39,493 nucleotides of DNA from Clostridiales bacterium. GTDB lineage: Bacteria > Bacillota > Sulfobacillia > Sulfobacillales > Sulfobacillaceae. The translations under genes were made by a program, and so were the position numbers. The notes beneath the pieces are model-generated. The model saw only the letters and a program-made list of their open reading frames with translations, did no database searches and was not told where the DNA came from. The number at the start of each line of letters is the position of its first letter. The stretch's first letter is position 1. Below, in pieces: positions 1-39,493 of the stretch. The DNA is taken from assembly GCA_027365485.1 (NCBI GenBank), contig DAHXNH010000154.1, forward strand, positions 1-39,493. Direction: 5' to 3'.

Positions 1-484
1 CATTCAGGTTGACGGTAATCTGAGAGACCGTGGCCGATGAGGCCGTCCGCCACCAACTATATGGTCGGTATTAAAGATTGATAGTTTTGGGACGGGATTA
101 TGCGAATCTGCGATATATCGTGCCAACGCGGCGAGTTTCGATCCACTCAACCTGTTTTTCAGTGCCACCTCCCGACGGGTGGTGCACCCTTCGGAGTCGA
201 AGCGGAGCCATCCGGATCCCTGCTGGAACCTCAGGGATGTGCCGGTAGCCCCTCCCAAACGGGAACGGCCATCACGATGGAATCCGATTTGGCTACCGCC
301 AGCCTTAAGCTTTCGGGCCGTTCTCGGATTGAGTGATTAACCGTCCAACACCATGGGGCACCAGCCTCTTTGGATCGGAACGCCTTATAGATAGATAATA
401 TTCCGCTACCCTCTCAGTAAATCGAGAACGCGAGTAAAAGACCTTACTTTGTCATTCGACCTTACTTTGTCATTCGACTCCGGT
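1..484. other. Left-edge region without a supported gene
   Basis: Open frames exist on both strands (roughly 4-258 minus and 100-336 plus), but neither translation is recognisable and no convincing ribosome binding site decides between them. The one clear structure is the tandem repeat at 441-476, listed separately. A gene fragment running off the left edge cannot be excluded. Confidence 0.5.
441..476. repeat. Two exact tandem copies of an 18-base unit
   Basis: ACCTTACTTTGTCATTCG occurs at 441-458 and again at 459-476 with no mismatch. Read on the minus strand the unit contains TGACAAAGTAAGGT. Short direct repeats beginning TGACA/TGTCA are typical of some transposon ends (for example IS21-like elements), so this may be a transposon-end remnant. 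No transposase is seen beside it. Confidence 0.8.
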
Positions 485-808
485 TCACACCCGAACATCC
501 TCTTTCGTGAGCAACGGAGCCCCTTCCCAACCAATTGCCTTGGCCAGAATCGAGTTGGCTAACACCAACAATTGCGGGGGATTTGTTCGTGCCTGATCTA
601 CGGTTTTCCATGCCTTATAACGAAGCGCTTCCGGCAACTTGGGACTTGCCTCAGACTGACCCAGTGCGGTCACCAATTCCACCAGATCTTTAGTCGGCAA
701 ACGTTCGATGACTCGACCCATCCGATCTGCCAATTCTTCCGGTGTCATTGCCATGAGCGTCCTCCCGTTCACCACCGATTTCACTAACTTATTGACTGGT
801 TTCGACAT
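485..808 (-). CDS. Small hypothetical protein, 107 aa
   Basis: I do not recognise this family. The frame is open further upstream, but the ATG at 808 (MSKPVNK) is preferred because an AGGA-type site lies about 12 bases upstream and the upstream residues look non-coding. The protein is soluble, with no membrane segment, and contains a charged helical stretch (MTPEELADRMGRVIERLP) that would suit a small helical domain. It ends in TGA. The next leftward gene, a membrane protein, stops about 90 bases upstream, so the two could share a transcript. No function is assigned. Confidence 0.6.
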   Translation of the reverse strand: MSKPVNKLVKSVVNGRTLMAMTPEELADRMGRVIERLPTKDLVELVTALGQSEASPKLPEALRYKAWKTVDQARTNPPQLLVLANSILAKAIGWEGAPLLTKEDVRV

Positions 809-899
809 AAAAGCACCCGATTCCTGCCGAAAACCGGAATCGATCGGGTAAAACTTCAAGCCCCCGCAAGCCGCCTGAGTCATCTAACCAGACCCTGAC

Positions 900-1229
900 T
901 TATGGCTCCCGCTGCAATTGGGTCTTTTTTCGCTGGTCCACCCAAGCCACCACCGCGGCCGCGACCCACAAAATAGCGGCTGGCAACGCTACGTAGTGGA
1001 CCGCCACAAGAATCCATACTGCGGCCACTGCAAATCCGAGTCCCGCCCAACGCGGTCGCCACCAGATAAAGACAGACCCAGCCACTCCCAGAGCGACTGC
1101 AACCCAGGCACTCACATAAACCAAGGCCATCGTATGGTCCGTAATACCCGACACCATTTTTACGACGATGGCCGCGAACACAGAAGCCAATACTCCTACC
1201 ATGCCCAGTACGAATCCCACGTATCGCAT
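900..1229 (-). CDS. Small four-helix membrane protein, 109 aa
   Basis: Four hydrophobic segments are visible (about residues 3-27, 35-56, 63-77 and 79-95), separated by short polar loops and ending in a basic tail (DQRKKTQLQREP). The layout, with an N-terminal MRYVGFVLGMVG-type segment, resembles small Firmicute membrane proteins of the DUF4064 kind, but the match is by general shape only. The ATG at 1229 has a GAGGGT site six bases upstream, which supports this start. It lies between the Spo0E-like gene and the 485-808 gene on the same strand. Function unknown; cytoplasmic membrane expected. Confidence 0.7.
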   Translation of the reverse strand: MRYVGFVLGMVGVLASVFAAIVVKMVSGITDHTMALVYVSAWVAVALGVAGSVFIWWRPRWAGLGFAVAAVWILVAVHYVALPAAILWVAAAVVAWVDQRKKTQLQREP

Positions 1230-1411
1230 AGTCTACCCTCTTTAACCGCTTATTCGGGGGTTCCCGTCGGTCTCTTCCATTGTACATGGGGGGATCAATA
1301 CTGGCCACTATGCTCTAGCGATCCTAACTTCGTAGCAATCCTTATCCGCCTCGGTGTGGACCAACCATTAACTCAAACAAAGGGATTCACCTGTCGTAGC
1401 GTCTACTAGCT

Positions 1412-1612
1412 CTAAATTTTTGAAAAACTTTCCGACCACTCTTCTAAACCCCCGTCGCGCTTGCCCAACAAATGCCACTGCACAATCAGAGCATCGAGTT
1501 CTTGCGACTTCTTCAGTACCTCCGGATGCGTGGGATCCCCATGAGAACTGCAAAGTGAGTGTAGTTCCTCGCGCATAATGTGAATCACTCTGAAAAGTTG
1601 GGTTCGTGTCAT
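1412..1612 (-). CDS. Spo0E-like aspartyl-phosphate phosphatase, 66 aa
   Basis: Spo0E-family proteins are short two-helix phosphatases that remove phosphate from the sporulation regulator Spo0A. This protein has the family layout: a first helix, a loop (SSHGDPTHPEV), then the signature SQELDALIVQW at residues 36-46, matching the S-x-x-L-D-x-x-I motif whose Asp contributes to catalysis. The start at 1612 is chosen because GGAGGG lies nine bases upstream, whereas the longer open frame has a non-family N-terminus. The length fits the family. The usual tyrosine after the motif is replaced by Trp-His. It implies a spore-forming host; the target protein is inferred. Confidence 0.78.
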   Translation of the reverse strand: MTRTQLFRVIHIMREELHSLCSSHGDPTHPEVLKKSQELDALIVQWHLLGKRDGGLEEWSESFSKI

Positions 1613-1714
1613 CCCTTGGGCTCCCTCCGATTTACCATCAGATATGTTGCCACGAAAGGCACATCGGTGCGAGACGGGAAATCCCCCATTCGGCACCGTT
1701 CCAAAGCCCCCGAG

Positions 1715-3664
1715 TTATGATGGTCGAGCCAACTTCAGGGGAGCCGAAGCCACTCCGGCCATGGATACTTGCACGCGACTCGCAGGGGGTACTGAGATTC
1801 CCCAACAGGCGGTGCCACCGTCATTCGTAGTAGCTGCAATGCCAGGGACGTTTTCGATGCCAGGACTCGCTGCCGGATCCCACACTAGCGACACCGAGGT
1901 CGCCGGTATCACGGCTAGGCTGGCTGGGATGTTCGCCAAGGGCGTGGTGCCCGCGTGACCTTCAGCACACACGAGCCAATGACCATTTACGGCTTCGGAG
2001 GTTACATGCACGGCTGGCGCGGGTTCAGTGGGCAGACTTTCGCCAATTAGCGCCTTACACATTTCGGCCACCCTCGGGGCTCCCAGACCGGTCAAGGGAT
2101 TCCATAACCTACCTTGGCTGACCTGATTCACCCCGTTATTGCCGTCCACCGGTTGCACGAAAATACCGGGATCATTTTGGGCCATTTGATACAACTGGGG
2201 ATTAATATTCCCCAGGCCGTGCCCGACCACTTCTCCACACTCCGCTACCCATCCCGCCAATAGGGGCGTAGCCAAGCTCGTCCCGCCCGTGGTCGCGGGA
2301 CTGCCACCGACCAAAGGACTCCACCCGGGATAATTTTGCGAGGCGGGCCCGCTTAAATCGGGCGCACCGCGCCCGGGCTCGGCGCCTAAGAGTGCCTCTT
2401 GCCACACCGGTTCGGGCACATTGCCACTATATCCCCCACCACCGAGCATATTGCCTTGGCCATTGGCAGCAGACACCCACTCCTCGAGCGTCCCCTCGGC
2501 GAGATTAGCATACGTCGTTCCGCCCCAATAAGCGGCGGCAAAGTCCGCTCCGTCCGGGGTCGCTCGCCAGTCCACCCCGCCCACGGCAGTCACTCCAGGC
2601 AAGGAAGCCAAGATCGAGGTCGACGGGTCGGCAGGAGTCACGCCAGCCACGGTGGGATAAGGTCCTTGATCGCCAGCGGCGGCAAATACGGTCATGCCGC
2701 GCGCGTTGGCCGTATCCACCGCCTGATTCCATTGGCTCGTAATTTCTGCTTGCTGCGCGGGCGTCCACTGATCATTAGGCACCACGTAACTAATGCTAAG
2801 CACCGAAGCTGAAGCATCTCTGAGGGCGGACATTAAAGCTTGATCAAAGTTGGTGTCAAACGGATAGAGCGTCACAGTCGCCCCAGGCGCCGACACCCCC
2901 AAAGCCAACAAGTCGACCATCAGTTCCTGGTTCCCGGCTATGGTGGCGTCGCTAGGCAAGGCCAATCCCGGAGCCACGGTGACGTTCAAGGGAGGATATC
3001 CGTTCGCCGTTAGCCAGGCATTGATCGAACTCGTGGCCGGATATCCATTGGTGAGCAGGGCAATGGTGGGAGCATGGGACGCGGCCTCAATCACCGGCCA
3101 AGCATCCCATGCCTGATCAATCCACCAGGGGGAAACTGAGGGGCCTGAAGGGTCTCCTGGCACTGCGGTCAACGACGGCCCGGAAAACGTGATGGGGGGA
3201 AGTTCCAGGCTGCCGGACTGACCCGGACCGAGCACGAGAGTAATTCGGGGGCGAAACGTCCCAGGATTCCATGACGTCATCGTTGCTGGCAACTGCCCTT
3301 CAGCGTCAGGGACGTTGCCGTGAACGGGACTTCCGGCCAGCAACGCGTCACCGGCAGTAGGAGCCCCGGCATACATCCAGTTGGTATCGGGTTGTCCCTT
3401 ATCGAGCACCGTCACCTGGATGGTGGCCGGGATCCCGGTAGGAAGAGACGTAGGCCCCTCCCAGGCGGCGGTGATCGTATAGCCCTCCCAGGACACCGGA
3501 GTCTGGTTCCACTGCACCCCTGAAGCGGCGGCTGAAGCCACCGAGACATGCGGCTTTGGGTGGGCTTTGGCCGCCCCAACACTCGCTGTCGGTGCCAAGC
3601 TCCACGGTATCAACGCTAACATACTTAACACGATGACCGATATGTAGTGAACGAGATGACGCAT
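1715..3664 (-). CDS. Secreted S53 (sedolisin/kumamolisin-type) serine-carboxyl peptidase
   Basis: S53 peptidases use a Ser-Glu-Asp triad and work at acid pH. Numbering from the start at 3664 (MRHLV, 649 aa): signal peptide about 1-32; the E247/D251 pair in QELMVDLLALG; oxyanion Asp332 in FAAAGDQGPYP; and Ser463 in GGTSLATP. A Ca-site-like stretch with GNNG and WNPLTGLGAP follows near 508-530, as in kumamolisin. A further 110 residues form a C-terminal beta-rich domain with two Cys. The 120-residue N-terminal region looks beta-rich and lacks an obvious S53 activation prodomain. GGGGGG stands seven bases before the chosen ATG; an ATG 15 bases upstream is the alternative. It probably digests protein outside the cell in acid. 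Confidence 0.92.
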   Translation of the reverse strand: MRHLVHYISVIVLSMLALIPWSLAPTASVGAAKAHPKPHVSVASAAASGVQWNQTPVSWEGYTITAAWEGPTSLPTGIPATIQVTVLDKGQPDTNWMYAGAPTAGDALLAGSPVHGNVPDAEGQLPATMTSWNPGTFRPRITLVLGPGQSGSLELPPITFSGPSLTAVPGDPSGPSVSPWWIDQAWDAWPVIEAASHAPTIALLTNGYPATSSINAWLTANGYPPLNVTVAPGLALPSDATIAGNQELMVDLLALGVSAPGATVTLYPFDTNFDQALMSALRDASASVLSISYVVPNDQWTPAQQAEITSQWNQAVDTANARGMTVFAAAGDQGPYPTVAGVTPADPSTSILASLPGVTAVGGVDWRATPDGADFAAAYWGGTTYANLAEGTLEEWVSAANGQGNMLGGGGYSGNVPEPVWQEALLGAEPGRGAPDLSGPASQNYPGWSPLVGGSPATTGGTSLATPLLAGWVAECGEVVGHGLGNINPQLYQMAQNDPGIFVQPVDGNNGVNQVSQGRLWNPLTGLGAPRVAEMCKALIGESLPTEPAPAVHVTSEAVNGHWLVCAEGHAGTTPLANIPASLAVIPATSVSLVWDPAASPGIENVPGIAATTNDGGTACWGISVPPASRVQVSMAGVASAPLKLARPS

Positions 3665-4373
3665 GTTCAGGCCCCCCATGAAAGAACCGCCGAACGTTTT
3701 ATCATTACGACGGATACTCTAAGAGAGTTCGGCTAAGATTTGCGGTTCCCTCTTTTCACTTCCGTAATTCTCTAAAGGGGGGCCATGTCGAGACTCCAGC
3801 GGAGCCCATCACATCGCAGTTCAACCACGGAGATTTGGCTCAGCACATCGTGCTTAGAGGATCTGCAGAATATCGCTCGAGCGAGCCAAAGCACCGCGTC
3901 TCTCTCACATCCATTCGGCACCAAAGCAACCGCCCTTGAACCTGGCCAAAAGACCACAATACAAAAACCGCAGGATCCTCGACTCCTACTCGGTCGTTCT
4001 CTGACGGGCGGATAATGTCCTCATCCACTTTTTAACTGCCCATAAGGAAATCGGTTTTGCAAAAATTGCCCTCTTACCGCTGCCAATAAACTTGGGGAAC
4101 TCCACACCGTCTGTTCCGAAATTTTAAAAGTATGTGAATGACCGACGTCACCAAAACTTCACCTGCGTCCTGACAGGTTTACCATACAGGGGGGAATCCC
4201 CCCTGTATTTGGTCTAGTCCGTATGTCACGATGGCAGTAAGCACCTTTCGAATTATTGCCGTTTTGGTCAGCCTATAATACCCGCTTTAGCGGCCACGGC
4301 GGCATCAACCTCAGGGAGGAGCAAATCCTATCGCTCTCCCCGATCTGGTCATCTGACTAAGGAGTAATCAGCC
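3665..4373. other. Divergent intergenic region, about 700 bases
   Basis: This stretch separates the leftward protease gene from the rightward repeat-protein gene and should hold promoters for both. It contains the perfect palindrome at 4184-4208 (listed separately), a TATAAT at 4274-4279 without a good -35 partner, and a small CCGC/GCGG hairpin just after it. An open frame at 3785-4015 on the plus strand has no recognisable product and is not called. Confidence 0.5.
4184..4208. repeat. Perfect inverted repeat with six-G/six-C core
   Basis: ATACAGGGGGG, then AAT, then CCCCCCTGTAT form an 11-base perfect stem with a three-base centre. It sits midway between two divergent genes, so it may be an operator or a bidirectional stop; there is no following T-run to make a standard terminator. 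Similar short G-run/C-run hairpins occur at 8701-8713 and 17775-17792. Confidence 0.8.
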
Positions 4374-5447
4374 ATGACACGATGGAGCCAAGAAGCAATT
4401 GTGAACGTCATCAAGGCAGTATACCAGGAAGAAGGATACTGCACCTCGTACAAATGGATGCGAGACCGACGCTCTCCCCATTTTTATACCATCATCCATT
4501 TCTTTGGCAGTTGGCATGCTGCCTGGGAAGCGGCGGGATTCGATGTGCCGCTACGCTTGGCCCCTAAAGACCGCGTGGTGACACGTGATCTGATTGTCGA
4601 GGCCTTACAGAAGGTCGGTCACTTCGAATCCGAGAGAGTGTGGAGTACCAACCATCGAATTCCCAGTGCACCGTCGATTCGGAAGATTTTTGGAACCTGG
4701 CAAGAAGCCTGGGAAGCCGCTGGCCTATGGTCAGAGCCGGTCTCTCCCAAAGAGAAGATTCTAGAACGTCTCGCTGAAGTCGGAAGTTACTGTAGCGAGA
4801 CCTATTGGGACCAAATGGGATTTAGACCGGTGGCTCAAACCATACGCAATCACTTCGGAACCTGGGGCAACGCTTGGCGTGCGGCAGGGATTACCCCGAC
4901 TCCGGCCAAAGTCCGTTGGTCCAAGGAGCAGATTATAGACAAACTGCGAGAACATGAGACCTATTGCACGGCTCGCGACTGGGACAGCTTGCGTTTAAAC
5001 CCAACCTCCCGAACCATTCGCAAGGTATTCGGCTCGTGGAAGGGCGCATGGACCGAAGCCGGGATTGCCAGCCCCATATCGCGGGCCACCGTCACTGAGG
5101 AAACCGTCATTTCGGCCTTTCGCGACTTTGGCGAATATGTCTCTGCTCAATACTGGGATGCCAGTGACCAAAAACCCTCTTCTCACACCATCCGCAAGCT
5201 ATTTGGTTCCTGGGCGGCCGCTTGGGCCGCGGCCGGCATCGAAGGCAGCCGCATCGGTTCGGTAGTAAATCCCAACGAAGCTCCGACTCAAGCCCTAAAT
5301 GAGCTTGACGCGAAACTCTGGGAAAAGCGTCAGCAAGGAGTCACCCTACAGCACTTGAGCCAAGAATTTGGCATGAGCACCTCGACGATTGCCCGCCGGA
5401 TTCTCCGGGCCAGAATTCCTCACGCCGATCAACGGTCTCATGGCTAG
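4374..5447 (+). CDS. Protein of five tandem homing-endonuclease-associated repeats plus a C-terminal HTH
   Basis: The 357-residue protein consists of five units of about 50-60 residues (approximately 4-55, 69-117, 124-172, 182-230 and 240-288). Each ends in F-G-(S/T)-W-x-x-A-W-x-x-A-G, the hallmark of the homing-endonuclease-associated repeat, a small DNA-contacting module. Residues about 308-345 then form a helix-turn-helix (GVTLQHLSQEFGMSTSTIAR). No HNH, LAGLIDADG or GIY-YIG nuclease motif is present, so this looks like a DNA-binding protein rather than an endonuclease. The start is supported by AAGGAG nine bases upstream. It is apparently monocistronic. Role unknown; sequence-specific binding to an extended site is my inference. 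Confidence 0.85.
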   Translation: MTRWSQEAIVNVIKAVYQEEGYCTSYKWMRDRRSPHFYTIIHFFGSWHAAWEAAGFDVPLRLAPKDRVVTRDLIVEALQKVGHFESERVWSTNHRIPSAPSIRKIFGTWQEAWEAAGLWSEPVSPKEKILERLAEVGSYCSETYWDQMGFRPVAQTIRNHFGTWGNAWRAAGITPTPAKVRWSKEQIIDKLREHETYCTARDWDSLRLNPTSRTIRKVFGSWKGAWTEAGIASPISRATVTEETVISAFRDFGEYVSAQYWDASDQKPSSHTIRKLFGSWAAAWAAAGIEGSRIGSVVNPNEAPTQALNELDAKLWEKRQQGVTLQHLSQEFGMSTSTIARRILRARIPHADQRSHG

Positions 5448-5601
5448 GCGAGCACCGCCGATCGCCATGATCTCGCCCCCCATCTTTCGTCGGTTACCGA
5501 TTCGATTCCACTTTGAAATGCCAAACGTGGAATCGAATCTTCTTCTGGTTGGATCCGAGGATTCGATCGAAACGCAGCAGGCGAAAAACGCGCCCTGGAC
5601 T

Positions 5602-6348
5602 CTAACGGATGAAGCCCAGGTGAAATGCCGCCACACTGACATACTCCTGCAAAGCTTCCGATACCATATCGACCCCCGATATTGATGGGATCCATCCCGT
5701 GGCTAGCCAAGACAGACGGACCGGCGTCTGGTAATCCGTCGGATAGGCGACGACATGGATGCCCTGAGCGCGAAAATCTTCCACCGCCTGCACCATATGA
5801 AAGGCTGAAGTGACTAAAATCGGTCGGACGAAGTGGTGCCGCCGCAAGATCACCGCGGAATTCGCCGCATTTTGATACGTGGTCTCGCTGTGATTGTCGA
5901 CTAAAACATCGCGAATGTGCAGCGAGAAGAGGGTACTTCGTCCGATATCCGATTCATTCCCGTCACTGAAGGAACCTTTTCCGCCGGAAATCACAATAGG
6001 CACATGCAAAATCCGTTCCAAACGAATCACCGTCAAAAACTCGTTGGCCATCGACCCAGACAACGATCCCATGCCGTGGTTAGAGGGGGTTTCAGCGACC
6101 GCGCCCTCTCCTAGGACTACGATAACATCCCCTGTTAGGTGTCGTGGCCGTTGATCGGCGTATTCAAGACCATGCACCATCCATTGTCCCAGCCACGGCG
6201 ACATCATCACCCAAATGATCAGCAGCAAAAAGATAGCCGTCAGGCGCCGATGGTATCTAGCGGCAACGGCCGATGCCGCGCCTAAGATCAAGAAGTCTCC
6301 TGGCGGCAGAGCAAAGTCCAGGAAGTCGCGCATAATATAAATCAGCAT
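5602..6348 (-). CDS. YdcF/DUF218-family envelope protein
   Basis: DUF218 proteins (YdcF, SanA, ElyC) have a Rossmann-like fold and are linked to envelope or polysaccharide metabolism, though their reaction is poorly defined. Visible features are an N-terminal membrane segment (AIFLLLIIWVMMSPWLG), then GDVIVVLGEG, RILHVPIVISGGKG, an acidic region with VLVDNHSETTYQNA, and PILVTSAFHMVQAVEDF, which are the conserved DUF218 blocks in order. The ATG at 6348 is preferred because AAAGGAAA lies eight bases upstream; a longer version from 6429 would add a Cys-rich N-terminus without a good site. It is divergent from the DUF1616/CPBP pair, suggesting a shared envelope role. Confidence 0.85.
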   Translation of the reverse strand: MLIYIMRDFLDFALPPGDFLILGAASAVAARYHRRLTAIFLLLIIWVMMSPWLGQWMVHGLEYADQRPRHLTGDVIVVLGEGAVAETPSNHGMGSLSGSMANEFLTVIRLERILHVPIVISGGKGSFSDGNESDIGRSTLFSLHIRDVLVDNHSETTYQNAANSAVILRRHHFVRPILVTSAFHMVQAVEDFRAQGIHVVAYPTDYQTPVRLSWLATGWIPSISGVDMVSEALQEYVSVAAFHLGFIR

Positions 6349-6440
6349 TCCAGAGTTTCCTTTCACGATTCGACGATAGGCGCATCTGACACGATGACGG
6401 TCACACCGTTGACACAAATTCGACCGCATCAGCTAAACTC

Positions 6441-6450
6441 ATGGTATAAT
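6441..6450 (+). promoter_or_regulatory. Extended -10 promoter for the DUF1616-CPBP pair
   Basis: TGGTATAAT contains a consensus TATAAT at 6445-6450 with the TGn extension, so a weak -35 is tolerable. A TTGACA at about 6409 lies 30 bases upstream and is too far away to be its -35. The predicted transcript start near 6457 leaves a leader of about 75 bases. Confidence 0.55.
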
Positions 6451-6531
6451 ATTTCGACAACCTTCGTTCGTGTGCAATGACTCAGTCCGTGCTCATCGTA
6501 CGTTATGTTATCCCAAGAAAGGAACCGATAT

Positions 6532-7398
6532 TTGGTGTCAATGCCCCCACGAGCCGCACGCCCTTTGAATTTTGAGAGGCACCATCGCGTCCATCCACTA
6601 AGTCTGCCGGTGGTCTACGATATCTGGATCGCGTTCCTCTGTTTGTTTAGTTTAGATGCCTACCTGTTGGTAATCCCGCACGGAACCAACGCGCTTCGTC
6701 TCGGCCTCGGCTTGGCGGTTGGTCTCTTTGTTCCCGGCTACCTCTCTACTTTAGCGTTGTTTCCGGAGCAGGAAACCCTCGATGGCATTGAGCGAACCGG
6801 CTTGAGCTTAGTCTTAAGTGTAGTCTGGATCCCGCTGCTGGCGCTCTTGCTAAGCCTCGGGCACATTCGGCTCAATGCGAATCATATCGCATGGGCGATT
6901 AGTGTCGTCTCTTTGGGCGTAGGCATTGGCGGGATTTGGCGGCGAAGCCTCCTTGCCGTAAAGACCCCCCCGCCGGTTTATCCGAACGGCAATGCTCGCT
7001 TTTATTTAGGAGGCTTGGTGTTGGCCTTAGGCATTCTTACCTGGGCCGTCGTCACCCCCAACCTCAAAGCGAAAAGTGTGGCCTTCTCGGTACTTGGAGC
7101 CCAAAACCAATTACAAGGATATCCGTACCAAATACGCTTTGGCCAAAAATATTTTCTTCACCTTCAAGTGTACAATCCTGGACTCAGCGCTCACCGTTTC
7201 CGAGTAGAAATGGTCGCCAACGGCGTGCCCACCCGTACCCTTTTGGCCAGCGTGGCCCCCGGACACACGTGGACCCACCCGATTAGCCTTCCAGCTAACG
7301 CTCCCGCCCGCGACGAGAACGCTCGCTTTTTGCTATGGAGCGGTGCCAGTCATCGGCCCTTGCGCAGCCTTTGGATTCGCTATAGGATCGTATCATGA
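6532..7398 (+). CDS. DUF1616-family membrane protein
   Basis: DUF1616 proteins have an N-terminal membrane bundle and an extracytoplasmic beta domain. Here hydrophobic segments precede the family-like block GLFVPGYLSTLALFPEQETL-DGIERTGLSL, more segments follow, and the last 110 residues form a beta-rich domain (KYFLHLQVYNPGLSAHRFRV). The start is a choice: an ATG at 6505 opens the frame, but AAAGGAAC lies inside it, so the TTG at 6532 or GTG at 6535 is favoured, with the ATG at 6541 also possible. The stop overlaps the next gene by four bases (ATGA), indicating translational coupling with the CPBP protease. Function unknown; an envelope polymer or protein-maturation role is inferred from its neighbours. 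Confidence 0.78.
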   Translation: MVSMPPRAARPLNFERHHRVHPLSLPVVYDIWIAFLCLFSLDAYLLVIPHGTNALRLGLGLAVGLFVPGYLSTLALFPEQETLDGIERTGLSLVLSVVWIPLLALLLSLGHIRLNANHIAWAISVVSLGVGIGGIWRRSLLAVKTPPPVYPNGNARFYLGGLVLALGILTWAVVTPNLKAKSVAFSVLGAQNQLQGYPYQIRFGQKYFLHLQVYNPGLSAHRFRVEMVANGVPTRTLLASVAPGHTWTHPISLPANAPARDENARFLLWSGASHRPLRSLWIRYRIVS

Positions 7399-8261
7399 TT
7401 TCATCAAAACGTGCGCTGACGAGGGCGCCCCACGCAAAAGAGATGGATCCTCGCCGCCAAGATCTCTGGGAGCGTTTAGAACCCTGGGCCTTTTTAGTGG
7501 TGCTCGGATTTAGTGAAATGCTTTCAGATATCTGGGCTCCGGCCACCGGCATCTTGCTTCATGCGCTGCTAGCCGTTTGGCTGTTGATTCGAGGCGGCCA
7601 ACAGTTAAGTACAACCCGGGGCAAATTTTACATTGCCATCAGTACCATGACCATGGTACGAATTATTAGTTTTGCCATCTCCCCGACAATCGCTCCCGGA
7701 ATTTGGTATTACACGTTTGCTGAGATTCCCTTAATGTTGTTCGCCATCATCGGCACCAAAAGTCTTGACCTACCGCTGTGGAAAACCTTGGGGGCAGTCT
7801 GGCCCAAGGGTTGGATAGGCTGGACCATTTTGGCTCTCGTGAGTGGACCGCTCATCGGTTGGGGTGAAGGGCATATTCTCCACCCGGCGACCCTCTCAGT
7901 CAATGGCAGCTTTTCTGCCATGATCCTTCCTGGACTGCTCTTAACCGCCTTTACAGGATTCAGCGAGGAGTGGCTGTTTCGCGGCCTGATTCAAACCACG
8001 GCCTCTAACTGGATGGGACCAGTGGCCGGGCTATTGTTCACCGCAGTGGGCTGGAGCCTGCTTCACATTGGCTGGAACTCTGGCGTTGATGTCGCCTACG
8101 TATTTTCTGTCGGAATCTTTTGGTGCTGGATTCGTCTTAAAACCCAATCGACCTGGGCGACTGGAATCGCCCACGGCACCGCCAACATCGTCTTGTTCTG
8201 TATCCTGCCCTGGCACAGCAATCTTTATCTCATTCCCACCCTATGGCATCTTCACGGTTGA
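7395..8261 (+). CDS. CPBP-family intramembrane metalloprotease
   Basis: CPBP (CAAX protease/bacteriocin-processing, Abi) proteins are membrane-embedded glutamate or metal proteases that process prenylated proteins or bacteriocins. The 288-residue protein has about eight hydrophobic segments and all expected motifs: E191-E192-x-x-x-R196 in FSEEWLFRG, H224 in SLLHIGWNS, and H260-x-x-x-N264 in GIAHGTANIV. It starts within the stop of the DUF1616 gene (four-base overlap), so the two are translated together. A strong terminator follows 30 bases after the stop. The substrate is not visible; the DUF1616 partner or a secreted peptide is possible. Confidence 0.9.
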   Translation: MISSKRALTRAPHAKEMDPRRQDLWERLEPWAFLVVLGFSEMLSDIWAPATGILLHALLAVWLLIRGGQQLSTTRGKFYIAISTMTMVRIISFAISPTIAPGIWYYTFAEIPLMLFAIIGTKSLDLPLWKTLGAVWPKGWIGWTILALVSGPLIGWGEGHILHPATLSVNGSFSAMILPGLLLTAFTGFSEEWLFRGLIQTTASNWMGPVAGLLFTAVGWSLLHIGWNSGVDVAYVFSVGIFWCWIRLKTQSTWATGIAHGTANIVLFCILPWHSNLYLIPTLWHLHG

Positions 8262-8290
8262 CCCTAGCCCGATTCCGCGTCACTGGCATT

Positions 8291-8325
8291 AAAAACTACT
8301 GGACATTATCATTCCAGTAGTTTTT
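8291..8325. terminator. Bidirectional rho-independent terminator
   Basis: AAAAACTACTGGA and TCCAGTAGTTTTT form a perfect 13-base stem around a nine-base loop. Flanking A- and T-runs let it act in both directions, fitting its place between the CPBP gene (rightward) and the small membrane-protein gene (leftward). Confidence 0.95.
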
Positions 8326-8376
8326 AACGCCCTACCAACATCATCCCTAAGTTAAGTTACAACATGGACAATAATG

Positions 8377-8631
8377 CTACAAAACCGCAGTAAAGTGTTG
8401 AACCAAAACAAACATGACCGATACGCCCAAAGGAACCGCGACCATGTTTAAAACCCGATGAAACCCAGCCCATCGCACATCACCCGCGTACTGAGTCACC
8501 TCTTTGGCAATGAGCGCCAAGATAAGCAACACAAGCGCAAATCCGCCTAGAAATGGGGCAAGGGACCCGGACACCTTGGTGGTGGTTACAGCAGTCGTTA
8601 CGACAGCCACCAACATAAACAACGCCTCCAT
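8377..8631 (-). CDS. Small membrane protein, 84 aa
   Basis: Three hydrophobic segments are visible: residues about 3-17, 24-42 and 61-80. The loop AKEVTQYAGDVRWAGFHRVL lies between the second and third. The ATG at 8631 is preceded by GAAGGAAAG at about seven bases, a good start signal. It converges on the terminator at 8291-8325. I do not recognise a family; it should sit in the cytoplasmic membrane. It appears to be transcribed alone. Confidence 0.7.
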   Translation of the reverse strand: MEALFMLVAVVTTAVTTTKVSGSLAPFLGGFALVLLILALIAKEVTQYAGDVRWAGFHRVLNMVAVPLGVSVMFVLVQHFTAVL

Positions 8632-8972
8632 TTCAACTTTCCTTCCCCTTCATGTTACACGGAAGTCAACTTCTTGACAAGTATTTCCTCGAAACATTCA
8701 GGGGGATTCCCCCTTACCCCGCCAAACCAGGGTCCCCCAGAGCGAATCGGTCCCGGCGTCGGCCGTGGGGCTTTTAAAGATTAAGCTCGCCGGTGACCCT
8801 AATGGATTCTGCCTTTCATCCGCTCTCAGATAGCGTGGTCGCGGCCAGAACAGTTCTGACTCTTATGTGTCTAAGAAGTCCCACCATCGTCGTGGGCTGC
8901 GCTTAGCGCATCCCTGACATCAGGACCGAAACACGCCGGCCAGGGCTCTAGGGCATAGCCTGGCCGAGATTG
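8632..8972. other. Intergenic region
   Basis: No gene is seen. It contains a short GGGGG-ATT-CCCCC hairpin at 8701-8713 and the stem-loop at 8938-8965 just downstream of the swivel-domain gene. A leftward promoter for the 84-residue membrane protein is expected here, but no strong match was found. Confidence 0.5.
8938..8965 (-). terminator. Probable terminator of the swivel-domain gene
   Basis: GGCCAGGGCT and AGCCTGGCC pair with one bulge around a nine-base loop, seven bases after the stop of the leftward gene. The following U-tract in the minus direction (GTGTTTC) is weak, so termination may be partial. Confidence 0.45.
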
Positions 8973-10565
8973 CTAAGCCAAAGCGGTCACCGTGCCTTGA
9001 TGGCCGTCAACCAGCACCAGCTCACCGTCACGAAACACTTGCGTCGCGGTTTTAGTACCTACCACGCACGGCACCCGGTATTCGCGCGCCACCGTGGCTG
9101 CATGGGATAAGATCCCGCCGGAATCCGTGACGACGGCCCGGGCAATAGCAAAAAGTGATGACCACACAGGCGTTGTCGCCCGAGCAATCAATACCTCGCC
9201 GGCCTGAAAGCGCGCAAAATCTTCGGGGCCAGAAATGACTCGCGCCGTACCTTGAACGCGACCCGCTGACGCTGAAACCCCTCGGATTTGGCGACGGTCC
9301 GAAGGCGTCATCTGCACCTGACTGTTGCCCGGCGCCTCAGGCGAAATTCCCAAGGATGGTGGTGGTGTTTCTCTTTGGTATTCCGCATAAGCGAGGCGCC
9401 GCTGGTCAAGGATCTGCGCCAGATCACTTTGTCGTATGCCATTTGACAGAGCTTCTAATTCGTCGGCATAAAGAAAAAAGATCTCATCGATCATGCCGAG
9501 CAGTCCCTGTCCGACTAACCAAGCGGCTAGTCGCAATAAAAATGGTCGCGCCCTGGCCGGAAGCATTGCGTCAATGTAAAAGTGGTGATCTTCGTCGATC
9601 GGGCGGGCATCATAAGCCGTGTGATAGGCTTCAAGAAATCGCTGACGATCGTCTGGGTCAGCGATAGCCGTGAGCGTGGCCTCTAATGCGGCTTTTTGTT
9701 TGGCCACTGTCTTTTCCCAATGGCGCTCAAAACGATAATCTTGTTCGATAAATTGGCGGATAATCGCCAAAACCGGTGTCAAGTCCTCCCGCCAAGATCT
9801 CTGGTAAAAATCGTGGGTGGTGCCCACCCGCCATCCATAGACCTCTTTAAAGGCATCAATTTCCCGCATAAACCCAAAAGCAGCCGGTTCTTCAAGCAAC
9901 GCAGCCCACGGTTTTTTTGCCATCAATGCTTGCCGAATCGGCTCTTGAGCCATAGCGGTTCGGGCCATCTCCGCCATCTGGCGGTCGGCCTCCAAAAATT
10001 TGTTTAGGTGACCCGATAACAGAGCATGCGCATCGGCCGGCGACCGGTCGGGAAACTGCTTTAAATAGATCGCTTCAAATACTTCTTGAACGGCAAACAC
10101 CGGCAGAACAACCCGCATATGAATCTCAAAAATCTCGTCGTACAAACGCGATAGATGCTGCAATCCTAAGATCGCCTGATCCACCGTCTCAATTTTTTCC
10201 GTGGCCTTTTCAAAGGCCTCATAGCGCGGCAGAATTTCTTCTCTAACGGTTCGCTGAAACGCCTCGCCTAGATGAGAACATTTTGGGTCGATGGTCGGGG
10301 TAACCTCAGTGCCTCCGTGATCGTAGGCTTGCGGCGGACTCAGCACAGAACGATAGTAATATCCATGATAAATGCGCACAGTCGACGGCGGTACCGGGAA
10401 CTTCAACGACGCGGCTGCTCGCCCCAGTCCTCGATCCAATGCGGGCACAATAAATGACTGAAATAGAGGCGTCATGACAAAGCCGAGATGGTCGGCGTCA
10501 TGGACCCAAAATCGTTCCAGAAGGTCTTTCTCGGACAAAGAGAGCGTCTCTTCTAAAGTACTCAT
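8973..10565 (-). CDS. PEP-utilising enzyme mobile (phosphohistidine swivel) domain protein
   Basis: The C-terminal 80 residues form the swivelling phosphohistidine domain of PEP synthase, pyruvate phosphate dikinase and rifampicin phosphotransferase, with the signature TDSGGILSHAATVARE; the phospho-accepting His is residue 488 from the start at 10565. The other 450 residues are mostly helical and resemble the central region of rifampicin-phosphotransferase-like proteins (FVMTPLFQSFIVPALDRG). There is no ATP-grasp domain and no PEP-binding barrel, so it must work with separate partners or transfer phosphate to an unknown acceptor. Start: ATG at 10565 with AGG nine bases upstream; an upstream in-frame TTG (10586) is the alternative. 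It lies downstream of the SNF2 gene block on the same strand. Confidence 0.82.
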   Translation of the reverse strand: MSTLEETLSLSEKDLLERFWVHDADHLGFVMTPLFQSFIVPALDRGLGRAAASLKFPVPPSTVRIYHGYYYRSVLSPPQAYDHGGTEVTPTIDPKCSHLGEAFQRTVREEILPRYEAFEKATEKIETVDQAILGLQHLSRLYDEIFEIHMRVVLPVFAVQEVFEAIYLKQFPDRSPADAHALLSGHLNKFLEADRQMAEMARTAMAQEPIRQALMAKKPWAALLEEPAAFGFMREIDAFKEVYGWRVGTTHDFYQRSWREDLTPVLAIIRQFIEQDYRFERHWEKTVAKQKAALEATLTAIADPDDRQRFLEAYHTAYDARPIDEDHHFYIDAMLPARARPFLLRLAAWLVGQGLLGMIDEIFFLYADELEALSNGIRQSDLAQILDQRRLAYAEYQRETPPPSLGISPEAPGNSQVQMTPSDRRQIRGVSASAGRVQGTARVISGPEDFARFQAGEVLIARATTPVWSSLFAIARAVVTDSGGILSHAATVAREYRVPCVVGTKTATQVFRDGELVLVDGHQGTVTALA

Positions 10566-10939
10566 AGGGATAACCTGCCTTCCCAAAATGGTGTCAACCG
10601 ATTCTACTTCCTTCGCTAAGCCCGAAGTCCCACCTTTGGATGGACCACGAGGTCAGCCAAGCAAGGAGTCTCGCCGAAACTCTCGATCGAGCCGAACGTT
10701 CCTCCCCACTCCTGCTGCCACCCGCGTACGCACCGTGACTTATCATCATCGGACGGACGGTCCTGTCGATCTTTACACCGTGGGCAGCGCGTCCTTCAAC
10801 GTCCCCAGCGCACTAATCATTGACCAGTCTTAGTGCTCGCTTTGACGGCGTGAACTGTTTTGAGCCCGGCGGAGTGCCTTCACCGCGGCACTAAATCCCT
10901 GAATCGATACCGATCTAGTGGTCCGGGTACCGGATGGGG
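10566..10939. other. Intergenic region
   Basis: No convincing gene. A small hairpin (AGTGCC...GGCACT, near 10874-10893) lies in the middle without a T-run. The plus-strand open frame reaching 10833 is antisense over the start of the swivel-domain gene and has no recognisable product. The gap weakens the case that the swivel-domain gene shares a transcript with the helicase genes. Confidence 0.5.
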
Positions 10940-11995
10940 TTAGACCTGACAGCAGTCCCCAACCCATCTGCCATCCCAACTCACTGTCACCGTCGGCAGC
11001 CCACATCTTTGGCAGGGAAAAGGATCCAGCCCCCGGGTGAGGAGATTGATCAAAACGCGCGCCGGCAACTGCTCTGCTTTTTGTTGCAGACGCAGCGAAA
11101 CCGCCACCCTGGGCACAACGAACATCCGCACGTGGTCGAGGGCGACTTGATGATCGACGTCATATGCCGCCCGCAGATCGGCCAATCGCCTATCCCGGTC
11201 AGCCAACACCGCCTGGCGTCGCTCCGCTAAAGCATCTTTTCGATCCAGAGGAGCTTTGGCAATCTTGTCATCCAGATCTTTCAGCGTACCACTGTAGTAC
11301 ACACTCATCCGTTGATACTCGGTATCGTATTTGCCTTGGTCCAACGCCACCAGGTCCTTCTCACGGTGCCGGGCCAAGCTCTCGATCTCGACTGAGGCCT
11401 TTTGCCACAAGGTCTGAAAGGCGACCGGTGGCAGTGAAGGCAACTTTTCCTCTTGCGGTCCAAGGTGATTGGCCCAAAAAAACCGAGCATAGGCTGCTTC
11501 GCCAGCCGCTAACGCGTTCCCATTTCCGTCGACCAATTTCACCAATGTCTCTTCGATTCGGCTCGAGGACTGCCAGGTTACTCGGAACCCAAACGAAAAA
11601 TCATAGCAAAGCACCGGACTCATGGCCTCAATCGCCGGTCTCCGGGTTTTCCGAAATTCGAGCGTCTCTTCCACCAGAGCCAGCGCACGCTCTGAGCTAA
11701 CCTCATAGTCATGTGGCTCCAGATGAGCATAAAAACGAAAGCCCCGCTGCCGTTCTAGAATATACGCAATCAAGTCGTCGACCAAAGGGTGCCCATAGGT
11801 CACCAGCAAAGCATCGGGCACCTCCCGTGCAGCTTCACTTTCGAAAGCTAGCGTGACTAAAGACGGAATATTTAACCGCTCGGCCAACGCTTGTGGCACC
11901 AATACTTCGGTCAATCCGTAGCCCTTAGGTTCCGCTATCCCGCCAGCTTGATGCAAGGCATCCAGAACAAATCGTTGCAGATCGGCTTTAGGCAT
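10940..11995 (-). CDS. Coiled-coil protein with a C-terminal Cys cluster, partner of the SNF2 ATPase
   Basis: The start (ATG at 11995) overlaps the stop of the SNF2 gene by eight bases, so the two are probably co-translated and may form one complex. The N-terminal half carries LLVTYGHPLVDDLIAYIL, similar to blocks in C-terminal regions of large SNF2 helicases of the HepA/DISARM DrmD kind (similarity judged by eye). A long charged coiled coil follows (about residues 200-300). The C-terminus has CQRCG and a final DCC, a likely zinc site. It looks like a helicase C-terminal module encoded separately. Function unknown; a specificity or DNA-contact subunit is inferred. Confidence 0.72.
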   Translation of the reverse strand: MPKADLQRFVLDALHQAGGIAEPKGYGLTEVLVPQALAERLNIPSLVTLAFESEAAREVPDALLVTYGHPLVDDLIAYILERQRGFRFYAHLEPHDYEVSSERALALVEETLEFRKTRRPAIEAMSPVLCYDFSFGFRVTWQSSSRIEETLVKLVDGNGNALAAGEAAYARFFWANHLGPQEEKLPSLPPVAFQTLWQKASVEIESLARHREKDLVALDQGKYDTEYQRMSVYYSGTLKDLDDKIAKAPLDRKDALAERRQAVLADRDRRLADLRAAYDVDHQVALDHVRMFVVPRVAVSLRLQQKAEQLPARVLINLLTRGLDPFPCQRCGLPTVTVSWDGRWVGDCCQV

Positions 11996-14066
11996 CGGCG
12001 GTCAACTCATCAAAGAGCTCTTGATCGGTCGCCTTAACCTTTTCGTAGGCCAATTTGGCATTACGATATTCTTCTCCCAAGTCCTCCATCCTGACGCGAA
12101 ACTCCTCATGCGATGCCGACTCTGTCAGTCGTTGCATAATCGCTTCTTCAAAGTCTTGCTCATTCGACCGCTTGCCCAAAATCATATCGAGTTCTCCTAC
12201 CACCAACTGAAACATATTGAGCTTGGCGTCCAGCACCCGCAAGACTTCAGCTTCTACCGTGTTTTCAGCCACCAAGTTGTAGATATGAACGTCTTTGGTC
12301 TGTCCGATCCGGTGGATCCGCCCAATTCGCTGTTCGATCCGCAGGGGGTTCCATGGCAGATCAAAGTTGACCATGTAATGGCAAAATTGAAGGTTGCGGC
12401 CTTCTCCCCCAGACTCGGTAGAAATTAGAATAGGAACGTCATCAGCAAACCGGGCTACGGCGGCATCTTTGGCGGCCCTCGACAACTGGCCATGAAATTC
12501 CACACACCCTATGCCCCGGGCTGCAAACTCAGCGACGATAAGTTCCTGGGTTCGTCGATATCCGGTAAAGATAACCATTTTTTCATCGCCTACACGGGCG
12601 ATGAAATCCAATAGTCGAGCGATCTTGCGATGGTCCGATATTTCCGCCGCAGTCCGAATTAATCCATTCAACTGCTGACGATCTGACTCCTCCCAGGATG
12701 AGTGCTCGGCTATCCGAATCAACGTGGGCACTACCGCCGCCACCGAGCTTCCCAATTCTTTTTGCAAGGTCTTTAGGCTCAGGCGATGGAACCCGGCAAC
12801 CGAAGGGTTCGTTGCCGTCTGGTAGCGATCGCGAACGAAGGCACTGACCTGCTGATAAAACTGCTGTTCCTCAACCGAGGGAACGATTTCTAAGGTATGT
12901 GCGGTGCGATGGGTGGCAATGACTCCGGTGGTGCTTCGCCGATTCCTAATCATCACTCCGCGTAGTAACCGGCGTAATTCATCCGGATTCTTTGGCTTCA
13001 AGGGATCTTTCGCCTCAATAAAGCGTCGTCGAAAGCCCTCTTTGGTGGCTAGATGGCCTGGAGACAAGAGGGTAATCAAGGTAAAAAGCTCGTCGAGTCG
13101 ATTTTCCACGGGAGTTGCCGTGAGCAACAAGATAAATTTCTTAGGCAGGCTGCTGACCAAACGATAAGCCAAAGTCTTATCGTTCTTCAGATGATGCGCC
13201 TCGTCCACGATTATTAAATCATAGGCACTGGCCTTCACCCGATCGGCCCATTCGCTTCGCTTCAGGGTGTCAATCGAAGCGATCAACCAAGGACATTCCG
13301 CAAACGGATCGGACGACTTTCGAAACACTTCGTCGTCGTGAGTGACAAAAGGCCAGTTAAACTTGCGCTGCAGCTCTTCGCGCCATTGCCCGACCAACGA
13401 AGAGGGGCACAAGATCAAAGCGCTTTTCACTAATCCGCGCAAGATATATTCCATCAACACCATCGCCGCTTCAATCGTTTTCCCCAACCCGACCTCGTCG
13501 GCCAGCAAAGCACGCCCACGCATATCCTGTAGGACGCGCCTCACCGTATTCAGTTGATAATCAAACAAGGTCACCTCACGGACCACCTCGGGGGCCAGCA
13601 AAACATCAAATCCGGGCCGGCTCTGAAGCTTTAAAGCCGCCTGGCGCAATTCGAACACGGATTCCGGCTCTTCCTTGGGCGCCACCACTTCGGCGAATAA
13701 CAATCGCACGTCGTCGTCCATGGCCCGTCCGTCATTGCCCCGTTCCGCGGCGGAGTACACAAACGTCGGGCGAAAACAAATTCGCAGGGGATCGCCCTCC
13801 ACCACGTCGACTAGGTATGAACGTTCGCGGTCCGTTCCCATCCAGCGGCTAGAACGAATCGTAAACGCCTGATTAAGGAAATCCGCCTGACCGGGTATTG
13901 GCGTATCTCGAAGTCCCTCCAGGCTGACCATTTTCCGGCCCTCGGCAGCATACGCTGCCATGAGTTCGGCCACCGCCGGATTCCAAGGAATCAGTCCAAG
14001 CTCTACCCACTCGCTTGAGATTTTCAGTTCAAATCCAGCACTTTCTTGAATAACAGCCGTAGCCAT
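11988..14066 (-). CDS. SNF2-family DNA-dependent ATPase (HepA/RapA-like)
   Basis: SNF2 ATPases move along double-stranded DNA and displace proteins; RapA recycles RNA polymerase, and others belong to phage-defence systems. Numbering from 14066 (692 aa): Walker A LADEVGLGKTIEAA near 190-203, DEAH in IIVDEAHHLKND near 285-296, motif III LLTATPVENRLDELF near 310, and motif VI RIEQRIGRIHRIGQTKDV near 575-592. The ATG at 14066 (MATAVIQ) has GGAGGG at nine bases; a longer start at 14117 lacks one. The C-terminal tail is short and the next gene overlaps, consistent with a split helicase. It lies downstream of a second SNF2 gene on the same strand. No methylase or nuclease gene is adjacent. Confidence 0.9.
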   Translation of the reverse strand: MATAVIQESAGFELKISSEWVELGLIPWNPAVAELMAAYAAEGRKMVSLEGLRDTPIPGQADFLNQAFTIRSSRWMGTDRERSYLVDVVEGDPLRICFRPTFVYSAAERGNDGRAMDDDVRLLFAEVVAPKEEPESVFELRQAALKLQSRPGFDVLLAPEVVREVTLFDYQLNTVRRVLQDMRGRALLADEVGLGKTIEAAMVLMEYILRGLVKSALILCPSSLVGQWREELQRKFNWPFVTHDDEVFRKSSDPFAECPWLIASIDTLKRSEWADRVKASAYDLIIVDEAHHLKNDKTLAYRLVSSLPKKFILLLTATPVENRLDELFTLITLLSPGHLATKEGFRRRFIEAKDPLKPKNPDELRRLLRGVMIRNRRSTTGVIATHRTAHTLEIVPSVEEQQFYQQVSAFVRDRYQTATNPSVAGFHRLSLKTLQKELGSSVAAVVPTLIRIAEHSSWEESDRQQLNGLIRTAAEISDHRKIARLLDFIARVGDEKMVIFTGYRRTQELIVAEFAARGIGCVEFHGQLSRAAKDAAVARFADDVPILISTESGGEGRNLQFCHYMVNFDLPWNPLRIEQRIGRIHRIGQTKDVHIYNLVAENTVEAEVLRVLDAKLNMFQLVVGELDMILGKRSNEQDFEEAIMQRLTESASHEEFRVRMEDLGEEYRNAKLAYEKVKATDQELFDELTADA

Positions 14067-14404
14067 CTCGGTTATCCCTCCATTCCGTCCACTGACATCT
14101 TTATCGATCGCTACCATTCTTTATGGCAGTCCTCGTTTCCTTCCGACGACGATCCAAATAATGCACCGCCATCGCCAAACCAGAACATCAGACCTCCGCA
14201 CGCTGACTCCATCACAGGCCCACTATGCCGCTCCTCAGTGGCAACGGTCAATCAACCGGTCCAAAGCCCCGTCCGCCCATTTGCATCCATTCTGGCTCGG
14301 AATCTCGAGAGTGCGCTCTTTACAGGGCCACCTCAGCTATCGTTCCTCTGGCAGCGGACACCACCCTGCCCCACCACTGACGGATTGGCGACCGAAAAGC
14401 CTCA
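14067..14404. other. Gap between the two SNF2 genes
   Basis: About 340 bases with no gene on the minus strand and no clear promoter or terminator. Plus-strand open frames here are low-complexity shadows rich in Pro, Ser and Arg. The two helicase genes may or may not share a transcript. Confidence 0.45.
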
Positions 14405-17400
14405 TTATAGGGTTAAGAGCTCGCGCACATCCTCTTCGCTGAGGGCACTTAAGGGATGGTCGTTGGCCTTTATCACCCGATCAATAAGATCTCGCTTCTT
14501 TTGCTGCAACTGATACATCTTTTCTTCGATCGTCCCTTTGGTAATCAGACGAATCACCTGCACCACGTTTTTTTGACCAATGCGGTGGGCCCGGTCGGCC
14601 GCTTGTTCTTCCACTGCCGGATTCCACCATAGATCGTACAGAATGACCGTATCCGCCCCGGTTAAATTTAACCCCGTTCCCCCTGCTTTTAAGGAAATCA
14701 AGAAGATGGGACGGCCTCCCTGGTTAAATTCTTCGGTCAACCCCAACCGTTCGTTCGGCGGTGTCTCGCCGTCCAAGTAGTAGTAAGGCCACTCGCGCTT
14801 TTCGAGTTCCCGGCGAATAATAGTCAGCATCGCCGTGAACTGAGAGAAGATCAGGAGCCGCTTTTGCGATGAGAGGGCTTCATCGACCACTTCTATCAAC
14901 AAATCCAATTTTCCAGATTCTCCACCATAGTTCTCGACAAACAGTTCAGGATGACAACAAATCTGGCGCAAACGAGTGATTCCCGCCAGAATCTTAAAGC
15001 GGCTGGCCTGAAAGCCGACCTGGTCCAGATCGCCCATCGTCTCATCGCGCAACTGGCTGAGATAACCCACATAAAGCTTTCGTTGGTCATCGGTTAATTC
15101 CGACGTCTCGACGGTCTCAATTTTGTCAGGCAACTCGCGCAGGACGTCCTTTTTCAGACGGCGAAGCACAAACGGTCTCGTCCTCCGGGCGACCATCTCT
15201 GGACTCATCCGAGCAAAGGCTTGTTTGTTGGGAAACAGCGCGGGAAAAACGGCGTGAAAGATGGACCATAGATCATCCAGGGAGTTCTCCACGGGAGTTC
15301 CGGTTAAGGCAAACCGACGAGGACTAACCAAATCGGCGACATGTTGCGCCGTTTTGGTTGCGTGGTTTTTAATCGACTGCGCCTCGTCTGCAATCAAGGC
15401 ATGAAATCGACGATCCCCATACCACTGGATATCGCGGCGAAGCAAGGGATAGGAGGTAATCAGTACATCGTACTGACTCGCTTCGGCAAAAATCTTCTCC
15501 CGCTCGTCGGGCGTTCCACTCACGACCGCGACCTTGAGATTCGGACCAAATTGCTGAAACTCCCGTTCCCAGTTGTACATTAAAGAGGCTGGACATACGA
15601 TTAATGCAGGGTCTTCGAAAGGACCGGTCTCTCGTTCCGAGAGCAAGAAGGCGATGCTTTGAATCGTTTTCCCTAGCCCCATGTCGTCAGCCAAAATGCC
15701 ACCCAAGCCGTACTGAGACAATGTCTTCATCCACTGAAATCCCATGCGTTGGTAGTCGCGCAGAATCGTTCGGACCGCCAACGGCACAGCTACTTCCAAA
15801 TTATCAGGGTGTTTTAGATTGTCGATCCACTGACGAAGGCTGCGTCCCAACTTAACGTTGGATGCAGCCCCACCGCGATCGATCAGAGCCAGCGCTCGGG
15901 TCGCTGGCAAGCGCAACGCCCCTTCCCCTAACTCACGTCGATTCAAATCGAGGTCGCCAACCAATTCCGCCAAATTCTGAAAGCTCTCATCCTCGAGCGA
16001 TACGAAGGCTCCATCGGCTAAACGATGATACCTGCGCTTTTCCACCAACGACGCTAATAGGTCCTGAATCTCTCGAGGATCCAAATCCCCTATTTCAAAC
16101 GAAATCTCCATCCAATCTAAGGTGGAATCCATATCGACATGGGCCTTAGGGGCCACGGCACGTCCCCGCAAGACCGGTTGTAAGGCGTCGGTCACATAGA
16201 CCTCAATCGATTCCTCCAGGACAGAAAGCACCTCGTACACAAATCGAAAGACCTGGTCTTCGTCTTTAAGCGCCAAGATTCCCGAGTCAGACTGAAACCC
16301 GGCTTGCTCCAAGATAGCCAATAATGCGTTCTCTTCCCCACTCTTGCGAGCCACCAGGGGGCCATTTGAGGCCTTCATCTCCGCTAAAGCATCGATCACC
16401 ACCGCGCCGTAGCGAAACTCAAGCCGAGCCTCTAATGCCTCTTGGCGCCAATCCAAATACAAATGCGCCTTCAATGGGGCTTCCACAATCCGTTCTTGCA
16501 ACTTCGACGCTACCTGAACTTCGCCGATGGCCCGGACCGCTGGCAATACTTGCTCAATGAACTTTTCAAGATCGGCCGAAGCGACCCGTAGCGCGACCTC
16601 CTTTGAGGATTTGTCTAGCGCTTGTATCGCCTCTAAGCCCCGGCCAATGCCGGGAGGGAGATGATAAAGCACGCCATGGCCATAGGCCAAATCGTACTTC
16701 GCCAAGATCTGTAGGCTGGCCAAACCATCGACCGAAAATGTGTACACATCGTCTCCACTCATTAACAATCTCGAGCGGATCGGCAGCGGAGGCTCCGCTA
16801 ACACCGTTGGGATTTGATTAAACATCAATGGAGCTTTAGCCAACCACGGCCAAATGCGTTTGAACGCCCACGGTGAGAGATCTATGTAGCGTTGATACTC
16901 GCCCGGGGGTCCCATGTGACTGTAGTATCTGGCCTGGGTGGTCTGCATGAGTTGAGTTTCTTGGAGCGCCTTTAAGATGTTCCAATCATTCTGGTTAAAC
17001 GTGTGCAGCCGGGAGTCATAGGTGAAACTTTTAGCCACCCACATTGGCGGCCCATCCAAGTGTTCTCGCAAAAATTGGCCGAAATCTTTCACAATATAAG
17101 ATCGTTTGGGCCCAATGCTGATGCCTGCCACCAGGAGCGTCTCTCGGTCATAATAGTCCTTACGCAAAAATAAGTTGAATTGAACGTGAAGCATTGTACG
17201 CTCGGACGACACCCTTAACCCGGATGACTGCTCCAAGATAGCCGGCTCAAACTGTGATAAAAGGTGTCTGACTCGGTTTTTTTCGACGGTAGTGATCTCC
17301 CCTAAAGGCTCGCTAGCCCCTTGGGGTTTGGCGGGGTGGCGACGGTCCCTAATCGCCAACCAAATCGCTACCATATGCGGGCACCATCCCCGCGCGTTAT

Positions 17401-17629
17401 CTCGGTGGCAACTGCAATCTCCATCGATGTCGTTGTCGTCTTCCATCATAAACGCATAACAATTCTCGTCTCCGTCGACCACGACGGCCGACCAGTCCCA
17501 CTCTTCATCCCCCCTGGTTCTCGTCAACGAGCTTACCTTTTGTTCACGCCATAACTTTTCCCCTGCCAGGTATATTTCATGCCCGGATAACGCTTCCACC
17601 CGACGTAGCTCCACGGGACTCTGAGCCAT
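14405..17629 (-). CDS. SWIM zinc-finger SNF2 helicase, 1074 aa
   Basis: A SWIM finger lies near the N-terminus: C72-S-C74 ... C83-P-H85 in GDCSCHRDNARGWCPHM. A long middle region, probably the SNF2-associated bacterial domain, precedes the ATPase core: Walker A GILADDMGLGKTIQS near 642-656, DEAQ in LIADEAQSIKNH near 746, ALTGTPVENSLDDLW near 770, and motif VI QAADRAHRIGQKNVVQV near 1008-1024. It ends in an acidic tail (LSEEDVRELLTL). Length and order match Firmicute SWIM-SNF2 proteins such as those near ywqA. The start has AGAGGGTG at about eight bases. The protein should bind nucleic acid and use ATP to remodel protein-DNA contacts. The next leftward gene encodes a second SNF2 ATPase, an unusual pairing. 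Confidence 0.93.
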   Translation of the reverse strand: MAQSPVELRRVEALSGHEIYLAGEKLWREQKVSSLTRTRGDEEWDWSAVVVDGDENCYAFMMEDDNDIDGDCSCHRDNARGWCPHMVAIWLAIRDRRHPAKPQGASEPLGEITTVEKNRVRHLLSQFEPAILEQSSGLRVSSERTMLHVQFNLFLRKDYYDRETLLVAGISIGPKRSYIVKDFGQFLREHLDGPPMWVAKSFTYDSRLHTFNQNDWNILKALQETQLMQTTQARYYSHMGPPGEYQRYIDLSPWAFKRIWPWLAKAPLMFNQIPTVLAEPPLPIRSRLLMSGDDVYTFSVDGLASLQILAKYDLAYGHGVLYHLPPGIGRGLEAIQALDKSSKEVALRVASADLEKFIEQVLPAVRAIGEVQVASKLQERIVEAPLKAHLYLDWRQEALEARLEFRYGAVVIDALAEMKASNGPLVARKSGEENALLAILEQAGFQSDSGILALKDEDQVFRFVYEVLSVLEESIEVYVTDALQPVLRGRAVAPKAHVDMDSTLDWMEISFEIGDLDPREIQDLLASLVEKRRYHRLADGAFVSLEDESFQNLAELVGDLDLNRRELGEGALRLPATRALALIDRGGAASNVKLGRSLRQWIDNLKHPDNLEVAVPLAVRTILRDYQRMGFQWMKTLSQYGLGGILADDMGLGKTIQSIAFLLSERETGPFEDPALIVCPASLMYNWEREFQQFGPNLKVAVVSGTPDEREKIFAEASQYDVLITSYPLLRRDIQWYGDRRFHALIADEAQSIKNHATKTAQHVADLVSPRRFALTGTPVENSLDDLWSIFHAVFPALFPNKQAFARMSPEMVARRTRPFVLRRLKKDVLRELPDKIETVETSELTDDQRKLYVGYLSQLRDETMGDLDQVGFQASRFKILAGITRLRQICCHPELFVENYGGESGKLDLLIEVVDEALSSQKRLLIFSQFTAMLTIIRRELEKREWPYYYLDGETPPNERLGLTEEFNQGGRPIFLISLKAGGTGLNLTGADTVILYDLWWNPAVEEQAADRAHRIGQKNVVQVIRLITKGTIEEKMYQLQQKKRDLIDRVIKANDHPLSALSEEDVRELLTL

Positions 17630-17678
17630 CTACGAACACCCTCTCAACCGAGATCATACAAACAGTATAATCCTTAAA

Positions 17679-17882
17679 CTAGGTATTGTGGAGTCCTCGC
17701 TCAGATATTCCCCTATCTTGTGGCCCATCGACAATGGCATGCTTTTGTTCGAGCATTCGCCAAACCTTGTGCGCCCCCCTTCGCCAAGGGGGATAAAGGC
17801 CGTTGCTTGCAGAAATTAGTGCATCCGGCCTTGGTGTAGGGACAAATCGTCCGGTTGCCATCAGCGACTGGATCGTCTCCAC
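17679..17882 (-). CDS. Possible small protein, 67 aa
   Basis: A GTG at 17882 follows GAGGAAA at five bases, and an in-frame ATG lies seven codons on. The product is not recognised. It contains a C-run/G-run hairpin (17775-17792) within the frame, which counts somewhat against coding. It ends 50 bases before the SWIM helicase start on the same strand, so it could be a leader gene of that transcript or plain leader sequence. Confidence 0.3.
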   Translation of the reverse strand: METIQSLMATGRFVPTPRPDALISASNGLYPPWRRGAHKVWRMLEQKHAIVDGPQDRGISERGLHNT

Positions 17883-18057
17883 TCAAATTTCCTCGCCAAC
17901 TTAGGCATCAGGAGACAAGTCGCCAATCGGGCCCTTGAACCCCCATGCCACGGGGCAACAACGAATCCTGGATGATAGATTACCTCGGTGGAATACATCG
18001 TTGGCTGCTCTCACCACCCGTCATCGTTGCAATGCACTCATTTGGTGCCGAATTCCT

Positions 18058-18780
18058 CTACGCGGATCCGAGGTGCGCGCCACCATCGGCAAGAAGCACG
18101 GTTCCGGTGGAAAAATCGTTTTGCGCCAAAAAGACGTAACATTCGGCCAGAGCCTCCGCCGTTCCCACATGACCCACGGGTAACCGCTGCGAGAGGTCTT
18201 GCCAAAGGGCTTGTCGATCTTGCTCCGAGAGTCCCGCATAAATGGGCGTGTCCACAATCCCCGGCGATACCGCATTCACCCGTATCGGTGCCAAGTCCAC
18301 TGCTAACCCTCGAACCAGCCCTTCCAGGCCCGAGTTAATCGCAGCCAACACAAAGCCTCCCTTGGGAGGGTGCAGGGCGTACACCCCGGAAGTGAAGGTC
18401 ACAGACGATTGCGGGTTTAGGTATGGTAGGGCTGCTTTTAAGGTGCGATACTGCCCCCAAAACTTGCTGTCGAATGCAGCCAAGGCCTGATCCATGGGCA
18501 AGGTGTCAAACGGGCCCATCGCTGCCTGGCCGGCGGTGACGACCAGATGGTCGAAGGCTCCCACCGTGGCGAAGAACCTTTCCAGTTCATCGCCCAGCCG
18601 AAAATCCACCGTATGCGCGTCAACATGACCGGGCAATGCTCGTATCGCTTCCGAAATTTTGGCGGACGAACGACTGCCAATAATCACTGACGCTGAAGAC
18701 GACAAAAATGCTCGCGCCGTGGCCAACCCGATTCCCGACGTTCCTCCGATCACCACGATTCGCTTTCCTATGAGTGACAT
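18058..18780 (-). CDS. SDR-fold oxidoreductase lacking the YxxxK catalytic pair
   Basis: Classical short-chain dehydrogenases bind NAD(P) in a Rossmann fold and use Ser, Tyr and Lys. The cofactor motif GGTSGIGLATA is present near the N-terminus, then HLVVTAGQ (the NAG region), the Ser region TFTSGVYAL, and the late motif IRVNAVSPGIVDTP. Where Y-x-x-x-K should stand the sequence reads VLAAINSGLEGL, so Tyr and Lys are replaced. This pattern is known in an atypical SDR subgroup; activity may differ or be lost. The start at 18780 has GAGGAGG at nine bases and a TATAAT about 35 bases upstream. It is apparently its own transcript. Confidence 0.85.
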   Translation of the reverse strand: MSLIGKRIVVIGGTSGIGLATARAFLSSSASVIIGSRSSAKISEAIRALPGHVDAHTVDFRLGDELERFFATVGAFDHLVVTAGQAAMGPFDTLPMDQALAAFDSKFWGQYRTLKAALPYLNPQSSVTFTSGVYALHPPKGGFVLAAINSGLEGLVRGLAVDLAPIRVNAVSPGIVDTPIYAGLSEQDRQALWQDLSQRLPVGHVGTAEALAECYVFLAQNDFSTGTVLLADGGAHLGSA

Positions 18781-18812
18781 TAGCCAAAGCCTCCTCACCA
18801 TTCTCGGTCATC

Positions 18813-18818
18813 ATTATA
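18813..18818 (-). promoter_or_regulatory. -10 element for the SDR gene
   Basis: On the minus strand a consensus TATAAT lies about 35 bases before the SDR ATG and 20 bases before its GAGGAGG site. The -35 region is weak, so the assignment rests on the -10 match and position. Confidence 0.45.
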
Positions 18819-18980
18819 CTGCCTAGACTGGAGTTCGAATGTCGAATTCCGCCACCTGCTGCGCGCTCAGTCTACGCCCGCAATAGCCCGAGCCTGCCGC
18901 TGGCGGCCAAAATTGGACTGGGGTTCCAAAAGCGTCCTCACGTTTGACCAATGACGCCAGCCGGGGCATCGTAGTTGGTC

Positions 18981-19784
18981 TTAGATATTTCGATACCGGT
19001 ACACCGCCAGCGGGATAAACACGACCAAAATCCCTAAAGTCCACAGGCCCGACTGCCAAAGCCACGACCCTACCGGGACTCCCGTCACCAAATCGCGAAC
19101 GGCATCGATGGTGACACTCACCGGTTGCACGTTGGCGAAATCTTGTAGCCAAATCGGCATCGTCTTGACTGGAACAAAAGCCGAACTGGCAAACACCAAA
19201 GGGAAGATTGGCAAAAAGCCCGCAATTTGTGCTGTCTCTGGGTCCTTGACCATAAGACCGACGGCGGCGAACACCCAGGAAAACGCGTAGCCAAAGGCCA
19301 CCACCAACACCATACCCGCGATATTGTGGGCCGCACTGCCGTGAAAACGAAAGCCCACCAAAAAGCCCACCAGCAACATCAAGACCACGACGAGAATATT
19401 GCGTGCCAGATCGGCGATGGTCCGTCCAGCCAAAACCGCTGAGCGGGACATCGGTAGTGCCCGAAAGCGATCAATAATCCCCCCTTTCAGATCTTCTGAA
19501 AGACCCACGGCCGTCGATGCGCCTCCGAAAAGGGACGTTTGAATGAAGATCCCGGGCAAAAGATAATCGACGTAATTCCCCCCAGGGGTTACAATAGCGC
19601 CACCAAAGACGTATCGAAAAAGCAGGACAAACATAATCGGTTGAATGCCCGAAAAGACTAATAGCTGGGGAGTCCGCACCATATGGATCAAGTTGCGATA
19701 GGTAATTCCGACGATATCGCTCACTCCCAGCGAGACCCTCTGACCAAGGCTTAAGCTTGAATGTGTCGACTTAGGCGCGACCAT
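18981..19784 (-). CDS. DrrB-like ABC-2 exporter permease
   Basis: ABC-2 permeases of the DrrB type form the membrane part of drug or lipid exporters. About six hydrophobic segments are visible, and the family block LLPGIFIQTSLFGGASTAVG-LSEDLKGGIIDRFRALPMSR is clear in the first half. The ATG at 19784 (MVAPKS) has AAGGAGGG about nine bases upstream and overlaps the ATPase gene end by 14 bases, so the two are coupled. A longer frame from 19841 lies wholly inside the ATPase coding region and is rejected. The substrate is unknown; efflux of a hydrophobic compound is inferred. Confidence 0.9.
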   Translation of the reverse strand: MVAPKSTHSSLSLGQRVSLGVSDIVGITYRNLIHMVRTPQLLVFSGIQPIMFVLLFRYVFGGAIVTPGGNYVDYLLPGIFIQTSLFGGASTAVGLSEDLKGGIIDRFRALPMSRSAVLAGRTIADLARNILVVVLMLLVGFLVGFRFHGSAAHNIAGMVLVVAFGYAFSWVFAAVGLMVKDPETAQIAGFLPIFPLVFASSAFVPVKTMPIWLQDFANVQPVSVTIDAVRDLVTGVPVGSWLWQSGLWTLGILVVFIPLAVYRYRNI

Positions 19785-20772
19785 GGCGTGTCCCTCCTTG
19801 CTTGCGATTTTCTTCAGTTTCGCTTCCATCTCCTGCCGCATGCCCAGTCAAAGACAAAAACACATCATCGAGCGATGGCCGTCTAACCCCGATATCGTCG
19901 ATCTCAATGCCAGCCTCCACTAACAATTGCCCTGCCTCGACCACCACCCGGGCACCTCCTTCGGTTCCCACCGTGACTAACCGCCGGGTCTCATCCAATC
20001 GGATTCGTCCCTCGCCCAAACGCTCCAACCACCGCGCGGCGTCTTCTAACTTGCTACTGTCGGCGACGACAACTTCCAGGACTGCTCCTCCGAGTTGTGT
20101 TTTCAACTCATCTCCGGTACCTTCAGCAATCACCCTGCCACCATCAATCACCGCAATGCGATGAGCTAAACGGTCGGCTTCTTCCAAATATTGGGTGGTC
20201 AAAAGGAGCGTAGTCCCATCGCGGACCAAGGCTTCGATGTACTGCCATAGCTCAATCCGGGTCCGCGGATCGAGCCCAGTTGTTGGTTCATCCAAAATTA
20301 ACACCTCCGGTCGACCGACCAAACTCGCACCTAAATCGAGTCGCCTGCGCATTCCTCCCGAGTAGGTCTTTACCGGACGATCGCCGGCATTGGTCAATGA
20401 AAACCGCTCCAATACTTCTTCCGCACGATTTCTCCGTTCGATGCGACTCAGATGATATAGACGGCCCACGAGCTCCAAATTTTCACGCCCTGTGAGCAAT
20501 TCATCAACCGCCGCATACTGCCCGGCTAAACCAATGACCGAACGAATGGCTTCCGCATCCTCGACTACATCGTATCCGGCCACCGTCGCCCGACCAGCGT
20601 CGGGCTTGAGCAACGTGCTCAGAATGCGAACCAAGGTTGTTTTGCCAGCACCGTTGGGCCCGAGCAAGCCTAGCACGGTCGCTCGTTCCACCCGAAGACT
20701 CACTCCAGCCAAAGCGCGGTTGGTTTTAAACGATTTCTCAATCCCATCCACTTCAATCACCGCTTCTGTCAT
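19771..20772 (-). CDS. DrrA-like ABC exporter ATPase
   Basis: Energises the adjacent permease. Walker A GPNGAGKTT at 38-46, signature YSGGMRRRLDLG near 137-148, Walker B VLILDEPTTGLD near 157-168, and TTQYLEEAD, where Gln replaces the usual H-loop His as is normal in DrrA-type ATPases. The C-terminal 100 residues match the DrrA regulatory extension, ending with VRRPSLDDVFLSLTG. The length (333 aa) fits the family. AGGTGG lies eight bases before the ATG. It is the first gene of a two-gene transcript with the permease. Confidence 0.93.
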   Translation of the reverse strand: MTEAVIEVDGIEKSFKTNRALAGVSLRVERATVLGLLGPNGAGKTTLVRILSTLLKPDAGRATVAGYDVVEDAEAIRSVIGLAGQYAAVDELLTGRENLELVGRLYHLSRIERRNRAEEVLERFSLTNAGDRPVKTYSGGMRRRLDLGASLVGRPEVLILDEPTTGLDPRTRIELWQYIEALVRDGTTLLLTTQYLEEADRLAHRIAVIDGGRVIAEGTGDELKTQLGGAVLEVVVADSSKLEDAARWLERLGEGRIRLDETRRLVTVGTEGGARVVVEAGQLLVEAGIEIDDIGVRRPSLDDVFLSLTGHAAGDGSETEENRKQGGTRHGRA

Positions 20773-21183
20773 TTCGATGCCACCTTTACCCCAAAATCAA
20801 CCTTCACCAACCCATTGTGCCATAAAGTCAAAAGCGATTCTGAAATCCCCGGGCTGAAACGCCGTTGCTCACGGTCTCGAGACCATGGCACTTTTTGCCT
20901 GAGAGCGATTAGATGCCCGCACTCAGAACTCAAGAATACTCGGAGCCTCACGAGAGTAGACCGACGAGGATCGAAGTGGCAGAAAGGTCGTCAAAACCGC
21001 GAGGAAACGGTCCGAGCGCCTATTGAAGGGCTCTAAGCTTTTCGCCCTAAGAACGCCCGATGATGCGTGAAGCCCTGCGTTGGCGCGCTTTCAGTACAAA
21101 ATGTTTTGATCTCAACCCCGAGACTTCAACCCAGCGTAAGATAAAACCCGTAACCTAGATCTCTGCCGATTAGCCTTTTCTCA
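20773..21183. other. Intergenic region upstream of the ABC exporter
   Basis: No gene is called. The promoter of the exporter should lie here. The perfect 12-base palindrome GGTCTCGAGACC at 20873-20884, about 100 bases before the ATPase start, is a possible operator. No regulator gene of TetR or MarR type is adjacent. Confidence 0.5.
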
Positions 21184-22329
21184 TCACGGCTTTAACTTTA
21201 GACGCACCTCGTAGGTGGATGGTGTCGGTGGAAGATAGCCAGTCCCGGGATTAGGGTAATGAGTAATCCATTGCAAGATGATCGCGTGTCCGCCGGGCGC
21301 TGTGCGTCCCGCCAAACCCATGGCTGAATCTGCCATAAGAGGACCGATGCATATGCCTCCTGGCGCGATGACGAAAAGAGATTGCCGACTAGGGGTCGAG
21401 CTCTCGCCCAGCCAAAACGCCCCTCCGCTCAAAGGCCCGAGTGCGCTCGTAAACACTCGCTGGTAATCAATCACGTGATGGGACTGAAGGTCGACGTCCA
21501 CCAAAGTATCCGTCCCTTGAACGACGACCGTCTGCCCTGACCAAACCGCATTGGTATAGGATCCGACGGGCAACCCCACTTCCTTGGCTAACCCATACCC
21601 ACGATGTTGACGGCTAAACGACCAGATGCCATTCGCATGGTCAGCATGAATCAATAGAAAATATCGTCCACCTGGCGAGAGGTAGGCGAGCGCGCCTTCG
21701 GGCACATGAAGGCCCAGGTAATGGCCCGCCGTCTTTGGACGGTAAAGCCAAAGTCGGCCCGAGACATTGAGCAGCAGTGTTCCATCGAGACTGGTGCTAG
21801 TGGTTCCGGGGATGGCAACTGGCGTAACCACACGCTCTCGATGCGCGCCCACGCCGACGACGTGAGGGCGAGCGCTTGGCCTCCCTACTTCCAACTGATA
21901 AAGGGTTCCCCCGCCCCAGACATAGCGTCCTGCCGGAAGAACAACACGCGCCGCCCCCAAGTGAAGAATCGGTGGAGATTTCTCCGTCGACAGCCAATCA
22001 TGGGGGTTTTTGGGCGAAACCACACGCCCTAGGCGGGATGCTGGCACCAACCGGACCGAGGTAGTATAGACCTCACCGACACGGCGAATCAGACCTGCTT
22101 TCGGCGCTGGCCCCTTCGTTCCAGTCGGAAACAGCCGTTCACTTAGGGGCCACTCCGATAAAGGATCGCCAATCGTTGAAGAAATAGGGGTGGACTCGGG
22201 CCTGCTCATTGTCGGCGTCGAGTTCACCCCGAGTGGCGACGATGAGCCGGGGAAAACGGCGGTTCCACCTCCCGATAGTAGGAGAGTTCCCAGAAGCATC
22301 GCCGCCAAAATTCTTAGATGTCTAATCAT
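21184..22329 (-). CDS. Secreted hypothetical protein, 381 aa
   Basis: A signal peptide is clear (MIRHLRILAAMLLGTLLLSG, residues 1-20), followed by a Ser/Pro/Thr-rich linker to about residue 60. The rest is beta-rich with repeated short strands such as GTLLLNVSGRLWLY and GRYFLLIHADHANGIWSFSR, which would suit a beta-propeller or similar repeat fold, though I cannot count blades reliably. Few Cys. The start has GGAGGG nine bases upstream. No conserved family is recognised. It stands alone between the ABC exporter and the MmpL gene; an extracytoplasmic binding or sensing role is possible but unsupported. Confidence 0.7.
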   Translation of the reverse strand: MIRHLRILAAMLLGTLLLSGGGTAVFPGSSSPLGVNSTPTMSRPESTPISSTIGDPLSEWPLSERLFPTGTKGPAPKAGLIRRVGEVYTTSVRLVPASRLGRVVSPKNPHDWLSTEKSPPILHLGAARVVLPAGRYVWGGGTLYQLEVGRPSARPHVVGVGAHRERVVTPVAIPGTTSTSLDGTLLLNVSGRLWLYRPKTAGHYLGLHVPEGALAYLSPGGRYFLLIHADHANGIWSFSRQHRGYGLAKEVGLPVGSYTNAVWSGQTVVVQGTDTLVDVDLQSHHVIDYQRVFTSALGPLSGGAFWLGESSTPSRQSLFVIAPGGICIGPLMADSAMGLAGRTAPGGHAIILQWITHYPNPGTGYLPPTPSTYEVRLKLKP

Positions 22330-22357
22330 GTTCGAAATCCCTCCGTAGCCCTTTGCA

Positions 22358-22591
22358 TCACCTTTTACGTCCTTCTATGGTAAATAACGGCGCCGAGTCT
22401 GCCAAAGTTCCTAAAAGATCCTTCGGCCTGGGCGCATCCAGTCCCAGTTCCCACTGTGCGATGATCGGCTTTTGGTACTTTGAAACGGCCGGGGGCACTG
22501 CACACCCCCCGATAGATCCTTCGTCCATCAAAGATTGCATGGCATTGAAGGTCGATAGTACCGAAGGCCATAGGTGGCGCTTCCAATCCCT
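22358..22591 (-). pseudogene. C-terminal remnant of an unknown protein
   Basis: The minus frame is open from 22591 to a stop at 22358 and reads like protein in its last 40 residues (SKYQKPIIAQWELGLDAPRP, then DLLGTLADSAPLFT). A TGA precedes it in frame and the upstream sequence is broken in all frames, so it looks like the 3' end of a decayed gene. Family not recognised. A plus-strand open frame over the same bases is judged a shadow. Confidence 0.35.
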
Positions 22592-22888
22592 TCACGAGTG
22601 TCGTTACTTCGACCAGACTATGGCAATCGCTAGCCCATCGCCCCTCAGGGCCACGCATGCATTTTCATCAGCCTCTCCCTCCAGCATGCCGCAGCACTTA
22701 TCTCCCAGAGATTCCTGAATTTTAGATCAGCCAAAAGCCGCGGGTGCCCTCACTGCCTGCCACCTTAGATTTTACCGATCCCCAGCGGAGATGGTCCAAA
22801 GGCGGTGATAAACCGCAGCCGGCGGAATGATTCTCCAAGAATATCGTCTTCGGTAATCCACATATCTCTGCAAGGAGCTTAAAATCCA

Positions 22889-22904
22889 CCGTTCTTGTGA
22901 ACGG
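22889..22904. repeat. Inverted repeat upstream of the MmpL promoter
   Basis: CCGTTC-TTGT-GAACGG lies about 45 bases before the -35 of the MmpL gene. It could be a regulator-binding site or a small hairpin; no regulator gene is adjacent. Confidence 0.45.
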
Positions 22905-22946
22905 CGGACTTTCTGCAGTCAACAAGCGTCGTTCGAGTCCTGAATC

Positions 22947-22974
22947 TTGACAACACCTCGCGATTCATTATTAT
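22947..22974 (+). promoter_or_regulatory. Sigma-A-type promoter of the MmpL gene
   Basis: TTGACA at 22947-22952 and TATTAT at 22969-22974 are separated by 16 bases. The predicted start near 22981 gives a leader of about 30 bases containing AGGAGG. This is the best promoter match in the window. Confidence 0.75.
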
Positions 22975-23009
22975 TTATTCTAGATGGTTAATTAATGAGG
23001 AGGATCTTT

Positions 23010-25163
23010 GTGAAACAGTCGGGTGTAGGGTGGTCGCAGGTGGTTTCATGGTTTACGGGACGGCGTAGCCGTTGGGTCACTATTTTGGCCTGGATAGGGA
23101 TCGCTGTGGTAATGACCCTCGTCTTGCCTTCATTGGCCACCACCGAATCCCCTAATCCAGCCAACCTTCCTGCCAATGCCTCGTCGGTGGTCGCCGATAA
23201 CGTTCAAGCCCATGCCTTAAAAACCTCGGATGCGAGTCCTGGGTTTTTGGTGTTCTATCGTAAAGGCGGCTTGACCACAAACAACTTTCGCAGGATTCAT
23301 GGATTCCTGAGTGCACTGTCGGCCAATCCTCTGCCGGCTCAAACCGGCTCGGTTCCATTTTCCAAGACTCCGGCGGCTGCCTTGTCGCGACACTCTTTTG
23401 CCCACGCTACCACCTTGATTGTTCCGCTGACCTTTCGAAATACCAGCAATTCTGAAACCCTATCCGCAATTCTAACCGCCCTGGGCCGCCATCTTCAAGT
23501 CAGTACCGGTAAAAACGGTTTAACCGTTCCTCTGCGTTCCGGTCAACTTAGTGCTAGGCTTACCGGGCCTACCGGGATCGCAGCCGACACCTCGGGCTTG
23601 TTTAAAAATGCGGATGTCACGCTTCTAGCAGCCACGACTATGCTCATTTTGCTCTTATTGTTACTGATATACCGCTCGCCTATCCTACCGTGGATTCCTT
23701 TGGTGGGCGTTGGTTTGGCGTACATGATAACCACCTCCATTCTCTCCGCCTTGGCTCGAGCCCACCTCGTTGTGCTAGACGCTCAAACCATCGCGATTAT
23801 GACGGTATTGATGTTTGGGGCGGGTACGGACTATACGCTCTTTGTCGTCTCCCGTTATCGTCAGACGCTTTGGGTAGAAGGCGATGCCGTCACGGCCTTG
23901 CAGTTAGCTTACCAGCGAGTGTCACGAGCTGTGATGATGAGTGCAGCCACTGTCATGCTCGCCTTGTTAACCCTCTTAGTCTCGATTTATGGTTCGGACC
24001 ATCAGTTTGCGATTCCGTTTGCGGTCGGAGTCGGCATGACCGCATTGGCTTCGCTTACGTTTGTACCCGCACTTTTGAGCGTGTTAGGACGACGTGCGTT
24101 TTTCCCGTACACACCACGCCCAGACAAAACTCCACCCAAGGCTCGTGTTTGGCTAGCCCATTTGGTCACCCGTAGATCCTGGACCGTCGTCATCGCCTCG
24201 GTTACCGTGTTAGCTGCGCTAGCTGTCGGTAGCAGTCAAATCCACACCACGTATAATCTTATTGCCGAACTTCCCTCAACTGCTCAATCCGTTCAGGGCT
24301 ATCAACTGCTTTCGCGAGCCGAAGGCGCGGGGGCCTTGAGCCCCGTGTCGGTCGTCATCTCCGGTCTTGGAGCCGACCGCAACCTCAAGACGACGCTCGC
24401 TGGTCTCAGCGAAGTGGCTCACGTGAGTTCGCCTCAAAGAGGAACCTGGCACCATCAACCGCTAGCGGTCTATACTCTTCGTCTGCGCCAAAATCCCTTA
24501 TCAACCGCTGCAATGAGTGACTTGGTCATCATCCAGCGCGCAGCAAGGCGAGTACTGCCAGCTAACACGCAGATCTATTGGGGAGGAGAAACCGCACAAA
24601 ATGCGAACAGCGCTGCCGCCATCGCTCACGACACCCACTTTGTCATTGCTCTGGTGTTGGTCATTATCTTCCTGTTGTTGCTGCTCTACCTCCGATCGCT
24701 CGTGGCTGCCCTCTACTTGATCGCCACCGTGCTGCTATCCTTTCTAGCCGCACTTGGGGCCGGTTGGATCGTGTTACACGATTTTCTCGGCCTGTCCGGA
24801 TGGGCCGGTGGGGTTACCTTATATGCGTTTGTTTTTCTGGTCGCCCTTGGCGAAGATTACAACATCTTTATGCTGTCAGCGATTTGGGAACGGCGCCGAC
24901 GCCATCCGATGCTTGAATCCATTGGTTGGGGCGTCCAACAGTCGGGGCCAGTGATTAGTGCCGCCGGTCTAATCTTGGCGGGCACCTTTGCCGTACTGAC
25001 CGCCCTGCCCCTCAGTATTCTGTTGGAGTTTGGATCGGTCACCGCCATCGGCGTACTCTTAGACACGTTTGTGGTACGGTCCATGTTGGTTCCGGCCATT
25101 ACCGCGCTGTTGAAAGACCGGGCACTGTGGCCAGGACAGTCCTCCGCGCAGCCCGACCAGTAG
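23010..25163 (+). CDS. MmpL/YdfJ-type RND transporter
   Basis: MMPL proteins are proton-driven RND exporters of lipids or drugs in the cytoplasmic membrane. The protein (about 717 aa) has the duplicated layout: an N-terminal helix, a first extracytoplasmic loop, a helix bundle with FGAGTDYTLFVVSRYRQ, a second loop after residue 400, and a second bundle with ALGEDYNIFMLSAIWERRR. The conserved Asp-Tyr pairs are the proton-relay region. An ATG at 22995 opens the frame but is immediately followed by AGGAGG, so the GTG at 23010, six bases after that site, is the likely start. It ends with TAG directly followed by TAA. Substrate unknown. Confidence 0.92.
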   Translation: MKQSGVGWSQVVSWFTGRRSRWVTILAWIGIAVVMTLVLPSLATTESPNPANLPANASSVVADNVQAHALKTSDASPGFLVFYRKGGLTTNNFRRIHGFLSALSANPLPAQTGSVPFSKTPAAALSRHSFAHATTLIVPLTFRNTSNSETLSAILTALGRHLQVSTGKNGLTVPLRSGQLSARLTGPTGIAADTSGLFKNADVTLLAATTMLILLLLLLIYRSPILPWIPLVGVGLAYMITTSILSALARAHLVVLDAQTIAIMTVLMFGAGTDYTLFVVSRYRQTLWVEGDAVTALQLAYQRVSRAVMMSAATVMLALLTLLVSIYGSDHQFAIPFAVGVGMTALASLTFVPALLSVLGRRAFFPYTPRPDKTPPKARVWLAHLVTRRSWTVVIASVTVLAALAVGSSQIHTTYNLIAELPSTAQSVQGYQLLSRAEGAGALSPVSVVISGLGADRNLKTTLAGLSEVAHVSSPQRGTWHHQPLAVYTLRLRQNPLSTAAMSDLVIIQRAARRVLPANTQIYWGGETAQNANSAAAIAHDTHFVIALVLVIIFLLLLLYLRSLVAALYLIATVLLSFLAALGAGWIVLHDFLGLSGWAGGVTLYAFVFLVALGEDYNIFMLSAIWERRRRHPMLESIGWGVQQSGPVISAAGLILAGTFAVLTALPLSILLEFGSVTAIGVLLDTFVVRSMLVPAITALLKDRALWPGQSSAQPDQ

Positions 25164-26046
25164 TAATCATCGGTTGGTCCGAATGTCCATCTAGGCAAAT
25201 TCTCCAACGTGGAGGGAACTGCTTTAATCCGACCTTCGGGCCCTTCGGCCGCGAATCTTTCCTGGGACGAACGACCGCCCTAATGGGGTGAACCCAACAC
25301 GAGAAAAAACGGCTATGTGCAATCTGAGGTTGGAATTTCCCCGTGGTTAGGCCAAGCCACTCTCGTCGGCTAGTTCGGTCTAGGTTGGAATGTCAGGTCC
25401 GCCCTCGACAGTTTGCTGCCCCCCGCTGGTTGGAATTTTTGAAAATGGGGCGATCGGATCGGATTCTACGGCTCGCCCTGGCCTAAACAAACCCTACTGC
25501 ATTAACGGGCAGTTATGTCCCGTAAACATTCTCCGCAACTTGAGCGTGTTGCCCAAGAAAGTCAGGATTTGGCGTTCTCTCAAACTCTATCTGATTCGTT
25601 GGTAAGTGGGTCTGAAGGAAACCATTGTTGTCATGGACCAATTTGTTTGGCCGAGAAAGTCTCGATTTCGTTGACTGTCTCAGATGGAAGCCCCTTTAGC
25701 ACTGGCCGAATGGATGGGCTGTGATGGACAGGACCAGTCTCAGCTTGAAAGGCTGTATCATGGGTGTAGGGTCTGGCTTATTCTGGCGTTTTCTTGGCGG
25801 ACGTCAAACCCTTAGGTCCGTAGGTTTCCACACGGAAAAACGTGGCCAACGAATTTGAGAAAAATCTCGGACTTGCGGCCAAAAAACGTGAGACTTGACA
25901 CCATTGGAACGAAAGGCAGATCGCTATTCATAACTCCGCCTCCGCAAGTCAATGGTTGGAAAAAATGGGTATGCGGATTTTGCGATGGATCGAATCGGAT
26001 CGCCATATGAAGGCAAAACCGGATTATGTGATGGACCGGAATTTCC
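25164..26046. other. Junction between core-like and accessory DNA
   Basis: No gene is supported over about 880 bases. GGTTGGAAT occurs three times (25328-25336, 25383-25391, 25428-25436), spaced 55 and 45 bases, and the first copy of the 11-base block repeat is at 25502. A short frame at 25515-25724 is not recognised. Sequence character changes here: downstream genes are short, decayed or mobile. Confidence 0.5.
25502..25512 (+). repeat. Block repeat copy 1 (TTAACGGGCAG)
   Basis: First of five identical, same-strand copies. Preceded by GCA and followed by TTATGTCCCGTAAA, so ACGGG and CCCGT can form a small hairpin around a nine-base loop. It marks the left end of the accessory region. Confidence 0.85.
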
Positions 26047-26355
26047 GTGACAGCATTTTTTCCGCTGGGATGCGAATTTGTTCTCAACGCTGGTCCGTAT
26101 GGTGATTCACCTTGCAAAGTCACAGAGTTGGAGCCGATGGCTAAGATTGGTTTTGACTGGGACAAAGATTGGCATCTTACATTTGAACTCAAGAATTTAG
26201 GTGACAATAAAACGGAGTTTACGTTGATTCACTCTGGATTCGAAGTAGAAAAGTCTACTGCCTTCGGACAGCCACATTCTGTAGTGCGTGAAACCATGGA
26301 TGGTGGGTGGCAGAAAATTGTCAAAGAAAGACTTCCTTCCTTTGTCGAATCCTAA
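26047..26355 (+). pseudogene. SRPBCC (AHSA1-type) protein, N-terminally truncated
   Basis: The 100 residues match the second half of Bacillus-type SRPBCC/AHSA1 proteins, with FVLNAGPYGDSPCKVTELEP, IGFDWDKDWHLTFELK and a terminal GGWQKIVKERLP. Full proteins are about 140-150 residues; the expected first 50 are absent in frame, and the preceding DNA reads as other sequence. SRPBCC proteins bind small hydrophobic ligands and are often paired with an ArsR regulator, as here, but normally the regulator comes first. A GTG at 26047 has no ribosome binding site. Probably non-functional. Confidence 0.7.
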
Positions 26356-26365
26356 ATGGAGTGGT

Positions 26366-26776
26366 TTGCCGCTCAAGCATGATGTATTTCAGGCAATTGC
26401 CGATCCTACACGTCGTAGAATTTTGATGTTGTTGGCAGATGAGGAAATGCCGATTGCTTCAATTGTTGAACGTTTCCCGATGAGTCGAACGGCTGTGAAC
26501 AAACATCTGCATGTGCTGTCTGACGCAGGGCTAGTTATGCGTCAGAGAAAGGGCAGGGAAACCCGCTATCGGGCGAATCCGGCCCCTTTAGTTGAAGTGA
26601 AACAGTGGGTATCCTTTTTCGAGCGATACTGGGATGAAAAATTGCATTCGCTCATCCAGTACGTCGAATCCGACGAGGAAGAGAACACGGAGAGACACGA
26701 TGCCTCTCCGTGTTCTCTTCCTCAGTTAAAGCGGGCGTACAGTAACAGATCCTTCGGATCCACCCATTCTGACTGA
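26366..26776 (+). CDS. ArsR-family winged-helix repressor with extended C-terminus
   Basis: ArsR/SmtB-type regulators bind DNA as dimers. The core is clear: DVFQAIADPTRRRILMLLAD, then FPMSRTAVNKHLHVLSDAGL as recognition helix, then RQRKGRETRYR as wing. No metal-binding CxC is seen, so it belongs to the group that partners SRPBCC proteins. No ATG precedes the domain; the TTG at 26366, five bases after GGAG, is the best start. Normal members end near YVESD; here the frame runs about 35 residues further, through a perfect 20-base hairpin, so the native stop seems lost. It lies 10 bases after the SRPBCC fragment. Confidence 0.75.
   Translation: MPLKHDVFQAIADPTRRRILMLLADEEMPIASIVERFPMSRTAVNKHLHVLSDAGLVMRQRKGRETRYRANPAPLVEVKQWVSFFERYWDEKLHSLIQYVESDEEENTERHDASPCSLPQLKRAYSNRSFGSTHSD
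26675..26723. repeat. Perfect 20-base inverted repeat
   Basis: GAGGAAGAGAACACGGAGAG at 26675-26694 pairs without mismatch with 26704-26723 around a nine-base loop. It falls where an ArsR gene should end, like a terminator, but AGTTAAA follows instead of a T-run, and the ArsR frame reads straight through it. Confidence 0.85.
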
Positions 26777-26937
26777 TTGGTCCTGTCGAGAAAAGCACTT
26801 CGAATCAAGACGAACCGCCCTGGCTGCATTGACGATCAAAATCCGTTGGTCCATCACAAAATCCTCATACCCGAAAAATCTTGGGTGTCTTTGGGGAACC
26901 CTCTGAGGAGACAAACCTCGAAACGGAGAAACGCACA

Positions 26938-27084
26938 ATGGACGAAGATCTAGATCTGTACTCGATACGCGACTTTGTGTTAGAAGAAGATTTTGACGAG
27001 GCATGGCTTACCCCCCCTTTTGAAACATCATCCGGAAGCGGGAAGCACTCTGGAGAAAATAGCCCGTGGGGCCGTGTTTTGTGA
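26938..27084 (+). CDS. Small acidic protein ending in SPWGRVL, 48 aa
   Basis: The ATG at 26938 has CGGAG about nine bases upstream. The N-terminal half is very acidic (MDEDLDLYSIRDFVLEEDFD); the rest is Gly/Ser-rich and ends in ENSPWGRVL. The next gene starts inside it and carries the related block ESPWGIVL, suggesting common origin. A short acidic leader with a distinct tail also suits a peptide precursor, but no maturation enzyme is in the window. Family not recognised. Confidence 0.5.
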   Translation: MDEDLDLYSIRDFVLEEDFDEAWLTPPFETSSGSGKHSGENSPWGRVL

Positions 27085-27305
27085 AGGGTTTCGACACCTT
27101 CCCCACTCGTTCTGGGCGTTCCATTGACGCGGAGATGTCCGAATGTTTGGTGGCAGGGATTCCTGGTTCCGATGACATTGACGAGGATGTTCAGCGATTG
27201 TGGGCTTTACGCAAATGGCAGATCAACAATGGCCCTACGGTTGAGTCACCATGGGGAATTGTGTTAGATATACTTTATGAGGATGGGAATGCGGCGAATG
27301 TTTGA
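27066..27305 (+). CDS. Small acidic protein with ESPWGIVLD block, 79 aa
   Basis: The GTG at 27066 overlaps the preceding small gene by 19 bases and follows GGAG at about nine bases; a GTG five codons on is another possible start. The product is acidic (GSDDIDEDVQRLWALRKWQI) and ends in ESPWGIVLDILYEDGNAANV. The SPWG-x-VL block is shared with the gene before it, and a degenerate HPWGID occurs downstream near 27453. Family not recognised; coupling of the two genes is inferred from the overlap. Confidence 0.45.
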   Translation: MGPCFVKGFDTFPTRSGRSIDAEMSECLVAGIPGSDDIDEDVQRLWALRKWQINNGPTVESPWGIVLDILYEDGNAANV

Positions 27306-27452
27306 TTGGACGGACGAGATATAGCTCACGATCTAGTTAAGGGCCGTCCTAACAAAGCCGCCCTCCGTTGCGCCATTCCTAGGTCGTACTGCGCTGCATA
27401 TCATACAGCTTGTGAATATGCCCAGTCGCACGGCTACCACAGAGACTTTAAG

Positions 27453-27644
27453 CATCCATGGGGGATTGACTAGTTTAAGGGTAAATCGCGTACCTGTGAA
27501 GAACAAGTGGTGGGACTCGTTCTCGAAGCATCTAAGCTGAGGCGAGAGATTGCAGACTATCGGGCTGTGGCGAAGATACAGAAACAAACCTGTCTTATGC
27601 ACCTGAAAGATGGCGATGAATTATTAGAGAAGTTGCATAAATAG
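27453..27644 (+). pseudogene. Remnant encoding a charged helical segment
   Basis: The frame reads HPWGID, an in-frame TAG at 27471-27473, then 56 codons of protein-like sequence (EEQVVGLVLEASKLRREIAD, then YRAVAKIQKQTCLMHLKDGD) to another TAG. The helical, charged second half suggests a coiled coil. Upstream sequence is broken in this frame. Family not recognised. It is the third nearby occurrence of a PWG-I/V motif. Confidence 0.4.
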
Positions 27645-28834
27645 TTTGCTCATGCTCCACTCGAGTGTGGTACCAGAGACTCGTCGCCAACGGAGCTCAA
27701 AGCAGAGATTCTACTGACGGATTCTGCGGGATATGGTAAATCCCTTAGGGGAATCGATATAAGAGCTGATCCAAACGTCCGTGATGCAGATTCGGGAGCG
27801 TTAGTAGCGGTCAAACGATTTTGACCGACGCTTCCTGCCAGGCGATCGAAATCGTGCCGTTTACGGCAGACTCCTGAATTTATTCATGGGGTCAGTGGCA
27901 TCTGCGACGGGGCCGCAGGCGATTTTTGGGTGGATGCCTCCGGCTTTAAGCCGTGGGGAGGATGTCAACTGAGTCGATTAGGGCAAAACGACACAATCCA
28001 TTTGTATTGGCCATTTCATCCTTCAACCAGATTTTGCACAATACGGAGCTTGTGCTTCAAAGAGAATTCCACACGATATTGCACCGAACGGAGCCCACTC
28101 CGCCCGATATGTCCATCGCTCATTCAACCGCGTTTTGCAAATACCCGAAAAAACGGGGGCTCGCAAACACTCATGTCAGTTTTCTGCCTGTGTCGGCGAG
28201 GAACCGTTCGCCGACACCCCATGATTTAGACCATAGCCTCCCAAGCGATCCGGTCTCGACCTGGCGGCGGATCCCCTAATTCTAACCCTCCCACTCACCA
28301 AGGACTCCTTAGGTGATCGATGGCGCCAAGTCGCCAATAACGCAATAGTCGCTGGCGCCGCTTAATTCGGTGTATTCCAGAATGCTGTCCCCGCGTCGTC
28401 GGCAACTCCTCTGTTCGATGCGATAGGATAAACGTATTCCTCCCAGCGTTCAAGGATTGATCGAAACCCTAGTTTCCTTGGGGGAATTGGCCCTCGATCG
28501 TGGGCGCGGAGAATCCGTCCCGGAGATTTTGCGAATCGCCGGTCCTGTGGTAGCCCTGCCTCGTTCATGCCTTGTGGGGGGCCTGCAACCGATAATGGGT
28601 TACAACGACCATTGCCGTTTATGCGAATAGCGGTTGGCCGGCGGCGCTTTAGTTCGTGGGTAGGAGCGCCCCGGACGAATCGGCGTCACTTTTCGACGAA
28701 TGGTGTCGACCCATTCCTAAAACGCCTGTTCTCGGATGGCGGAATCGTCGGCCAACCCGATGGGGATCCACTGATCCTTCCAGAGACCAAAGGCCACGCT
28801 AGTATTGATTTTATACGCATCATAGCGATAGCGG
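27645..28834. other. Decayed mobile-element region
   Basis: No intact gene. It contains the IS605-type right end at 27936-27968. A plus-strand stretch near 28438-28630 reads as protein (GLIETLVSLGELALDRGRGE, then SVPEILRIAGPVVALP) before an in-frame TAG; its family is unknown. On the minus strand near 28717-28860 a stretch with INTSVAFGLWKDQWIPIGLA reads like transposase but could not be joined to the IS4 pseudogene beside it. Confidence 0.45.
27936..27968 (+). mobile_element. IS200/IS605-type right end, without its genes
   Basis: GCCTCCGGCTTTAAGCCGTG, then GGGAGGATGTCAAC, has the typical layout of an IS605/IS1341 right end: a subterminal hairpin (CTCC-GGC-TTTAA-GCC-GTGGGGAG) followed by GATGTCAA, where the TnpA cleavage site lies. 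No tnpA or tnpB is recognisable upstream, so this is a remnant. Confidence 0.6.
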
Positions 28835-29720
28835 TCAGGATGTTCTGCTTGGTGGGTATCCCAAAGGGCCGGGGCCTCGGACACACATATTAGCCACGGG
28901 CACCAGATGCCCCTGTTCCGCAAATTCCTGAGTCCGATCGGGGGACACGGTGATGGTAACGCACTCATCGCGGCGGACCGCCGCGAATTCCTTGAGATAA
29001 AAATTGCTGGGAACCCGCATGAGATAGGCCTGACCTTGCGACTCCAACGCCATCCAAAAAGTGAACGACGGCTAGCCACGATCCCTTAACCCTAGATGCG
29101 ATGACGCTGTGGCAGAATGGCACGCGCCTCGGCGATGTTGCGCCGAGCCAAATCGCGCTCAGACACAAGTGGTCCGCCACATCGTAGGCGTGCGACACCC
29201 GGGCTCGGACAATGCCGGAGGCGGTGCCATACGCGGTGCGTAAGAGGTCCGTATCAGGAACTTCCAGGATACTCCCGTCAATGGCGACGGGCAGCCAACC
29301 CTCCACAGTGCGGTACTCTCGGTCAGCATAGAAGTTTTGAATCAACAAGTGATCGAGATCGGTGAAGGCCTCGGGGTTCAGCTTATAACGGGCTTAGGAG
29401 AATGCTTGTTTGGTGTATCGATCGACCTTCGGCAGATGGCGGTTGCAAAAGCGCTGCACCTCGACCTCGGAGGTCCGGTCCAGGCGATTCAAGCGTATCT
29501 CGCTAACTTCCATGAAACCGACTTTGCGCTGTCGCAAAAAGTCTTCAGGCCGTTGACTGTGGGCGGTCCGAAATTCGGGTGCTTTTAGTCGATCAGCGAT
29601 CTTTTGAAAAATGCGTTGGGCTTTGGTGAACATCGAACAAACCTTCGTCGATATGGGGTTTGCAAACCACTTTAGCAAAGGTTGGGCTCTTACGCCCTGT
29701 CTATTATTTAGAATCGACAT
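28835..29720 (-). pseudogene. IS4-family transposase pseudogene
   Basis: The minus strand carries successive IS4-type blocks: FQKIADRLKAPEFRTAHSQR near 29620, ARYKLNPEAFTDLDHLLIQN near 29370, VAIDGSILEVPDTDLLRTAY with the first catalytic Asp near 29280, and AYLMRVPSNFYLKEFAAVRR near 29020. A TAA at 29394-29396 interrupts the frame, replacing an expected Lys, and a frameshift lies near 29100. The C-terminal part with the catalytic Glu is not recognisable. It lies back-to-back with the next transposase remnant. Confidence 0.8.
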
Positions 29721-29766
29721 GGTAAGGATACAGCGAGCGCTACGATGTTTGTTTTAGTCAAGGTCG

Positions 29767-30730
29767 ATGAAAAATAAGGAGTTACCCATTGCCGATGCCT
29801 GCTTGCCCCAAGCCCAGGTGGCAGAAGCCCGCGCAGCGTACAACGCCACACGCCCTGAAGCCTTGCAGATTCCCGCGGACGCGGCGAAGGAGTTTTATGA
29901 GGAGCCCACGCGCGTGGTCAACGTGTCCATCGACGACGTCGGGATGAAGAAACAAAAACTCCACCGCAAACAGCCTCGAGGGTCCGATGCACCACCGATC
30001 TCGGAAGTCTCGCCAACCCCCACGGCCTCTCTGCCCGAAGCCGAGACTCCGGCGAAAAAAGCCTCGCCAATTCGTGCACAATACGATTGCCCATGTTCAA
30101 ACCACCGCGGGCTGGTATATCCTGAATGGACTCGGGACCGTCGCGGTCCTGTGCTTCCTGGTGGCGTTTTTGCTCTCCAACGGCGTGATCTCGACCCATT
30201 ATCTTCAATTTTTTGTTGACGAGCAACGGACCCTCCACGCCGCCATTTTCGAGCGCTTCGCCTGGTTCGGATCAAAACGCATCATTCTCGATTGGTTTCA
30301 CCTGAAGGAGAAATGTGCCAAGGAACTCAGTACCCTCTTACGAGGCTCCAAGATTCGCCATGCAGTGCTCTCTCGTCTGCTGACCTTGCTCTGGCGCGGC
30401 CGCGTGGACGCGGCCATCGCCTACCTATGGGACCTCGACCCCGAGAAGATCAAGCCCGGGCAGTCCGTCGAGAGGCTGATCGGCTATTTCGAGCGCAACC
30501 GGGACTATATCCCCTGCTATGCCCTCCGCAAGCAACTGGGGTTTCGGAACTCGAGTAATCGTGGGGAGAAAGCCAACGACCTGTGCGTGACTGGGCGACA
30601 AAAACATCAGAGTATGAGTTGGTCGAAGGCGAGATCCGTGGCGTTGGCCAGTGTCGTCACGCTGTCGCGCAACCAGCAACTGGTACGGTGGAGTCGGACC
30701 CATCGTCTAGACTTCCAATGGGTGGCCTAA
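29767..30730 (+). pseudogene. DDE transposase pseudogene, N-terminally truncated and frameshifted
   Basis: The first frame carries VVNVSIDDVGMKKQKLHRKQ with a probable catalytic Asp. Around the A-run near 30054-30061 the coding frame shifts by +1 and continues with FVHNTIAHVQTTAGWYILNG, FVDEQRTLHAAIFERFAWFG, IILDWFHLKEKCAKELSTLL and a conserved end GFRNSSNRGEKANDL / KHQSMSWSKARSVALASV. This resembles large DDE transposases of the ISKra4/ISNCY type; the family name is tentative. Full-length relatives are longer, so the 5' end is missing, probably lost at the junction with the IS4 pseudogene. The A-run does not fit a standard -1 programmed frameshift. Confidence 0.75.
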
Positions 30731-31060
30731 TCCCGCTTCTCTGACTCAACGTACATAAACGGAAAGCGGTAAACCCCCATGTTACCGATTGGAAACCGAT
30801 AACCATTTTGTCATTATCTTAGCGGTAATTCACCATTGGTGAAATATATAGGTCGGGGTTTGCCAGCGGTCTATACCTATGTTGGATCCTACTTTATCTC
30901 GCTAATGTAGTAAATTGCACAGCTCGGAAGTTTCCGACCGTCGACATTGTGAGCCGGGACCGAGGGAGTAATGGACCCATGGATGGGACCAACAATAAAA
31001 TCAAAATGGTCCGTCGACGGAGGGATGGACGCGCAGGGCTGGAATTACTTAACGCGCTCT

Positions 31061-31531
31061 TCACGCTCCCCTGGTATTACTATGATTTAGACCCCACTCA
31101 GGAACCTCACCCCGAGGCCGCCTAGTCGGCACCCAATCCAATAAAACATCATCTCCAGGGTTTTGAGTGTTAACCGGGCGTGGTAAACCACGCCATCCCT
31201 GCTTTAAACGCTCACAGACCCTCTCCGCTGGGGATCTATTTTCACGGAGTTGCGCCATTTGCGGGAGGCTATAACAGAAAGTGCGTAAGAGCCAGGGGAC
31301 GGGCCACCGGATCATTTTTGGACTTTGTATAGCGTTTATGTCGCCATCAGTGTGTTTGCTTCGGTAGTCTGGACGATACGCGTGGCACCGGAGACGCTCG
31401 ACAACATGATGGCACGCATCTACCGGACATTGGAAGCCCATCGATATTTTGAATCGTCTAAACCGGCCTGGTTTACGGACTACTAACACAGGCGTGCTCG
31501 GGAGGTTGGAACGATACACGAGGGCGGCCAT
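31061..31531 (-). pseudogene. Possible transposase C-terminal remnant
   Basis: The minus frame contains CHAYRPDYRSKHTDGD and QLRENRSPAERVCERLKQGW, the latter resembling the R-x-x-x-E-R-V-x-x-x-L-K end of DDE transposases. There is no start signal and the rest is not recognisable. A plus-strand stretch over the same bases (ARIYRTLEAHRYFESS) is an alternative. Low confidence. Confidence 0.3.
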
Positions 31532-31596
31532 TTATCGAGGTTGAGGTACGTGAACCATCCACTATCGGTGCCCAATATGGCACAGAGCTTAATGCA

Positions 31597-31607
31597 TTAA
31601 CGGGCAG
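31597..31607 (+). repeat. Block repeat copy 2 (TTAACGGGCAG)
   Basis: Identical to copy 1, with GCA before and TTTAGTCTCGG after. It lies about 210 bases before the GNAT reading frame at 31811 and after the decayed transposase region. Confidence 0.85.
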
Positions 31608-31810
31608 TTTAGTCTCGGATGAAAATCGGTAAAACCGTCAGTGGAGCGAGCGAGTACATCGGATTATTCGCGCCATCGTGGACGATTCCCGCTATGATGG
31701 GACCCAAATGGACAGGGGACGGACCAAGCCATTCGTCGCGAGATAAATGCACGGAGTCTCATCCGGATAGGAGGATGGGCCGTGGCACTCACGGACTTCG
31801 AGCGAGAGGA

Positions 31811-32235
31811 GTGGCCCAAAACCAAATCAAGCAATTGTTGGCATACGCGGTCGGCGATGCGACAGACGAAGCGCTGACCCACATCGTCCAGAATGTGTAT
31901 TCCAATTCGGTTACGACTAGGCTGCTCTACGTGTGGATAGAGGACGGCAGAGATGTCTCTGGGTTGATCGGTTATCGGTTCCAGAGAGGTTTTGCGGAAA
32001 TTTTGCATATTGCGGTGGACCCAAGGATGCGGCGCCGAGGCATTGGTCGACGTGTCATCGACGGGGTGATTGCGGTAGAGCATCCTGGTGAGCTCGTCGC
32101 GGAGACGGATCACGACGCGGTGGAATTTTACCGGAATTATGGTATTATGGCCTCACTGTCCGGTCTCTAGGAGAGAAATATCCCGAGGTAGAGCGGTTCC
32201 AGTGCCGCTGCTCGTCGTCCGGGGGCATCATGTAG
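31811..32235 (+). pseudogene. GNAT acetyltransferase broken by an 8-base duplication
   Basis: GNAT enzymes transfer acetyl from acetyl-CoA to amines. The domain is clear: IKQLLAYAVGDATDEALTHI, then LLYVWIEDG, ILHIAVDPRMRRRGIGRRVI with the R-x-x-G-I-G acetyl-CoA loop, and LVAETDHDAVEFYRNYG. The frame then ends early at 32170. Removing eight bases of the imperfect duplication TTATGGTA/TTATGGCC at 32137-32152 restores LTVRSLGEKYPEVERFQC, the expected end, with stop at 32233-32235. The GTG at 31811 has SD-like sequence abutting it; a GTG near 31782 in another frame after AGGAGG is the alternative. Confidence 0.75.
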
Positions 32236-32324
32236 CGGATACGGGGATAATGGAAACCCAGGAGTCCGTGTGATTAATCTAACCATGTCCAGTCGATGGG
32301 GAACGACACCCGCAAGGAGGAATC

Positions 32325-32768
32325 TTGGAATATAAGGCCTTTACTGAGATCGATACGCAATCCGCATGGTATCGAAGCATGTGTGCACTACACCGTACGA
32401 TCTTCTGGTCTGCCGACTCTGACTCGATTGCCGAGGAACTATCGGCACGCGCCAAGTTTCTGATCCTCATCGCCCTCGATGAGGATCGTGTCGTAGGGTA
32501 TAAGATCGGCTATCAAGACCGGGCCACGAGGTTTTACAGTTGGCTCGGTGGAGTAGCCCCGAATCATCGGGGGCAAGGCATCGCCTCTGAGCTTATGCGA
32601 CGCCAACACGAATGGTGCCAGCATCAAGGCTATGCAATAATTCGTACGCACACGAAAAATCGGTGGCGCAACATGTTGATCCTGAATCTACGCCACAGCT
32701 TTGATGTTATCGGCACGTATACGGATGGGCAAGGAGAACCGAAAATCATGCTGGAGAAACGCTTCTAA
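32325..32768 (+). CDS. GNAT-family N-acetyltransferase, 147 aa
   Basis: Intact GNAT fold of normal length: IALDEDRVVGYKIGYQDR as beta 2-3, SWLGGVAPNHRGQGIASELM as beta 4 plus the acetyl-CoA loop (R-G-Q-G-I-A), IIRTHTKNRWRNMLILNLRH as the beta 5/alpha 4 region, and IMLEKRF as the final strand. The start is TTG at 32325, five to six bases after AAGGAGG, an excellent site. The substrate is not predictable. The gene follows the broken GNAT gene, and a block repeat lies 21 bases after its stop. Confidence 0.88.
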   Translation: MEYKAFTEIDTQSAWYRSMCALHRTIFWSADSDSIAEELSARAKFLILIALDEDRVVGYKIGYQDRATRFYSWLGGVAPNHRGQGIASELMRRQHEWCQHQGYAIIRTHTKNRWRNMLILNLRHSFDVIGTYTDGQGEPKIMLEKRF

Positions 32769-32788
32769 GGTCATAAATGGCTACCCAA

Positions 32789-32799
32789 TTAACGGGCAG
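32789..32799 (+). repeat. Block repeat copy 3 (TTAACGGGCAG)
   Basis: Identical 11-base core, preceded by CCCAA and followed by GTCAGTCC. It sits 21 bases after the intact GNAT gene and 283 bases before the antitoxin gene, exactly at a boundary between two gene sets. Confidence 0.85.
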
Positions 32800-33017
32800 G
32801 TCAGTCCATTATTCTCGCCGTAAAGTAGTCAGTAGCATTCAGGCGTGGGGTCGGCGGCCGCTAAAGATTTCCATTTCCAGACGATTTATATACCCGTCAT
32901 TAAAGATCTGATACTGGTGCCGACCAGGTTTGAGTGCCTTGGTCTTCTTCATCAAGGAGTACGTTTCAATTCTTTAGTGCCGAATATATAGCGTCACACT
33001 TTACGTATGATCGTGTG

Positions 33018-33023
33018 TATAAT
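33018..33023 (+). promoter_or_regulatory. -10 element of the toxin-antitoxin operon
   Basis: A consensus TATAAT lies about 60 bases before the antitoxin ATG. No strong -35 is seen. Antitoxins of this family usually repress their own promoter. Confidence 0.4.
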
Positions 33024-33081
33024 GGAACGATGGAGCGGCTACCCTACAGAAAGAACGGTGTTGGAGGTGGCTGAATAAACC

Positions 33082-33375
33082 ATGCCCAAGCCTCGTTTCA
33101 CCCGTGACCAACTCATTACATCGTCGTTTGCCACTCGGCATTTCGGGCAGATCCGGGTGCACGCCCGAAAAGAGCCCCTGGTGGTAATGGACAACGGCCG
33201 GCTCGACACGGTCATTCTGGGGTACGCCCAATACGAGCAGTTGGTGGGCCGATGGTTAGAACTTGAGCAAATTTATGAAGCAGGCGTCTTAGAGGGACGG
33301 ATTAAGCGCTTGCAGAAGAGTCCTGATGTTGCTATACCATGGCGCCAGGTGAGACGTTCGGGTCCCGATGAGTGA
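33082..33375 (+). CDS. Phd/YefM-type antitoxin, 97 aa
   Basis: Phd/YefM antitoxins bind DNA through the N-terminal domain and neutralise a RelE- or Doc-type toxin with the C-terminal tail. Here LITSSFATRHFGQIRVHARK followed by EPLVVMDNGRLDTVILGYAQ and YEQLVGRW matches the N-terminal fold, with the family's pattern of a strand, polar turn and I-L-x-x-x-x-Y-E. The C-terminal 35 residues are basic and variable, as expected. A GGAGGT site lies about 13 bases before the ATG, rather far. The toxin gene overlaps the antitoxin end by eight bases, the usual coupled arrangement. Confidence 0.82.
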   Translation: MPKPRFTRDQLITSSFATRHFGQIRVHARKEPLVVMDNGRLDTVILGYAQYEQLVGRWLELEQIYEAGVLEGRIKRLQKSPDVAIPWRQVRRSGPDE

Positions 33376-33775
33376 GCGACGGTTTGAAGTGCGGTTCGAT
33401 CCAGATGCGGTCCACGAGTAGCAATGCCTCGATAAATCAGTCGTTGGCGATGTGGACAAGGCTTTGGAAAGGCTTGAGACCCGAGCCGACGAAATCGGTA
33501 AGCCCCTGCAAAACAAGCACTCCACTAAGCTACACGGATGTAAGGCAATCAAACTGCGAAGGGCCGAGCTTCGAATCGTTTTTCGGGTGACCGCCGAAAC
33601 CGTCGACGTTCTGCGAATTGTCTACGTTCTCACCATTGAAAAGCGCGACCTCAACTTGGTATTTGATGTTGCCCACACCCGGTGGCACCGCTTTAAGGGG
33701 CAAAGCAATATCCGAGCCTACCTGCGTGCCAGTCCCCGCTGGGGAAAAAGCTCTACGGCAAAACTTCGCAAATAG
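33368..33775 (+). pseudogene. RelE-type toxin gene with an in-frame TAG
   Basis: RelE-type toxins cleave ribosome-bound mRNA. Starting at the ATG that overlaps the antitoxin stop, the frame reads RRFEVRFDPDAVHE, then TAG at 33419-33421, then QCLDKSVVGDVDKALERLET and LRRAELRIVFRV, VDVLRIVYVLTIEKRDLNLV. The RelE pattern E-W-x-x-L-D suggests the TAG replaces a Trp (TGG), a single base change. The remainder is open to 33775. A restart at the GTG at 33452 would lack the N-terminal helix and has no binding site. Toxin is lost unless TAG is read through. Confidence 0.75.
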
Positions 33776-34044
33776 AACAGGATCCGCCGTAAGTAGACGG
33801 CTAACACAGCCTCACAGCCTATTTTGGCTGGCGGATCCGCTCGAAGTTTCTGTGCCTGGGGCTTGATGCGCCTTCGGGGGCGAATGGGCCTTAAGTCCGT
33901 TCTTCTTTTGGCAGGAGAGCCGATCCACGAGGTCGAAGTGTTAGTCATACCATGTCTGGAGGTGACAACGGGCTTGCACTATCAGCGCTATATGAAATTG
34001 CGTACACACTCTCCCTGAAAAGAATCTGAGAGAGGAGAATTTGG

Positions 34045-34634
34045 ATGGAACCGTATCTTGTCCAACAGTTAACCGACCCCGTGGTCGGGGCGGGCGCGGC
34101 TCTTTTTGGCGTGCCGCGCAATGAATTGAGCCCGTGTCATGGCGCGATGAACTTTGTCTAGGAATACCAAAGTTCCGGGACCGCCTGCATCTTGCACTTT
34201 ACGCCCATCGCCCATCGCCGTGTCTATATGGTCCGCGCAGAAGTCTAGTGGTTACGCTATTTGGCCGAGCGCGGAGAGCGTACGTGTCATCACCGATTCT
34301 GTCGAAGAGGGGCCGTAGCGTGGAGGTGCTGGCAGACCGCGAGGGCTTTACCGTGACGGCGTTTGTCATAGCTTCCGGCCATCCGGTGACCTATCCGGAT
34401 CGTCTCCATGATCACGATTTGTATTACCCCTGCGGCCAGGCGATAGGACGGTTGCACGCGGCATCCGTGTCGTATGTGCCGACCTCCCCCAGGGTACGGC
34501 GAGCCGATTGGCACGACAACTTCTATTTACGCCACATCCGGGATTTTGTCCCCCACGACGATCCGGTATTTTGCCGGGTCGACAGAGGCCACGCATCATG
34601 GGCATTTCGATTTTTGGTAGAGATCAACGGATGA
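34045..34634 (+). pseudogene. Aminoglycoside-phosphotransferase-like fragment with two TAG codons
   Basis: The ATG at 34045 follows GAGAGGAG. Frame 1 reads MEPYLVQQLTDPVVGAGAAL, then NELSPCHGAMNFV, TAG at 34159-34161, EYQSSGTACILHFTPIAHRR, TAG at 34246-34248, WLRYLAERG. A frameshift near 34270 leads to VSSPILSKRGRSVEVLADRE and a long tail ending VEING. This is the N-lobe and linker of an APH/choline-kinase-type enzyme, including a GRLHAAS block; the H-G-D catalytic loop is missing, so the gene is truncated. Three lesions plus truncation make it non-functional. Confidence 0.7.
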
Positions 34635-34770
34635 ATCGGGCCAGTTGCATCCTCCTTTCGGTCCATGACGCTAAACTCTGGCGGTTTCCTAGTTTTCGGT
34701 CAGGGTTTGTCGCATAAACGCGGCGAGTGTGCCATAAGAGGTTTAGCCCCCGAATAACCCGTTGATGGCG

Positions 34771-34781
34771 TTAACGGGCAG
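34771..34781 (+). repeat. Block repeat copy 4 (TTAACGGGCAG)
   Basis: Identical core, preceded by GGCG and followed by ATTAGTGCCGT. A CCCGTT nine bases upstream can pair with AACGGG. It lies 137 bases after the APH fragment. Confidence 0.85.
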
Positions 34782-35059
34782 ATTAGTGCCGTGGAAAGAC
34801 TATCTGAATTTGCGGACCATGCGGGTCCCATGGGTTAGAGCCGGCGGTCCCCGACAGTAGCACTTGGGCCATGGCGCCCGGCGGCGCACGTTTATAGATG
34901 TCGAGCTTACCTCGCACCCCATATTCGCCATCGCTGTCTCTGTCACATGTCGATCTCGGCCAAGTCTCGGCCCACTGGAGCAATGCTTATGCAGGCTGAC
35001 TCGGAGCTCTGGTTCCCCCTTGCAGGTCACCGTCGGGCAACGGCCCTCGGGTATAAAAT

Positions 35060-35218
35060 GCCGGCCAGGACGCGTTCGTCTTCGGAGACGGTGCCTGGCG
35101 CTGGGAAGCCCACCTCTACTTCCGGCTCTCGGGCCACATCGATCAGGTTGTACTTGAAGAAAAGGTCGCCCGCTCGCTTGGTAACGAGCCAGCAACTTGT
35201 CAAAATGTAGTACGCTAA
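35060..35218 (+). pseudogene. C-terminal remnant of an unknown protein
   Basis: Fifty-two codons read as protein (AFVFGDGAWRWEAHLYFRLS, then GHIDQVVLEEKVARSLGNEP) up to a TAA. The frame is closed just upstream by TAA, while another frame before it reads ELWFPLAGHRRATALGYK, suggesting one frameshift in a once longer gene. Family not recognised. A small CCCGT-TAAT-ACGGG hairpin follows at 35251-35264. Confidence 0.4.
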
Positions 35219-35358
35219 ACCAGGGGGGGATGCCACCAAATGAAGAAAGCCCCGTTAATACGGGACACTTGTACTGTCTAAGGAAGGGAAGTGAACCATA
35301 GGAAGGAGTTTAGGACGTACGAAGGAAACGAACAAAATTCAATGTTGGGGGAATGGAA

Positions 35359-35994
35359 GTGGACGAAAAAATCAGAGAGCGCCAGACCCAACGGTTGGCC
35401 CTTCTCAACTTGTTTTACGAGGCCGTTGACGGAAAGGAGACCGGTCACGCGTCAATGCTACCACTCGGTGAAAAGCTCGGACTAAGTCATGAGTTGCTTG
35501 TCGAACTGACCTTTAATCTCAAGGGGCAAGGACTATTGGCAATCAAAGCTTCCCCGATGTTGTGCCAACTCACGCATCAGGGGCTGGAAACCATCGAACA
35601 AGCACGCTTGCAACCAGCCACTGCGCCTCAGGGTTTTAACGCGACGTCCATGCAACAAGCCCAAACTATTATCGTCAACGGCGGGCAGGTTCAGTTCGGC
35701 ATCCAGTCCAACCTCACCCAAAACATCGGGATCCCCCCGAGCCAAGTTGTTCAGTTTTTGAGCGACGTTCGCACGGCATTGGATTCAATGTCTGTCGACC
35801 CCGCAAATGACAAGGCAATTCGAACGCAGTTAGACTTTATTGAAGACCAACAGAACCGCCCGAACGGCTAGAATCTGATATCTGGAGCACCTCAGATCGT
35901 TGGGAAAATCTTAGAGAATATTGCCATGAATACCGCGCAGTCCTTGGCCGTGCAGCCGTTAATCCATCAGTTGACCGCGATGGGCGTCCACTAA
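35359..35994 (+). CDS. Winged-helix-like protein interrupted late by an in-frame TAG
   Basis: The N-terminal 80 residues look like a winged helix (LLNLFYEAVDGKETGHASML, GLSHELLVELTFNLKGQGLL, LTHQGLETIEQARL). A Gln/Asn-rich linker and a strand motif (GGQVQFGIQSNLTQNIGI) follow, then a helical part. GGGGGA precedes both an ATG at 35353 (too close) and the GTG at 35359 (six bases), so GTG is preferred. A TAG stands at 35869-35871 after QQNRPNG. The same frame then continues as a good helical C-terminus (VGKILENIAMNTAQSLAVQP) to TAA at 35992, just before a terminator. The true gene probably ended there. Product: 170 residues, or about 210 with readthrough. Confidence 0.65.
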
Positions 35995-36016
35995 TATAAT
36001 GCTTTGTTGCAAAGAC

Positions 36017-36056
36017 ATCGCCCCTGCTTTTATTCTCGGAGGGGCGATTTTGTTTT
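36017..36056 (+). terminator. Rho-independent terminator of the winged-helix-like gene
   Basis: ATCGCCCCT and AGGGGCGAT pair perfectly over nine bases around a 14-base loop, followed by TTTGTTTT. It lies 23 bases after the TAA at 35994, which supports that position as the original gene end. Confidence 0.88.
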
Positions 36057-36454
36057 CATATGGCGTTCGATCATGTCATGGACTCGCTGGCGACCGTGCG
36101 TTGGCTGTACTATTCACGTTTCGATGCGCCAAGAAAAACTGACCGTTTTGAGTCGATTAAATTCCGGTCTCCGCAAGGACTAGCCACGCACGAAGAAGTT
36201 AGGGTCTGCTTAATGTCGCGAATCATCTGCTAGCGAAGGCGTATATGCCTCAAGAGACGCGAGCGCTAACGCGACGCTAGCAATGGGCCGGTAGGGAACG
36301 ACCTCCGCGACGGCCTCAAGCATTCCAGCGAAGGCTTGCCGAGTTCGCTGGGATTATGCTACGCTAGGCATAACGAAGGCCCAAGGCGTAACCCTCGGAC
36401 CTCCGGGATCGAACGCCCAATCAGGGCGGCTCCTAAAATGATACTCAATCAGAG
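36057..36454. other. Intergenic region with one short unassigned frame
   Basis: A 57-codon plus-strand frame (ATG at 36060, stop at 36233; includes SLATVRWLYYSRFDAPRKTD) lacks a ribosome binding site and is not recognised, so it is not called. The rest holds nothing identifiable. Confidence 0.4.
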
Positions 36455-36488
36455 AGACCGCTTACCTAATGGTCGTCAGGGGCGGTCT
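36455..36488 (-). terminator. Terminator-like hairpin at the end of the holin-like toxin gene
   Basis: AGACCGC and GCGGTCT form a seven-base stem whose first arm lies inside the last codons of the small toxin gene. Overlap of the last codons with a terminator stem is usual for this kind of small toxin gene. The T-run after it is poor. Confidence 0.55.
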
Positions 36489-36565
36489 TTCCTGTTGAGT
36501 GCCACAATGGCTAAGACTAACATTGCAAACATAACCGCAAACGTTAAGCCATTCCATGTAACCAC
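36476..36565 (-). CDS. Putative holin-like small toxin, 29 aa
   Basis: This short gene begins with GTG at 36565 after AAAGGGGGTGA. The product has a polar start (MVTWNGL), one membrane helix (TFAVMFAMLVLAIVAL) and a basic end (NRKDRP), then TGA. This layout, including the final K-D-R-P encoded inside a terminator stem, matches the putative holin-like toxins of Firmicutes, related in style to type I toxins such as TxpA and BsrG, whose mRNA is silenced by an antisense RNA. The antisense RNA would come from the plus strand here, but I see no definite promoter for it. It is antisense to the surrounding accessory genes. Confidence 0.65.
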   Translation of the reverse strand: MVTWNGLTFAVMFAMLVLAIVALNRKDRP

Positions 36566-36963
36566 AGCCTCACCCCCTTTCCAGGGAGTGAGGCGCCCCA
36601 TGCGTCGAATCCATCGACATTGTAGCAAACTTTGGGGAATCCTGGGGCATAAGGTTTGACCCCTATCAACTGTCGCTCAAAGGGGTCGTGTCCATTTCAG
36701 GCTACCGCGCCGTCTTGGCCTCTTCGACGTAGGCAACCCCTCGGGTGCTTGCCGCCCTTCGGGCCAACGCAGCGGGCGGACTATTATAAAGAAAGCGGGT
36801 GGTATGAGTCCGGTGGGTGTCGAAGGGTAGGCATGAAGTCAGAGAGATCATGCCTAATCGACCGAGTACCCCCAACGAAATCTTCCAGGGTTCAGCGAAC
36901 CGCCATGGTCCCTGCTATTACTATCCCAGAGATGCCTGCCAACTCGCGAAAGGAGTTCGTTCG
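36566..36963. other. Leader region of the recombinase pseudogene
   Basis: No gene is supported. Short inverted repeats of GCCCGAA/CTTCGGGC type occur near 36735-36775. The recombinase frame is open upstream of its start, but that translation is not family-like. Confidence 0.4.
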
Positions 36964-37702
36964 ATGCGGCTGACTGAAGCCTCCGAACAATATTGCACCG
37001 TCTGCCAGCAGGACGGCTATTCCCCCTATACGATCACCGCCTATCGTTTCCAGCACCACGCTCTGATTCGTGATCTGGTGACCACGATCACCCTAGACGA
37101 CTGCCGCCACCATTTGGCTCCGTATTCACATTGGCCACCGGCCAGTCTCGGCCACAAGATTCGCGCCATCAAAAGTCTGTTCCGGTGGTTGGCAGATGAA
37201 GTTCTCTGGGTGCCCCATCTGATGCGAAAGCTCAAAGCACCGCACCTCAGCCAACGCGTCCCCAAGGCCTTCACCCTAGACGAACTCGAATGGCTGCGAA
37301 AGGCCTACGTGATCCTCGTGGATCATGCCCTCGTCAAATTCTTCTTTGCCACCGGGTGTCGGGGGGGTGAAGTCCACCGACTTTACCGGCACGACCTTTC
37401 CGGTTTTCGTCAGGCGGTCATCGTGTTGGGCAAGGGAACACAGATCGGGAAGTCTATTTCGAGTCGAAAGCGCGGATTTGGGGCCCCGCTATTTGGCCGA
37501 GCGCCAGGACCGCGACTCAGCTTTGATTGTGGCCGAACGGGCACTGCACCGTCTGTCCATTCACGGCGTCCAGGAAGCCTTGAAACGGGTCGCTGGGCGC
37601 TGTGGTTTGGCTCAAAAAATGCACCCGCATAGTCTTCGCCATTATGGGATTGTTTCGGTTATGCGAAGCGTTATGCGAAGCGTTATGAGTAAATGCCACT
37701 GA
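36964..37702 (+). pseudogene. XerC/D-like tyrosine recombinase, frameshifted and lacking the catalytic Tyr
   Basis: The ATG at 36964 has AAAGGAG eight bases upstream. The N-terminal SAM-like domain (YCTVCQQDGYSPYTITAYRF, IRAIKSLFRWLADE) is followed by the catalytic domain with FFFATGCRGGEVHRLYRHDL (first Arg). Near 37440, after VLGKGTQ, the frame shifts; the second half reads VESADLGPRYLAERQDRDSA, GVQEALKRVAGRCGLAQKMH and HPHSLRHYG (His-x-x-Arg-His). The sequence then dissolves into a short GTTATGCGAAGC tandem repeat and stops, so the nucleophilic Tyr is missing. It could once have mobilised this region. Confidence 0.8.
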
Positions 37703-38416
37703 TTCGTAAGTTTTCGCGCCTGAACGCTTCCTATAAAAGTGATGTGCTAATCCAAAATGACGGGAGATCGCCTTGCGCTTTGCCGAATCCCGAGATGACG
37801 CCGTGCGTCTTGTACTGCGCGTAACTAGAATTCAACCGCAGGAATAGCCGTCGTGGGTGAAGGATCGCGACCCCACAAGTTGGCTCTAAAACCGCTATCG
37901 GTAGCACCCACGACACGAAAAGTTATGGGACGCGTTTCTCGACCAGAGTGAGCTAGGACGCCGATTACCCGCTGACGCCCGTCTTGAGTGCCGAAGCTCG
38001 CCGTGAGGCCTGTCAGTGGTATTTTGTCCAATGATCGCGCCAAGAATGACGCAGCTTACCGATTGCGTTATAATGCTTCCAGCGTACAAGGTCTGGGAGC
38101 ATTAACGGGCAGGAGCACGCCATAAAACTAGGTTACGTTCGCGAATGGGGAAATGTCGGTTTCAGCGAACTCCAAACTGAAATGGTGCGGGGTGCGTTAG
38201 ACTGGATGATATCGCTTGATGAAAAACGAGGGATTCGTGGCTTATTATGGAATCACTTTTCAGTCTACAGTTCCCCATGCTGCCTGGCCGCGCCCCGCCG
38301 CATGCCAACCCCTAAACACAAACGACCGATCGACAGCAGTAACCGGAACGAATCACTACGTGTGGTGTAAAACCGTGGGCATTCCGTACACTGTCATTAA
38401 TAGAGGGGGGAGTAGT
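37703..38416. other. Intergenic region containing the fifth block repeat
   Basis: No gene is supported across about 710 bases. Leftward frames at 37731-38089 are unrecognised shadows. The block repeat at 38102 lies 305 bases before the next start codon. The frame open upstream of that gene (from 38216) does not read like protein. Confidence 0.45.
38102..38112 (+). repeat. Block repeat copy 5 (TTAACGGGCAG)
   Basis: Identical core, preceded by GAGCA and followed by GAGCACGCC. It begins the last gene block in the window. Confidence 0.85.
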
Positions 38417-38902
38417 GTGCGTGATAAATCGGATTGGGTTAGGTGGGTAGGGCTCAGCGTGGGTATAGGGGTTTTTGCAGTGCTTGCAATCGCGATGACC
38501 ATCCCCGGTAGATTGCGGTCATCGCAGACTAACCGATTCGTTACAACCACACAACGTTCTCATACGGTTTATCGGGCATCAGAGTTCACTCGACCTAATT
38601 CAGCGATGAGCTATCCCGTAAACGGGCATGGGCAAACCTATGGCCCGTTACCCCATAATAATCCCGAGGTCACTCCCCCGACTTTGATCAAGGTTCAAAT
38701 GACTTCGGGCGCAAGCGGATATGTGTATTGGCGGCAGCTACAAACTGCAGGACAAGATCCGACTCCGAAGACTCCCCAGCAAGCAGTGGCGTTGGACGCG
38801 CAGCTAGGGAAACCCGTGAGCCTTCCTGTCTATATGGAGAATGGCATCACGGTCATCGGACGGTTTATAATTGAACCACCGAAAACCGAGGTACAGCCTT
38901 AG
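38417..38902 (+). CDS. Membrane-anchored extracytoplasmic protein, 161 aa
   Basis: The GTG at 38417 follows GGGGGGAG at a suitable distance, whereas the longer frame lacks one. A short basic/aromatic start is followed by one membrane helix (WVGLSVGIGVFAVLAIAMTI), giving a type II anchor, then about 120 residues outside. The C-terminus (PVSLPVYMENGITVIGRFII) resembles the short strand pair seen at the end of some Firmicute surface proteins, where a hydrophobic loop carries an NG turn. Family not recognised. The first gene after block repeat 5. Confidence 0.6.
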   Translation: MRDKSDWVRWVGLSVGIGVFAVLAIAMTIPGRLRSSQTNRFVTTTQRSHTVYRASEFTRPNSAMSYPVNGHGQTYGPLPHNNPEVTPPTLIKVQMTSGASGYVYWRQLQTAGQDPTPKTPQQAVALDAQLGKPVSLPVYMENGITVIGRFIIEPPKTEVQP

Positions 38903-39286
38903 GAGGATGTTCACTGAACATTACTGGACGACTGGAAACGGGTTAAGCAAGCTGCTTCCGTCTTTAAGAAACCTCTCTTCGACCATCCGCACAAGCAGAA
39001 CGGTAAGGGATGATGCGTAAAACGGGGGCGTATGCGCACTAGAGACCTGGTGCATAAGTCCTAAAAGGCCGGGCCGATCCCCCTGAAACCCGCGTGGTTG
39101 CGATCTTCGAAAGACGATTTGTCGGGTTTCGCACCAGTTCCCTAGGTGTGTACTGTTACTAGCGGGAGCTAAACAGATGCATGGTGTAAACTGAACTTGC
39201 GCCAATGGTGTAGCCGTAAGTGAGGCGCATGTTCAGACCATCGAGCGCGCATCCGATCGCTCGGGACATCTCTAGGATGCATCCGC
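38903..39286. other. Intergenic region with a palindrome
   Basis: ATGTTCACTGAACAT at 38907-38921 is a perfect 15-base palindrome directly after the preceding stop, overlapping an AGGAGG. It may be an operator. A 38-codon frame starts within it, but the ribosome site abuts the ATG, so it is not called. The rest holds nothing identifiable. Confidence 0.45.
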
Positions 39287-39475
39287 ATGACTCAACGACG
39301 TAATCGAATCATCGTTCTTCTTCTGACGGTGGCGGTTATGGGGTCTGGGCTCGTGTTTTGGCTAACTCCTTTTGTCTATGGTTTGGCTAAGTCAGTGATC
39401 ATCAGTTCTAGCCTAATTCCGAGGTTGCACTGGTGGTCGGGGAACTCGCCCAATGGTATTCTCGGCATTCGCTGA
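39287..39475 (+). CDS. Possible small membrane protein, 62 aa
   Basis: The ATG at 39287 has an AGGA about nine bases upstream. The product starts with a basic stretch (MTQRRNR), then a membrane helix (IIVLLLTVAVMGSGLVFWLT), and a second weakly hydrophobic segment. Family not recognised. It ends 18 bases before the window edge. Confidence 0.4.
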   Translation: MTQRRNRIIVLLLTVAVMGSGLVFWLTPFVYGLAKSVIISSSLIPRLHWWSGNSPNGILGIR

Positions 39476-39493
39476 TTGGCGTAGGCAGTGGGT

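Follow-up and report, generated by a model that had tools for sequence, protein, structure and literature searches.

The window, that is, the whole stretch of 39,493 nucleotides analysed here, contains a leftward run of four genes (Table 1), which raises the question of which of these genes belong together and on what their products might act. A preliminary description had read them as a block and had suggested a new defence or RNA-polymerase-recycling module. All four ORFs were confirmed at the positions it had given and on the minus strand, and the 8-base overlap reported between the middle two genes is real.

Table 1. Features of the four-gene run in the window.
Feature	Coordinates	Strand	Description
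SWIM-SNF2	14405-17629	minus	1074 aa; SNF2_assoc domain
SNF2 ATPase, motor subunit	11988-14117	minus	709 aa; Pfam SNF2-rel_dom + Helicase_C
Putative detached RapA-C-like subunit; coiled-coil/Cys protein	10940-11995	minus	351 aa; AF2, Foldseek, VIA-align, hhalign
Swivel protein, PEP-utiliser type	8973-10586	minus	537 aa; TTG start; PF00391
Stop/start overlap, 8 bases	11988-11995	minus	ATG of the 351-aa gene falls within the final SNF2 codons

A pair within a leftward run of four genes

Two adjacent SNF2 genes had been called unusual; the adjacency stands, and is less striking because the genome contains about 10 SNF2 genes (11 matches, of which two fall within a single ORF). The gaps of 287 bp between the SWIM-SNF2 and SNF2 genes and of 353 bp between the 351-aa and swivel genes do not look like the spacing of a tight operon, and a promoter and terminator scan gave signals at chance level only. 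Only the middle two genes travel together, and the four do not give the impression of a single system.

Many genomes carry the SNF2 gene and the 351-aa gene as a pair, often with an overlap. Partner genes lay immediately downstream of a RapA-like SNF2 gene in 45 of 46 cases, the remaining one starting at a contig end; this count leaves aside L098, a 1126-aa ORF with motor and partner signals together. When starts were set by rule to the nearest upstream Met, distances were obtained for 41 pairs, and the −8 spacing was observed in 12 of them, which include distant pairs as well as close relatives (L082–L084; L032/L033). The recurrence of the 8-base overlap in distant pairs suggests coupled translation. 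The pair was found in Bacillota and on cyanobacterial, alphaproteobacterial and haloarchaeal plasmids (7 of 40 listed matches opened, out of 1087 matching records), and its patchy occurrence, in 11 of 61 relatives and 26 of 299 genomes in the phylum, does not look like that of a core transcription factor. Two relatives retain the partner behind a 62-aa SNF2 remnant, beside genes that appeared IS605-type by eye. In Halosegnis (L112), a related motor is present and the partner match is weak. A direct search of plasmids with a YqhG returned no copy. Besides ABC transporter ATPases, no third neighbour gene recurred at the pair loci; these ATPases appeared in 9 loci, which we attribute to the ubiquity of the family, in a comparison made without a background set. 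The survey covered 25 of the 26 genomes (all but G208) and 11 of a set of 15 (all but G076, G122, G161 and G195), and left aside the named loci L044–L049.

Predicted folds and relatives of the two subunits

The AlphaFold2 model of the 351-aa protein (pLDDT 88) comprises an alpha/beta domain, a long helical hairpin (193–277), a beta sheet and a C-terminal Cys cluster (C328, C331, C348 and C349), which is probably a zinc ribbon. The top three Foldseek matches of this model were all RapA (E 2e-9 to 1e-8; next E 0.11), with a large rmsd of 12–15 Å, only the succession of domains being well matched. VIA-align placed residues 1–297 of the model onto RapA 709–968 with a Z of 10.2 (233 aligned, 19% identity), a small margin, as Z was 7.1–10.2 for RapA and 9.2 for the best unrelated helical hairpin over 60 residues; such Z values can reflect no more than a common arrangement, and the weight rests on Foldseek and the coverage. 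The fold predicted for the 351-aa protein is thus that of RapA residues ~709–968, the C-terminal ~260 residues, in support of the preliminary description, which had seen in it a detached C-terminal helicase module with a Cys cluster.

The A1 profile of the small subunit had RapA as its best PDB match (E 0.02), and a larger small-subunit profile aligned with E. coli RapA at 714–792 (E 1.3e-4, with a probability of only 53.5; 10 shuffles E 0.28–0.84). Pfam RapA_C (PF12137) had no match over its cut-off in the genome, and within the small-subunit family it matched two of nine members, the best at E 0.021, without reaching the cut-off. No extra domains were detected by Pfam in ten long partners and motors. 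The RapA C-terminal fold is, as judged from sequence profiles, not specific to RNAP recyclers, because the small-subunit profile also touches L098, a fused HmaA/DrmD-like protein, in which a weak trace (24 bits) of the small-subunit motif was seen.

Comparison of the small subunit with YqhG by hhalign gave a probability of 99.2 and an E of 1e-19 over 249 columns, versus an E of 0.1 for a reversed decoy, 0.28–0.96 for 8 column shuffles and 0.038–0.4 for three unrelated window proteins; in G072, G092 and G124, the same ORF matches both models. By this profile evidence, the 351-aa protein is a distant homologue of Bacillus YqhG, and it likewise has an SNF2 gene upstream. It matched no Pfam family and did not reach the cut-off of PF11079 (YqhG), which the related partner L095 reaches at E 2e-11. 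The YqhG-type loci that were fetched also have the order SNF2 then partner, which we take to be the gene order of B. subtilis (YqhH/HepA, then YqhG), and their motors lie in the same part of the motor tree as the window motor. The window pair, however, falls in a different subclade, and three YqhG-type rows aligned without a CxxC cluster, whereas the window protein has its Cys cluster. PMC3487849 describes yqhG as a gene whose function is unknown. The open-licence literature searched yielded no paper that equates YqhG-type proteins with the absent half, or C-terminus, of a RapA, a scope that excludes most subscription journals.

The motor has the SNF2 ATPase core of RapA with its motifs intact (Walker A GLGKT at 210, DEAH at 305 and motif VI QRIGRIHR at 596), and it ends just past the second ATPase lobe and one long helix. 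Its NCBIfam scores were all under cut-off: 268 bits for DrmD, 244 for RapA (PRK04914, 576 needed) and 234 for DpdE, the DrmD equivalog models giving 268 of 610 and 237 of 950 bits. RapA binds RNAP, which stimulates its ATPase, and RapA residues 1–109 form an N-terminal domain that contacts RNAP. Residues 1–177 of the motor were modelled at a pLDDT below 50, and a RapA-type autoinhibitory/N-terminal domain was not recognised in so poor a model. The motor may start at codon 18, where the G001 homologue begins. In a motor tree built by a quick method, the paired motors were separate from the SWIM-SNF2 set (100*) and fell within a single broader group that also holds RapA and HmaA-like proteins, in which the RapA branch is very long (5.3), several deep forks are open and the placement of RapA is unsure. 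The tree left out L024 (98%, the same as the window gene), L028 (broken), L032/L033 (remnants), L089 (1515 aa) and ORFs below 100 bits.

A putative RapA-type remodeller in two parts

We consider it quite possible, if still tentative, that the pair is a remodeller of RapA type, with the C-terminal module as a subunit of its own, and that it probably acts on stalled RNA polymerase. The earlier guess of RNA polymerase recycling was a good one because the 351-aa module has the predicted fold of RapA's C-terminal region; recycling itself we infer. With RapA (HepA, the E. coli RNAP-recycling Swi2/Snf2 ATPase), the pair shares the SNF2 motor and, on the predicted model of the partner protein, the C-terminal fold. 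It differs from RapA, which is one polypeptide, in being encoded by two overlapping genes, in the extra C-terminal Cys cluster of the partner, in not reaching the RapA_C sequence cut-off, and in that the N-terminal domain was not recognised. Its motor also has its best NCBIfam score on DrmD, above that on RapA. Recycling of RNAP by RapA is described in PMC8666675, and an interaction of B. subtilis HepA/YqhH with RNAP in PMC7385302.

In the mechanism we propose, the products of the SNF2 and 351-aa genes would together form a single machine of two subunits, a nucleic-acid translocase of RapA type that is divided where the second ATPase lobe meets the C-terminal module. The two proteins would assemble following coupled translation, the small subunit would dock on the motor as the corresponding module does in RapA, and the complex, using ATP, would travel along duplex DNA and displace or reset RNA polymerase in a stalled or post-termination state. 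The Cys cluster may add a further contact to polymerase or nucleic acid, and the SWIM-SNF2 and swivel genes would be independent neighbours.

A broader reading, which we put forward more speculatively, is a widespread and so far unrecognised RapA class of two exchangeable subunits, a motor and a YqhG-type adaptor that would dock it on RNAP; in Bacillus, YqhG would be the half that RapA lacks, and the form with the Cys cluster a lineage-specific adaptor redirecting the motor to another polymerase face or cargo. HelD was over its family cut-off in 3 of 61 relatives and absent from this genome, and no complementarity between HelD and the pair was shown among these 61, those without the pair mostly being without HelD too.

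Alternative readings and implications

Somewhat unlikely, in our judgement, is a DNA-repair or replication-conflict remodeller without RNAP recycling, for example one that clears proteins from damaged DNA. PMC7385302 examined B. subtilis hepA/yqhH and ywqA in the context of replication-transcription conflict, but reported as not significant the cut in viability, only ~3-fold, caused by hepA deletion on PcrA depletion; in PMC3487849, one extracellular-DNA screen yielded yqhG insertions along with mfd and topA. Among the neighbours of the pairs, a RecQ-like gene (by eye) and an ADDB_N protein were each found once, but no repair gene recurred in the neighbourhoods among the best 25 of 109 families listed.

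Anti-phage defence is a weaker rival to the RapA-type remodeller, and an unlikely one; here the pair would be a minimal or orphan anti-phage or anti-plasmid device, with a RapA-like motor of the HmaA/DrmD/BrxH type and a separate C-terminal module, acting on invading DNA. DrmD (DISARM), HmaA (Hma), BrxHI/BrxHII and DpdE are parts of multi-gene defence systems and share the RapA-like motor core, and the motor scored 209–246 bits on the PADLOC BrxHI, DrmD and HmaA models. These models, however, describe single proteins of 600–1300 aa and not two proteins as in the window, their cut-offs are far from reached, and the partner genes of such systems were not found here. No methylase, PLD or other DISARM/Hma/BREX gene was detected by Pfam or NCBIfam among ten window neighbours (1.7–25.2 kb), in agreement with the earlier claim that methylase and PLD genes are absent, and the window genes nearest the pair are an SDR, an ABC transporter, an MMPL and a protease set, none of a defence type.

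Beyond the window, patchy occurrence would suit defence. Related pairs lie on mobilizable cyanobacterial plasmids near toxin-antitoxin or Abi-type genes, the related Halosegnis motor, with its weakly related partner, adjoins a DUF499/DUF1156-methylase set, and at L079 a helicase (7174–8952) ~470 bp upstream of the motor matches PADLOC DpdF at E 5e-202 and appears RecQ-like by eye. Against this, no PADLOC family among those listed matched more than 3 of 80 neighbour proteins at 25 pair loci (E 1e-10); among the best 25 of 31 families, mads_3 matched 3, sigma-54 activators 2 (on L082/L083) and the others one each, in a scan, made without a background set, that took 80 of the 174 neighbour ORFs, chosen by hand from those closer to the pairs. 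Only ABC ATPases recur as a third gene, and a direct search of phages, viral contigs and plasmids with the window partner returned no copy. Of the defence guess in the preliminary description, the related pairs on mobilizable plasmids thus speak in its favour, and the lack of a recurrent PADLOC family and of a phage or viral copy against it.

The initial claim of a single functional block of all four genes is highly improbable. The genes share a strand, SWIM-SNF2 is still next to the pair in G001 (94% identity), the pair and a close SWIM-SNF2 co-occur above chance in 6 of 61 genomes (one-sided Fisher p 0.008, relatedness ignored) and G057 also has a second, different SNF2 adjoining its pair, but outside the genus the pair and SWIM-SNF2 lie on different contigs (G004, G010, G013 and G026), and membership of the swivel gene, which lies away from the pair even in G001 and does not co-occur with it above chance (p 0.43), is already largely refuted. 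Close SWIM-SNF2 and close swivel genes each occur in 13 of 61 genomes, own included; on the contigs examined, the former adjoins the pair only in the same genus (2 genomes) and the latter only in this genome. Neighbourhoods in relatives thus upheld the linkage of the SNF2 and 351-aa genes, and not that of SWIM-SNF2 beyond the genus or of swivel beyond this genome. The swivel gene is a neighbour outside the module, and SWIM-SNF2 probably is as well. The four-gene system was rejected on linkage; the short G004 and G010 contigs leave proximity of SWIM-SNF2 possible there.

The 1074-aa SWIM-SNF2 shows a CxC...CxH signature by eye and has two close paralogues elsewhere in the genome; Pfam SWIM did not reach E 1 on the window protein, gave E 0.027 on paralogue L036, below the cut-off, and E 7e-7 on paralogue L037. 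It presumably resembles B. subtilis YwqA/YwqB, and it aligns near full-length with NF053675 (pilus-regulating Snf2) at 678 bits, but this is below the cut-off of 1100 and the gene is separate from the pair. The swivel protein, with two full-length paralogues in the genome, carries PF00391, including the His motif, and its Pfam matches include no kinase domain, as had been claimed.

The reading of the pair as a two-subunit RapA-type remodeller offers a testable role for YqhG, and it may be the reason that the RapA-like Firmicute motors analysed here stop just past the ATPase core. If it is true, many Bacillota may recycle RNAP via a RapA made of two proteins, alongside HelD or in its place, and tests of yqhH only would have taken away just one of the two parts. 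Should the target be something other than RNAP, the pair would still be a conserved two-subunit SNF2 machine, sometimes plasmid-borne.

Four-gene neighbourhood and its co-occurrence

The preliminary description had read four leftward genes as one block, and all four open reading frames proved to be real (see table). The SWIM-SNF2 gene is separated by 287 bp from the gene of the RapA-like SNF2 ATPase (the motor), which overlaps by 8 bases the gene of a 351-aa protein (the partner), and a further 353 bp precedes the swivel gene. The draft assembly of the source genome comprises 440 contigs (4.93 Mb), one of which is the entire window.

Positions of genes in the window and at fetched loci (L)
Feature	Positions	Strand	Length	Remark
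Window, SWIM-SNF2 protein	14405-17629	minus	1074 aa	first in transcription direction
Window, SNF2 ATPase (motor)	11988-14117	minus	709 aa	second
Window, coiled-coil protein with C-terminal Cys cluster (partner)	10940-11995	minus	351 aa	third
Window, PEP-utiliser swivel protein	8973-10586	minus	537 aa	fourth; Pfam matches include no kinase domain
Window, repeat protein	4374-5447	plus		five homing-endonuclease-associated repeats (PF18780, E 9e-26); weak C-terminal HTH matches
L035 (G000:C186), swivel paralogue and kinase gene	5544-7166 and 7163-8053	minus		4-base overlap
L031 (G057), extended partner and following SNF2 gene	4712-9456	minus		partner ~270 aa longer
L089, long motor	10608-15155	minus	1515 aa	two Helicase_C stretches
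L028 (G026), split motor	10613-12788	minus	573 + 266 aa	two frames
L042 (G000:C240), solitary RapA-like SNF2	1421-3019	minus	532 aa	
L079, helicase	7174-8952	minus		~470 bp 5' of a motor-partner pair

Two full-length paralogues of the swivel protein exist in the window's genome, and at E <= 1e-60 it was found in 13 of the 61 genomes. Even within the same genus it is away from the pair, the 90%-identical copy there spanning two frames and being placed on another contig. Two more close copies of the SWIM-SNF2 family were likewise found in the window's genome. A close copy (E <= 1e-100) was present in 13 of the 61 genomes, seven of which lack the pair; of the 11 genomes that carry the pair, 5 had no copy at this threshold. 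SWIM-SNF2 adjoined the pair only within the window's genus, and the six genomes sharing both exceeded chance (p 0.008, in a test that ignores the kinship of these related genomes). Because of this copy number, distribution and placement, the swivel gene cannot be kept in a four-gene unit, and the case for including SWIM-SNF2 is weak.

Another locus of the window's genome (L035) holds kinase and swivel as a split pair: the gene of a swivel paralogue overlaps one that encodes a PPDK_N kinase (E 1.6e-71), and an MFS transporter gene is alongside. No kinase gene adjoins the swivel gene of the window. A second, different SNF2 gene also adjoins the pair of G057, where it follows an extended partner gene whose extension has no Pfam match; its best NCBIfam model was SCO1167/SCO6262 (567 of 1200 bits).

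Linkage of the partner to RapA-like motors

Homologues of the partner were found in 11 of 61 relatives, the window's own genome counted, and a nine-sequence profile of the family matched in 26 of 299 phylum genomes. Annotation of the fetched surroundings with motor and partner profiles placed 45 of 46 partner genes immediately 3' of, and co-oriented with, a RapA-like SNF2 gene. These comprised 41 genes from genomes selected for carrying the partner, the window counted, and 5 plasmid genes found via the motor; the figure thus means that partners sit behind motors and does not imply that all motors have partners. The sole exception (L094) starts at the edge of its contig; in that genome an SNF2 gene precedes L125, which is probably the other half of L094. 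The 8-base overlap recurred in 12 of the 41 pairs with computable distance (start taken as the nearest upstream Met), across four family groups. At two loci (L032 in G030 and L033 in G025), an intact partner stands behind a 62-aa remnant of an SNF2 C-terminus, with genes that look by eye IS605-type where the SNF2 gene was expected. Beside the pair, no third gene recurred in the fetched loci except very common ABC ATPases and small near-copy groups.

A plasmid search with the motor, of which 7 of the 40 listed matches were inspected, revealed more pairs in Oscillatoria, Nostoc and Calothrix (motor of 569 aa, partner of 346 aa), Rhodovastum and Halorhabdus, their partners matching the partner profile at E 3e-36 to 2e-10. 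Halosegnis has a related motor with a weakly related candidate partner. Thermus pVV8 carries a single large protein in place of the pair. A direct search with the window's partner gave no match in plasmids, phages or viral contigs.

Several loci depart from the usual arrangement. The 1515-aa motor ORF of L089 adjoins a normal partner gene, and L096 holds two convergent pairs, one partner being YqhG-like and the other nearer the window's family. The split motor of L028, 5' of an intact partner, is either a pseudogene or a sequencing error. The solitary SNF2 gene of L042 has no recognised partner in the 9 kb of sequence available; genes nearby look by eye lysA- and scpA/scpB-like.

Predicted RapA-like fold of the partner and its relation to YqhG

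An AlphaFold2 model of the 351-aa protein, built from nine sequences, was confident (mean pLDDT 88.1). Foldseek against the PDB returned RapA as its first three matches (E 2e-9 to 1e-8; next best E 0.11), and VIA-align superimposed model residues 1-297 on RapA 709-968 (Z 10.2, 233 residues aligned). Four of five RapA rows scored Z 9.0-10.2 and one 7.1; unrelated long-helix matches reached Z 9.2, yet spanned just ~60 residues. RapA was also the best PDB sequence match of the partner profile (E 0.02), and a larger profile hit RapA 714-792 (E 1.3e-4, probability 53.5; ten shuffles 0.28-0.84), which lends weak sequence support to the RapA likeness, in register with the structure. C328, C331 and C348 are invariant across the nine-row alignment; the CxxC motif occurs in 20 of the 24 partner proteins listed, the four without it being the cyanobacterial plasmid form and the three rows of YqhG type.

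Of 149 phylum genomes, 15 contain a match to the YqhG model PF11079; in three (G072, G092 and G124) the ORF so matched is also the one found by the window-family profile. Compared profile to profile, the two families align across 249 columns with E 1e-19 (probability 99.2), against 0.1 for a reversed decoy, 0.28-0.96 for eight column shuffles and 0.038, 0.22 and 0.4 for three unrelated window proteins; three YqhG rows alone still gave E 7e-8. Each fetched YqhG-type gene lies 3' of an SNF2 gene, and in the motor tree the motors that accompany either type of partner group together, separate from the SWIM-SNF2 set (support 100). RapA and HmaA-like fused proteins fall within the wider set on long branches of unsure placement. 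PMC3487849 describes yqhG as a gene of unknown function, with insertions from an extracellular-DNA screen that also yielded mfd and topA; PMC6123443 names yqhG and yqhH only within deletions. RapA, YqhH and YqhG are already known; a search of open-licence papers turned up none that recognises the YqhG and Cys-cluster types as C-terminal modules detached from RapA.

Possible function of the pair

PMC7385302 states that RNA polymerase is an interaction partner of HepA/YqhH and of YwqA in B. subtilis, and we tentatively favour RNA polymerase remodelling by the window pair, although at somewhat under even odds. Another DNA-remodelling role is rather unlikely, and service in defence slightly more so. 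Such motors can serve defence, because a BrxHII/RapA-like helicase is named in DISARM-related systems (PMC12458937); DrmD gives the motor a slightly better score than RapA does, L098, a fused protein resembling HmaA/DrmD, also shows a hint of the RapA C-terminal fold, and the distribution, patchy and in part on plasmids, is compatible with this role too. The helicase of L079 matched the PADLOC DpdF model (E 5e-202) and is RecQ-like by eye; this model may catch ordinary RecQ. Whereas RapA holds motor and C-terminal module in one chain, the window pair has two, and in the simplest reading it would constitute a two-subunit RapA-type remodeller produced by coupled translation.
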